Assembly: GCF_963576675.1 (NCBI RefSeq)
Contig: NC_088911.1
Span: 33,130,256-33,194,255, forward strand
Direction of reading: 5' to 3'
Length of the DNA stretch: 64,000 bases
Source: Euphorbia lathyris
Lineage: Eukaryota; Streptophyta; Magnoliopsida; Malpighiales; Euphorbiaceae
Shown one piece after another: positions 1-64,000 of this stretch. A program made the translations under genes and the position numbers. The stretch's first letter is position 1. Each line of letters opens with the position of its first letter. The notes under the pieces are model-generated. The model saw only the letters and a program-made list of their open reading frames with translations. It searched no databases and was not told the origin of the DNA.

Positions 1-1421
1 ATTAGTATAATTGATGCGCCTCTAGTAGAGCGATAAGTATTGTGTGATGTTATGTTTGTGTGTTACAGTTATGATCTCTCTACGTGCTCTAACTCTACTA
101 GATACTACGTAGGGGCAAGTGTACCCCATCGTATCAAGTAATAAATCTGGTTAAGTCCAAGTATCGAATCTGCGGGATTTATACCTACAAGTATTAAACT
201 ACTCAGTTATACACGTTATCTAACCGGTGAATACTGTAGCTTTGAGTTGGGTGACAATTACAACTACTCCTAAGCTACGGTGAAACAGACTTGTGTAGTT
301 CAAACTCTAATGAAGTGTTATGGGTAATGATAAGTTATAACATATGGCAAACAATTCGGAACATATGCGATTAATAATTTACTCTTGCAAAGATGACTAT
401 CTATAGACCGAACAACTCCATGAGGTTCTTAGGTCGTGATTTCCCCTTAAAGCGACTCTAATTCTTAGGATCAGAAACTAGGGCCCGTAAGTTCTGTGGC
501 AAGTCAATTCTTACGGTTTCTGGATTGTCAACTCCGGTAAGGCAACACCTATGTGAATCCTAATAGATTTCGGAGCTCGTAAGCGACCTACATAATAATC
601 AATTATAAGTATCAAAGCAAGTAATAAATAATAACACGTATAGTGAAACTAAAATTGTAAAGCATATATTATAAATGTGGAATGCGTAAATACAGAATAC
701 AACCAAACCTAGTACATAGAAAGAGTACAAGCTAATTAACAAGTAGAAAGGGAAGAAGAATCGACCCTTAGAACTAGCTAACCGGACTCAAAGTCGTCTC
801 TTAGGACTTGGAGATGGAACTCTCGAGCTTGGTGGATGCGGATGGAACAAAATTTCGACGGCGTGACGGAAGGAATACACAAGCTCTAAAGGTGGTAGAG
901 TTTTATTACACAAAATCTGAATGCCTAAATGAGTGCTAAGCACTCCTATTTATACACATCAAGCTCGGGGTCATAATCGCAATTACATAAGTCTTTGTGA
1001 TAGTTCACATTTTCCAGTTGATTTTCAGGCCATGCTCCGCGTGGACTGAGTTGACCTGGCCCGAAGATAAGGTTGGCTGCCGTAATTTAGTGGCCACCGT
1101 GTGGTGACGTGGCACGCTCCACATAGGGCGAAGCACGCTCCGCGTGGAGTGAAGTCTATTTCAGCCATTTTTCCTTTGTCCTTTACGTCCCATGTGTTTA
1201 TTCCGAACCTGCAAAACACGACTACAAACACCGAGATTACTTGATGTTTTATTTCTCTAAAATTGATAAAAAAAAAAGTAATGAAATTTATCAAAAGTAC
1301 AATTTTTACTATTATTTCGCTATTTATTCAAAACACACTTATTTTTGTAATTAAACTTAATTATTAGCTCAAAATAAACCGTAAATCACGCTAAAAAGAT
1401 AGGGACAAAATGTCCCTATCA
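1..1421 (-). mobile_element. LTR of a retrotransposon, cut by the window edge
   Basis: Read on the minus strand, this begins TGATAGGGACA at 1421 and runs off the left edge. The outer end is a short palindrome (1399-1419). Near the left edge the minus strand reads like the 3' part of a Ty3/gypsy LTR: a stretch around 120-180 has the same layout as the end of the Athila LTR at 41530-41600 (ATCCC...GATACTTG...TTATTACTTG). No coding sequence is seen. It sits inside a hAT transposase remnant, whose reading frame stops exactly at the boundary. The other end, primer site and 5-bp target duplication lie outside the window, so the family is tentative. Confidence 0.6.
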
Positions 1422-1860
1422 ATAACCCGTCTGTGTAAAGGCATTATAACTATATTTGTTATCACTGGCAAACAAATATCAACATAAACAATATGCAACA
1501 TCCTTAAATACACTATATTCTAGCCACTTATATTTTTCAAACCATTTACTTTGAAATTTCCTATTATGCCCACCAATGAGAGTTGATAGAAAATTATGCT
1601 CAAATGGTTAACAAGAGTCTTTAGCCACATATCGTCTCCTCAATATATCTCTAATGTCACTGTGGTAAGTATCAATTGGTTTACGTAATCCCGGATCACC
1701 AATTATATCATCATTTGGTAACTTCAACTTCAATATAAGCTCTTTTATCACTTTCTTGCTCAATAGGCCTCAAATTAATATGGAAAGAGGATGACTCAGT
1801 CTGATTTTTATTGGGTACTAATGTAGAAAAATATTTCTTCATATTTAAGATTCCTAACAT
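1422..1860 (-). pseudogene. hAT transposase N-terminal fragment (TTF zinc-finger type)
   Basis: The minus strand reads as the N-terminal part of a plant TTF-type hAT transposase. Recognisable pieces are MKKYFSTL, DIIGDPGLRKPI, RRYVAKDSC and a WF..Y.WLEYS..KDVAYC segment, which is the zinc-binding TTF region. A frame change lies near 1740 and there are in-frame stops, so it is broken. The reading stops at 1421, where the LTR element enters, and the rest of the gene must lie to the left of the window. The family assignment rests on motif recognition. Confidence 0.6.
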
Positions 1861-2450
1861 GTAAAAAAGTTATGTTTAATCAAATCCCCAATTAATAACA
1901 AGTATATAATATAACAAATTGAAATTTAGATGATTAAAATTGCGATTGGGGTCCCCAATTTATCAATACCACAATCACAATTTTAACCATCAAAATTTCA
2001 ATTAAATATAACTACCAACAATAAAAACTACAATACACACCCAAACAATCAATTAACTTAAAATATAGGTAAATAAAAACAATGATTTACTTAATTCAAA
2101 TTCTAGATAAAAATTAATTAAAATAAATAATAATTTAACATATAATAACTAATTGAGCCAAATAAATATACAAAGAAAAAGAAAAAGAGACAAAAAAAAA
2201 AAAACCAACCTCAATATATTCTTTTTTATCTTGAGAGTTGAGTTGAATAAAAAAAATGAGAAAAAGACAAAAGAAGAATGAAAGGAAAGGAGTTCACGTG
2301 AAGGAGAATGGTAAAGAAAAAGAAAAAGAAATCTTAATTTAAAGCAGCGCTTCTTCCGCACTAATTTTTTTAGCTTGTGAAGGACCAAAATGACGTCGTT
2401 TTGGTTCTTCACATGCCATAAAAAATGCCCAAAATGGGCCAATTACAATA
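1861..2450. other. AT-rich stretch, no gene seen
   Basis: This is probably the 5' non-coding part of the hAT remnant, judged by position. It holds A-rich and T-rich runs and a purine-rich block at 2160-2330. The open frames here are low-complexity and are not supported as genes. Confidence 0.4.
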
Positions 2451-2513
2451 CACTTGAGGCGGCTAGTGTTTGGCTGCCTCAAGTGTCTGGGGGTGCTAAT
2501 TCAGCACCCCCAG
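2451..2513. repeat. Two adjacent perfect hairpins
   Basis: The first hairpin has 10-bp arms (CACTTGAGGC, 2451-2460, and its complement at 2476-2485). The second has 11-bp arms (CTGGGGGTGCT, 2487-2497, with AGCACCCCCAG at 2503-2513) and a 5-bp loop. They are GC-rich in an AT-rich setting. They may be one end of a small inverted-repeat transposon, but no partner end was found. Confidence 0.6.
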
Positions 2514-2633
2514 CTTAAATGTACGGGGATTGGGGGGGCCAGAACTACCCCTGGTCAGAGTGGCTCTGGCGGCCAGATGGGACTGGACCCCCTGTCTACG
2601 TCACTGTGTATGGCCCACATAACTATCATGTAT

Positions 2634-2687
2634 CGATTATTTTTATGAAAAAAAAATAAAATATAGTTTTTTTTATAAAAATAATCG
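2634..2687. repeat. AT-rich inverted repeat
   Basis: The arms read CGATTATTTTTAT and its complement around an A-run and a T-run. The match continues weakly outward, suggesting a decayed foldback element of about 90 bp. No target duplication could be fixed. Confidence 0.5.
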
Positions 2688-2935
2688 GCACATAGCTCTC
2701 ACGTTTCATTTCTATTAGAGATCTAAGTTATCTCACATTGATGTGTCATCCATGTCATTATTTCGATGCCTTTTAACCACTGAAATCGATGAAATGACCT
2801 AATTGAGACAAAAGTTAAAGTTGAGTGATTTTATTGAGACAAATTGAGTGACCATTTTGAGACAACCATATAAATTCAGTGACCAATGGTGCATTTAACC
2901 CTATTTATTAGCTTCTAAGTTCACTTAATAACTAA
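2688..2935. other. Non-coding, repeat-like
   Basis: No gene is seen. It contains the phrase 'attgagaca' several times (about 2800-2870), which looks like degenerate short tandem sequence. Confidence 0.35.
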
Positions 2936-3434
2936 TAAAAATGAGGGAAAAATACAAAAATAAAGCTTGTGGTTACACTTGTTTTTGATCGGCACCCTTG
3001 TGGTTTAAAAGTTTGTAAAATGGTACCTTGGGGTTTATTCTATTAGCAAACACATGCCAAATTGACTAACGGTGTTAAAAGTCAAAGGAAAAAGAGTTAA
3101 TTTAGTCCTTATATTTATTTGTTTTATAAATTAACCCACTCTTATTATCTAATTATCACAAACAAACCTCAAAATAAAAAATAAAAATAAAATACTCCAT
3201 CTTCTTCATCTCTCTTTAATTTCTTTTCTTTCTCTCTCTTCTCTCTCCTCTTTGTTAATTTCTTTCTTTAAAATCAATTGAATTTTTATCTCTTTCTAAA
3301 TCTAATCTTTAATTAGTTTACTACTCTCTAAAATTCGAGATCTTTTTCAACATGCAATTTTGAGAAATTTCAGTTTCCTGATTTGAAGTAAAGAAATCCC
3401 ACTCCTAGGGATTCATTTGATTTCAAGTTTTAGT

Positions 3435-3966
3435 ATGAAGTTGAAGCATCAAAAATACTTTTCAAGCTCAAATTCGCCTTTAGATTCTGAGAAATCCCCG
3501 AATCAAAGCGAGTATCCGAGCAAGATGCCTAATTTCAAACACCAAGAAATAGAGGGACCTATAGTGGAAAGGGATCTTTGAGCTTTAGCAAAAGGAGAGC
3601 AGAGAGGTCCTTGAGAAGATGATGAAGAACATGTATAATTTGAGTCAAGCTTTAGCTGTTCTAGGTCTGGTTCAACTAGGCTTTGGAGCTTGGATTTCAT
3701 ATACTACCAAAGCAGCTCCAATGGCAGAGGCGTGAATTCAGGGTTTTGTGGTCTTTGGATTCCCTTTTACACTGGCTTTTATGGTGAGGCAATCATTGAA
3801 ATCAATGTATTTCTTTAATAAGATGGAGGAGCAAGCTAGGTTGCAGATTCTAACTCTAACCTTTCAAATTACTAAGAATTTGAATGTTTTGTTTGCAAGG
3901 ACACCATAATTTTGATGGATTGCTGGATTATCGATTGGATTATTGTTCACTTTGTTTTCAAGATAA
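3435..3966 (+). pseudogene. Captured copy of a small plant membrane-protein gene
   Basis: Starting from ATG at 3435 the frame reads MKLKHQKYFSSSNSPL and so on. It meets a stop near 3580, shifts by one base near 3610, and then gives NLSQALAVLGLVQLGFGAWI, a membrane-like helix. A further stop follows near 3735, then [20 protein letters not shown], an acidic amphipathic stretch ([10 protein letters not shown]) and a last hydrophobic segment ending near 3966. It resembles a conserved plant protein of unknown function with two or three membrane helices. I know of no assigned role. The three disruptions make it non-functional. It lies in the MULE on the same strand as the sucrose synthase piece. 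Confidence 0.6.
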
Positions 3967-4210
3967 TTTTGTGTGTTGAGCAATAAGATTTGTGATTGCT
4001 TTGATTCTGCACAAATTAATTAATTAATTAATTTTTAAGTAATCCTGACAGATGTTATAAATCGGCCATTGTTGATGTTTGGGCTTATCTTAAAATTGAT
4101 AAAATATACAATATTGTGCTTAGTGTAGTGATTATTTTTCTTATATATTCAAGTTTTGGGTTTGATTTTGTGGGTCTATTCCTTACATTTGCTTCTAATT
4201 TGTTTAACAG

Positions 4211-4325
4211 TATTATCTGATCAGTAGCTATGGCTGAATGTGTTATCACCCGCGTTCACAGCATCCGTGGACGTTTGGATGAGACTCTTGCGGCTAACCT
4301 AATGAAATTGTTGCCTTTGTCAGAG
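4211..4325 (+). pseudogene. Captured 5' end of a sucrose synthase gene
   Basis: ATG at 4230 opens MAECVITRVHSIRGRLDETL, which matches the conserved start of plant sucrose synthases (UDP-glucose plus fructose from sucrose and UDP, cytosolic). A missing base near 4298 then breaks the frame. Reading the next frame restores the expected NEIVA.. continuation until about 4320. Just upstream, 'tttgtttaacag' at 4200-4210 looks like the 3' splice site of the leader intron that these genes carry in the 5' untranslated region, so intron sequence was probably captured too. Only about 30 codons remain. The sequence then runs into a 96-bp hairpin. Confidence 0.8.
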
Positions 4326-4413
4326 ATTAATATAGGATATATGATTGGGCCTTAACTAAAAGCTCGAACTTATAGTTAAGGCCCAATCATATATCTTATA
4401 TTAATCTCTGACA
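4318..4413. repeat. 96-bp hairpin with TG...CA ends
   Basis: The arms of about 40 bp pair almost perfectly: 'tgtcagagattaatat' at 4318 with 'atattaatctctgaca' ending 4413, and 'gattgggccttaacta' with 'tagttaaggcccaatc' near the loop. It starts exactly where the sucrose synthase homology fades. The TG...CA ends and the 'gggccttaacta' motif resemble LTR termini of some plant Copia elements. It could be a deleted LTR, a tiny foldback element or a filler from capture. Confidence 0.65.
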
Positions 4414-4775
4414 ACTCACCAAATAAGGGATTTTTCGTATTTTAGAGAGAGAAATTACAAAGAGGATAGAGAAATAAAAAGAAGAATAAGAAATTAAAGA
4501 GAGATGGAGAAGATGGTGTATTTGATATTTATTTTTTATTTTGGGGTTAGTTTGTGATAATTAGATAATAAAAGGGTTAATTTATAAAATAAATAAATAT
4601 AAGGACCAAATTAACTATTTTCCCTTTGACTTTTAACACTATTAGTCAATTTGGTATGTGTTTGCTAACGGAATGAACCTCAATGTACCATTTTACAAAC
4701 TTTTAAACCACAAGGGTGCCGATCGAAAACAGATGTAACCACAAAGTTTATTTTTGGACTTTTCCCTAAAAATAA

Positions 4776-5149
4776 GTAAGCTATTTATTTTGGATTAATG
4801 CTATTTGGATCATGTGGTATCCAAGTTGTTATTTGCCTCTGTGGTATTATTTGATTAGTTTTGTCTTCTTAAGTATTCTCATAGGTGACAATTCGACTCA
4901 TTTTTAGATGAAGAAATTTCCGATTTATTAAAATTTCCACATGATACAATTTTTAACATGTGGCATGTACACTTGCTAATTATTTTGATTCTTTTTTCAT
5001 ATACACTTAATATGCGGATAAATAAAGAATTATTTGGTTTTCTTATTTATCCACAATTTTATATGAAAAAAAAAATTTAAAACAATTTTCATATATACCC
5101 TATAAAATTTTAGATAAAAAATATGTATTATATATTAATTTTACTTTTT
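4776..5149. other. Non-coding spacer
   Basis: No gene, terminal repeat or tandem array is seen. The stretch is AT-rich, with a low-complexity T-run at its right end that belongs to the LINE tail. Confidence 0.35.
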
Positions 5150-6585
5150 TTTTTTTTTGAAATCAAAGAAACTTTATTATTCAATATCAGCACTTAAGTC
5201 ATTATAAATGAACTGGGGGGATTATGTTTCCATATCCCATGATCAGACACAGAACTAGACGCTCTTGCAAGCATATGAGCAATCTTATTCGCTGACCTTC
5301 TAATGAAAGAAACAGATAAAATATTTAGCTTGCAAATCAAAGCTTTACAATCATCAACAATAATGCCAAAAGGGGAAACTAGTTCTGTAGTTCCAGAAAT
5401 TGCAAGAACCAAGAGCTGAGAATCCATTTCCAGATGAACATTAGTAAAACCTTCCGTCTTCAACCAACTAAGAGCTTCACGACAACTCATTCCTTCAGCC
5501 AATAGTGGGTCTTGACAGTTATTGATCACACCATTGCCAGCAGCTATGAAGCACCCCTCGTGATTCATTAACACAAAACCAAAACCAGCATGACCTGTAT
5601 CCTGGAATAGTGCAGCGTCAACATTGAGCTTCAAACTATCTTGTGCCGGGCACAACCACTTCGAACTAACTGCTTCTCCACCAGGCGCTGCAATCAGTGT
5701 TTAGGCCTGCTGCCAACTGTTCAGAAACACCGTTGCATTGCTATAAGAAATAGCAGGAGGCTGTCGATTCTCTTCCCACACCAGCCTATTTCTATCATTC
5801 CAAATTGCCCAGCATAACGTAGCAGCAATCTCAACAGATATATTATCATGGTAGTTTATAATGAAAGCCCAAAAATCACAGAAACTACTAACCCGAGAGC
5901 TCAGATCTCCTACCTTAGACAGTATCCAAACCTGTCTTGCTTCCGGACAGGTGACTAACGCATGTAGGATAGTTTCATCATGGATATTGCATCATGGGCA
6001 AAGCGTAGGGATATTGATTCGTTTCTTTACTAGCTCGGATCTTGTTGGCAGACACTGAGTGCTTGCTCTCCACAACAGATGTCGAACTTTAGGAGGGACT
6101 TTAATCCTCCAAATGTTGTTCAGTACCCTATCCATCACAACCTCTTGACTATTAACACTATTATTTTACAGGAAGCTATAGCCACTTTTAACCGAATAGG
6201 CCCCATTTCGTTCTAACCTCCACCACCATCGATCCCGTGTCTCTCTCTGACTAAGAGTGGTCTTAGAAATAAGTAATCTATCCCTTACGGAGAATAGATT
6301 TTGCAAAATAAAATGATCCCACTCGCCATTCCTATCAAATCGCAACATAGCCACTGTAATCGAGTCATCACCAGGTGGTGCAATACTATCAACATATGGA
6401 TTGACTTCATCAGGTAGCCAAGGATCAGTCCATACATTCACCTCCTCCCCTGAACCGATAAGAATACGAATTTATGATTTCAACAGTGGAAGACCAGCAA
6501 GGATACTACGCCAAATATAACTTGGATTAGCTCTTACCTCAGCTTCGAGAATTGAAAAATGTGGGAAGTAACGAGCCTTAATAAT
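5150..6585 (-). mobile_element. 5'-truncated LINE (zinc-finger plus RNase H part)
   Basis: A T-run at about 5145-5158 is the poly(A) tail of a minus-strand non-LTR element. Above it the minus strand codes, in order from the 5' side, for the end of the reverse transcriptase ORF ('ANPSYIWRSILAGLPL' near 6540, NVWTDPWLPDE at 6440), the zf-RVT zinc-binding region (about 6130-5830: WRASTQCLPTR, a Cys/His cluster) and an RNase H domain (5700-5194). The EN and RT catalytic parts are absent, as expected for incomplete reverse transcription. I could not identify a target duplication. Confidence 0.8.
5194..5700 (-). pseudogene. LINE RNase H domain
   Basis: The minus frame gives KLNVDAALFQDTG at the start, AEGMSCREALSW in the middle, LEMDSQLLVLA and finally RRSANKIAHMLARAS. 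These are the four blocks of the RVT_3-type RNase H found at the C-terminus of plant LINE ORF2, with D, E, D acids present. This domain removes RNA from the RNA:DNA hybrid during retrotransposition. It is the cleanest part of the fragment, open for 153 codons. The upstream zf-RVT part is in the same element but carries stops, so the protein cannot be made whole. Confidence 0.75.
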
Positions 6586-6589
6586 TATT

Positions 6590-7440
6590 TTGTAAATAAA
6601 GTTTTTTTTACACTAACCATTAATAATTATTAAATATTTATTCAAGTTTTACATATCGAAGAATATAAACTTGAATAATTAAACAAAAACTAAAAAAAGT
6701 AATCAAACAAAAGAATTTAAACAAGAGTAATAATTTTAATATAACCTTAATGTAAAAGAACCCTTATTATAAATAATTATTATTTAAATATAAACTTTGT
6801 CTGCTCATACATCATGTTTACATGGAAACCGGTGTTTCAAACATCGGTTTCCATACAACACCTACACTGGTACATTAATAACCGGTGTCAACTAACCATG
6901 TTAGGTTAAAAAGAACATTACAATCGAAAAATATTTTAACTCAATATTTGTATCCAAATTATTTCAAAACATACATTTTTTTAAGGAATTATCCTATTTT
7001 TATATTTACTTTCCACCTTATATATACACACATCCCTATATACTATTTACTTTTAACAAAAAATAGAGTTACCAAACATGGACTTGAAAGATACCTAATT
7101 CATGTAGAAGCACTTATAGTGCATATAATTTCATTGTTACTTTCTATGAATCACAACCAACCACCATGGAAGTTGTGTCTAATTTTTATTTATTACTTTA
7201 TGTACTTGACATATAAAAACAAAAAAAAAAACTTTTAAGGAGAGTGCTACACACTCAAATGTTTTTCATGTAAAGTGCATCATACGCACAGTGTGGAACC
7301 TTAAAAATAAGGAGAGTATTTTTAAATGGTGGACTCTAGATTTCTGTTTTTTTTTTATTTCTTAATCCTGATTTTTCTTCTTTCAAGTCCTCTCTAATTA
7401 ATAAGATTTTATTTTTTGACCCCTTAAAATAAAAAAAGTT
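6590..7440. other. AT-rich region with a palindrome, no gene
   Basis: A palindrome around 6828-6854 (GGAAACCGGTGTTT...AACATCGGTTTCC) and further 'accggtgt' words at 6880-6890 resemble subterminal repeats of DNA transposons. No matching ends were found. The open frames at 6885-7238 are low-complexity. Confidence 0.4.
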
Positions 7441-7535
7441 ACAACAACTCTAATAGGTTGTTATTTTAAGATGTAACTTGATCGAGGTGGCATCAATTAT
7501 TTGTTACCACCCATTAGACATGCTCTAAGGACAAG
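7441..7535. repeat. Small Harbinger-like MITE (tentative)
   Basis: 'caacaactctaataggttg' near 7443 and 'cacccattagacatgctc' near 7515-7532 form an imperfect inverted repeat. The right end, GCTC followed by TAA, is shared with the other Harbinger MITEs in this window. A clean 3-bp duplication is not seen on both sides. Confidence 0.4.
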
Positions 7536-8020
7536 TCTAGTGGATACACTTTCTATGTGTTTTTCTCAAAATAGAAGTAGATATCCAGTAGAGCGATTGT
7601 TCACAAAATTGATTTGTTTACTAAATTGGGAGTGTACTTGTGTCAGTTGTGAGAAAATAGCAAAAACAATGTAGCTTTGGCGTGTGGACGAAACACAGTC
7701 TGTCTAATGGCCTAATCTGGTGCGTGCGCCATCACATGCATTTTGTATGCATACTGTCTGCATTGCCTCCATCACATGTATACATATTCTGATCCATTTT
7801 ATAATATTTTATAATATTCTAACTATTTTAAGTATTGTATGCATACTGCCTCCATCCCTATATATATTTTTTCAATTAATTTTTTTATTTATTTTTACAA
7901 TTAATACTTATTCATTATTTTTTACTTCAAATTAATTAACTAATTAAATAATTATTATTTTTTATATAATATTAAGTATTGAATTAATCATTTTGTTGTA
8001 TAATTTTTTTTATATGGTAT
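7536..8020. other. Non-coding spacer, AT-rich
   Basis: Nothing coding is supported. The ORF-like stretch 7720-7935 is low-complexity. Confidence 0.35.
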
Positions 8021-8096
8021 TTAGAGCAACTTTAGTCCAAAGTTACAAAGTGTGTTACTTTGAGCCTCCACATAATAAAAAATAACACCCTAAGAG

Positions 8097-9377
8097 TAGG
8101 GACGGATCTATAGTGGAGGAAATGGGGACACTTGCCCCCACTGAGATCTGGTAGTTTTTAGAAACTCATGGAAAAAAATTTAGAAATTTAAAATTTGCCC
8201 CCTCTAATCTGCATTGTTGCAGGTGCTAAGTTTTCTGCATGTAGTTCTCGGTTGAAGATGATAGAGATTTATCTTTTATTTCTTTTTCTTTAGTCAGAAA
8301 AAGTAAAAAAATGAATATAAATATTTAGAAATACTGCAAAAAGGTTTTCTTGATTTGAAATAAGAGCAGACTGTCTGTCTGTCTCAGTAGTAATTTATAC
8401 TATAGATAGCTACTTGCAAAAATAAATATTTTATATATAAAAATGGAGAGAGAAGAGTTTCTTTAATATTGTAATATTTCATTGCTGCTAACACAATGAT
8501 ACAACCAATTAAAAACATAAAACAATTTTACCAAAGAAAACATAAAACAATTTTTTTTAAAGCACAAAAAAAAACATAAAACAATTAATCCGATCCATTA
8601 GTTTTTTTTCTTTTAAAAGCACAAAAAATCAACACTTAGATGACTATTCTTAAAGAAATAGCCAACTACATTCAAAATTGTCCACTTAAAAATATATTGA
8701 GATAAAACAATTCTTCTAAACCAATTCTCATTTTAAAAAGCTCAAATCCCCTTAATCTATCCAAATGTTAATTATTTGACCATCTGACCTATTATTTTGT
8801 CATATTTCATTTCTAAAGTATTTCAATTAGTGAAATTTCATCCAATTTAAATGGAGAATTAACAAACTTGTTATCTTATTGACACATGATGATATTTTAA
8901 CACTTAAACTCCATAAATTTGTTTTATTTTTTTTCCTCTTTTAATCTAATGAATTATTTTCACATAAAAAAATTTATATGACAAATAAACTTTAAGACGT
9001 GCCACGTGTCAAGTCTAAGTGTCAAAATATTACTATATATCAGGGGATATTGGTTTTGTAAAGTCTCCACCAAATTATGTGAAATTTCATCGATTAGAAT
9101 AGTTCAAGGGCCAAAAAATATGACCAAATATTAGGCCAAGGACCAAATGGCAAAACTTTAAATAAGTCATTAGTTGAATATCACTTTAAGCCTTCTAAAA
9201 ATAACTAAACGGTTTGTAGTTCAAAAGCCGTGCATTAATTACAATTATCTTTTATGAAAAATCACATGTTTAGTATATAAAGTTGCTACAACCGAATTAA
9301 CGGTGAAATTGTTTATTTTACACTACACTACATATATAGTTTGCCTCCACTAGTTAAAATTTCTGGATTCGTCCCTG
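8097..9377. mobile_element. Non-autonomous hAT element
   Basis: The termini are TAGGGACGGATC on the left and the complement of CAGGGACGAATCC on the right, with further matching 'gtggagg' words inside. An exact 8-bp duplication CCTAAGAG flanks it (8089-8096 and 9378-9385), diagnostic of hAT. No transposase is seen in its 1281 bp. The right copy of the duplication overlaps the start of the neighbouring MITE. Confidence 0.8.
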
Positions 9378-9382
9378 CCTAA

Positions 9383-9787
9383 GAGCAACAATACTGGTTG
9401 CAACATGGGGTAAGTGTATGAGCTGCCAAAACAATAACTGTTTTAGAATTAAAATAACAAGGTTTGTGTATATATAAAAAAATAATGAAAAGAAATTTTA
9501 TGTATTTAATAATGGATGACAGACTTTGTCTCCCACTTTCTTTCACAATTCTTCCACAAAGAGACTCCCTAAATACATAATTTGGAATACACTATCTCTT
9601 TTAGAGGCTTCTCATTTTTCCGTGTATCTCAAGCTCCAATATAAACAATAAATTTCATTTTCTATGGACTTGTTACTTCATGTTACTACTGTTAGTAACA
9701 CCCAACAACTTGCAACAAAGAAAACACAACTCCTCTATTGGTTGGGTGTTACAAGCAACAAGCTTGTAACACCCATTAGAGGTGCTC
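9383..9787. mobile_element. Harbinger-type MITE
   Basis: The left end is GAGCAACAATACTGG and the right end in complement is GAGCACCTCTAATGG. TAA flanks both sides (9380-9382 and 9788-9790). It has no ORF and lies inside the left part of the larger Harbinger element. Terminal matches are about two thirds over 22 bp, so it is an old copy or a divergent subfamily. Confidence 0.6.
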
Positions 9788-9790
9788 TAA

Positions 9791-10139
9791 AGTTACATAC
9801 CACTACAACGCCTTGTTACTTCAACTTTTAATGGACCCCACTTGTCATAAAACACTTCATATTTACTAAATTAATATATAATTAATAATTTTTTACCCAA
9901 CAATATAATTAATTCAATACTAATTATTAATACAACAAAAATATTTATCCAATATAATAATTAATTCAATATGTAATATTATTTTAATAAAATTAAATAA
10001 ACAAATAATTATTATGAAATAAATTCAAATTATTATGTGCCTAATTATTTATCAAATTAAAAAACACTCATGGAATAAGTCTCATAAATTGATTAAAATA
10101 CGGGTTACATACGACAAAATAACATAATTTTTATGAGAA
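9791..10139. other. Harbinger left subterminal and 3' non-coding region
   Basis: AT-rich sequence containing part of the long inverted repeat shared with 21400-21580. No gene. Confidence 0.5.
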
Positions 10140-11354
10140 TCATGCATTAAGGTCGGTGACTCCGAAATGTTGCCATATATGTTCAACTAGATCGAATTTT
10201 AGATTCATATGGGTGACTCTACTACGGAGCTGTAAATCCCGTGCGAGGTAAGCCGTAAAATCAGGAGTAGGTCTTTGTCGAAGGTCTTCAATACTGATTG
10301 GTTCATATACTTCTACATGATAAGTTCTGGAGTAGAGGTGTCGCTCATCTTCGACAATCATGTTATGCAATACAATACAAGCTTCCATAATATTATGCAA
10401 TTTACTTTGGTCCCAAAACTTAGCTGGTCCACGAACAATTGCAAAGCGGGCTTGTAGTACCCCAAATGCTCGTTCAACATCCTTTCTTGCACTCTCGTGC
10501 TTCTGTTTGGAAGTGATTTTCTTAGGTTCAACCGCATGTGGAAAGCTTTTCATAAATGCAGTCCAATTGGGATATATACCATCTGTCAGGTAGTATCCCA
10601 TCTTGTACAATTTGTTATTGATAGTGTATTGCTCTTCTGGGGCTACTCCTTGTAATTTGTCACGAAATAAGTGTGATCTGTTCAAGACATTGAGGTCGTT
10701 GTTCGATCCAGCAACACCAAAGAACGCATGCCAAATCCATATATCCTGTGAAGTGACTGCTTCAAGCATGATTGTAGGAATCCCATGATCGCCTCTAGTG
10801 TATTGTCCTTTCCACCCAACAGGATAATTTTTCCAAGCTCAGTGCATGCAATCAAGACTTCCAAGCATCCCAGGGAACCCATGTGTTTCCTCGTGCATTT
10901 GAAATAAGCGATGGATATCAGCAGCATTAGGCTTCCGCATATAGACTGCTCTGAACACCTCGATAGTAGCACGATAAAAAATTTCAAGACATTCAAATGT
11001 TGTACACCCATCAATTCTAATATACTCATCTTCACGATCATCGGCTTCTCCATAGGCAAGCATGCGAAGCGCCGCTGTGCATTTTTGAAGTGGAGTAAAT
11101 CCTTTCTTCTTTATTGCATCAACCCTCTGTTGGAAATATACTGTGTGATTCCCTAAGGCCTCCACAATATGTAGGAACAATGGTCTACTCATGCGAAACC
11201 TTATTCGAAAAAAGTTGTCATTGTATACGGGTTCGTCAGCAAAGTAGTCTTTATATAAACGTTCTGCACCTTCTTCACGTTTTCGATCGACATATTTTCT
11301 GCATCGAGGTGGTGCGGATGGTTCTTCTATTTGTTGCAAGAACTCGCGTTCCAT
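10140..11354 (-). pseudogene. PIF/Harbinger DDE transposase with one nonsense codon
   Basis: From ATG at 11354 the frame runs 404 codons to the stop at 10140 with a single in-frame TGA at 10839-10841 (codon 172). The context is DCMH*AWKN, where relatives have Trp. The enzyme would cut and paste the element at TTA/TAA targets. The catalytic acids of the DDE_Tnp_4 fold are visible: D168 in GSLDCMH, D220 in GSNNDLNVL, and E294 in DVERAFGVL. The N-terminal part (RFRMSRPLFLHIVEAL) is the usual helical region before the catalytic core. A TGG to TGA change alone would explain the stop, so it looks recently inactivated. It needs the MYB-like partner encoded at 19684-20783. Confidence 0.9.
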
Positions 11355-11764
11355 TTGCTCATCTATTTCGTCCTACATATTTCTAATAGCATCTACTCTC
11401 GCTTAGTAAAAATTGTTACGATTTGAATTTGACATTTTTTTTTTGGTAAAATGTTGTGATGCAAATATGAAGACATCTAAATGAATATATAGAAGAAGTT
11501 TGATTTTTAATGGATTTTATGGTAGTAAATAGGTTGGTTGAATTTAATGGATTTGGTTTAATGTAGTAAATATGTTAGGTGAAATTAATGTGTTTGTTTG
11601 ATTGTATTTAATATGTTGGTTGAAATTAATATATTGGTTGAGTTTAATTAAACGTATGCCATATATTGTTTGGGCGAAATTAATATGCTTTGTAAATGTA
11701 TGTACCATGTTTGGGCGAAATGATGCTAAATAATACTAAATTACAATAAACTTACTTGATAAAA
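11355..11764. other. Harbinger intergenic region
   Basis: AT-rich DNA with repeated phrases such as 'atggattt', 'tatgttggttgaa' and 'gtttgggcgaaat' around 11500-11730. It ends with the LINE target duplication (11748-11764). Confidence 0.5.
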
Positions 11765-11932
11765 TTAATTTTTTTGATTAAAGATTGGTTAGCGAGGAAG
11801 GGTAAGCGGCGGATATCCCAGCTATGCTGGCACCCCCACCACAGACCCAAAAAAGTCTCGAACCAAATTTATTAAAAGAGTAAATAAATGTCATAATACA
11901 AAAATAATAAAGAATAAAATGAAGCCAAAGAA

Positions 11933-13400
11933 TTAGGAAAAGCGATAAACGCAACGTCCTACACGATCATGAAAAAAGACCGATCCACAAAAATCCGGGA
12001 CAACATCCCACCAAGTCGAAGCTGTTGCCGTCCGTCCATAATTTGCAAGCGAATCTGCAATATGATTTCCTTCACGAAAAATATGAGACACCACAAAAGC
12101 CACAGAATCGATCTGATTTAAACAATTGAACCATTTTTGTCTAAGCAACCAAGGAACCGAACAAGATTTAGATTTGAACATCTGCACAACATACATTGAG
12201 TCGCTTTCAAGCCAAATTTTCCGCCAACCTTTGCTGATAGCCATGTTAATGGCGTAAATAGCAGCAGATAGTTCAGCAAGATAAGCAAAGGAACTTTCAA
12301 TCGGAAAGGAAAATGCACCAAGGCACATGCCAGTATGCGAGCGATAAATACCTCCGCAACCCGCAGGACCAGGAGCACCTGTGACAGACGCATCAGTATT
12401 GATCTTAATCCAATCCCTCGAAGGTGGTTGCCAAAAAATCGAAGTAATATGCAGAGCCTTAGCAAGACACTTTTCAATCCCGAGCTCACCTAAGATTTGA
12501 AGTTCAACTAGCGAATTCCAAATGGAGCCCCGTCCAGTGTGAGCAGATTCACGAACAGCTCCCCCAATCCATCTCAGTGTGACGGAAGTATCAACCCTCT
12601 TATCCTAAAAAATGGACCTATTACGAGCAAGCCATAGAGCCCAAATTGTATTAACAATTGCTGCCGCCCACAAATCAGCGATTTGAGTACTGAAACATTG
12701 AATAACAGCATGATCAACTAGATTCTTAAGAGTCGAGTCTGTGTTAATTCGTCTTCCAAACAATGAGCTAACACCATGCCAAATAAATTTGGAAAACTGA
12801 CAGGAGACAAAAAGGTGGTCCAATGTTTCAGAATCTAACGAGCACAAACTGCAACGAGAAACAACTTGACAGCCGCGCAACTGAAGCTGATCATGTGTTG
12901 GCAAATACCCAAGATAAGCCCGCCATCCAATAAGTGAGTGTGCAGGAGGAACACTCTGACACCTTAAAAAATGACTCTAAGGCTGTTGAGTAGGAGGAGA
13001 TCTAAGCCAAGCGTACATGAGCTTAACAGTTAAAACCCCACTCGTAGCAGGCTTCTAAACACAAATATCAACATCGTCCCTACCCCGCCTAATATTCCGC
13101 AATCTATTCTCCACATCTGCAGGTAACACGTGCAGATTATGTCAATTATTACCATCCAAATAATCCTCCACCAAATCAAAACAACGACGCTGTTGACTAG
13201 TAGATAGGCCAACTTGTGTAGCCAGTGAAGGACACATCCAGGCCCCATTCCAAAAATTAAGTTCAGAGTGCTGACCAATCCACCAAAAATAGTGATGCTC
13301 AACTTCAGAATAAATGGATTTTATCAAGCCCCAAATAGAAGAATTCATGATATAATGTCGTGACTGTCCCACTTTATTGAGAAAACGAGTTCTAAGTAAG
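11933..13400 (-). pseudogene. LINE ORF2 C-terminal part: zf-RVT and RNase H
   Basis: The order from the 5' side is a degraded linker (13400-12950), then the zf-RVT region at 12904-12605 (MPTHDQLQLRGC, CSLCSLDSETLDHLFVSC, a Cys/His metal site), then RNase H at about 12450-11933 (INTDASVTG near 12395, ELSAAIYAI, WLESDSMYVVQMF, REGNHIADSLANYG). The acids of the RNase H active site are present. The pieces lie in different frames, with at least two shifts between 13400 and 12500. The product would finish second-strand events in retrotransposition. Confidence 0.75.
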
Positions 13401-14936
13401 TTAAAGCAGAGAGACTTTTCTTGAAGAAGACCTCAAGCCATCTTTCCATTCAATGCATTGTTTAGAATAGACAGATTCTTGATTCCAAGACCTCCATCCT
13501 TGAAGTTTTGACAATAAATTTTTCCAAGGGACAGTGACAAGCTTCTTGCAATTAATGGACCCAGACCAAATAAAATTCCTCATATGCCTAGTCATACGTG
13601 TAAGCAGCGCAGAGGGCCACTTATAAATGCTAAAAGAGTGAATGAAGCTACTAGTAATTACAGAATTTACCAGAGCCACTCTCCCAGCCATAGACAAACA
13701 ATGCCCTTTCCATTTAGCAAAGTGAGCAAGCACCCTATCCATCAAACTAGTCAGATGTCGTGTCTTTGGTAAACCAAAAAATAAAGGGACTCCAAGATAG
13801 CGAAATGGAACAGACCCTTGACGAATACCAATAATATCAGCAAGACGATTGCCACGTTCAGAAGCAACAAAGGAGCCCAGAAATAATTCAGATTTGTTCC
13901 AACTAACACACTGACCCGAGATAGATCCATACAACTCAAATACACCCTTAATAATAGCTAGATTACCCGAAGAGGCCCTGCAGAAGAGAAGAATGTCATC
14001 AGCATAAAATAAATGAGTCAGAAACACCTTTGCAGAAGTATATTGCATTGGAGCAAGTCGCCCAATATCCACGAGGTGAAGCAACCAACGGCTAAGAAAG
14101 TCCTCGGCAATACCAAACAATATAGGAGACAACGGATCGCCTTGTCGAACCCCTCTTGAACATCTGAAATATCCACTAATGGCTCCATTGTTCAAAATTG
14201 AAATCCGAGATGCAGATAAAACATTCAGAATCCAGTCTCTGAATTGAACAGAGAAACCAAAAGCGTCCATCACGGCAAGTAAAAAATTCCAATTTAAAGT
14301 GTCAAAAGATTTCCCGATGTCAACCTTCAAGGCTAAGTTCCCTCCAAAAAACTTTTTACGAAGCATATTAGTGCCTTCAAAAGCAAGCAAAATGCATTGG
14401 TGAATACTTCGTCTAGGAATAAATCCAAATTGATTCTGAGAAACAATGCGAGATGCAATAGAAGCGAGTCTATCAGCCAAATTTTTTGCAATTATTTTAT
14501 AACTAAAGTTGCTCATTGCAATAGGCCTATATTGATCAAGAGATATCACACCCTCCACCTTCGGGATAAGGACCATAATACTGGAGCACAGGCCAGGATG
14601 TATCATGCCACTCATAAAGAAGCTTTTGACAACAGCAAACACATCAGCACCAACAATATCCCAGAAAGACTGAAAAAAGACCCCAAAAAACCCATCAAGT
14701 CCAGGAGAACTACTGCTATCCATTGCAAAGACTGCCATACGAACTTCATTCATATCCGGGCAACGAGTAAGCAAATCATTATCCAAGTCAGAGACAATAT
14801 GTGGAACAACCTCATAAACTAGATCATAATTCTGCGGCAAGACCTCATCATTTTTAAAAAGATTTGAATAAAATTCAACAATTTGTGTCCCAATTTGATT
14901 TGGATTAAAGACCAGCTCATCCTCAATTTGAAGCAC
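13401..14936 (-). pseudogene. LINE ORF2 reverse transcriptase domain
   Basis: This is an open stretch of 511 codons. It contains the finger motif SSSPGLDGFFGVFFQ, the palm A motif KVDIGKSFDTLNW (the usual Ala is Ser), GVRQGDPLSPILF, and the catalytic FYADDILLF. These define a plant L1-type reverse transcriptase that copies element RNA from a nicked target. It is in the same frame as the endonuclease upstream, separated by one TGA at 14958-14960. The downstream end runs into frame-disrupted sequence at 13401. Confidence 0.9.
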
Positions 14937-16419
14937 CGAAATCCCAGAGGCAGCAGCTCAAATAGATGCCATACGATGGAAGAATTTGGTATTTCGATCT
15001 CCCTCCTTAAGCCATCTAACTCTGCTCTTGTCACGCAAAAAAGCCTCATTTCTATGCAAAATATTATCCAAGTGTGCATGAGCATTCATCTCCTCATGAT
15101 GTAGTTCAGGAGTAAACCCGTTCTCAGAGATTTCTGCCTGCACACGGGCCAGATCCGTCTCAGCATCAGTGAGACATATATCAATATTACTAAAAACCAA
15201 TTTATTCCAGTGACGGAGCACCGGCCGAAGTCGCCTGAGTTTATCGCATAAAGCTTGCATAGGAGGTAAGCTAGGATGCATTCCATTCCAAAAATATGCA
15301 ATCACCTCCCTAATCCCCGGATGCAGAATCCACATAGACTGAAATCTAAATCTAGAGATAGGGCGATTCCCCTTGGAGCAGCTAAACATCAAAGGGCAAT
15401 GGTCAGAGTGATGTCGCGGCAAAGCCAAACTGCAAATCAATTCCCAGAAGTCCGAGAATAAAGCAGATAATAAAACTCTATCCAGCCGACATTCAACCCG
15501 CGCAGAGCCAGACCTGCCATTAGACCAAGTAAAGAAGGCCCCATGAGTAGGACCATCAATAAAAGAACCAGAATCAATAAAATCACGAAACTCCCTACAA
15601 GGACGCAAAGCAGGAGCCCGTCCCGATTTCTCATGAGATCTAAGGACAGAATTAAAATCTCCAAGAAGCACCCAATGCCCATTCAACCTATTTTGATGAG
15701 CTAAAATATCATCAAACATAGTGACACGTCTATTTGCCCAAACGCTCCCGTAAACAAAGCAGACAAAAGTATTTAAATTAGACAAACTCAGAATAACAAA
15801 CTGTTCATGTCTGAAACAAATATTGGTAACCATGGAAGAATTAATCTTTGCAAAAACTAGGGATGGCAATAGGTAGGGTACCCACGGGTAGTGCCAATCC
15901 CAAACCCTTACCCGTTTATTTTTTAGTTACCCGTACCCGTCCCATTACCCTAACGGGTATATTTTTTACATCCCATACCCTGTCCATTTAATTCGCGGGT
16001 ACCCACGGGTACCCTTACCCGTTAAAAATCAATAAATAAAATAAAAAATATTACAAATTTAACAAAGTATAAATTTAATAAATCATTTATCTAAAAATTG
16101 AACAAATTGAACCTTAATCAATAAGAATAAGTAGCTTAGTGGTATTACTCAATGATTGAAAAATAAAAGGTTGGGGTTTAAAATCTCAAATATTACACCT
16201 AAAAAACAATAATTTTTTGGATAAATTCCAAAAAAAACCCTGTGGTTTCATGCTATTCCAAAAAAAACCCTTGTGGTTTGTTAATACAAAAAAAAGAACT
16301 GTGGTTTGCGCCGTTACCCGAAAAACGGAAAATGGCTTAACACCGTTAAAGTGCTGATGTGGCACAGGGGTAAGGTTGGAAATTCGAATTTTTTTTTATT
16401 TTTTTTATTTTTTTCCCTC

Positions 16420-16630
16420 TCTCTCTCATCCTTCTTCCTTCTTCCTCTTCTTCTTCCTTCTTCTCATTCTTCTTCTTCTTCTTCTTCTTCTTCTTCTTCT
16501 TCTTCTTCCTTCTTCTTTTTCTTCTCTCCTCCTTCTTCTTCTTCTTCTTCTTCTTCTTCTTCTTCTTCTTCTTTTTCTTTTTCCTTTTTCTTCTTCTTCC
16601 TCCTTATTCTTCCTTCTTTTTTTTCCTTTT
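16420..16630. repeat. Pyrimidine (TTC)n microsatellite in MULE arm
   Basis: Imperfect (ttc)n with interspersed tcc and ttttc units. It pairs with the (gaa)n block at 17350-17490 in the opposite arm. Confidence 0.9.
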
Positions 16631-17349
16631 TTTTAAAGTTTCCAGATTTCTGGAAAATTTCCAGAAATCTGGAAATTTCCAGATTTCCAGAAATTTTCCA
16701 GAAATCTGGAAATTTTCCAGATTTCTGGATTACAAAAAAAAAGAAAGCTTTTGGGGCAATTAACTAAACAAACCGATTTTGTGTGAGGCTTCTCGTCAGA
16801 CGGCGATTGATGATCTTCATGTTAGAAATCCCACTTTCATAATTTCTTTCGGCCAGAGGAATAAATGGAGGATTCCAAAACTGGATTAGGAACTTGAAAA
16901 AGAAATTTTTTCTCTTTTCATTTCAGCAAACTTTTTCTTTTCGAAAATACTTCCTTTTTTTTCGCTTGACAAAATTGTGTAAAAGAAAGAATTTGTTTAC
17001 GAAGTTTTTCCCTTACATCTTGGTTTGGCAAAACAGTTTCCAAAAAAGACCAATCCACTATTATTTGTGTATATGCATACATTCAGTTTCTTTTTTTTAT
17101 TTAGCTCTAATGGCAAGCATATAATTTTTGCAGGAATATGAACAATAACACCATTGAAGAAATTAGATCAGTAGAATAAATAACCCAAATGCTGCATTGA
17201 TGAATGAATTTGTATTGAGATTCTTACTGGATTTTCTAGATTTCTAGATTTCCAGATTTCTAGAAATTTTCCAGAAATCTGGAGATTTTCCAGATTTTTG
17301 GATTTTCCAGAAATCTGGAAATTTCCAGATTTCCGAAAACTTAAAAAAA

Positions 17350-17490
17350 AAGAAAAAAAAAGAAGGAAGAATAAGGAGGAAGAAGAAGAAAAAGAAGAAG
17401 AAAAAGGAGGAAGAAGAAGAAGAAGAAGAAGGAAGAAGAAGAAGAAGAAGAGGAAGAAGAAGAGGAAGAAGGAGGAGAGAGAGAGGGGAA
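17350..17490. repeat. Purine (GAA)n microsatellite in MULE arm
   Basis: This is the complementary partner of the block at 16420-16630 and is shorter, so the two arms have changed length independently. Confidence 0.9.
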
Positions 17491-18075
17491 AAAAATTTGA
17501 ATTTCCAACCTTACCCCTGTGCCACGTCAGCACTTTAACGGTGTTAAGCCATTTTCCTTTTTTCGGGTAACGGCGCAAACCACAGTCCTTTTTTTTTATA
17601 ACAAACCACAAGGGTTTTTTTGGAATAACATGAAACCACAGAGGTTTTTTTTTGGAATTTACCCTAATTTTTTTAATATATAAAAAATTATGACGGGTAA
17701 CGGGTACCGGGTACCCTGGGGGTATTCCCATACCCGTCCCATTACCCTAACGGGTAACTATTTTGATCTCATACCCTTCCCATACCCTTTTATACGGGGT
17801 ACGAGTAGTCCCATTAGGGTCGGGTAGTGCTGGGTACCCGCGAGTATACTACCTGTTGCCATCCCTAGCAAAAACCCATAAAGTTGGAAGCTCCTTATTG
17901 TTCATAGCAATTAAAGACAAACCAAGCCTTCTCTAGAAGGCCTCATTAACAGAACTGAACTCCACCATAGGCTCAGCTAAACAAAGAAAATCTGGTTTAT
18001 GAAGAGAACACAAATGATGCAAGTAACCCTGAGTATCCCTATTAAGAATACCCCTAGAATTCCAGTAAAGAAAGA

Positions 18076-19403
18076 TCATTTAAAACGGACTGGAGGTTTA
18101 CTGGCTCGTTTGTTTCGAGCTGGCAAATTCTCCGTTGTTGTCATAATTTTTTCCCTCCGCCTTATTTTCTTAGTGCTAACTGTGTTCCAGCTATTGTCAT
18201 CCTCCTCTGCCATATCAGCCCAGGATTTAGTACGGGATGATGATTCAGATGCTGAATCAGCTCCCTCATATCTAGTGAAAATATTATCCATTCCAGGTGA
18301 ATCCGGCCTATCAGTTTTTATCACAACTGTATTCATCCTCCTTCCTAAGTTGCGCGCTGCCAGGTAGAACAACCTCCACCACACAACCAGTATCAGTAGG
18401 AGGCCTAAGATCAGAAACAATCCGTGAAGTGGCATGTTGAACAGGACCTCGGTCTGAATTGTATTAGGCTTTTTCACAAACTTCCTCTCTTGTGAAACCA
18501 TTGTACGTTTTCTTTCAATAACCGGAGCCTCTAGAACCTTTTCCAATGGTTTTTTATTTTTCTTGTGGTCATAAGCCATGTGGCCAATGTTTGAACAAAC
18601 TTTACAAAAGCTGGTAATCTCTCATACACCACATCTATCCAAATTTGTTTCCCTTCTCTCTCAATACCCATTTTAACAGGAAGCTCATTCATCAAATCCA
18701 CATCAATTAACATTCTAGCATAATGACCAAACTCACCTTCAAGAGTGGTATTATCAAATCGTATAAGCCCTCCAATACCCTTTGAAATATCCGAAAGAAT
18801 TTGAGGACCCTAATACTCCCACGGAAGAGAATATAATCTAACCCAAACCTGAGCATTTGTAGACTTCTCAGCATAGGGGTCAAAGTCCGGAACTCATGGT
18901 TGCAAACGGAAAGTACCTAGCTTAGTATTGATAATGCCCCGCGCTAGCAACTGATTCTTAATCTTTTGGGATCCCAAAACCACATGAAAAAAGCCTCTCC
19001 CGATAGATATCAGTCGCCAAGAATCCTTCAAACCCCAAACTTTTGTTAAAGTTTCCTTAAGAGAAAGAACCTTCCATGGGGCATCTCCTTTGTTTAAAAT
19101 TAACCTGCCAATCAGAGATGAGGGGCAAAGGGCCGCACGCCTATCATAGGCAGATTGAGAAATTCTAACCGACCGAAGACCGCCAATATCAGAAATCACA
19201 GCAGACGAGCAATGAGTCGGATCCAGATTCCCAGCAAGGACCTTTGCAAATGACCTGCCCTGCACCTCCAAATTTGGTTTTCTCAAAGGATCCTATAAAA
19301 TCGAAGCAATCTGTGGTTGCGGGATACGCGATTGCAAATTATGAAAAGGGGCCTTTGAATTAAAGAGAACCTCTATACCGAGGTAGTTATCTAGATAATC
19401 CAT
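18076..19403 (-). pseudogene. LINE ORF1 (DUF4283 nucleic-acid binding protein)
   Basis: The likely start is ATG at 19403 (MDYLDNYLGIEVLFNSK). A stop follows near 19295, then the DUF4283 region (19286-18894: ISDIGGLRSVRISQSAYDRR, SLIGRLILNKGDAPWKV, RLISIGRGFFHVVL). Another stop at about 18894 replaces the Trp of QPWVPDF. Then comes LYSLPWEY and ARMLIDVDLMNELPVK, and a damaged zinc knuckle (about 18590). The C-terminal tail is charged and contains KTDRPDSPGMDN. The protein would coat LINE RNA. It aligns along its length with the ORF1 at 58208-59296, which keeps the CSSIGHSAYDC knuckle. Its TGA overlaps the ORF2 ATG (18079-18076). Confidence 0.8.
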
Positions 19404-19683
19404 GGTGGATAAAGAGTGATTCCTAAATGATTTGGAATTTAGTAAGGAAGGTTTTGGAGTCTTTTTAGGCAGATCTGAATCTCCATAACTTTATAGGATA
19501 CTTCCTTTTCTTGCTATAATTGATTTATATTTGCTAAAATTAATTAACAGAAACTTACTTGATAAAAATACAAACTTACATACTAAATTATAAATATAAT
19601 ACTAAATTAACAACTAAATTACAAACATAATACTAAATTACAAACATAATAAATTAACAACTAAATTACAAATAAAATAGAAA

Positions 19684-20783
19684 TTATTTAAAACAATCAC
19701 ATTTGGATAAAATATATGCGCACATTTTCTCGTGTTGTGCCTTCATTGTTGGATCCATATCAGACGTATCTTTCTCGAGAAAATCGAAATCTTTGGCTCT
19801 AATCTCTTCGGTCTGATTATGAAGAAATGTTACCTCTTGATCCGCTAATAGTTGGTTTATTCTAATATTTTCCTTTTGTAATTCCATAAAAAATTCCTTT
19901 TCTACTAAGTTCGAAGATGCACCCGTCTTTTGTTTTCCTTTAGTAGCTTTTTTAGCGGTCTTCTGTCCTATTGGATGTTGAGGAAACGATTGTGCATCGT
20001 TCATTGATTCGTTAGTTGAACTGTATTCTCCCGTGGATGAAAGCTTCGTTCTTTTTATAGAATTTTCGTCGTTGTGTTTTTTTGTAAAGGCGAGCCATTT
20101 GGGTTCGTCTTTCATTATCTTCCAACAGTGAAGAAATGGAAATTTGGAGCCATGCCTTTGGACATAAAATTCTTCAGCCTTTTCAATAATTTGTGAATCT
20201 GAATGCCCGCTCGGTTTCAATTGGACAATGTCGGAATAACACCCAACAAAATCACTAATTTTTTTACTCATTTTGTAAAATTTTGTTGAAGCTTTATTAA
20301 AGAAGGACCTTCGGGCTTGTAAATATTGCAGTGGTTGGTAATCCTCTTCCAAAAATCACCCATCTGTTGATCCGTACCCACAATTGCATCGTTTGCAATT
20401 GTGTGACCGCCAACGACTTGTGCTTGTTGTTCTGTTACTTCAACACACTCATCAACCGAACCCGTTTTTGTAGCTTCGACATTAATTGGAACTTAACCCA
20501 TATACAGATCATTAGGAAAAGACCCACGAGGGTAATATATCGGCCTCCCTTGATAATTTCCCGGTATATTCATATACGGGTGAGGGAATTCGGGACTAAA
20601 TAAGTTTTGGGGGTTTGGGGGATAATGCATGTACGGATCATAAAATGGTCGTGGAATTGGCCTAACAGGAGACCTTTCAGTTGGCGTGTTTGGATTCAGT
20701 AACTGAGAATTTTGCGTTTCGGAACTTTGGATGTTTGGAACTTGAGAATAATACTGGCTAAAATAATCGAAATTGTTCTCCAT
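19684..20783 (-). pseudogene. Harbinger MYB/SANT-like accessory protein
   Basis: ATG at 20783 opens MENNFDYFSQYYSQVPNIQS, a Pro/Asn/Tyr-rich head with PNPQNLFSPEFPHPYMNIPG, which ends at a TAA near 20494. The frame continues with VDECVEVTEQ.., then the SANT-like core (WKRI.NHCNIYKPEG). A frameshift near 20290 leads to YKMSKKISDFVGCYSDIVQL, SGHSDSQIIEKAEEFY and LHCWKIMKDEPKWL, then a Lys-rich linker and a coiled tail down to 19684. This partner binds element ends and helps the transposase enter the nucleus in known PIF/Harbinger systems. It has one stop and one shift, the same mild decay as the transposase. Confidence 0.85.
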
Positions 20784-21112
20784 TGATAACTAAGATAAAA
20801 GAAGGAAAAAATTAGGTAGACTAGAATTTTTTGTAAGAAGAAATGAAGATTTATGTTGCTTTTATTGTTTAATTTTACAAATATCAAATATATGGTTGTT
20901 GATTGTAAAAAAAACAATAAGGATTTTTATGTAATTTTTTCATAAAACGATAATATTACCGTTGCAATTGGCAGAAGAGTTTTTTGGGTGGAACTTTGAA
21001 TCAAATTGATTTTTACTCTAGGGAATTAATAAGAAAATAAATGCTTCTCTCTAAAAAAAAGAAAATAAATGCTTCAGGTGTACAGGTGAAATAAAAAAGT
21101 AAAAGCATGGGA
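20784..21112. other. Harbinger 5' region of the MYB-like gene
   Basis: AT-rich upstream sequence. A short tandem repeat 'gaaaataaatgcttc' occurs twice near 21031-21080. The promoter is not identifiable with confidence. Confidence 0.4.
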
Positions 21113-21256
21113 TGAGAGATATTCCGACTTTATCACTGCCCAACACACAACCAGAGGCGCTTGACGCGCTGTGTCTGGCGCGTGTCAGACATGCGCCTGA
21201 CACAGCCAATCAGGAGCCACTGTGTGTGATGGGAAGTGATAAAGGTATTGAGACTC
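21113..21256. repeat. Palindromic MITE-like element
   Basis: 'actttatcactgcccaacacaca' (about 21127-21150) pairs imperfectly with 'tgtgtgatgggaagtgataaag' (about 21223-21245). The centre holds a GC-rich hairpin (about 21168-21210) of CGCTGTGTCTGGCGCGTG against its near complement. The whole unit folds back on itself. The target duplication is not clear. Confidence 0.55.
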
Positions 21257-21284
21257 TAAATTCCGGAGAAGGCAAATCAGTTGT

Positions 21285-21389
21285 GAACAATATTGGTTAC
21301 AAACTCTTTTTGGTGACATACCTCATAGTGCCTAGTTACAACTTTTGGGTGAAAAGTTACAACATTTTCACCCCCACTAGGGATGCTCT
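21285..21389. repeat. Possible short Harbinger MITE
   Basis: The right end 'cccccactagggatgctc' followed by TTA resembles Harbinger termini here. The left end 'gtgaacaatattggttac' resembles the left end of the MITE at 9383. Flanking triplets do not match, so this is a weak call. Confidence 0.3.
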
Positions 21390-21813
21390 TATAAGTATAG
21401 AATAAATTTTTGTATTGAGTAAAAATTAATAATGGTATATTAATTGAGTAGATGTATAGTGTTTTATGACAAGTGGGTCCTAAAAAAATGAAAGTAAGAG
21501 ATGATTATAGTGGATTGTTAATTATGGGTGTGTTTTTGTACATGTGGCATCCAAGAGTTGTAAACTCCACTATTGATGCTTTAAGCTTGTTTTTAACTTT
21601 TAACTTTCTTCTTTTTGTCTGTACTTTAAGTTGGTCCACATATTTGAGTGTATGTCATACTTCTACATGTGTATACTCCTTTTGTTGACACATCTCAACA
21701 ACTTTTGTTGATTTATATTTTTTGTATTTTTTTTATGGATGTTATCATTATTTTGGACTATTTAAGCCAACATTATGATTTTTTTGCTCCTTATAAATTC
21801 AAGATATTCATAA

Positions 21814-22676
21814 GACCACCCACAATGGGTGTATCACTTTGAAAAAAGTGAGGCAAATTATTGTATTATGCCATTGTAGTTATGTGCATCACTTGAGGAG
21901 AGAGAAGATTTGCATCACTTTTGTGATGCACCTCTTATTTGTTTTTTAATATATATGTATAGATATAGTGGAATTTTTTATTCAATTTTATTGAATAACT
22001 GTTGGTCATTGTTTAAAAAAAATTTAATATATATATATAATTACCGCTATAATAGCTATTTTTTTTAAAAAAATTCTTTATAAATACCCAATTAATTTGC
22101 ACATACAAAAATACACCTACATTTTACAAATTTTAACGTTAAACATATTTAGAGGTATGGATAAACGCCAAAGTAGCAAAAAATCCACTCAGAAAAATCA
22201 ATATTCCGATTCGCAATGTTGCGTGTTCTAATGTCATTGTTTTTTTTATCGTCCTTTGTTTCGTGCTTTTAATGTAATTTTTTCGTTTTTAAATCTTGTA
22301 TTTTATTCCGTTTCGTATTCTCATGTTTTATTTCAATAAAAAATATCGTTTGTGATATATGTTATTTTTGCAATTAATTATATACTATTTTAATTCAAAA
22401 TAATTATAGATATAATTGATATTTATTTTTTTTAACTAATTTATAGATTAATGACATTATTTAGATTGAATAATGAAATAATTAGATTAATTGTTTGGTG
22501 GAAAGAAATAATAATTTATTTGAAATGTGTAAGAGTTTTATGACAAGTAGGTCCTACGTAAAAAAGTGATACAAATGGGTGTAATGGAGAGGTGGTTGAG
22601 TGTATTAGATTTTTTTGAAAAAAGTGGATTTTTTGGGATATAATTCAATAAAAGTAAGACACCATTGTGGGTGCTC
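21814..22676. mobile_element. Non-autonomous Harbinger-type element
   Basis: The left end is GACCACCCACAATGGGTG and the right end in complement is GAGCACCCACAATGGTG. TAA flanks both sides (21811-21813 and 22677-22679). Inside each end lie 'gaaaaaagtg' and 'aaaaagtgatac' words in opposite orientation. It has no ORF of note and is 863 bp long. It sits just upstream of, or within the 5' part of, the mariner-like element. Confidence 0.75.
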
Positions 22677-22892
22677 TAATGTGTCAACATTGTTTTGATA
22701 TTTCTTTCTAACATTGCTTTCTTTATTTGTCTATAGCTTGTATATCAAAAGCTCTAACCAGCACGTGCTTTTTAAAATTTTAATTTGTATTATTTTTTAT
22801 TGTAATTAAGCTAAATACAATTTCCTAAGGTAATTGCATTGCATACTTATTTGTTGTTTTTTACTTTTTTTTCATATTCCAAGGATAGACTT
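22677..22892. other. Mariner-like element 5' flank, non-coding
   Basis: No terminal repeat of the mariner element could be fixed here. Confidence 0.3.
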
Positions 22893-23654
22893 TCATGGAT
22901 ATGATATTTGAAATAGATCTAAATGTGGAACCAATAAATTTTGATGTTGATAATGGAGAATCTAGATAAGAGGAACCATAAGCTCATATTGTACCAGATT
23001 TTAACATTGTTCCAGAATATCATGTTCCATTGTTCGACTTAAATACAGAACCCATGTTAGAAGATGATACACGTATGGAAAATCTTGGTACTATATTTTC
23101 CCTTATTGTTTTAGCGTGCCTTGCTATTACAACTTGTTAAATCATGATTTATTTTCATATATATTGCGAATTATGCATATACAGAAGATTTACATGGACC
23201 AAGTAATACAAGAAAGACAAGAAATTTATCCAACACTGAACGTAAAGCAGTTTATGATATGTTGTTACATAAAAGTAGCAATGGAAAACTGCCACTAGGG
23301 ACGACAAAGTTGGTTCCGTCATTTTTTCGATTGGTATTCATGTTGTTCAACGCATTTGGAAACAATGGAAAAATAACAGGTTACATGTTGGTGTATCTCA
23401 CAGAATGACAAAAAATTGTGGTCGTAAGAGAATTGAGGTTAACTTTGATCGATTTCGTGAAATCCCTTTGCATCAGCGGACAATTTTTAGGTCTTTAACT
23501 CATTTGATGGATATGAAAAAGACTACATTATTTAGACGTCTACAATCCAAAAGTTATACGACGACATTCAAATACTATAAAACCTTTTCTTAAGGAAGAA
23601 AATAAGAGATCTCGATTGTAATTTTTCATATCGGTGCTTCACTAAACGAGTATA
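22893..23654 (+). pseudogene. Mariner-like transposase, N-terminal part
   Basis: Pieces in changing frames correspond to the N-terminal half of plant mariner-like transposases. They are an acidic head (FDLNTEPMLEDD at about 23035), the helix-turn-helix start (NLSNTERKAVYDMLLHKSSN near 23228, VVQRIWKQWKN near 23345), a conserved block NCGRKRIEVNFDRFREIPLH (from about 23414), and HSNTIKPFLKEENKRSRL near 23565-23620. Several stops and shifts are present. The reading is broken at 23654 by CACTA element 1 and resumes at 27928. The protein would cut at TA targets. Confidence 0.8.
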
Positions 23655-24542
23655 CACTACGCTAAAACCCTCTTCAGACGACAGTTAAAACCCGTCGTCC
23701 TGCGAGATATAAATCTGTCACGGGGCTCGCTGCCGTCTATTGCACCTTCAGACGACGATCAGGTTCTGTCATGTTTCGTCATCACACATGACATTAGCCT
23801 ATTTGCTTAATGTCATCTTACCCTTGTTACGATGCAGCTTATTTATTACTGCTGTCACCTTTAATGTCATCACATGACATTCTAACAATTAAAACCGCCA
23901 GGTTAGCGTGTGGAAAATTGGCATATTTAATTTGAGATGACAGTTCGTATAATAATTTCTGCTGTTATAGTCTGTTTAGATGGCACAGGTCTTAATCAAT
24001 CATGTTAAAGGATTTTTTTTCATATGAAAGATACATTTATTTTAATGTCTTTTTTATTGCTGTTTAGATGACATTTTTAAAAATTAAAATGTCACTTTAT
24101 GCCTTTTTCTTCGTTTGAATTTCTGGTTTTTATACCTGAATACAGAAACATTCTAAAATATGAAAATGAAATTCTGTATATCAATGGTTTTAATTTTATT
24201 GGAGACTAATACTCGTAATATGTTTACATTTGTGCCTATAACGTCAAATCCATATCTTGAATAACCAATACATTTCTGAATTAAAACACAAAAAAATAAC
24301 CAATATCCATAACGTCAATCCATATCTTGGAGTAATAATTAGGCCTATAATCCGAAAGGTCTTGGTATCTGCAAAAGCCAAGCAAGTCATTAATATTACA
24401 CACATCTCTAAACTCAGTAGTAATTACGTGACCTTTCCCCTTTCACGGCCTTTCACTTACCATAATCATATCACTATAAATATATGCATCATAAACGTTC
24501 AGAATCCATACCTTCAAGAACCAGAAAACTTACCCTGTAACA

Positions 24543-25260
24543 ATGGATCCCCTTGTTGAAACTCCACAAGAGATAATTGCCGACTTGGAGAAATTGTACA
24601 TGGAGAACCCAGAGTGGCTTCTGGCCATAGATGGTATGTAATGTCAATCCATAGTTGTTCTGTACTCTTCCTGATTTCTTCTGTGTATTTCTAATGCCTC
24701 TTCTTGGATGATAACGTACAGGTCCTCTCAATGGTAACTTCTTCAAATGGTCGATCAGAATGCAAGGCCCCCAATACACCCCATATGAAAATGGTGTATT
24801 TGAAATCAGAATCAGCTACCCTCCGGATTTCCCAAACAGACCTGCAAGAGTAATATTAACTCATATCAGTAAGATATAATCACCTACATGAAACATACAC
24901 TAATAAATCTCTCCTCTTATTCTCAGATTTGCTTCTGGAATAGGATATATCATCCTAACGTGGCTCCTCAGGGGTTGATTCAACTTTCCCGTATCCTTAA
25001 TAACCATCGTTTTTCCACTGCCATGGTATAATGCAACCATTTATCTATTTCATTTGATAAACATACAACATCATATTTTTGTTCTAATTATTCTATGCAT
25101 TTTGTAGTGTCTGTGGCACCTATATGATCTACTTCTACAGCCCCACATTGAGGAGCCATATCCTGGGCAAGAAGCAGTTGCTGAGCAATACCGCAGCAAT
25201 AGGGAAGAGTGTGAGGGGCTCGCCCGGATATGGACTGAGGAGTATGCAAAGTGGATATGA
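24543..25260 (+). CDS. Ubiquitin-conjugating E2-like protein lacking the catalytic cysteine
   Basis: Four exons, 24543-24633, 24722-24849, 24927-25025 and 25108-25260, join with GT/AG borders into an uninterrupted frame of 156 codons, the normal size of a bare UBC fold. The landmarks are in order: an N-terminal helix (EIIADLEKLYMENPEWLLAI), the WSIRMQGPQYTPYENGVFEI strand region, ISYPPDFPNRPAR, IYHPN at 80-84 with the conserved HPN, then APQGLIQLSRIL. In active E2 enzymes Cys stands eight residues after the HPN Asn; here that place (92) is Gln. The C-terminal helices follow (LLLQPHIEEPYP, RIWTEEYAKWI). E2 enzymes carry ubiquitin as a thioester, and this one should not form it. It may act like UEV scaffold proteins or may be an idle capture. 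Exon 2 uses GTAATA as donor, chosen because it keeps the family alignment. It lies inside CACTA element 1. Confidence 0.8.
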
Positions 25261-25261
25261 G

Positions 25262-25890
25262 GGTGTCCAAATCTCCTAAACTATCTTGAGTGAGGGAAAG
25301 TAGGATCGAAAGGCAATGCGAGCTCCAAATGTGGCTCTCATTCCAATTCGAAATTTCCTTTCTCCACTCAAAATAGTTAAGGAGAGTTGGACCTTTAATC
25401 CCCCCCCCCCTTTTGTAATATAACGTAGAGCTTTGTGCTCCTAAACTGACCCTTTTGCTCCTTCCACTTGGGTTGTACTCGTTGTACTCTTAACTTGGTA
25501 ATGAGGGTTATGATGATGTCACCACAAGGGACTTTGTTTGTGCTGAATATGAAGAGTGTTCAAATCTTCTAAGCTGTCATGACTAAGTGAAAGGAGAATC
25601 GAAAGGCAATATGAGCTCCAAATGTGGATCTCATTCCAATTCCAAATTTCCTTTCACTAGTCAGAACATCTAAGGAGCTTTGGACCATCAAATAGCACCG
25701 AAAGGCAACACTCATCCCCCTTTTGTAATATAACGTAGAGCTTTGCTATTCAGTTTGTATGTATGTGCAAGTAGACTAAACTGACCCTTTTACAATGCTC
25801 CTTCCACTTGGGTTGTACTCGTGGTACTCTGAACTTGGTAATGAGGTTTATGATGCTGTCAAAATAAGGGACTCTGTTTGTGCTGAATGC
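25262..25890. repeat. Two tandem copies of E2 3'-flanking sequence
   Basis: The first copy runs about 25262-25548 and the second about 25549-25890. Shared phrases include 'gatcgaaaggcaat', 'gagctccaaatgtgg', 'ttttgtaatataacgtagag', 'ccacttgggttgtactcg' and 'ttgtgctgaat'. Spacing is about 290-320 bp. The duplicate covers the likely 3' untranslated region of the E2-like gene. Confidence 0.8.
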
Positions 25891-26139
25891 ATCATAAACC
25901 TATCACCATGTTTAATGTTGTTGTTGCGATATCAAACCGAGTGGAAAGGAACTTATAAGAGTATGGCCAATGCACATACATAACCCTTTATGTAGAGCTT
26001 GTTATTCAGTTCGTATGTATGTATATTCTATCTAATCAAAATATATCTTATCATTTGCAAGCCATATTAGTACATGCAATTAGCCTAAATTTACCCTTTA
26101 ATACATGCTTCATAAACGAACTGCATTCAGAATCCTTAC
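25891..26139. other. CACTA interior, non-coding
   Basis: Contains partial further matches to the preceding repeat ('tgtagagcttgttattcagtt'). No gene. Confidence 0.4.
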
Positions 26140-26527
26140 TTATCATCATAGGTCATGTTCAAATAAAAATGAGTCAGTTGAGTTCATAACATTTTCAGCT
26201 TTAAGAGTATGCCTAACATGCTATAACAAGTAGACAACTTATTCAAGTAGACATATGTATATTCAAGTGAACATGCTATAACAAGTAGACAACTTATTCA
26301 TGCATGTCTATTCCTTACTTATTCAAGACAACTTATTCCTTACTTATCATCATAGGTCATGTTCAAATAAAAAGGAGTCAGATGAGTTTTAACATTTTCA
26401 GCTTTAAGAGTATGCCTAACATGCTATAACAAGTAGACAACTTATTCGTGCATGTCTATTCCTTACTTATTCAAGACAACTTATTCCTTACTTATCATCA
26501 TAGGTCATGTTCAAATAAAAAAGAGTA
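26140..26527. repeat. Irregular tandem repeat in CACTA element 1
   Basis: 'tatcatcataggtcatgttc' recurs at about 26141, 26345 and 26492, with 'gagtatgcctaacatgctat' and 'caagtagacaacttattc' between. Steps of roughly 204 and 148 bp show a compound unit. Confidence 0.8.
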
Positions 26528-27099
26528 TGGTGATATCTTATCATTTGCTCAATCACCCTTTTACAATGTTCCTTTAATACTTGATGCATGATTAATAAGC
26601 TACATGCCCAAATGAACAATCGTACACATACTCATACAGAACATCAAACATAAACATCAACAGAACATCAAACATAAACATGTTTCATACACATACACAT
26701 ACACATACTCAATCACTTCTAGCAGTATAACTCATAGGTGTAAGAGTATTGCCAATCACAATGAACATTCAAAGCTTTAGAGTATGCCTAATCAGCCACA
26801 TGCTTAATGATCATTCATATATAAACTCTATGAGTCATAGCTTCCTAAACAATTATATCTAACCAATCAGTTCATACCAATCATTTCATCATCACCCACA
26901 ACATCATACATATATGTAATCGTTCAGTTCAAACCCACATAACAATATATATACTAAATCAGGCTAGTTTCCTAAATCAATAAGTTCTAGGTTCCTAAAC
27001 AGTACATCAAACATACTCAATCACTTCTAAAGGCATGACCAATCAGTTCAAACCAATATAACATTAATATATATTCATGAAGTTAAAGAAATCTTCCCA
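26528..27099. other. CACTA interior with 'acatac/aacatca' rich sequence
   Basis: Low-complexity sequence with many 'catacaca', 'caatca' and 'cataaacatc' words. No gene. It corresponds in place to the repeat-rich tract at 39900-40330 and 54306-54745 of CACTA element 2. Confidence 0.4.
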
Positions 27100-27525
27100 T
27101 ATGCTAAAGGCATGAACCGATTGACAATCTCTTCAGTCAGCCTTCCCATGTACTGAAGCATTCTTACTAACCCTGCAAATATTATGTTCCAATAAAAAGG
27201 AATCAGATGAGTTCATACCATCTACTGTATCAGGCACTATATTGCCCTAGGTTAATAAAGATAAAGACCCAAGCTTTTCAGCAGTGAATCTAAATACAAT
27301 AAAATCAGTGTAGCTAAGCGAGAGATCTAAACCTTTCAATGATAGGTTTGAAAATCACAAGATCCTTATTCCAGCTGCTGAAATCGACATACACAAAAGT
27401 AATTCAGATGAGGAAAAGATAGATTAAGGAACAATGATACTCTAATAAAATTAGGAACGAAGAAATTATGGCTTACCAGTACCATGTTTCGAGCTACCCA
27501 GTGATTGCATGTTCAAATCAACCAT
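27100..27525 (-). other. Conserved gene-like block shared by both CACTA elements
   Basis: Read on the minus strand there is a candidate first exon (27525-27477) beginning MVDLNMQSLGSSKHG and ending in a GTAAG donor. A block after 'gatttcag' reads SWNKDLVIFKPIIERF, and a later block near 27170-27100 reads MLQYMGRLTEEIVNRFMP. Frames of neighbouring blocks do not join simply, so the exon model is uncertain. The same order of blocks, with the same splice-like borders, lies at 39410-39900 on the plus strand in CACTA element 2. I do not recognise the family. Upstream 'tatataaacc' near 27580 could be a TATA box. Confidence 0.45.
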
Positions 27526-27927
27526 GGAGATAGAGAGGGATGAAGCTCTTGTGTAACCTAAACTGGGGTTTGGGATTAGAGAGAAGGTTTATATATCAGC
27601 TGAAATTTCAGTCAAAATAATAGAGCGCCTAAAATTTGGTATGGCCGCGTAAGTGAAATTTCATTTGCCGCTTTTTGTTTTCGGCATACAATGACATTCA
27701 TTTATTAGAGGTGTCATCTATTGAGCGCATCAAATTTAACAAAAACGCGCATTTTCTTTGGATGACAGGATTCTGTAATCGTAATGTCATCTGAGAATCG
27801 AGCGCATTTTTTATTTCGCCTTCAGATGACATACTGTTAAAATACTGTCACGAAAAATATTCAGACGATATAAAAACAAATGTCTGTCATGTATCTTGTG
27901 TCATGTGAAAGGGAAAATGGCATAGTG

Positions 27928-28762
27928 ATACCACATGATCCAACATTTAAGGATATGTCTAAGATTATCCATATTAATGAGAAGTGGTTCTACATGACAA
28001 AAAAAATGAAAATTATTATTTGCTGCTAGATGAAGAAGATCCTTTGCGTGCCTGCAAAGCAAAAATTTCATTAGGAAGGTCATGTTTTCAGTTGCCTTAG
28101 AGCCTCCGAGGTTTGATGCCGATGGAAATGAAATTTTCTTTGGAGAAATTGGTGTATTTCCTTTGGTTACACAAGAGCTGACTAAACGAAGTAGTGTTAA
28201 TAGAGTTATTGGAAGTTTAGAAACAAAACCAATAAATTTGGTAACTAGAGAAGCTATAAGGTCCTTGTTGATCGGAAAAGTTCTACACGCAATTAAGGAG
28301 AAATGGCCGAGAGAAGATTTTGGATATCCGATATTTATTCAACAAGATAATGCAAGAACACATATTGATCAGGATGATACTGAATTTTGTCAAGCTATTG
28401 CACAAAATGGGTTTGATATTCGTTTGATTCCTACGAACTCTCCAGATTTAAATGTATTGGATCTGGGATTTTTTAGTGTCATTCAGTCCTTAGAATATAA
28501 GGAGTCATCTACCACATTTGATGAACTTATACAAGCTGTAGTTAAAGCATTCGAAGATTTTCCTGCATGAAAGTCTAACCGAATATTTCTAGCATTGCAG
28601 TTGTGCATGATAGAAATAATGAAATCAAAAGGTTCCCAAAAATATAAAATCCCACATATGAAAAAGGTTGTGTTAGAAAGAGAAGGTCGATTGCCTACTC
28701 ATATGAAATATGACTATGAATTGGTACAAGAAGTTCTAAGTTATCTAAATAGTGTCACTTAA
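27928..28762 (+). pseudogene. Mariner-like transposase, catalytic part
   Basis: After the CACTA insertion the mariner frame resumes with IIHINEKWFYMTKK, which holds the first catalytic position region. It continues in the open stretch 28082-28570 (FDADGNEIFFGEIGVFPLVT, KEKWPREDFGYPIFIQQDNA, LIPTNSPDLNVLDLGFF). QQDNARTH gives the second acid and NSPDLNVLD the third, the DD39D-type pattern of plant mariner-like elements. The tail KIPHMKKVVLEREGRLPTH ends near 28762. One stop at about 28570 and a shift near 28080 break it. A relic, but a nearly complete one if the CACTA is ignored. Confidence 0.85.
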
Positions 28763-29096
28763 TTTAGGTATATGGTTTGAACTTTGAATTAGTAACAATT
28801 CTTTGCTAATTTTTTCAATCAAAATATATTTACTATTGCTAATTTGTTCTTATTTTGGTGTTAGTGCAAATGTGTAGATTGAGACTTTATAGAAGTTGTT
28901 ACCTTTTAGCATGTTGACAAGGGAATGCATAACCTTTTATTTTGAGACTTTCTTTTTCACTTTTTTTTATTAGAGATTGATGTTTAAGATAATTGTAATT
29001 TGCATCCAAAACAAAGAAGTTTAAATGGAATTTATGGGAATTCTTACTTCATTTTTTATAGGAATTAAAACTTGCATTAAAAGGAGTTCTTATATT
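28763..29096. other. Mariner 3' flank, non-coding
   Basis: AT-rich. No terminal inverted repeat was recognised. Confidence 0.35.
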
Positions 29097-29272
29097 AAGC
29101 ACCGGGTCATCCATGTCACTCGGAGGACCTGCAATTCACATTTGGACACGTGTATTGTGACCCCATATAATAATTAAAATAGTGGGACCTCTTATAATAT
29201 ACGTGGGTCCATGTTACACGTGTCAAAATATGTATGGAAGGTCCTCCATTTGACATGGAGATCCGGGTGCTT
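29097..29272. mobile_element. 176-bp MITE
   Basis: AAGCACCGGGTCATCCATGT at the left pairs with the complement of the right end (AAGCACCCGGATCTCCATGT). The match continues through 'ggaggacc' and 'gacacgtgta' for about 60 bp on each side. The superfamily is uncertain because no clean duplication was found. Confidence 0.7.
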
Positions 29273-29798
29273 CTAATAATTTGCCCATTAAAAGACTTAG
29301 AAATTAAGTTTGGTACAAGCAAAGACATATGATGGAAAATTTTCCAACAAAATACATGGATAGCCTAATTTGATCAATTCAGTCCACGCAATTGTTTCCC
29401 TCCATTTTATAGACTTTTACCATTAAGCCTAATTTCTTCCATCTTTTTTTGGCACTCCTGCAAATTTTAAATAAGTGGAGAAGTGTACTGTCAAGACCAC
29501 CACAAATAAACAATATGCACTCTTCACCACATTCTTCTTTCTTAAATTTTCATGGAAGGAATTCTTACTTTATTAAGTTACATTACTCATTTCAATAAAA
29601 GAAAAACGACACATAAATCATTTGTAAAGGTAACAACACTTATTTTTAAATCATTTTTTTTATTTTATTCTTCAACAACACTTACTCTTCAACAACATTT
29701 ACTCTTCATTTTATTCTTTTGTGCATAGAAACATTGTCATTTGACAATTATCCTTAACATTTGACAAGTATCATTGTCATTTGACAATGTTTTTATCC
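29273..29798. other. Non-coding spacer
   Basis: It contains three close copies of 'catttgacaa' near 29728-29787. No gene. Confidence 0.4.
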
Positions 29799-29806
29799 AC
29801 TACACA

Positions 29807-32800
29807 CAGTGCCGGCCCTAGGCCTAGGGCCTAGGGCTGGAGGGGGCCCAAATTTTTTTAAACCTTATATGTACCTATAAAAAATTAATTCTTTTAAATA
29901 TAAACAGAGGGCCTATTATTTGTGGAAGCCCATTGATAAATAAAATTTAAAAGGGCCTGCTTAAATTTTATACACCTTAGTTATTTTTTCTACAGCATTT
30001 TAGACTCCCACCATGTAATTTCCTCTTCCATTCACGATTCCATATGATCTGTCGTCGGCTGTTGTGCTTCCTTCTTCAAACACGTATGCCCTACCCTTTC
30101 AAACACGCCACTGCTGCTTATTTCCCTTCAAACCACCGCAAACGATTCAATGTCACTCAGGTCGGTTGCTTTTTGTTTAGGTATTTCATTTTTTTTCGAG
30201 TGATCAGAAGTAAATAAACAGTAGTAAAAAGAAAACAAAAAGCCAGAGACATAAATTATAATGGAGAAAGTGAGGCTCGGATTTTCATTGTTATTATGTA
30301 GTATTTCATTGTGATCACCACCACCATCAACGATTGAAATTATTGCTGATAGTTTATGTATTTCATTGTTTTTTTCCCAGATTATTGATTTAAAGATTTA
30401 GTTTTAATTATTTATTTTTTAGTTTTAGTTTTGATTTTGATTTTACTTTTGAAATTAAGATTAGTTTGAATTATGGTCTTTATTGTATTTTTTGAATTTA
30501 AGATTGTGTCTCTGAATTTAGGGGCAATGACTAAATTGGATTGTATTTTTTTTATTGTGGTTTGGATTGTATTTTTTAATTTAAGAGCAGTATGAATATA
30601 TTTTTTATTGTAATTTGTTGATTCTTTACGATTACAGTAATAGAATTTAGCATTTAACTTATTTGCGACATTAATTTTGATTTGATTTCATTCAGGTGCT
30701 CTGGTTCTTTTTATAGTGGAAGTTGGCTTCAAATTTCGTCTTCCTACTTCAAGAATCAAGAGTTAAAGTTTTTCAGGTGCAATTGTTATTTTTATTTAAT
30801 AGTTAGATATTATATTTGTTGATGAGATGTTGTCTAAAAAGCATTTATATGGAAGTGAAAAAAGAAAAAGGAAAAAACAAGATGAAGAATTGGTGAAATC
30901 ACAACAAGGGGCCCCAGATAAGTTTGTGTTTAAAAAGCCAAATTCTCATGAAAGTTTGGATCAATCAATTGAAAATTTGGATCAAGTAAATAAAAATTTG
31001 CATAATGAAAAAATCTTGAAAATGATGAAGTTAATGATCCAATTGATCCTAATGATGTGCCAATTGCATCTAATATTGAAAATTTAGGCATTAATAATGA
31101 AGAGCAAATACTTCCTCATTTAGATATATATGATCCTAGAAATTGGGAGGGTATGAACAACAATGTGAGAGATATTTTAGTTGAAAAAGGCCCTATAAGA
31201 GAAATGAATCTTAATTTTCCTATGGATAGTTTTTCTAGACATTTCTCATATGCATATTATTCTAGAAAGTTGAGCAATAATGAGATTAGTGATAGAAATT
31301 GGTTGGTTTACTCCAAACATGTTGACAAAGTATATTGTTTTTGTTGTAAATTGTTCAAATCTGTTAGTAACGTAACTTTGTTAGCAAATGGGGGCTTAAA
31401 TGATTGGAAACATATTAGCCAAAGACTCAAACAACATGAACTTAGTGTGGAGCATATGACTAATATGATTACTTGGAATGAATTGAGAGTAAGATTAGAT
31501 AAAAATCAAACAATCGATAAACATTTGCAAGAAGAGATAATGAAAGAGAAAGATCGTTGGAGACAAGTTTTACATAGAATATTCTCTGTTATGAAATGTC
31601 TTACTAAACATAATCTTGAATTTCGAGGGTCCAATGAAAAATTACATCAAGATAACAATGGTAATTTTTTAGGATTGATTGAAATGATTGCTGAATTTGA
31701 TATGATTATGCAAGACCATGTTAGACGCATTCAGGATCGAGAAATTCATTATCATTATCTTGGGCATACGATTCAAAATTAATTTATTTCCATTTTGTCA
31801 AAAAAATGTTAGAAGTTCTATCATTAATGTCGTCAAAGAGGCAAAATATTTTTCCATAATTCTTGACTGTACCCCTGATATAAGTCATCTAGAACAAATG
31901 ACTCTTATAATTCGATGTGTGAATATGTCGAATAACCAAATTAAAATTGAGGAGTTTTTTTTGGAGTTTTTAAAAGTGGATGATACATCAGGATTATGAC
32001 TTTTTAATGAATTGCAAGATGTTTTAAAATCTCTTGATCTTAATGTTGATAACGTGAGGGGTCAATGTTATGATAATGGTTCTAATATGAAAGGAAAAAA
32101 TCAAGGTGTTCAAAAGCGGTTTCTCGAAATAAATCCAAAAGCCTTACATGCCTTGTGCTTGTCATAGTCTTAATCTTATTCTTGGTGATATGACACATTC
32201 TTGTGTTAGAGCTATTTCTTTTTTTGGAGTTGTTCAACGAGTATATTCATTATTTTCAGGGTCTACAAAGAGATGAAATTTTTTACTTGATAATGTTCCT
32301 GGGTTAACTGTGAAATACTTGTCAAATACTCGTTGGGATAGTAGAATTAACAGTGTCAAAGCTATTAGATTTCAATGTCCCCAAATAAAGTTAGCTTTGG
32401 GGGAATTATATGATTATTGTGAAAATGATGCAAAGTCAAAGAGTGAAGCAGAAAGTTTGGCTAATGCACTCTCTAGTTATGAGTTTTTGCTTAGTATGGT
32501 GATTTGGTATGAAATTTTATTTGCTGTTAATGTGGTGAGCAAAAAATTGCAATCTAAGTCTATGTGCATAGACACTACCATACAACAAATAGAAGGAGTG
32601 ATATCATATTTTAAAAAGTATAGAAGTGAAGGGTTTACAAATACTATTGATATTGCTAAAAGTCTTACACTTGAAATGGATGTAGAGCCTACTTTTCCCA
32701 CCAAGCATCGTGTTATTAGGAAAAAAACAATTTAGGGAGAACAATGAGAATGAAGTAGTTAACTCGCCTGAAGAGTCATTTCGAATTGATTATTTTGTGG

Positions 32801-33576
32801 TTGTGGTGGATATGGCAATTAAATCTCTAAATGAAAGGTTTGAGCAATTGAAGATATTTGAAAACTATTTGGATTTTTATATGATTCGAATAAGTTAAAG
32901 TCATTGGATGATAGTGAGTTGAGAGGATGTTGTGCTCATTTTTACTCTACTTTTTCTCATGAAAATTTATCAGATGTTGATTTGGAGGATCTTTATTCTG
33001 AATTGAAAAATTTACAAATGACTCTGCCTACAGAATTGTTATCCGCCACTGAAATTCTTATGTTTGTCAAATCTGCAAATTGTTATCCTAATGTTTCAAT
33101 TGCTTATAGAATTTTATTAATTGTTCTTGTAACATTAGCATCAGCTGAAAGAAGTTTTTCAAAGCTTAAATTAATAAAAACATACTTGAGATCATCAATG
33201 TCGCAGGAAAGGTTGAATGGTTTAGCAACTTTAGCTATTGAGAAGGATATGTTAGGAACTATTAATGTTGATGCTATCATTAATGATTTTGCAACGCAAA
33301 ATGCTAGAAGAAACCACTTCTTATGAGAAATTATATCTTATTTTGTAGGTGAGGCCGTAGGAGGCGATGATTTTTAGAAGAACAAGCGATGATTTTTAGA
33401 AGAATTTTGTATGATAAACGATGACGATAGTAGAATAGTGATCCGAATGCAAAAAAAAAATTAATATTTAAAAATCGATTTTTGAAGGATTTTATTATGT
33501 ATAATTTTTTTTATTATTAAAATGGTCCATATTGCTTATTTTGCCTAGGGCCCCTAAATTCTCAGAACCAGCCCTG
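29807..33576. mobile_element. hAT transposon with its own (decayed) transposase
   Basis: The left end CAGTGCCGGCCCTAGG and the right end, complement CAGGGCTGGTTCTGAG, are flanked by an exact 8-bp ACTACACA (29799-29806 and 33577-33584). A plus-strand TTF/hAT transposase fills 30827-33326. The leader 29900-30800 contains probable introns. It is 3770 bp long, a normal size for an autonomous member, but the gene is broken at several points. Confidence 0.9.
30827..33326 (+). pseudogene. hAT transposase (TTF zinc finger, hATC dimerisation)
   Basis: The order is a Lys-rich head (MLSKKHLYGSEKRKRKKQDE, 30827), an acidic linker, then [20 protein letters not shown] and the TTF zinc region ([41 protein letters not shown]). 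The core ends with [11 protein letters not shown], carrying a catalytic Asp, and GQCYDNGSNMKG. NTRWDSRINSVKAI follows near 32330. The C-terminal hATC domain is at 33060-33326 (VSIAYRILLIVLVTLASAER, the dimer interface). Shifts occur near 31050, 31750, 32150 and 32720, with several stops. It would bind element ends as a dimer and give 8-bp duplications. Confidence 0.85.
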
Positions 33577-33987
33577 ACTACACATGTATCCTCCTAAACC
33601 TCTCTAACTCTTCAACTCTCTTTCTTATAATCTTGTTGCAATTTCCTAATCTATACTATATATAATTACGGAAGCAGAGAGAAATGAGAAGAAGTGTTTT
33701 AGAGGTCTTTTTGATGAGTTGTCAAAGTAGTAAAAAAATCAGATTAAAAATATTTAATTAATTAAAAATAAATATTAAATTAATTAAAAATAACAAATTT
33801 ATATTTATAATATATTAAATAATTACTAGCCTATTAATTAAAATAATAAAAGAAAGCAAGAGTTACGGGAAGATGAAAAAACACAAAGCAAAGGAAATCC
33901 AAAAGTCACAAATAAACTTCTATATAAAGCATGATAGATAATATTTCACCATTATATTCATTGGTCACGATAGATAGTATTTTATTT

Positions 33988-34480
33988 CTGAAGGTAAATA
34001 TTCGATTTTTTTCATATGTTGTAGTTATTTTGTTCTTAATTATGTTGTTGTTTTATTTTTATTAAACAATAGTTGTTATAGTTTCATCTTTCAGATTCAT
34101 TTCTGTTGTTACCCAGGTTCTATACCTCTCGCTATCTTATCCATGTTTTCTTTTTTATTTGTCTTTTTTTTTTCCAAACTGATAGCTTCAATTGAAGAAA
34201 TCCGACAGAAATAGAAGATGCATGAACAACTAAAACCGGAAAACACAAAAGTGTCAAAAATTATAAGAAATTCTTATGTTTCTCAAGGTAATTATTCGAT
34301 TTTTTTTTTCATATGTTGTAGTTATTTTTGTTCTCAATTGTGTTGTTTTCTTTTTTATCAAACAATAGTTGTTATAGTTTCATTTTTCAGAGATGAAATT
34401 CCATTTTGTCGTCCAGGTTCCATACCTCTTGCTACCTTATCCATGTTTTCTTTTTTATTTGTCTTTTTTTTTTCAAAATG
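33988..34480. repeat. Direct duplication inside the Helitron
   Basis: About 33988-34185 and 34280-34478 share 'tcatatgttgtagttatttt', 'aacaatagttgttatagttt' and 'ttatccatgttttctttttt'. The copies are about 290 bp apart. Confidence 0.8.
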
Positions 34481-36447
34481 ATTAAAATAAAGATTTTGTA
34501 AATTTGCATTCTTTTTTATTATATGTTCCTAGGTGTTATCGTTTCGATTGCTAACTCTTAACTAAAATTTAGATTTTCGACTTTATATGAACTCAATTTA
34601 TGAACTTAATTTTTAGTTTTAATTGAAGTTAAATTAATTTTTCTAATTCGGAACATGTTGAAATCCACTCATTTTTTTAGTTTGAGTTTAGCTAATAGAT
34701 CTGGATTGTATTTTTTATTTTTATGCATTTGGTTACAAATAGATATAAAGTTTCACACGATAGTTGTTCATTGAAGTTTGAGACATATTAAATAAAATAT
34801 TAAAGAGATATTGGAATATTATACTTACAATGAAGTTTATTTCAATATAAATTAGGTTATATTATTATTATTATTATTATCAAGAAGTTATGTTTTCCCA
34901 ATTTTCTAGACAAGGAGATTGTAAGCGTCTAATACGCTTGATAAGATGTTTATTCTTGAAGAATGTGGATTATGCTAGATAAAAATTCAAAATCAAGGTA
35001 AATAAAAATAAATTTTGATGCTCAAAATCCTAAAAATGTACATTAATTATGGATATTGAGATAATTGCTTTTGCAACATTGGCTTATATAATTTTTAACT
35101 ATTATATTATGGTTCGTACAAAATTGTTAGTATTTCAAGAGTTTTTAACAGATGAAAATGAAATATGATCATAGGACAAATTATTGAAAAATATTAATTA
35201 AGAAAATATTATTATTTGAATCTCTTCAAATTCTCAAATGTTGAGCATAATGATTCTAATTAATATAATTAATTTCACATATTAATTATAAAACGTTTTT
35301 TTTTTGTATTGAGTGGTTACAGTTGCGATTTAATTCTATTTAACTAAAATTAATTTATGGACTTAATACTTCATTAAGAAAAAATAAAATGTTTAATTAA
35401 TGGGCAAAAAATATTTTCACTCTCCTCTTTATACGCTTATGTCTCGACATTCTCTCTTATTTTCAAAAAAAAAAAAACCCGAGAGGAAGATGGTTCTCTC
35501 CTAATTATCTTTTTCGTCCCTTCATTTTTTTTTCAATTCTATTGTTTGTTTTTCTTACTTGCAAAATTCAAGAATATATAATTATTAGAAAATATTAATG
35601 AAGTCAAATAAGTGATATCTGCGAGTATGACTGATATTCTATATAGTGAAAGAATGAAGAACAAATTGATCGAATGTCGCGATGAGATATTACGAGATGA
35701 AAATAGGAGAAATCATCATCTTAAACTGATTCAATTAGATATATTGGGTTATTGTAGCAGAATGAATAATTGAATTCGAATACTTAGTGATCATGAAATT
35801 CCATTAACCAAAATAATTATCATCAAAATGAATTTGTGACTAATTCTTACGAATTTTTTTTTTTATATGTAACATATTGAATTGATAAAATTTCTTCATA
35901 TGCAACATTAGAAAAGTATTGATTGTAATAGTTTATAGAATAATATATTGATGTTGCTTCCATTTTAACATAGATTGTAATTCTTTTGTATCATATATAT
36001 AATATTTAATTTTAATTGTAGTTTAATTCAATTTTTGTTTAACCTATATTGTAATTCTTTTGTATCGTAAATATAATATTTAATTTTAATTATAGTTTAA
36101 TTCAATTTTTGGTTTTTTATTATATTTTAAAATATTTCTTAATTAATCTGTTATTTTATTATTATTGTTTCACAAAATATTTGAAATATGAAAATGTATT
36201 AAAATTCCTAAAAAGTACAAATCATTGAATTTTGTAAAAATAAATAAATCATTCATCTTTAGTTAAAATTCTATAAAAAAAAGTAGTCAATTATTTTTAA
36301 AGTTAATTTAATTTGAATTATCATTAAAAAATATATATTAATTTCAAATATACATAATATAAATTTTTTTCATAGCATGATATAAAATTATTTAAAAATA
36401 AATATGTCAATTTATTTATTTATTTAAATTATATAAAAGTTTCATAC

Positions 36448-36464
36448 CCCGTGCATCGCACGGG
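36448..36464. terminator. Helitron 3' hairpin
   Basis: Perfect 7-bp stem with a 3-base loop close to the CTAG end. It is the termination signal of rolling-circle transposition. Confidence 0.85.
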
Positions 36465-36475
36465 TTTTCGACTAG

Positions 36476-36823
36476 TAATAATAATAATAATCACTAGATA
36501 GTTGAAAGTTTTTTAAATAGAAATTCACTCCTTCAAGTTTTCATATGAATTTGATCCTAACAAGCATAGCAAAAAAAAAAAACATAACCAGAATAAAAAA
36601 AACATCAATTCCTAATAGAATTTACTAAGATAAAACTTTAACATAATCTTGAGTTGTTTCTTCTCCTTCATCATCTAGAAATTTATTTAAATCAAATTTA
36701 TTAACAGAATATTCATCCAAAATCTTCTTTACAGGGTCTAACTCATAATCTTCTTATTTCTTCTCAAAATATTTTTTTATTTCTCCATGTTTGCTGCTCA
36801 AGTTTTTTTATTAACGTTTTTAT
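36476..36823. other. Spacer with a short minus-strand coding-like stretch
   Basis: Between about 36770 and 36630 the minus strand reads LDPVKKILDEYSVNKFDLNK and LDDEGEETTQDYVKVLS, then a stop. Composition and length suggest the end of a gene, but I do not recognise it. One stop lies upstream. The CACTA element 2 insertion at 36827 may have separated it from its 5' part. Confidence 0.35.
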
Positions 36824-37230
36824 TATCACTATGTCATTTTTCCTTTCGTATGATAAAAGATACATGACAGATATTTGTTTTCGTGTCGTCTAATTATTTT
36901 TCGTGACCGTATATTAAAATAATGTCATCTGAAAGCTTAAATATAAACCAGCTCAATTAACATGTGGCCTTCCGATGACAATTCTGTCATCAAAAGAAAA
37001 CGCGCGTTTAATTCAAAATTTACTTAATCATCATATGACACTTGTGATAAATGACTCTCATGGTATTCAGAAAACAAAAAAAAAAAGCAGCAAATGAAAT
37101 TTCACTTACACGGCCAACTAAAACAGATCCCAAATTTAAGGCGCTCAATACGTTTGACTGAAATTTCACATCTCATATATAAACCATCTCTCTCATCCCA
37201 AATCCCAAATTAGGTTTCGCCTGCAGCGCA

Positions 37231-39380
37231 TGTCAAACCCGATCCAAAATTGAATCGAATATGACAGTGAGACATTGCCACAGACGTGAACGAGTCGGAA
37301 GTAACATCTCACAATCAAATATTAAGAATTACAAATCTTGTTTGAACTTACAAACATTTTCTACATATACTTTTACATTTGTAAAAGGTCGAAAATCATT
37401 TATAATTTCTAATTACGAATCCTTTCCTTGTGCGTTTTACCAAAATGAGTTCGAAACATAGAAAATTACTCCATTTCTAACATGTTAACTTTTAATTTGC
37501 CTAATCTCACAAACTAACACCATAATTGGATATTCAAACCAAAATCCGGCATACCACAACTTCTTTATCCTTTCACAATTGGCAACTCGGTTGCCTAAAC
37601 ATTCACAAGCACAAAACAAACCTATATCTACATGTACAAAATGGTATGCAATACCCTAGAAGACGACTTGGACAATTGTGGCCGTATCCAATCCTCGCCC
37701 TAGTGTCGAACACTTCCCTCAGTACCTCGTACTTCTTCGCCTAAAAACATTAAAATATTTAAAAATATGAGACAAAAATCTCAGTAAGCAACTATCAACT
37801 ATAAAAACTAGTTTTTACGTAAAATAGCTATATGTATACATTTGTGAAAACATTTAACCAAACCAAACCTTAAACTTATTAACTTGTAAACAACATCCAA
37901 TTAAAACAGAATTTTAATCAATAACCTCAAATCAAACTTAATCAAAACACAACGATTCTTATGTAAACATTTACTAAAAACCGAAGTTCGAATCAAATTC
38001 AATATCGTATCCATCACCGAGTATCCCCTCGTAAATCAATCCACAACACGCAAACATAATCGAGACGTCTCTTTAACCATGCCTAATCCCGTATTGGTCT
38101 TACCCAACACTTCGCTGCCAATACCCGACTAGGTCTTTAGACTGTGTACACAGGCCATGTTCCTCACTGAATATGGTCTTCAAATATCAAACCACCCGTC
38201 CGGACTACTCCTGATGGATACAAACTTTACCTAAAATCCAACCAACTTCAATTGTATACATTTTCTCATCAAATAGATCAAACTTTACTACAATCATCAA
38301 TAAATCGAAATCCAACATTTACTGAACCAAAATAGCAATTGAACCCCTGAAGAAATCCAATTTAACACCAATTGACCAAAATATCATTAAAACCCTTAAA
38401 GAAATCCAATTGAACACTAATTGAACCAAAATAACATTAAAACGCTTAAAGAAATCCAATTGAACACTAATTGAACCAAAATAACATTAAAACCCTTAAA
38501 CAAATTCAAATCACATCAATTGAACCCAAATAACACTTAAACCCTTAAGAAAACCAATTCAACATCAATTGAACTAAATATCCCTTAAGAAAACCAATTC
38601 AACATCAATTGAACCAAATAATAATCAAACTCTTAAGAAAATCAATTCAACATCAAGGTATGAATTAAAATAGTCCAAAATTATCATTGTGAACTCATTT
38701 CCTTCAAACTTGAACACAAACTCAAATCAACAACCAATACTCAAATCATTTCTAAGAAAACCCTTAGGAGACAAATTCATGAAATTTTATAGCTCAATAT
38801 ACATATATTTATACATGCAAACCAAAACTAATTGATAGTTACTTACCTTAGCCTAAATTTGAGAACAACACCACCAAAACCCTAAATATGTCCCAAATCT
38901 GCCTAGCCCGTATTCTTTGTACACTACTCCAAATCAAAATCCCTCGGTCAGAAGTTTCTTCTATATGTCTAGAGTCTCCAGTTAAAATTTGAGGTGATTT
39001 GGACGGTTAGATCTCCAGCAACACTCAAAATGGTGGAGTTGCCCTGTTTTTGGTGGTGGTTGAAGGTGGAGGAGAAAGGAGAGAAAATGGAGAAGAAGGA
39101 TGTAGAAGCTCAATGTTTATGATCTAAATGATCATAATTCACAAAATAAGGCTTTATAATATATAGCCCACTATAATGATTGTAAAATATCATTTTTGGT
39201 CCCCCAAAACCCAATTTCTTTTTAAAATTCACTTTAAACTTATAATCACTTCTAAAAATATGCAATTACCCTCTAAACTATACCCGTAACATCCAATTAA
39301 TCGACTAATCCTAAAACGAATATAATATAACTTAGGTTTTGGGGTATAATAAAGAAAAAATTAAGGACACGGACGTGACA
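37231..39380 (-). mobile_element. Solo LTR, Ty3/gypsy chromovirus-like
   Basis: TGTCA...TGACA ends are flanked by an exact 5-bp GCGCA (37226-37230 and 39381-39385). No internal domain, primer site or polypurine tract is present, so it is a solo LTR left by recombination, or a non-coding element. In minus orientation it starts TGTCACGTCCGTG and contains 'gcttactgagatttttgtctca', a phrase like the LTR transcript-end region of some plant chromoviruses. Orientation and family are inference. It interrupts the 5' part of the conserved block in CACTA element 2. Confidence 0.7.
38349..38657. repeat. 50-bp tandem repeat in the solo LTR
   Basis: About six copies of a unit containing 'gaaatccaattgaacac' and 'aattgaaccaaaataacatt' and ending 'aaaaccctt'. 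Later copies diverge and shorten to about 40-48 bp. Confidence 0.85.
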
Positions 39381-39385
39381 GCGCA

Positions 39386-39900
39386 GACTTCATCTCTCTC
39401 ACCCCTCCCTTTGACTATCTCTGGTTACTTTCTATATGCAAATCACTGGGACTGAGATTGAAACACGATAATGGTAAGCCATATTTACTTCATTCCTCGA
39501 TGTATTAGAGTTTTATTGCTCCTTAATCTATCTTTTTCTTATCCGTTTTACTCTTGTGTATGTGGATTTCAGCAGTTGGAATATGGATCTATATTAATTT
39601 TCAGACTTACCGTTGAAAAGGTTAGATCTTTCGCTTAGATACACTGATTTTACTGTATTCATTGTTAGATTCACTAATGAAAAGCTTGGGTCTTTATCTT
39701 ACAGGTGGGTAATATACTTCGTGATGCTGTTGTGGGTGATGCTGAGATAGGTAGATCTTGCTCTTTATATTTACAAATATTATTAACATTAGGGATTATG
39801 AACTGATCTGATTCCTTTTTATTTGAACATAATATTTGCAGGGATAGTAAAGGAAGGTTGGTTGAAGAGATGGTTAATTAGTTGATGCTTATAACATGGG
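39386..39900 (+). other. CACTA element 2 copy of the shared gene-like block
   Basis: It aligns with 27100-27525 read on the opposite strand: 'atgcaaatcactggga', GTAAGCC at about 39474, 'ggatttcagcagttggaat' near 39567, 'gaaaagcttgggtctttatctt' near 39680, and 'cataatatttgcaggg' near 39830. In addition it has an exon-like piece after 'ttacag' near 39705 (VGNILRDAVVGDAEI) that is deleted in element 1. Stops are present, so this copy looks decayed. Confidence 0.5.
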
Positions 39901-40330
39901 AAGATTTCTTTAACTTATTGAGTATATGTATGTGATTGAATGTTATCTCATTGAGTATGTGTATGAAGCTTGTATGAATATGTATGTGCATAAAGCTTGT
40001 ATTGGTATGAACTGATTTCACTTGTATACCTTAACCAGACATGAATATGTAGTAAAGGGTTGTGTATGAAGCATAGTCATATAGTGAAGGGTAGTGTATG
40101 GATCATAGTGGGTTATATTGGTATGAACTGATTGGTTGAATACTTTAGCCAGACATGAATATGTAGTGAAGGGTTGTGTATGAAGTATAGTCATATAGTT
40201 GTGTATGAAGCATAGTCATATATGAAGTATATATAGTAAAGGGATATATCTATTTCATTGAAATATATGTGAGTTATATAATATGAATTGATTTTGTTTG
40301 TATACTTTAGTTAGACATGAGTATGTGTAT
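39901..40330. repeat. Degenerate tandem repeat of CACTA element 2
   Basis: Repeated phrases 'ggtatgaactgatt', 'agacatgaatatgtagt', 'gggttgtgtatgaag' and 'catagtcatatag' occur at intervals of about 40-130 bp. The tract continues at 54306 beyond the Athila insertion. Confidence 0.75.
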
Positions 40331-41612
40331 TGTTAGGCATGAAATTGACTAAGATTAACAGATAATTTATAAGGGAATTCAGGTAATTTTTATATCATTT
40401 TGTAAGGAATAAGGGCTAATTAATGTCCTTGTGCAGATAAGCAAAGAAAAATGCTAAACTCGCTGGAAACAGCTTGTTTCGCTAATGCCAATGAGGAGTG
40501 GAGCCTTACTTGTATCCAGCGGTTAAACGCCGGATTATCCAATGACGGACAGCGACAGATCGTTGGTGGCAGTGAAAGGAAAGTGGCAGGAGGGCAGGTG
40601 AAAGTGTGTGGCGATGGGATTGCCCAAAGTAGCATGATGATTTGAAGTCTCACCCCCTTGAGTGTTCAAGGGTTAATCTAAAAGTTAATCATTTCTTTAG
40701 TTTGATAATTGTAGTAAGTAGTTGACTTTGTTGTAAGAAGGGTACGAAAGTTTTACCAATTTTGGACAGTCTCGGTCTTTTCCCTTTAAATAGGAAAAGC
40801 AGAGAAGGTTTATCGGATATATTTTATTTTCTTAGCTTTAGTTTTTTAACAAGTAGAATAGAAGGAGAAGAGAGCTCTCATTGAGTCTCAAGCTGTAACA
40901 ACAACCTTCCTCTGCTCACTGCTCGATATGAGTGAGTAGACATTTTGAACGGGCACGGCATGGCCGGCCCGGTGATGTAAGTTTTACAACGTTTTAATGA
41001 TATTTAGTATTTTGCCAATGTTGTGATCAATGAGGATTTAACTTTCTTGCGTAAGCATGTATGTATGTGTTAGATGAATGTTAGGACACTGCTTTCATCT
41101 TCACCGATATCTCTATTGATCTCCCAACTTCGAAGCTGACAAGTTAGAAGGTTGTGTCGAGGGTTTTCTCATCTAGAAATGCAGTTTTGTTCTTAATGCT
41201 AGAAAGAACGTATCTTTAGGATGCTAAAGATGTTAGTAAATCTTAGGAGTTTGAGAACACACGACAGTTGACTCAAACTCACTCGAAAACTGATACTTTG
41301 GCTTCGTTGGCATTATCTTTTATTCATCGAATGTTGTAAGATGTAACACACCGTGTTCGGTCATGTAAAGCCTGTTCTCTTCCTTTAATCGTTGAAAAGT
41401 AACCTTATTTCCTTGATTGAGTATCCTGCCTGAGTCACTAAAACAACCAATATCAAACAAACAACCATAAAGGAAGCCACTTGTATAACACACACTGTTT
41501 AGCAACAATTTCTCTTATTTATTTGTATCACAATCCCTGTGGAGACGATACTCACTTATCACTTTATTACTTGTATCTAGTGCACTTGCTAGAGTCTGTT
41601 TACAGGACAACA
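40331..41612 (+). repeat. 5' LTR of the Athila-like element
   Basis: TG...CA ends. 'ctttaaatagg' near 40785-40800 is a candidate TATA region. 'ggccggcccgg' near 40960 marks a short GC-rich palindrome. ORF-like frames within it are repeated in the other LTR and are not genes. Confidence 0.93.
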
Positions 41613-41618
41613 AGTTTT

Positions 41619-41636
41619 TAGCGCCGTTGCCGGGGA
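41619..41636 (+). promoter_or_regulatory. Primer binding site (tRNA-Asp type)
   Basis: TAGCGCCGTTGCCGGGGA, six bases after the LTR, matches the usual Athila primer site TGGCGCC... with one mismatch at its second base. Confidence 0.8.
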
Positions 41637-43597
41637 TTGAGAGCAACAAATTTATAGCTGAAATTTCTGTAAAACAGGGTGTTTTTAATCTGTGTGTTAA
41701 GGCGTGCAGGAAAAAAAAGGGTCATTTTTTCTCGTTTATGCGTAGAGCTGCACCTCCTGTTTTTCCTATCGATCTCGAATTAGAGAGAACGTGTAGACGA
41801 AACAAAGCGGGAGCTCGACGTGCTAGACAAAGAGAAAGGCAAAGAGAGAGAAGAATGGCTGGAAGGGAAGGACCAGAACAACCAGTTCCACCAAACCAAG
41901 AAGAGGAGGGAGAAAATAATAACCCTCCTGTGATGAGAATCAGAGACTACTCTAGGCCAACTACCGAGGGACACTCATCGTGTATCGTATTGCCCAACGA
42001 GGGAAACAACATGTTCGAAGTAAAAGGGTCCATGATACAAATGATCCAAGCCTCGGTGCAATTTAATGGGTTTCAATCTGAAGATCCTAATGGGCATCTT
42101 CAAGAATTCATTACCTTGTGCAACACATTCAGGTCGAACAGAGGTGTCTCTGATGATGTGATCAGATTAAAGCTTTTCCCTTTTTCACTAAGGGATAAAG
42201 CAAAAACATGGCTGCGGAATTTACAGCCTGGAACGATCACGAGTTGGGAAGAAATGGCACGAGCTTTTCTAATGAAGTATTTTCCGCCTCGACAAGCCAT
42301 TAAGCTACGAAATGAAGTGTCACGCTTCATACAGGATGAAGATGAGTCGTTGGCAGAAGCATGGGAAAGATACAAGGAGCTGCTCAGAAGGGTGCCAAAT
42401 CATGGTATCCCCATGTGGATGCAAATGCAAAATTTTTACAATGGCGCGACCAACGTTTACAAAATCCAGATCGAATCTATCGCGAATGGTAACCCGGAAG
42501 ATCTAGAGCCACAAGCTTTATATGACCTAATAGAGAAAGTGGTCAGCATGAGTTACAACTGGCATTCGTCACGAAGTGAAGGAAAAAGGACAGGAAACGA
42601 GGATGTCATTTCAAAACTAACAAGCCAAGTAGAACAGCTTACCCGGCAGCTGGGAAAGATAAATGTCTCGTCCATTCACAATGAACCGCCATTTAGTGAA
42701 CCACCATTCACTGAAAGTTGTGGTTTTTGTGGAGGAGCTCATTTCAATATCAACTGTCCTGGAGTAAAGCAAGGAAAAGGCACATGGGCTGAATGCGACT
42801 ACACAGGGTACAATCAGAGGAATCAGCCCAACCGTTACTCTAACACTTACAACTCGGAAACAAGGAACCATCCAAATTTTGGATGGACAGGCCAATCGGA
42901 CCAGCAAGGATAGTATCAAGAGCAGCCGAGGTATCAACAACAGCAAGGAGGACATTACCAAAGATAACCTCAGCAGCATTATAAGCAACCTGTGCCACAA
43001 AAGGAAGAAGTCGAACCAGATATGAAAACAATGATGATGCAGTTCATGAAACGGACGCATGCATCGATCAAGAATCTGGAAACACAAGTCCACCAGATCG
43101 CCGCGTCCACATCAAAAGGAAAAGGAATAATGCCGAGCAATACTGAGCCAAATCCTAAAGGCGACGTCATGGCAATCACCTTGAGGTCTGGTAAGGAAAC
43201 TCAACCAGTCGTTTTATCTAACAAAGAGGCTGAGCGTGCAGGAACATCCAAAGAGGCTGAAGGGGAACTGGAACAAGCTGTTCCTGGAAATGAAGAAACG
43301 AGGAAGGATAACCAAGCAAGTAAGCCAAATCAAGAGGAGGAAAGGGCTTGTAAACCACCACAGCCGTATGTCCCACCGGTGCCATATCCAACACGGCTGA
43401 TCAACAAGAAGTTGGAGGAGCAGAATTCTAAAGTGTTGGACACTTTGAGGAAATTGCACATCAACATACCTTTTGTGGAAGCACTGGCACAGATGCCGAC
43501 ATACGCAAAATTCCTCAAAGATATCTTGTCGAACAAGAAGAAACTGGAGAACATTTCCATGATACAACTCAACAGAGACTGTTCGTCCATACTCTAA
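41627..43597 (+). pseudogene. Athila gag polyprotein
   Basis: The first 428 codons are open (41627-42913). An Arg-rich head (RRARQRERQRERRM) is followed by the retrotransposon gag core (LKLFPFSLRDKAKTWLRNLQ, SWEEMARAFLMKYFPPRQAI, RRVPNHGIPMWMQMQNFYNG) and a zinc knuckle CGFCGGAHFNINC. After TAG at 42911 and a further TAA near 42967 the same frame continues with a Gln-rich tract and a conserved block (VPYPTRLINKKLEEQ, INIPFVEALAQMPTYAKFLK) to TAA at 43595. The product would form the particle. The start may be an internal ATG, since 41627 overlaps the primer site. Confidence 0.88.
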
Positions 43598-44104
43598 AAC
43601 AAGCAGCAGCTTCCAAAGAAGCTAAAAGATCCAGGGAGTTTTTCGATTCCTTGTTCAATTGGGAAGCTGACTATTGAAAATGCACTTTGTGATCTAGGAG
43701 CTAGCATAAACCTAATGCCATATTCTGTGTATGCACAACTCGGGTTAGGAGAACCACAACCCACTCGTATGTCTATTCAATTAGCTGATCGTTCTGTATG
43801 CTATCCTAGGGGAGTAGTAGAAGACGTGTTAGTCCAAGTAGGAAAATTCATTTTGCCCGTTGATTTCATTATAATGGATATTGACGAAGATTTGCATGTC
43901 CCTATTATCCTAGGAAGACCATTTCTAGCAACAGGAAAAGCATTGATAGATGTAGGAGAGGGAAAGTTATTCTTAAGGATAAATGGTGAGGAAGTGATAT
44001 TTAAAATGAATGAAGCAATGAGGCGTGCGAATAATAATGATGACACTTGCTGTTTCTTAGATGATTTTCAGAGTCTTACTACTTTCAGGAACAGGACACA
44101 TTAG
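43598..44104 (+). pseudogene. Athila aspartic protease region
   Basis: The same frame as gag continues after the stop at 43595. PCSIGKLTIENALCDLGASI holds the active-site motif in its Athila form (DLGA), followed by MPYSVYAQLGLGE and the flap-like IILGRPFLATGKALIDVGEG. It ends at a TAG at 44102 after what looks like a one-base shift near 44085, since the pol frame already fits at about 44090. It would cleave the gag-pol precursor. Confidence 0.85.
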
Positions 44105-47100
44105 AAACTTTATTGGGGAGAGAGGTGAACATATACGAAGAAACAGGCTGTTCCATTGAAAGCAACTTTCCGACACCTCCGTTAGATCCTACTGTTCCAA
44201 CTCATCAAGAACCACCAGAGGTACCCACTGTGCCTGTGTCTAAGCCAGAATTGAAGCCGTTGCCTGAACATCTCGAGTATGCGTTCCTGGAACCACCAAG
44301 TGGAAGTCCTGTCATAATATCATCAAAATTAACTCCTGACCAAAAGGCGAAACTGATGGCGGTCTTGCGAAGAAACAAGGCGGCAATAGCATGGAAAATT
44401 GATGACATAAAAGGAATTAGCTCGGCAGTCTGTGTTCATAGAATCTTGATGGAAAAGGACCACCGACCAACTGTTCAGCCGCAACGTAGGCTAAATCCCC
44501 ACATGAAGGAGGTTGTGAGAAAGGAGGTGATCAAACTTCTCGATGCTGGCATTATCTACCCAATATCTGATAGTGTGTGGACAAGCCCTGTCCACGTTGT
44601 GCCAAAGAAAGGCGGAACAACCATAGTCCTAAATGAAAAGGACGAGCTAGTACCCACAAGAACAATAACAGGGTGGAGAGTTTGCGTCGACTACAGAAAG
44701 CTTAATGAAGCCACAAGGAAGGACCATTTCCCCTTACCCTTCATTGACCAGATGTTGGAACGACTGGCGGGCTATGCATTCTATTGTTTTCTTGATGGGT
44801 ATTCAGGATACAACCAAATCGCAATTCATTGCGACGACCAAGAGAAAACCACGTTCACATGTCCATATGGGACTTATGCTTACAGAAGGATGCCTTTCGG
44901 ACTGTGCAACGCTCCTGCCACTTTTCAAAGATGTATGATGTCAATTTTTCATGACATGGTGGAGCGGACTGTGGAAATTTTTATGGATGACTTCTCGGTC
45001 TATGGAAGTTCATTCGATAGCTGTCTAATCAACCTTGAAGCGGTGCTCGCGCGGTGCAAGGAGACTAATTTAGTCTTGAACTGGGAAAAGTGCCACTTTA
45101 TGGTCAATGGAGGAATTGTCCTAGGGCATAAAATTTTTGAGAAAGGGATGGAAGTGGACAAGGCAAAAGTGGAAGTAATCGAGAAGCTGGGTGTGCCTGC
45201 GAACGTCAAAGATGTGAGAAGTTTTTTGGGGCACGCAGGGTTTTATCGTCGGTTTATAAAAGATTTTTCAAAGATAGCACTTCCATTGTCAGCCCTACTC
45301 CATAAGGAAGCCGAGTTCTCTTTTAATGCAGACTGTTTGAAGGCCTTTGAGCTCTTAAAGACTAAGCTGATCAACTCACCTATACTAGCAGGACCAGATT
45401 GGGAGCAACCTTTTGAAATAATGTGCGACGCGAGCGACACTTGTGTGGGAGCTGTTCTTGAACAGAGGATTGAGAAGAGGTTTCGACCTATTTACTATGC
45501 CAGCAAAACATTGAACATTGCCCAGCAAAACTATACAACTACCGAGAAGGAACTTCTGGCGGTTGTGTATGCTTTCGACAAGTTCAGGCCCTACTTGGTT
45601 TTATCCAGGGTGATTGTTCACACATATCACGCAGCGTTGCGATACTTGTTCGCGAAACAAGATGCTAAGCCAAGGTTGATCCGATGGTTGCTATTACTGC
45701 AGGAGTTCGATTTGGAAATTAAGGATAAAAAGGGAACGACGAATGTTGCTGCAGATCATTTGTCAAGGATAGATCACAAGGGCAGGGTTGAACAAATAGA
45801 AATCGTGGAAAGGTTTCCTGACGAGCATCTGTATGCGGCGCAGTCTGCGCCATGGTTCGCCGATATAGCTAATTACCTTGCAACTTCGCTCAAACCACAC
45901 AACCTATCCACAAATCAAAAAAGGAAGTTTTTCTCCGAAATCAAATATTATTTTTGGGATGACCCTTACCTTTTCAGGTTGTGCGCGGACCAAATCATTC
46001 GAAGATGCATATCACAAGAAGAGGGACAGGATGTTCTCAGCCACTGTCATAACCGCGAAGCAGGAGGACACCATAGTGCAAGCCGTACCGCGGCAAAGGT
46101 TCTCCAATCAGGTTTTTTCTGGCCCACTCTTTTTAAGGATGCTAATGCATTCGTTGGAACTTGCAATGAGTGCCAACGAACGGGAAACATTTCAGCTCAA
46201 AATGCTATGCCCCTAACCAACATAGTCGTGTGCGAAATTTTTGACATCTGGGGCATAGATTTTATGGGACCATTCCCAACTTCCCAAGGGAATAAATACA
46301 TCCTAGTGGCTGTGGATTATGTGAGCAAATGGGTCGAAGCAATAGCAAGTCCCACCAATGACGCCCGCGTGGTAGTCAAATTTCTGAAAAGACTGTTCGC
46401 CAGATTCGGGGTCCCACGAGCGATCATCAGTGATCAAAGGACCCACTTCTGTAATGCAAAATTTGAAAAATTAATGGGAAAACTTGGAGTCTCACACAGG
46501 GTTGCCACACCTTACCATCCACAAACCAGTGGGCAGGTGGAGATCTCCAATAGAGAAATAAAAAGAATCTTAGAGAAATCGTTGGCAACTCTCGAAAGGA
46601 TTGGGCAAACAAGCTCGATGATGCTCTTTGGGCATATCGTACCGCTTATAAAACACCGATTGGAATGTCTCCTTTTCGGTTGTTATACGGGAAATCTTGT
46701 CACTTGCCGGTGGAAATGGAACACCGCGCATTTTGGGCGTTAACATTTTTAAATTTTGAGACACAGGCTGTTGGTGAACAGAGAAGTTTACAGCTGAGCG
46801 AAATGGAGGAATTCAGGCTGTTCTCATACGAAAATGCGGTGAATTACAAAGCCAGGACCAAGCAGTGGCACGATAAAAAGCTCATGAACAAGGTGTTCCA
46901 TGAAGGACAAAACGTCCTTCTTTTCAATTCACGATTGAGGCTCTTTCCGGGAAAGCTCAAGTCAAGATGGTCAGGACCATTCATTGTAAACCGTGTATTT
47001 GCATATGGAGCTGTTGAAATTTTCAAAGATGGGGGTGATCCTTTTAAGGTGAACGGACAAAGATTAAAACCATATTTAGAGAACGATCACACAAGGAAGA

Positions 47101-47138
47101 TCGATACTGTTCATTTCCAGGATCCCCCAGGACAGTAA
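44105..47138 (+). pseudogene. Athila pol: reverse transcriptase, RNase H, integrase
   Basis: The open frame 44113-46743 gives, in order, an RT with [47 protein letters not shown] and catalytic FMDDFSVYG (about 44980), then RNase H ([28 protein letters not shown]) and integrase with an HHCC finger ([27 protein letters not shown]) and core acids in [11 protein letters not shown] and [11 protein letters not shown] one-base shift near 46600 moves the last part into another frame (46665-47138: [40 protein letters not shown]). Downstream of the shift there are no further stops until 47136. Otherwise well preserved. Confidence 0.92.
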
Positions 47139-47728
47139 AAGCAAGAGAACAGGGTGTCCGCTACAAACACCAATTGTAGCACAAGTAACTTTGCATTTTA
47201 TTGATTTTTATCTTTACTTTCTATTTTTATTTTTATTTTTATTTCCGTGGTGTAAAGTGTGTTTGAAGTTGATTTCATCTTGAGTAATTTCTGCCTAGGC
47301 ACAATTGTAAAACCTAAAAATCCTTCCAAGGGTGAGGTAGTACAATTGTACCTGTGTTGTAGGGAAAGGGAAAATCGTAGAGATTTGGGCGGTAGGAATT
47401 TGTTATTAAAGCTAGGAAAAGTGGAACGTCCACTCCTATGCCAAATAGGCAATCATACCACCTGTTTTTCTCCTCGATAAGATTGAACGGTTGGGGGGAT
47501 ATAAATGCCAAAAATTAAATCTTGACCGTTCATCTACCCTCATTCTGATTCAAAAACACGCACCTTTCTGCCGATTTGTCCAGGTGGCCGACTTTGATTC
47601 GGCCTCAAACTGACAGATTGGCAAGAAGACGCCTCGTTTCCCTACTTAAAGAAGCTTTATCTCAATTCAGTCCTTCTATCACCATATTTCTTTCTTTTCT
47701 TTGAGATTTCTTTTCACAAAGGCAGTTC
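47139..47728. other. Non-coding spacer after pol
   Basis: No gene. 'ctatttttatttttatttttattt' near 47221 is low-complexity. Confidence 0.5.
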
Positions 47729-49164
47729 ATGATCTGTGCCCTATACCACTGGAAAACCCTACTTAAACTTGAAAGCGAAATGAGGACCCGAGGCTCGGGC
47801 AAAAACGTGAAAATTGAGGGTTCTTCCAAGAAAGAAAAAGCAAAGGCAAAAATGGCGGAACCATGCACTGTGGCGTTTTTCCCAGATGAGAAGCTGGTCA
47901 AGAAACTCTCCCAGAAGACGCCTCTGTTCAGGCATACTATGATGAGCTAGCGAAACTTCAGTTCGGACCCATCCGAACAGTTTGCTGGGAAACCCTAAAA
48001 AGGCTTAAGCTCGAGGATCGTGTACGCACCCTCATGAAGTCTGGTCATTTTGAATGTTTCTTTGAAATGACGGAACCGGCCTATCGGGAACTAACACTCG
48101 AGTTCTTGGCAACTTTTAAGCACAATGCGGAGATAACCGATCCTGATGAAGAGGGAAAGTTTTGCTTCAGGCTCATGGGTCACTCCCAAAGGCCTTCGCT
48201 TAACTTGTTCAACCAGATGCTTGGTGCTGCCGACGATGACGATCTAGAATCCGAGAGCTATAAAGAGGCATTCACCACAACGCCTGATGTTTTCGACCCT
48301 GTGGCCTTCTGGGAATCACTTTCAGGACAGAAACATTATGACGGCAGTTCGACCAAGGCGTCCAATATCGATGATTATGCTGTTCGGTATTTGCACAAGT
48401 TGATCTCTGGTACAATCTTCGCCCGGGAAAACCAAGCCACCATGCCACATGCAGATCTCACCGCATTGTGGAGTATGGCAGTTGGACCGAGAATGAATTT
48501 GGGATTCTGGTTTGGAGAGTACATCAGCGCTTTTTCCAAGAAAAACTCGTCAGTCATCTGTTGTGGCAGCATAGTCACCAGAATTGCGGAGTCAATCAGG
48601 GTTTTTAAACCTAAAGACCACTCTCGTCTCACGATTGTGAATCACCCTGACCCCATTGATCTCAAGAGCCTCCAAAAGATGTTATTCGGAAAGATTGTGA
48701 ATGGGAAGTGGGTCTGGATGTCTGATTTTGTTACATCTCGGCAGACTGAGAGCCGGAAAAGGAAAAGCGAGCCTACCCTTTCAGTGTCGTCAGATTCCGA
48801 GCAAGTCGAGAAGCCTAAAGACTTGGCATTTTATAAGAAATGTGCAAAGATGACCTGCGAGGATGTGATGGATCGATTCAATGCCATGTTTGCCCAGAAT
48901 CAGGCAAACCGCGAAATGATATTCGCCATGGAGCAAAAGTACGCATCGCAACAGGGCGAGATCGATATGCTCAAGAGCCTGTGCTTTGAGGAGCATGCCA
49001 AAGAAAGCCCCTCTGGTTTCTCTGTGAAAAGTCCGGTAAGACAAGTGCCTGAAACACCTGCTAGTGCCAATGTTAAGGCTAACGCTGCCGCCTCCTCAAA
49101 GGAGGAGGGTATTCCTGCCCCTGTGGATAGAGAGGTTAACTCCTCTCTTTCCCATCACGCCTGA
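47729..49164 (+). pseudogene. Athila extra ORF (the 'env-like' position), function unknown
   Basis: A Lys-rich head (47729-47950: KNVKIEGSSKKEKAKAKMAE) and a 376-codon frame (48034-49164) belong together. The second frame is already coding-like upstream from about 47910, so a one-base shift near there separates them. Visible parts are GHFECFFEMTEPAYRELTLE, FCFRLMGHSQRPSLNLFNQM, SGTIFARENQATMPHADLTA, and a C-terminal coiled-coil-like stretch (DRFNAMFAQNQANREMIF). This matches the Arabidopsis retrotransposon ORF-1 family found after pol in Athila. I see no signal peptide or clear membrane anchor, so calling it an envelope would go beyond the sequence. Confidence 0.7.
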
Positions 49165-50700
49165 TCTGACCAAATATTCGCTGTCCTAGCATCTGGTAAC
49201 CTCTAACACCCTTACTCTTTCATGTTTTGTTCCGCCTATCTTGTACAATCTGCTGCCGTGATTATTAACATTGAGGATAATGTTTTGTTTTCTTTTGGGG
49301 GTGGGGATTGTGCTGTGTGCATCACAATTTATAATTTGTGCGGAAATAACATGATAAATGCTACAAATCGGTTGGTTTAATTTAGTGATTTGATGTAGAA
49401 CAAATATCCCTTGAGAATCCTTGTGCATATCCTTGGTAATTATTGTCTGCTTCCATTGTTTTCTTTCCGCTTATGTTTGTTCCATCTAGAGAACTGAGTA
49501 GGAATCATAGAGCAGACTGTGCATGCTATTTGTTGTTAGGTTGTGTTAATTGCTTGTGTGTATTTCGTGTTCCCTAATTCAGGAAGTTCCAAAAATTTTG
49601 AAATCTTTAATTCCTCTGTCAAAATTAGTAATCATGGCCTTACTGCAATTTTCCCCGAAAATAGTGAGAATTTGAGCCTTATAATGCATCCATGGTATGC
49701 ATTGTTTTTTTGAGTGGGCCAGCACTCACTATCTTTAGGGAGAATTTGCCTTGGTACCCTGATGAAACGGTGATTGGTTCTGATTTTCATAGGAGGAAAA
49801 AGGCATTTAGTTATCCCCTCCGCTACACAAAAGGCACCTATGCTATGCACCCCAATTATTAGGATAACCAAGTCGAGCCATAACCTGCTCTTTCTGAATA
49901 ACCACAAATAATAGCCCTCTCCCTTCACTTAAACTCTAAAATACCTTGAGTTCTGTCTTATGCCTCGAATTGCCAATTGTTTAAAATAAAAATCATGTGC
50001 TTAAGTTATGCGAATATAAGCAATTGAGCAAACATCGTTTAAGGAAAAGATTGAATGAACTAGGGAACATAATGTGGGGAGGAAGGAACCTTTATATTCA
50101 AAAGAGTACTGGGTTATGAGTGAACAGGTTGTGTAGACAAAGTGTGTGTAAACAACAATCATTATAGGATGCGTATGATAAATAAAGTGCAAAAAGACAG
50201 AATTCATACACTGAAATAGCTTTTCACTGTCAAACCAGAGCCCTAGCCTAACATTACAACCTTTACAAAGTCCTTTGGACTATGTTAGGAGGAACTTTGA
50301 CCCATAGACTCGGGATCAATAGGCAAACTCACACCCTAAGGGTGTGGTGTCTGAGCTGAGAAGTGAAATAGCATTTGTTTTCCTATGGCAAAAAGATGCC
50401 ATGTGAGAGTGAGTGAAGTATTCCATTCCTTAGTGAGGCATGTCTGGCTGTTGGTAACTCTTTGTGAAAAAGGAAGTCTAAATTTTAAGATTTGAGGAAT
50501 TTCTTGAGCAAAAGGACACAATTTTCAAAACAAGCTTTTACTCTTCGATGAAACCTTAGCATGCATCTGTTCATCTCCTAATAGTGCCAAACGTTCTATG
50601 TTTCCTTACTCGTCGTTCTCAGTTATTAAGCTAATTTCATTCCTAACCCTTTTTGTTTATTCTCTTCTTACAATTTGTTGCTTGAGGACAAGCAAAGGTT
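49165..50700. other. Athila long 3' non-coding region
   Basis: About 1.5 kb without coding signs between the last ORF and the polypurine tract, as is usual in Athila elements. 'ttttgggggtgggga' near 49294-49308 could be an extra polypurine tract. Confidence 0.6.
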
Positions 50701-50715
50701 CAATTTGGGGGTATT
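50701..50715 (+). promoter_or_regulatory. Polypurine tract
   Basis: CAATTTGGGGGTATT directly before the 3' LTR, the Athila form of the plus-strand primer. Confidence 0.85.
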
Positions 50716-53700
50716 TGTTAGGCATGAAATTGAATAAGATCAACATATAATTTATAAGGGAATTCGGGTAATTTTTATATCATTTTGTAAGGAATAAGGG
50801 CTAATTAATGTCCTTGTGCAGATAAGCAAAGAAAAATGCTAAACTCGCTGGAAACAGCTTGTTTCGCTAATGCCAATGAGGAGTGGAGCCTTACTTGTAT
50901 CCAGCGGTTAAACGCCGGATTATCCAATGACGGACAGCGACAGATCATTGGTGGCAGTGAAAGGAAAGCGGCAGGAGGGGCAGGTGAAAGTGTGTGGCGA
51001 TGGGATTGCCCAAAGTAGCATGATGATTTGAAGTCTCACCCCCTTGAGTGTTCAAGGGTTAATCTAAAAGTTAATCATTTCTTTAGTTTGATAATTGTAG
51101 TAAGTAGTTGACTTTGTTGTAAGAAGGGTACGAAAGTTGTACCAATTTTGGACAGTCTCGGTCTTTTCCCTTTAAATAGGAAAAGCAGAGAAGGTTTATC
51201 AGATATATTTTATTTTCTTAGCTTTAGTTTTTTAACAAGTAGAATAGAAGGAGAAGAGAGCTCTCATGGAGTCTCAAGCTGTAACAACAACCTTCCTCTG
51301 CTCACTGCTCGATATGAGTGAGTAGACATTTTGAACGGGCACGGCATGGCCGGCCCGGTGATGTAAGTTTTACAACGTTTTAATGATATTTAGTATTTTG
51401 CCAATGTTGTGATCAATGAGGATTTAACTTTCTTGCGTAAGCATGTATGTATGTGTTAGATGAATGTTAGGACACTGCTTTCATCTTCACCGATATCTCT
51501 ATTGATCTCCCAACTTCGAAGCTGATAAGTTAGAAGGTTGTGTCGAGGGTTTTCTCATCTAGAAATGCAGTTTTGTTCTTAATGCTAGAAAGAACGTATC
51601 TTTAGGATGCTAAAGATGTTAGTAAATCTTAGGAGTTTGAGAACACACGACAGTTGACTCAAACTCACTCGAAAACTAATACTTTGGCTTCGTTGGCATT
51701 ATCTTTTATTCATCGAATGTTGTAAGATGTAACACACCGTTTTCGGTCATGTAAAGCCTGTTCTCTTCCTTTAATCGTTGAAAAGTAACCTTATTTCCTT
51801 GATTGAGTATCCTGCCTGAGTCACTAAAACAACCAATATCAAACAAACAACCATAAAGGAAGCCACTTGTATAACACACACTGTTTAGCAACAATGTCTC
51901 TTATTTATTTGTATCACAATCTGTAACATCCCTAAAACCCTAACATATACATCTTTCCATATTCATATATGTTTTCATGATTGAATACATGCATTTTAGA
52001 TTCATCGCATTGTCATTAGAAGTTTCATATGCATAATGCGATTACCGTGCGATTAGTAGACGATTAGTGTATCGTTAAGATGTAACGATTGGTTAATTGA
52101 GTTAGGACTTAAATGAATGAATGAATGAATTCATATGTCCTAAATTGATTAAGTTACACTTTAGGAGGGCTGAATTTGAGGTTTGTGAGCAAGCACGAGG
52201 TGTCACCCCAATATTAAGACAAAATACACCTCTTCATTTGCCAAATGATGTGCACAACTCATTCTTTATCTATTCCAGCCACAATTTCGACCAAAGCTTC
52301 AGCAAAACCTTCCTTGTTCATACCCTAAACCTCTCCAAAGAAAAATCTTCCAATTTCTTCCATTTTCGAGTCAAACAAGTCAAGTTAGGAAGCATACTAG
52401 GTGATAGACACGAGTTGAAGGTTAGTATGCTGTTTTAGCTTGTTTTCTATGAGTTTGAGATTCTGAAATACCTAGGTATTATCATAGGATTTGTTGTGGA
52501 TGGGTTTTGATTGAGTTTGTTGAGTTTTGGTGTTGTTTGAATTGGTTTTAGGCTGTCCAAATGAAAGATATGTATCAAGTGCCCTAAACAGAAATCTAGG
52601 GTACTGCTTTCAGTCATTTTGGAGCATGTTTTTCATATTGATATTCTTCGAATTTGAAGATACATAAAGAATAACATATGTTTCTATATGTGTTATGAAA
52701 CCCTCTGTAAAATATGGGACTTTAATTCCATATATAGATGAAGAAAACCTAGATGGAACATGACTGCCTCGAAATTGAATGTCATGTGAGGCAGCCATGT
52801 TGATGTAGCATTTTGAGGACCTTAGATTCATAATTTGAGAAATATTATTTATACAAAAGTGTTCCTAACTACTTGAAGTATATGTCTGTAAAAGGTTTTG
52901 GCAATCCATTGTGTTTAGTGTGAGATAGGTTGAGTGAATTATGGTAGATGCAAATCTGGATAGTCTGTTTCTTGGCTGGAAACAGGACAGAATCATTTTG
53001 CATGCCATATATTGTGTAGAAGTGATATTAAAGTGAATTTTGGATATGTTATACCCATATATGTCTAGTTTCAGTAGGTTCAAGAATCAGGGCATTTGGA
53101 TTAATATAGAGTAAGTTATGGCAGAATGTGTGCAAGTAGGTCATGTGATGATCTAATACAAAAGGATTAGATTGCATGAACTTTGTGGAGTTAGTGTCTT
53201 GTAAATCATATAGCATTCATTAGTTTATATTTTTATTAAGTTTATGTTAAGGCTAATTGTATAAATGTTATGTGACATTAGGAGGGCAAGGTGCAACTGA
53301 ACGCACACCCGATCGTGTTGAATAGATCGAACCAAGTGCGACGGTAAGCATATTGCTTATATATGTGTATGAATGTATTGTGCCTTGTGACTTGTTGAGT
53401 GTGAGATGTGGTTGAATCTGATGTGAATGATGTGGATAATGTTTGAGTGTTTGTGATACGTCATGATTGATAAGAAAGTGATATGATTGAGTATGTTGCA
53501 GTGTTATGAGTAAATACGGCATGTTGAGCCTTGTGCACATACTGGAACTGGATAATGGTTAGATTATAAATGAATATAAGCTTGCTTAGATGGATATGTG
53601 AAATGGTCCAAGTTGAGAGTGCTATCCGAATATTGTGAGCATGAAGCACATGTGTTGAGATATATGAGAACGTGAGTTGAGTGTAACTCCTCCGTACAGA

Positions 53701-54300
53701 TGATTGTATTCCGAATTTAGTGAGCCGGAATACAGATTGGGCCCAAGGACCATTTTAAATATATTGTCTAAGTATAGCAAGGCCTTACTTACTAAAATAA
53801 GTATATAAGTGAAACAAGTGAATATCTTTCTATTGATAATTCTAACTTGGTACTGATGATATATTTTGATCTGTGTTCTTTACATTACTTTTGTATACAT
53901 ATATGCGTAATATGATTATTGAGTAGGAAGCTCACCCCTTGCCAACAGATTTTACAGGTTAGGAGGAGTTCTTCTTGCTTAAAGTCGCACCGGCAGTGTC
54001 AGTCCATTCTCATCTAGGCATTTTGGAGTCTTGTGATGTACTTTTGTTTTGTAAATCCTCTATGTAGGATAATGACTTAAACGTGTATTGTAAATGCTTT
54101 CTCTTATGTATAATATGTAAAGTTTATATGAGATTGAAGTTTATATGATTGAGAATTGAAAGCATGTCTATAACTGATATTGTGTGAGATATCATGTGAT
54201 CCAAGTGAGGGGGTTACACAATCCCTGTGGAGACGATACTCACTTATCAATTTATTACTTGTATCTAGTGCACTTGCTAGAGTCTGTTTACAGGACAACA
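50716..54300 (+). repeat. 3' LTR of the Athila-like element, interrupted
   Basis: It matches the 5' LTR up to 51921 and again from 54219 to 54300. The difference is the 2297-bp insertion plus its 5-bp duplication. Confidence 0.93.
51922..54218 (+). mobile_element. LTR-like insertion (solo LTR) in the Athila 3' LTR
   Basis: TGTAACATCCC at the start and GGGGGTTACA at the end, with exact CAATC duplications (51917-51921 and 54219-54223). 'gagtaggaagctcacccctt' near 53920 resembles the transcript-end region of plant chromovirus LTRs. There is no gag or pol, so it is best read as a solo LTR. It may be a distant relative of the one at 37231-39380, though termini differ (TGTAACA versus TGTCA). Confidence 0.75.
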
Positions 54301-54305
54301 TGTAT

Positions 54306-54745
54306 AAAGCATGATCCTGTTTATGGTTGATGTTTTGTTTATGGTTGAATAGGTATGAAATGATTGGCCATGCTATTATACTTTATATATTCATTGAGTA
54401 TGTCTATGAAGCATGATCTTATGAGTTATATTGGTATAGGAACTGACTAAGCTTGTATGTTTTCTTGATATATATGCTGCAACTAAATTACTATGAACTG
54501 ATTTCGTTTGTATACCTTAGTCAGGCATGAGTATGTGTATGAAGCATGATCATGTTTATGGTTGATGTTCTGTTTATAGTTGAATAGGTATGAAATGATT
54601 GGCCATGCTCTTATACTTTATATATTCATTGAGTATGACTATGAAGCATGATCTTATGAGTTATATTGTTATATGAACTGACTAAGCTTGTATGTTTGCT
54701 TGACATATATGCTACAACTAAATTGTCGTGAACTGATTTCGCAGA
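54306..54745. repeat. Two tandem copies of about 230 bp in CACTA element 2
   Basis: 'gtatgaagcatgatc', 'gttgaataggtatgaaatgattggcc', 'tatattcattgagtatg' and 'actgactaagcttgtatgttt' occur in the same order in both copies. The same repeat family lies on the other side of the Athila element (39901-40330). Confidence 0.85.
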
Positions 54746-55419
54746 CATCAAGACTTGGGGATTACATACCTAATAACAAGTTTAAGATATGCAACGATAC
54801 ATCAAGTTGTTTCCCATTGGATATGTATTTCTTATTTTTTTTGAGTTTTAATTCAGAAATTTATTTGTACAAATGTAAACATATTATGAGCATTGGTCTC
54901 CAATTAATTTAAATAATTGATATACAAAATTTCATGTTCATTTGAGTATGTTTCATTATTCATGTAAAAACCAGAAATTCATTCGAAGAAGAAAGCAAAG
55001 AGCCACATTTAATTAAAAAATGTCATCTAAACAATAATAAGAAGACACAAAAATAATCGAATTTGTCATTTGAAAACCAATTCATTGACATAATTAATTG
55101 ATTAAGACCTATGTCATCTGAAACAAGCTACAACGACAGAAATTATTATACAAACTGTCTTCTCAAATACCAATATGCCAATTTCTCATATATCTTCTTG
55201 ACGTTTTTAATTATTAGGATGTCATGCAATGACCCTATAGGTGATGGTAATAATGAATAAGTTGTCATCATAACATGCTTAATATGACAGCCTATAGATA
55301 GGTTTATGTCATGTGACGTGCCTTCACTTGATAGAACCCAACCGTCGTCTGAAGGTCCATCAGACGGCAGCGAGCCTCGTGACAGTTTTATTTTTTACGG
55401 GTTTTTTTTGGGCCTAGTG
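54746..55419. other. CACTA element 2 right part
   Basis: A possible last exon follows 'gatttcgcag' at 54746 (DIKTWGLHT-like in one frame, uncertain). From about 55020 the subterminal repeats begin ('aatgtcatct', 'gacataatt', 'gtcatctgaaac', 'cgtcgtctgaagg'). Confidence 0.5.
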
Positions 55420-55422
55420 TAT

Positions 55423-55756
55423 AGATGGAATGAAATTCTATTTAAATAGTACTAATCCATAAACACACTTCACATCACAATTAAGAAATTACTTGGAAAC
55501 TAAATTAAAATTAGTTGGAAAATGAAAGAACCATTAAGAAAATATATTGGGAACTAAAATTGCCATTAATAGTATAGTTGAACGGATGATTTAGTAAGGG
55601 GTAAAAAAGGAAAAAAAATGGATAAAATATTATTGGTATTGTAAAACGTATAATAATTTGGAAAATGAAAAACACTCCAAATGTCTAATATAATGGAACA
55701 TAAAGAGTATCTAATAGCATTTTCTTCAAGAATTTTGAGAATTCAGACTTTGATAT
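55423..55756. other. Spacer, AT-rich
   Basis: No gene or terminal structure recognised. Confidence 0.3.
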
Positions 55757-56810
55757 CTCCAATTGAAGAAATCTGATATGAATAGAAGATGCATGGACAA
55801 CTAAAATCGAAAAACACAAATGTGTCAAAAATTACAGGAATTCCTTATATTTCTGAAGGTAATTATTCGCTTTTATTTATACATGTAGTAGTTATTTTGT
55901 TCTCAATTGTGTTGTTACTTTATTTTTATAAAACAATAGTTGTTATAGTCCCATTTTTTTAGAGATGAAACTTTCTTTCTACCGTTATCCATGTTCTATA
56001 CCGCTCGCTACCTTATCTATGTTTCATTTTTATTTGTATTTTTTTCAAAATGACTAAAATAAAGATTTTGTATGTTTGCATTCTTTTTTAGTATAGGTTA
56101 CTAGGTGTAATTGTTTCGATTGTCAAATCTAACTAAAATTTAGATTTTCAGCTTTACATGAACTCAATTGTTAGATTTAATTGAAGTTAGATTAATTTTC
56201 CAAATTCAAAACCTGGTGAAATCCACTAATTTTTTTAATTTGGGTATATCTAACTGATATGGATTGTATTTTTTTTATGCATTTTGGTACGGACAAATGT
56301 AAAGTTTCACACAATGGTTGTTCATTGAAGTTGGAGATATATTGAAGAAAATAATTAAAGAGATACTAAAACATTATACTTACAATGAAGTTTATTTTAA
56401 TTATAAATTATGTTCTATCATTATTACCATTCTAAGTTCTTTTCTCATTTTTTTAATCATGGATTCTACATATCATCATCATCATCATCAAGAAGTTAAG
56501 TTTTTTTCCCAATCATCTAGACAAAGAGATTGTAAGCGTCTAATACATGATAAGATATTTTTTATTATTTTTTTATTTTTTTATTTTTTTTAATACATGA
56601 TAAGATATTTATTCTTGAAGAATTTGGATTATGCTAGATATGAACTCAAAATGAAAGTAAATAAAAATAAATTTTGATGTTCAAAATCCTAAAATGTACA
56701 TTAATCATGTGATGTTGAGACAATTGGTTTTGCAACACTAACATATATATTTATAAACCATTATTATGGCTTTTACAAAATTGTTAGTATTTCAAGAGTT
56801 TTTACAGGCC
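55757..56810 (+). repeat. Second copy of the Helitron-internal segment
   Basis: It matches 34187-35152 in the same orientation: 'caattgaagaaatc', 'atagaagatgcatg', 'cacaaatgtgtcaaaaatta', 'ttgttatagt', 'agattgtaagcgtctaatac', 'aaaattgttagtatttcaag'. The similarity breaks off at about 56806. No Helitron ends accompany it here, so it may be a fragment of a sister Helitron or the source locus. Confidence 0.75.
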
Positions 56811-57469
56811 CGTTTAAGCCCGCACAAACAATGGGTTGGGGTTGGGATTTGCCTAAAAATCCCAAGCCCAGCCCGGCCCGGCCGGCCCTTATATTATATA
56901 TTATGTTGTTATCATTATTTTGTTGAAAAAGTGATGTTCGATTCTCTTCAGTTTACAATCAGAAAATGCAAAAACTTAACAATGTTGTCACCTGACAAAC
57001 AGTACTAATTTAAGATAAATTGAAAAAAAAAATTGACATTGTTCATTGTCAATGATACGGGTTACAAATGACATGAAATCAAGCTCACTCATTTAAGCAT
57101 GAGAGAAGACTGAAACTTGCAGAAATCCCACAGAGAAGACTAATCAAATCCCACATTCATCAATCCGACACAAAATCAAAACCGATAAAACTGAAATAGA
57201 AAATCTCCAATCAGGCAAATAGGAATGACAACAACAGAAAACACAAATCCTACCTTGAAGAGAATTCGGAAAACAGGCCTCGGAAAAAATGAGCCTGAAC
57301 CAAATAAGAAGCGAAACGAAGAGTATATGCGAAACGAACAGGAAGAAACAGAAGAATCGAGGTGTGAAGATTTGTTGATGGTGAGTTGTTCATAGTATTT
57401 TATTATTATTATTATTACATTCATTGCTCTTATGTTCAATTGATTTTAGAGAGCGAAAAATTAACAAAA
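56811..57469. other. Unassigned, with a GC-rich hAT-like patch
   Basis: 'cccagcccggcccggccggccc' near 56865-56888 resembles subterminal sequence of plant hAT MITEs. 'ttgacattgttcattgtcaa' at about 57033-57052 is a palindrome. No gene; the frame 57176-57439 is weak. Confidence 0.35.
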
Positions 57470-57558
57470 ATGAGAGAAAAAGAAGAAGAAAAAAAAAATA
57501 AAGAGAGACGAAGAAGATGATGTAATTGATTTTTTTTTATTTTGGGGTTTGTTTGTGA
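57470..57558. repeat. Fragment of a Pack-MULE-type terminal repeat
   Basis: 'agaagatgatgtaattgatt' to 'ttttggggtttgtttgtgata' matches the inner right terminal repeat of the MULE at about 4508-4560. It ends abruptly where the next LINE begins. Confidence 0.55.
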
Positions 57559-58207
57559 TACTAGAGGCCATCTCTTCTCCAAATCGATTTCGATCTGGTG
57601 TCTGGCGCCGTCCGCCGCCGTCATCCTCTGCTATCGTTGCCGTGCAATCCGCCTCTGGTCAAGTGGCATTGCATCGTCTTCCTCGCAATCGGCCGTTTGT
57701 CCCGTCGGTTCTGTTCGCCGCCGTCATCCTCTGCTGTCATCGTCGTGCAATAGTCAAGCGGCGTTTCGCGATCGGCCGTTCCCGTCGGTTCTGTTCGCTG
57801 CCTGCTCCGTCGCCGTTCGTCGTTTCCGTGGAGCCTTGGTTTCTGCGGTTGCCTTAACGCGGCTCTGGTTTCACCTCAGATCCGATCGGAGAAGGAGGAA
57901 GTCGACAGTGGCTCTCCTCCAACCTTGTGTCTTCGTGATCTGATGCTTGTATTTTTGGGGGAATCGACTCCTGAAATCAATACCAAATTGAAGGAATTGA
58001 AATTTGATTGTTGTTATTGTATTGTTTTAATTTACTGATTCATTTTTAAAATCCATAATTAAAGAAAATTTTGGTGATTCTGAATAAAGTTAAAATTATA
58101 CTGGTCCTGCAAATTGCTCTCTCTTTAGAGAAAAATGAGGATGGCGATTTCTTGAGTCCCCGCTTGTCGTCGCTTTCCTTGTTCTTGGCCGTTGTCTTTT
58201 GTTGACC

Positions 58208-59407
58208 ATGGCTTCTCATCAGGAAGATTTCCTTAGTATCGGAGTTCTCTTCAACCCTAAACTCCGTTTCGCTTCGGATCTGCTTCATCAGCCTCATCCC
58301 CTTACTAGCGATAAGCCTGTGCCGTCTTTCTCCTCTGTTCTTAAACGTGGTATTCCTGAGGTTCATCAATCATCTGCTATGGTTACTGACATCGGAGGTC
58401 TGAAATCCATTCGGATTTCTCAATCTGCCTATGAGAGGAGAATTGCTCTTTGTTCACACGCTCTTATCGGAAGACTCGTTCTATCTAAAGGGGATTCCCC
58501 TTGGAAAGTGGCGGATCTCAAGGCAAGTTTAACCAAGATTTGGGGAATCACTGCTCAGTGGCGGCTAATTGCGATTGGTAAAGGATATTTTCAAGTGATA
58601 TTGCCTTCCAAAGAAGCACATGATCTGGTTGTTAATAAGGGGATTGTGAATACCCGTCCGGGCACTTTTCGTCTTTAGCCTTGGGTGCCGGATTTTGATC
58701 CTTATGTCGAACGCTCCACTAATGCACAAGTTTGGGTTCGTCTCTATTCTCTTCCATGGGAATATTGGGATAGACAAATTCTTTCAGACATTGCAACAGG
58801 GATTGGAGGATTGATTCGGTTTGACAAAGCCACCCTTGAAGGTGATTTTGGGCACTTTGCTAGAATGTTGTTGGATGTGGACTTAGCAGGAGAACTACCG
58901 ACGAAGCTAGGAGTTGAGAGGGCTGGGAAAAATATCTGGATTGAGGTGGTTTATGAAAGGCTTCCTCAGTTCTACAAAGTTTGCTCCTCTATTGGTCATT
59001 CGGCGTATGACTGCAGGAAAAATAAAAAAACCACCTGAGAGTCGATCTTTTCAAAAACCGCCGACTAAGAAACATACTCCTGCGATTGTGAATCATGCAA
59101 TTGTCCCTGTGGCAGTTGCCATAGCCAGGATTGTAGCTGGCCTTGTAGAGAAAATTGATGTTGTGGAGGTCAGCCCTGACAAAGAGCTTGTGTTTCCTGG
59201 GAGCCCCATGGGACAAATGGAGTCGGTTGATGATGTGGAGAGGCCAGACTCTCCTGGCAACAACAACATTTCTCCCACTCTTTCCTGGGCAGATTAGGCA
59301 GAGCAAGAAGATGAAATATGGCATACTGTGAAAGCACGCAGAGGCGGAAAGCATGAGGCAGAGAAATCCCGGGCGAAACGGGCCATCAAACCCCCTATTC
59401 GTTTTGA
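58208..59407 (+). pseudogene. LINE ORF1 (DUF4283 plus zinc knuckle)
   Basis: ATG at 58208 gives MASHQEDFLSIGVLFNPKLR. DUF4283 follows (VTDIGGLKSIRISQSAYERR, ALIGRLVLSKGDSPWKV, RLIAIGKGYFQVIL), then a TAG at 58676 where relatives have Gln, PWVPDFDPYVERSTNAQVWV, LDVDLAGELPTKLGVERAGK and the intact knuckle CSSIGHSAYDCRKNK at about 58981-59022. A shift near 59030 leads into the tail with VERPDSPGNNNISPTLSWAD. The end KPPIRFE is followed by TGA overlapping the ORF2 ATG (59408). It binds element RNA. Confidence 0.85.
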
Positions 59408-59622
59408 ATGACAGTTCTATTCTGGAACTGTAGGGGGCTCCTCAACCCTAACACTCAGAGGTACCTTTCTGATTTATGTAGGCAACATAAACCTGATCTT
59501 CTTTGTTTAGCAGAACCAATGGTTGACTTTGAGGCAATTCGCCCTTCGTTTTGGACCAGCATTGGCATGAGACTGATTTCTGTTAATCTGCGTGATAAAC
59601 CAACTCTTTGGATTATTCAAAG
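59408..59622 (+). pseudogene. LINE ORF2 endonuclease start
   Basis: MTVLFWNCRGLLNPNTQRYL and HKPDLLCLAEPMVDF match the start of the other LINE's ORF2 (18079). The match ends at about KPTLWI. The frame that continues to 59851 is antisense to the neighbouring LINE and is not part of this protein. Confidence 0.8.
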
Positions 59623-60505
59623 GATTGCTATGTCTAATCCAATCTCTGTAATCAGTAATTGCAACACACGCCCTAATCCTTCATATGACTGGGCCACCAT
59701 GGCTATTCTACCAACAAGATCTGACAGCATCATCAAACCCAACTTCTTTGAACAAAACAGCCTCAAACCTAGACGGATAGGATTTCCTTCTAGGCTCAAC
59801 ATGACAGAATTCAAGAAGGAGCGGGGAATGATCAGAATAGGAAGCAGTTAGATTTGTCAATCTGTAATTAATAAAGCGCACCATCCAGTTGCCAAAACCC
59901 AAAACCCTATCCAGATTTTCACGAACCCAACTGGCCGAACCCCTGCCTCTTTCCTAGGTGAACCTGCTTCCCCTCATAGTAAGGTCATGAAGATCATTAC
60001 ACTGAACAACATTGAGGAATCTATTAATCAGGTAGGAAGGGTAGTCAGGACCACCAACTTTCTCATCCCTATGCATGATACAATTGAAATCCCCAATAAC
60101 CACACAAGGCAGAATAGAACCATTCATAATAGTTCCAAGAAGAGACCAAGATTCAGATTGCCTTCCTCTATCAGCAAAACCATAAAAACCAATCAAATGC
60201 CAAGACCCTATCCTTCTATCTTGGACATTAAGCTCAATATGATGACCAGAATAACTTTTGATACCATAGCCCAAAGCACCTCTCCAGAACATAGCCAGAC
60301 CCCCACTATGTCCCTTAGCACTAACAGCAAAACAACCATCAAAACCAAACTGTCGCTTTAACCTCTCCATACGCCCACTATCCACCAAAGTTTCCATAAA
60401 AAACACCACCTGTGGCCTGTGAGTCTTTAGTAACTCACCCAGAACCCGAACTGTCTGGGGGTTACCGAGGCCCCGACAGTTCCAACTAAGGCAAGTCATT
60501 TCCAA
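59623..60505 (-). pseudogene. LINE ORF2 endonuclease domain
   Basis: ATG at 60505 opens MEMTCLSWNCRGLGNPQTVR. HRPQVVFFMETLVDS carries the metal-binding Glu, KGHSGGLAMFW follows, and CVVIGDFNCIMHRDEKVGG holds the Asp/Asn pair. After a stop or shift near 59950 the frame continues WVRENLDRVLGFGNWM and SYSDHSPLLLEF, the His motif of APE-type nucleases, and runs on to ITEIGLDIA near 59630. It would nick target DNA. The RT part is missing because the sequence changes to the other LINE. Confidence 0.85.
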
Positions 60506-60514
60506 TCCTAACCA

Positions 60515-60800
60515 GCCGCAGCCAGATCTGAGGTCGAATGAAGACAGATCTGAGAGAGAGAAGACAGATCTGAGAGAGAGAAAACAGATCTGAGATCGAA
60601 TGAAGACAGGTCTGAGAGAGAGAAGACAGATTTGAGAGAGAAGACATATCTAAGAGAGGGAAGACAGATATAAGAGAGCGAAAACAGATCCGAGATCGAA
60701 TGAAGACAAATCTGAGAGAGAAAAGACAGATCCGAGACCGAAAGAATACATATCTAAAAGAGAGAAGACAAAACTGAGAAAGAGAAAACAAACCTCAAAA
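60515..60800. repeat. AGACAGATCTGAGAGAGA tandem repeat (LINE leader)
   Basis: About a dozen imperfect copies of a roughly 20-bp unit containing 'gaagacagatctgagagag', alternating with 'gagatcgaatgaagaca'. Confidence 0.85.
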
Positions 60801-60899
60801 TAACCAAGCCACAACCCCTAGCTCCCACGAGAAGGAGAAAACCCAAGCTCCCACGAGAAGGAGAAAAGAATTCAATCAAGATTAATGATTTAAAAAATT

Positions 60900-62950
60900 A
60901 TATCTCGTATGTAGACACTGGAGTCGTAGCCCTGTGATGAAAACCTTTTAAAGATGATTGGAAATATGATCGAAAGTGGATCACGGAAAAATTCCTCGTT
61001 AGAAAGTCAAAGTAAACCCTTTCCCATTCAAAACCAAATTTTTTAGAGCACCAAATAGAATTTTTGGATATCTGAGTGAGTTGTGTCCCCGGAGAGTGTC
61101 ATAATGCACTTTTCCGGACTCAATTCGGAGATCTAACGAAGAATCTGTGACTAGTTGAAGTTTTCGAGTAAAATTCGGGATAAAATAGGAAATAACCTTA
61201 GTTCGGGTCAGTTTTAGCCTTAGGCCGTTAGACGCAAAAATGTCCATCTTGTCGAAACGAGTCCAATGGCATGAGAATCGTCAAAATCAGAGATCGATAA
61301 GATCATTTTTTACATAAAAGAAATGCTTGGACAGATTACTGACGGAAAATTCCGACGGTAATCCGTTGGTGCGGCTAGGCTCTTGCTGCTGGCCGCTGGC
61401 CCGCGCAGGGCCCAGCAGCAGGCCCATGCGTGCCTCCTTGCTCCTTTTTAGGTTTTGCACAAACCTAAAGCCCACAATTCCATTTTTAACCGCTGCATCT
61501 TATTCTTTTTTTCAATTTTAGCCCTGAGCTCTAATATTTTCCTATAAATAGCAGCTCTTTTGGCAGCCAAAGAGGGGACGAAAATAGGACGAAAAAACAC
61601 TGATAGATAGCCGAAATTCTACCAAACCATAACGAATAAATTCTAGTTTACTGCTCTCATCACCCGTGTTCCAATATTTGTGATTTTTCCAATCATCCAA
61701 CAACCTAGGTAAAGGTTTCTGAGAGACAAATCCTGTTAATATTTGGTACTGTAAAATATTAATTGTTCACCCCTTTTTCTTATTCTATTTTTTATTGTTG
61801 ATTTCTATTGTCAATAGGCTATCAAATATATTGTATATATTTGATCCCTAAATTGATTTAATTTAACCCTAAAGCAATGATTTACGAGTTAAATCATTTG
61901 TTTTGAGCCTTTTTATTTATTTCAATCAATCTACTCTTTTTTATACTTTTATTTTGAATCTGATATTAATAATATTTATTGATCTAATTGGTTCTTTTCG
62001 TTTATAACAATGATCTGAGATAAACGAATCAACTCGAGATAAATTTTATCTCATGATAGTTCAGGCACCAATAGTTATAATAAAACTTTCTTTTCTATTT
62101 ATTTTTATTTCTAACCTAATAGCTTTATTTTATTCATTTTAGTCCTTAATTTAGAACTTCTTGTTTTATTCATTTTAATCCTTAGTTTAGAACTTTATCT
62201 TTTATTCACCTTGGTCCTTAATTTAAAGTTTCCCTCTTTCTTTCAATTAGGTCCCTAAATAAACTTTGTAAGTTTATTCAATTTAGTCCTTTGTCTATTT
62301 TTACACCACAATTAATTATATAGCTATGCTATTTCTTTCTAACCTTTTTATTTTGGTGGATATGAGTATGTAGAAACATTGTTTTGGTGCGGATTGAAGA
62401 CCCGGGAATATCCAGATGTAATTGTATTTAATTTCGTACCTATTTTATTGTTTTTGAGGTTGTAATATTCTGTTGTTTATTTTCTTTTGTATACAAATGT
62501 GCAATATGACATGTAACAAATGATTTTTTTCCAAACAAATCATATTTCAAAACGGATTTTTAAAACTTTGTGAAAACTCACACATATCACATACATCTCA
62601 CGAATTTAAAAAGCTTAAAAGAGTTATTAATAGCCTGATTGTATTTAGAAATGCTAAGTAGGAGGCCGGTGGGTTCACCGGGCGATTTTGGGGGTGCTTA
62701 ATATTTCCTTTCGAGGAGATATTAACCTTCCCCAAGCGTACCTAACTTTCCGAACCCACTTGCTTCCTGCAAGGAATCTCGGTAACATTCTCGGACCTAA
62801 AATCCAGGTGGCGACTCTTTCTCCGACACCGGTCCTACCGAGCTAGTCGTTTTCTCTAGTGGACCTCGAGTCCAAATAGCACCGTAGTAGTCATGACGGA
62901 CCTCCCGCGGGTGAAAGCCTGTCGAGGTAGGCTTCGTCTACATTGTGCGA
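60900..62950 (+). mobile_element. LTR and leader of an Ogre/Tat-like retrotransposon (tentative)
   Basis: A TATA box (CTATAAATA, 61542-61550) followed by a T-rich leader, a long AT-rich region, and 'aaaatccaggTGGCGACTCT' at 62799-62818 are features of plant Ogre/Tat LTRs. TGGCGACTCT resembles the tRNA-Arg primer site. After it comes 'gtcctaccgagctagtcg' and 'ggacctcccgcgggtgaaagcc', a GC-richer leader that breaks off near 62950. The LTR start could not be fixed, and no gag is present. Confidence 0.5.
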
Positions 62951-63374
62951 ATCGAAGACATCGTTATTTGTGACTTTTTCAAATGGGAGGCCCATTTACA
63001 TATTTAGACCAATTACATCTAGACTATTTATTTGTGACTTTCCAAAAATACCCCAAACCTTTCATCTTCCCCCTTCCTTTCTATCAGGTTCATCGTTTCA
63101 TCTTCCCCATTCCTTTATATTGTGCGAATCACCTCCATTTTTTCATCATCGCGTCTCTTCTTCCTCTCTTTGCCTCTCTGTTTTTGTGAAGGCATGGTTT
63201 TTTATCTTCTTGTTTCTTCTTCGTCTCGTTGTTTCTTTCTTCTTGTGCGAATCAAAGACATCGTTATTCGACGTTGTTCTGCGTTTATCATATGTTTATT
63301 GTCGATTTCAATGGCAAAAGACAGAAATAAAGTAAGTATCTACTATATTTCTCGTGTTTCATCTTCCTCTATTT
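62951..63374. other. Unassigned block with 'tgtgcgaatc' repeats
   Basis: 'tgtgcgaatcgaagacatcgttatt' at about 62944 recurs as 'tgtgcgaatcaaagacatcgttatt' at 63245, with a shorter copy at 63121. 'atggcaaaagacagaaataaagtaagta' at 63310-63337 looks like a tiny first exon with a splice donor. The 130-codon frame across this region is repetitive and not convincing. Confidence 0.35.
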
Positions 63375-63660
63375 CCAGAAAATGGCTTCACAGAACGAGT
63401 TTGCTTCACATTTTGTGAAGCTTGTGAAGCAAAACCATCCTTTGAAGTAGTATTTTCTTGAGAAAATAACTTCGCAGAATGATTTTGTTTCACATTTTGC
63501 GAAGCCTGCAAAGCAAAATCATCATTTTTTTACCTTGTATTTCTCTTCGCAGACTTCGCAGATTCATTTTCTGCGAAGCAAAATCATTCTTTTTTCAGGT
63601 GTATTTCTCTTTGCACACTTCACAGTTTCGCTTTCCGCGAAGCGTTTCTTTCATTATTTT
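63375..63660. repeat. Array of cgcaga / gcgaagc hairpin motifs
   Basis: 'ttcgcagaatgattttgttt' (63470), 'tgcgaagcctgcaaagcaaa' (63498), 'cttcgcagacttcgcagatt' (63546), 'ctgcgaagcaaaatcattct' (63571) and 'ttccgcgaagcg' (63631) recur in both orientations every 25-60 bp. Another 'ctgcgaagt' is at the window end (63992). They could form a set of overlapping hairpins. Confidence 0.7.
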
Positions 63661-64000
63661 CCTAAAATGACTTAATTTTTGTGAAGGTTGAATACAAAAG
63701 CATCAATCACAGTGACCCACTTATCTTGAATACAAAGGCATCAATCATAGTGAGGGGTGATTGGGATATGATGAAGATGGTGAAGACCAAATGTTCTAGT
63801 TCCTTTTTCTTCTGAATTTTTCTTTTGCTTCTGAACTTCTTAGCAAATGTTCTGGAAGCACACCATTACTGGGGTTTAGGTTTTGAATTATTATTATAAT
63901 CTTATTGTAAATTTTGATAATATTATGATTTTAATGTTATAATTATTGTTACAATCTTGTTGTAAATATACCACTTCACATTTTTCAGAAACTGCGAAGT
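63661..64000. other. Unassigned right edge
   Basis: A duplicated 'gaatacaaaagcatcaatcacagtga' phrase (63690 and 63728) is present. No gene can be defined before the window ends. Confidence 0.3.

Follow-up and report, generated by a model that had tools for sequence, protein, structure and literature searches.

A CACTA transposon family of Euphorbia lathyris carries an E2-like gene that has lost its catalytic cysteine

A stretch of 64,000 nucleotides of Euphorbia lathyris DNA (the window) contains a four-exon gene for an E2-like protein lying inside a CACTA transposon. The locus raises the question of whether a mobile element family has taken up, and kept, a gene of the ubiquitin pathway. The original prediction held that the frame is intact, that the gene lies wholly within the element, and that its retention points to recent capture or to selection. 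We analysed the gene, the element around it, its relatives in the genome and the pattern of change among them.

An E2-like gene inside a CACTA element

The gene and its immediate surroundings consist of the following features (copy types are those defined below).

24394-24536, + strand: presumed promoter containing TATAAATA, with TATAAA at 24475; a homologous stretch is found in the C-type copy L026 and, more weakly, in the A-type copy L010
24543-24633, + strand: exon 1 of the pseudo-E2 gene, ending in phase 1
24722-24849, + strand: exon 2 of the pseudo-E2 gene
24927-25025, + strand: exon 3 of the pseudo-E2 gene, with the YHPN motif retained and the catalytic Cys replaced by Gln92 (codon CAA)
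25108-25260, + strand: exon 4 of the pseudo-E2 gene, with the stop codon
25261-25890, + strand: two diverged tandem copies of the gene's 3′ sequence (345-column alignment, 74% identical)

The predicted four exons, standard splice borders and 156-codon frame proved exact in coordinates and codon count: the spliced coding sequence (CDS) is 471 nt long (156 codons plus TGA), and all three introns are GT-AG, in phases 1, 0 and 0. The open frame did not arise by chance, because base-shuffled versions of the CDS contain a mean of 8.1 stops and are stop-free in 0.04% of trials. Residues 31-145 of the encoded protein match Pfam UQ_con (E 1.5e-23), the one family found in it, and its top PDB matches are to UBE2D2 (E 9.2e-22). 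The UQ_con match together with the retained HPN motif suggests, at the level of sequence, a UBC fold. That part of the prediction stands, but the protein is not an ordinary E2, the loss of the catalytic Cys having been overlooked. When the protein is aligned with 35 other E2s, the position of Gln92 is Cys in all 35, that of Phe102 is Trp in all 35 and that of Thr104 is Pro in 34, while His-Pro-Asn is retained. Because the catalytic Cys is lost the window protein cannot be an ordinary E2, and with the active-site Cys, Trp and Pro all absent an active E2 is ruled out; the dead active site leads to the prediction that any effect of the protein would be exerted by binding. The Trp/Pro loop lost here is retained in COP10.

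The gene lies within the following element.

23652-23654: target-site duplication ATA, left copy
23655-27927, + strand: CACTA element with the E2-like gene, 4,273 bp, with ends CACTACGC at 23655 and GGCATAGTG at 27927
23655-24232, + strand: left end with its subterminal region and ATGACA-type motifs; identity is 74-95% across 23 long family loci (in two of them over short stretches)
27069-27927, + strand: right subterminal region and end, common to other family members
27928-27930: target-site duplication ATA, right copy
23200-28700, + strand: decayed, presumably mariner-like transposase gene that forms the insertion site, with a DDE_3 match at 28082-28570

Both ends and the perfect ATA duplication were found as originally described, with the gene wholly between them. 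The ATA match alone is weak evidence for this element, because the window contains 18 CACTA/TAGTG pairs spaced 0.5-20 kb, the 23655-27927 pair among them, that share a 3-bp flank; the call is decisively supported by other members in which both of these ends recur, each time with a matching duplication of that member's own. ATGACAT and GATGACA each occur seven times in the 600 terminal bases of the element and four times each in those of a second member in the window (both strands counted). No transposase match was found by Pfam in the 10 frames scanned of the 37 open frames of at least 45 codons in the element. An E2 domain, introns at host-type positions and frames scanned that lack a transposase match fit the definition of a Pack-CACTA element. 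Much of the element's interior, at 25261-26560, is taken up by degenerate tandem copies of the gene's 3′ sequence and of right-subterminal pieces. When the flanks of the element are joined, the residues on both sides of the insertion site lie in one frame, with old stops nearby, and resemble what we take to be a mariner transposase. The DDE_3 match at 28082-28570 (E 1.6e-5) falls under Pfam's cut-off, and the piece immediately right of the insertion site, searched by itself, gave no Pfam match. A scan against Rfam gave no match at curated thresholds.

The second member of the family in the window is itself interrupted.

36827-55419, − strand: second CACTA member of the same family, flanked by ATA at either end; an LTR retrotransposon and an LTR-like insert break it up
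about 40331-54300: LTR retrotransposon inside the second CACTA member, young, its LTRs 98.8% identical over 1,207 bp
about 37231-39380: LTR-like insert in the second CACTA member, with TGCGC on both sides

One LTR of the retrotransposon is in turn interrupted at about 51922-54216. The E2-like gene was not detected between 36827 and 55419, and alignment of the gene region with the interior of this member falls within the range of shuffled sequence (equalled by 10 of 100 shuffles). Direct repeats about 76% identical to each other lie outside both sides of the second member, at 34180-35147 and 55751-56804.

A dispersed family of transposon-borne genes

A UQ_con profile search of the 1.02-Gb genome yielded 1,464 first-look candidates; scoring was carried out for 150 of them, and all 150 were matches. 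From the UQ_con list 57 loci (L009-L065) were taken by their hit pattern, a non-random choice from a list in which Pfam ranking favours open frames. A transposon-type E2-like gene is present in 54 of the 57, the other three being ordinary E2 genes (L012, L013 and L062). By type, the 54 comprise 25 loci like the window (window-type, W), 26 A-type, two C-type and one E-type, and locus L032 contains at least two further, broken genes of a D type. Element ends could be searched for in 23 of the 54 loci, the other 31 being 1.1-1.4 kb around the gene. The left end of the window element is matched, in some cases partly, in 23 of the 25 loci longer than 5 kb; the ordinary genes L012 and L013 lack such a match. 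Both ends were located in eight of the 23 long loci, where they delimit elements of 4,177-4,856 bp, and all eight are flanked by matching 3-bp duplications (TAA, ACG, TCT, TTG, AGA, GAT, AAT and GAT; seven different sequences). Thus the claim that a CACTA family spreads a gene of ubiquitin-pathway type is borne out by 54 of the 57 loci, and further CACTA copies with the same cargo exist, each of the two-ended ones with duplications of its own. The gene is multi-copy and dispersed, not a single-copy host gene.

Nor do stops interrupt every other copy: seven of the 26 window-type copies are fully intact when the window copy is counted, and six of 25 when it is not. Two of 13 A-type models are intact (13 models kept; L020, L025, L026, L027 and L052 left out as partial). 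The catalytic position of the 26 window-type copies is occupied by His in 12, Gln in eight, Arg in four and Tyr in one; the remaining copy, the frameshifted L048, is the sole one with a Cys codon (TGT) there. Elsewhere in the family this position is Ser in all 13 A-type models, Tyr in the E-type gene L063, and Ala and Ser in two D-type genes.

The elements are mosaic. Between A-type loci and the window the gene is 56-59% identical and the left end mostly 74-79%. At 26546-27068, identity to the window reaches 83-95% in 10 of 14 A-type loci, and the segment was not found in the other four. At L032:118-5163, a window-type element has several D-subfamily E2-like genes and two more family left ends a few kb away, so that nested or tandem elements are clustered at this locus. 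The E-type gene L063 resembles both W and A; its first intron, whose acceptor border is hard to place, is stop-free in the tblastn frame.

Origin of the captured gene

The host UBC8-type genes L012 and L013, in which the catalytic Cys is present, share all three intron positions with the transposon gene, which therefore was captured as genomic DNA and not as a retrocopy. Intron 1 has been lost in A-type copies and is apparently retained in the C-type copy L026. The window protein is 33% identical to Arabidopsis UBC8, and W-type and A-type proteins share 39-43% identity. These low values do not support the recent capture that had been proposed, and a very recent one is rejected on the identity to UBC8.

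FastTree placed the window protein in the UBC4/5 group, at a node for which a support value is absent, and the deeper support in the iqtree analysis is 56-78. A UEV group of maize falls inside UBC4/5, the class nearest to the window protein (PMC4659669). In a tree that includes two UBC8-type PDB chains, and from which the ordinary E2 genes of the Euphorbia lathyris genome were left out, the nine transposon genes included group together in a single clade (UFBoot 94). Adjoining this clade (UFBoot 100) is a metagenomic E2, P0036, which has an intact Cys and has a two-residue insertion in common with the transposon genes; this grouping may reflect long-branch attraction, because the P0036 branch is long.

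The sequence upstream of the gene bears on the number of captures. Aligned from the left end of the element to the ATG, the window scores 136 against the C-type copy L026 and 76 against the A-type copy L010, the best of 300 shuffles being 50 in each case. When the alignment is restricted to the 150 bases nearest the ATG, the score against L026 is 65 (best shuffle 43), whereas the match to the A type is weak (score 37, reached by 3 of 300 shuffles). L009 and L019, for which the start codon was not located, do not enter this comparison. TATAAATA stands at the same place upstream of the ATG in the C-type and A-type copies compared. The upstream homology therefore favours a single capture followed by divergence inside the transposon, although an A-type protein also resembles exon 2 of the ordinary host gene L062 (see below). 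Taken with the single clade, and with homology that is seen in one C-type copy and more weakly in one A-type copy, the sequences suggest a single capture that we regard as partly shown.

A protein-database search with the window protein returned six candidates and one match, an E2 that is 35% identical over 63% of the query. The database includes plants (a retrotransposon protein gave 7,911 matches, the best 120 of which span many plants, one of them Euphorbia lathyris), and the look-up requires shared exact words, so that the absence of a close relative is a limited negative.

Selection and the fate of the gene

Among window-type genes, dN/dS values and variant counts were obtained from 22 of the 26 copies (L034, L040, L046 and L048 were dropped). 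Pooled pN/pS is 0.87 (231 pairs), and dN/dS is 0.75 in the 21 pairs formed by the seven intact copies. Omega is 1.04 for shared and 1.3 for private variants; stops number three among shared variants (4.2 expected) and seven among private ones (4.7 expected). Divergence within the type is 0.041 in introns, 0.060 in the CDS and 0.085 in the flanks. Window-type copies drift nearly neutrally, so the open frame of the window copy needs no selection, and the argument from an intact frame to selection falls, for this copy, on the pN/pS of 0.87. From the divergence within the type, neutral decay of an intact founder would leave about 0.24 of the 26 copies intact, near the seven observed; this observed fraction is likely an upper estimate, because the UQ_con list favours open frames.

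Comparison of the W and A subfamilies (20 pairs) gave dN of 0.53-0.59, dS of 0.73-1.09 and omega of 0.52-0.76. For the pair tested, omega is 0.64 (bootstrap 0.41-0.96), and a neutral null in which stops are forbidden and nothing else is has a mean of 0.74-0.78 (P 0.19-0.26). Because omega lies within this null, replacement-wide constraint between W and A is not shown, and we reject the simple claim that an omega below 1 between subfamilies reveals selection. Thus the dN/dS comparison that had been suggested as a check gives near-neutrality within the window type and a value between subfamilies that is not below the neutral null.

The sites at which the two subfamilies agree nevertheless follow the conservation of other E2s. 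Entropy in other E2s averages 1.34 bits at the 58 of 142 sites identical between W and A and 2.08 at the changed sites, a difference reached by 0 of 20,000 permutations and by none of the neutral simulations run at two divergences (1,000 each, 0 of 2,000 in total), in which simulated W-A identity was 0.37 and 0.31 (observed, 0.41). The catalytic positions are among the sites lost in both subfamilies. Within window-type copies, retention of E2-conserved sites is weak (P 0.045). Intact copies are found in both W and A, although dS between them is 0.73-1.09. This pattern of retention fits a protein of which source copies preserve the fold, but not a catalytic activity, as the majority of copies degenerate. 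The proposal that the frame is retained by selection therefore fails for the window copy and the near-neutral window type, and finds a sign in its favour between W and A, in the retained E2-conserved sites.

Taking these findings together, we think it probable that an E2 captured once became a pseudo-E2 that the CACTA family has kept. A CACTA lineage would have captured a whole UBC4/5-type (UBC8-type) E2 gene as DNA, introns included. Inside the element the gene would then have lost the catalytic Cys and the active-site Trp and Pro while retaining the E2 fold, a promoter and a position close to the left end, and it would have diversified into the subfamilies W, A, C, D and E, amplified by transposition.

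An unlikely but substantial alternative is that the gene is passive Pack-CACTA cargo: a functionless gene that was recently amplified, its intact copies simply young, with the conservation between W and A a legacy of life in the host, diverged host E2 variants having been captured repeatedly or swapped between elements. The near-neutral drift of the window type and an intact fraction of 7/26, close to the roughly 0.24 × 26 predicted by neutral decay, are what it would lead one to expect, as are the mosaic elements (with A-type loci 83-95% identical to the window at 26546-27068 and their genes 56-59%) and the second CACTA member without a detected gene. Repeated capture would also accord with the weak A-type match over the 150 bases closest to the start codon, and with the 48% identity over 50 residues between an A-type protein and exon 2 of the ordinary host gene L062. 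It is opposed by the single clade of the nine transposon genes among the E2s tested (two UBC8-type PDB chains, the Euphorbia lathyris host genes left out), by the upstream homology, which is clear in one C-type copy and weaker in one A-type copy, and by the 11 loci resembling ordinary E2 genes, to which the window protein is at most 37.5% identical.

We consider it very unlikely that the captured gene matters as nucleic acid, its relatedness to an essential host gene shielding the element from silencing or feeding small RNAs. This idea of 'camouflage' or epigenetic conflict has been published with regard to genes captured by CACTA and other transposons (PMC8978399, PMC13317346), and CpG observed/expected is 0.35 in the coding part, compared with 0.66 across the window, as expected for methylated DNA. 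However, the gene is probably too diverged from host UBC8-type genes for homology-based cross-silencing, judging from the 33% protein identity to Arabidopsis UBC8, and retention follows E2-conserved sites of the protein. That a resident host gene came by chance to lie between two CACTA ends, a reading that would suit the presumed promoter, the introns and the intact frame, is ruled out for practical purposes by the same type of gene lying between the same ends in dispersed elements, all eight of those with both ends located having matching duplications of their own.

If the family has indeed kept a pseudo-E2, source copies would presumably be transcribed and spliced, and the protein may act as a non-catalytic E2 variant whose binding partner could be ubiquitin, an E2, an E3 or something else. 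Such action is proposed because proteins of the UEV/COP10 type act without a catalytic Cys; COP10 and UEV1 are described as E2-like proteins without the Cys that act in complexes with partners (PMC4659669). The window protein is like them in being E2-like with the catalytic Cys absent, but they are encoded by host genes whereas it is transposon cargo. By such binding the pseudo-E2 might shift host ubiquitination in the element's favour, through transposase stability or escape from silencing. Our tentative proposal, which may well prove wrong, is that the CACTA-encoded pseudo-E2 acts on host ubiquitination (transposase turnover or the silencing machinery) and that selection on source copies maintains it.

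Plant DNA transposons commonly capture genes, and the captured fragments are described as being, in the usual case, non-functional pseudogenes (PMC13317346). Captured genes are reported in CACTA elements of Chenopodium (PMC8978399), and Pack-CACTA or Pack-TYPE elements resemble those described here in being non-autonomous CACTA elements that contain host coding DNA, multiply by transposition and have a mosaic interior (PMC8903248). There, however, the cargo is a shuffled gene fragment (PMC8903248), whereas here it is a complete multi-exon gene that occurs in diverged subfamilies with E2-conserved sites retained. The Tpn1 family of morning glory is also non-autonomous, with conserved terminal regions and a captured genic interior, but its interiors are described as substituted by captured host sequence (PMC5105172), whereas one gene lineage persists here. 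The closest transposon parallel is Kaonashi (KIU), in which an Ulp1 protease domain is conserved in non-TIR (VANDAL) MULEs with a benefit to the element described as unknown; there, too, a domain of a ubiquitin-like pathway was captured by a transposon lineage and conserved (PMC13317346). The element described here differs in its CACTA ends, in an E2 fold in place of an Ulp1 protease and in the loss of the catalytic residue, nor did a VANC-like anti-silencing gene come to notice in it; membership in KIU is rejected, since the window protein matches UQ_con and not Ulp1 and the ends are CACTA, not those of a non-TIR MULE. Within the titles and abstract openings of the literature searched, none concerned E2-like transposon cargo, and the passages on gene-capturing plant transposons mention ubiquitin once, with regard to Ulp1-type proteases. 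Gene-capturing CACTA elements are thus already known, and E2-like cargo is the variant for which, in the titles and abstract openings searched, no precedent was located. If the retention of a pseudo-E2 is real, the family would make the recruitment of a host pathway by a transposon open to test, with catalysis lost and E2-conserved sites kept, and its many copies, intact and broken, permit a full test of selection.

At L005-L008 (G000:C2:137600055-137687693), a cluster of genes has open frames of 355-367 codons with an E2 domain about 34-35% identical to UBC8, and two shorter hits lie nearby.
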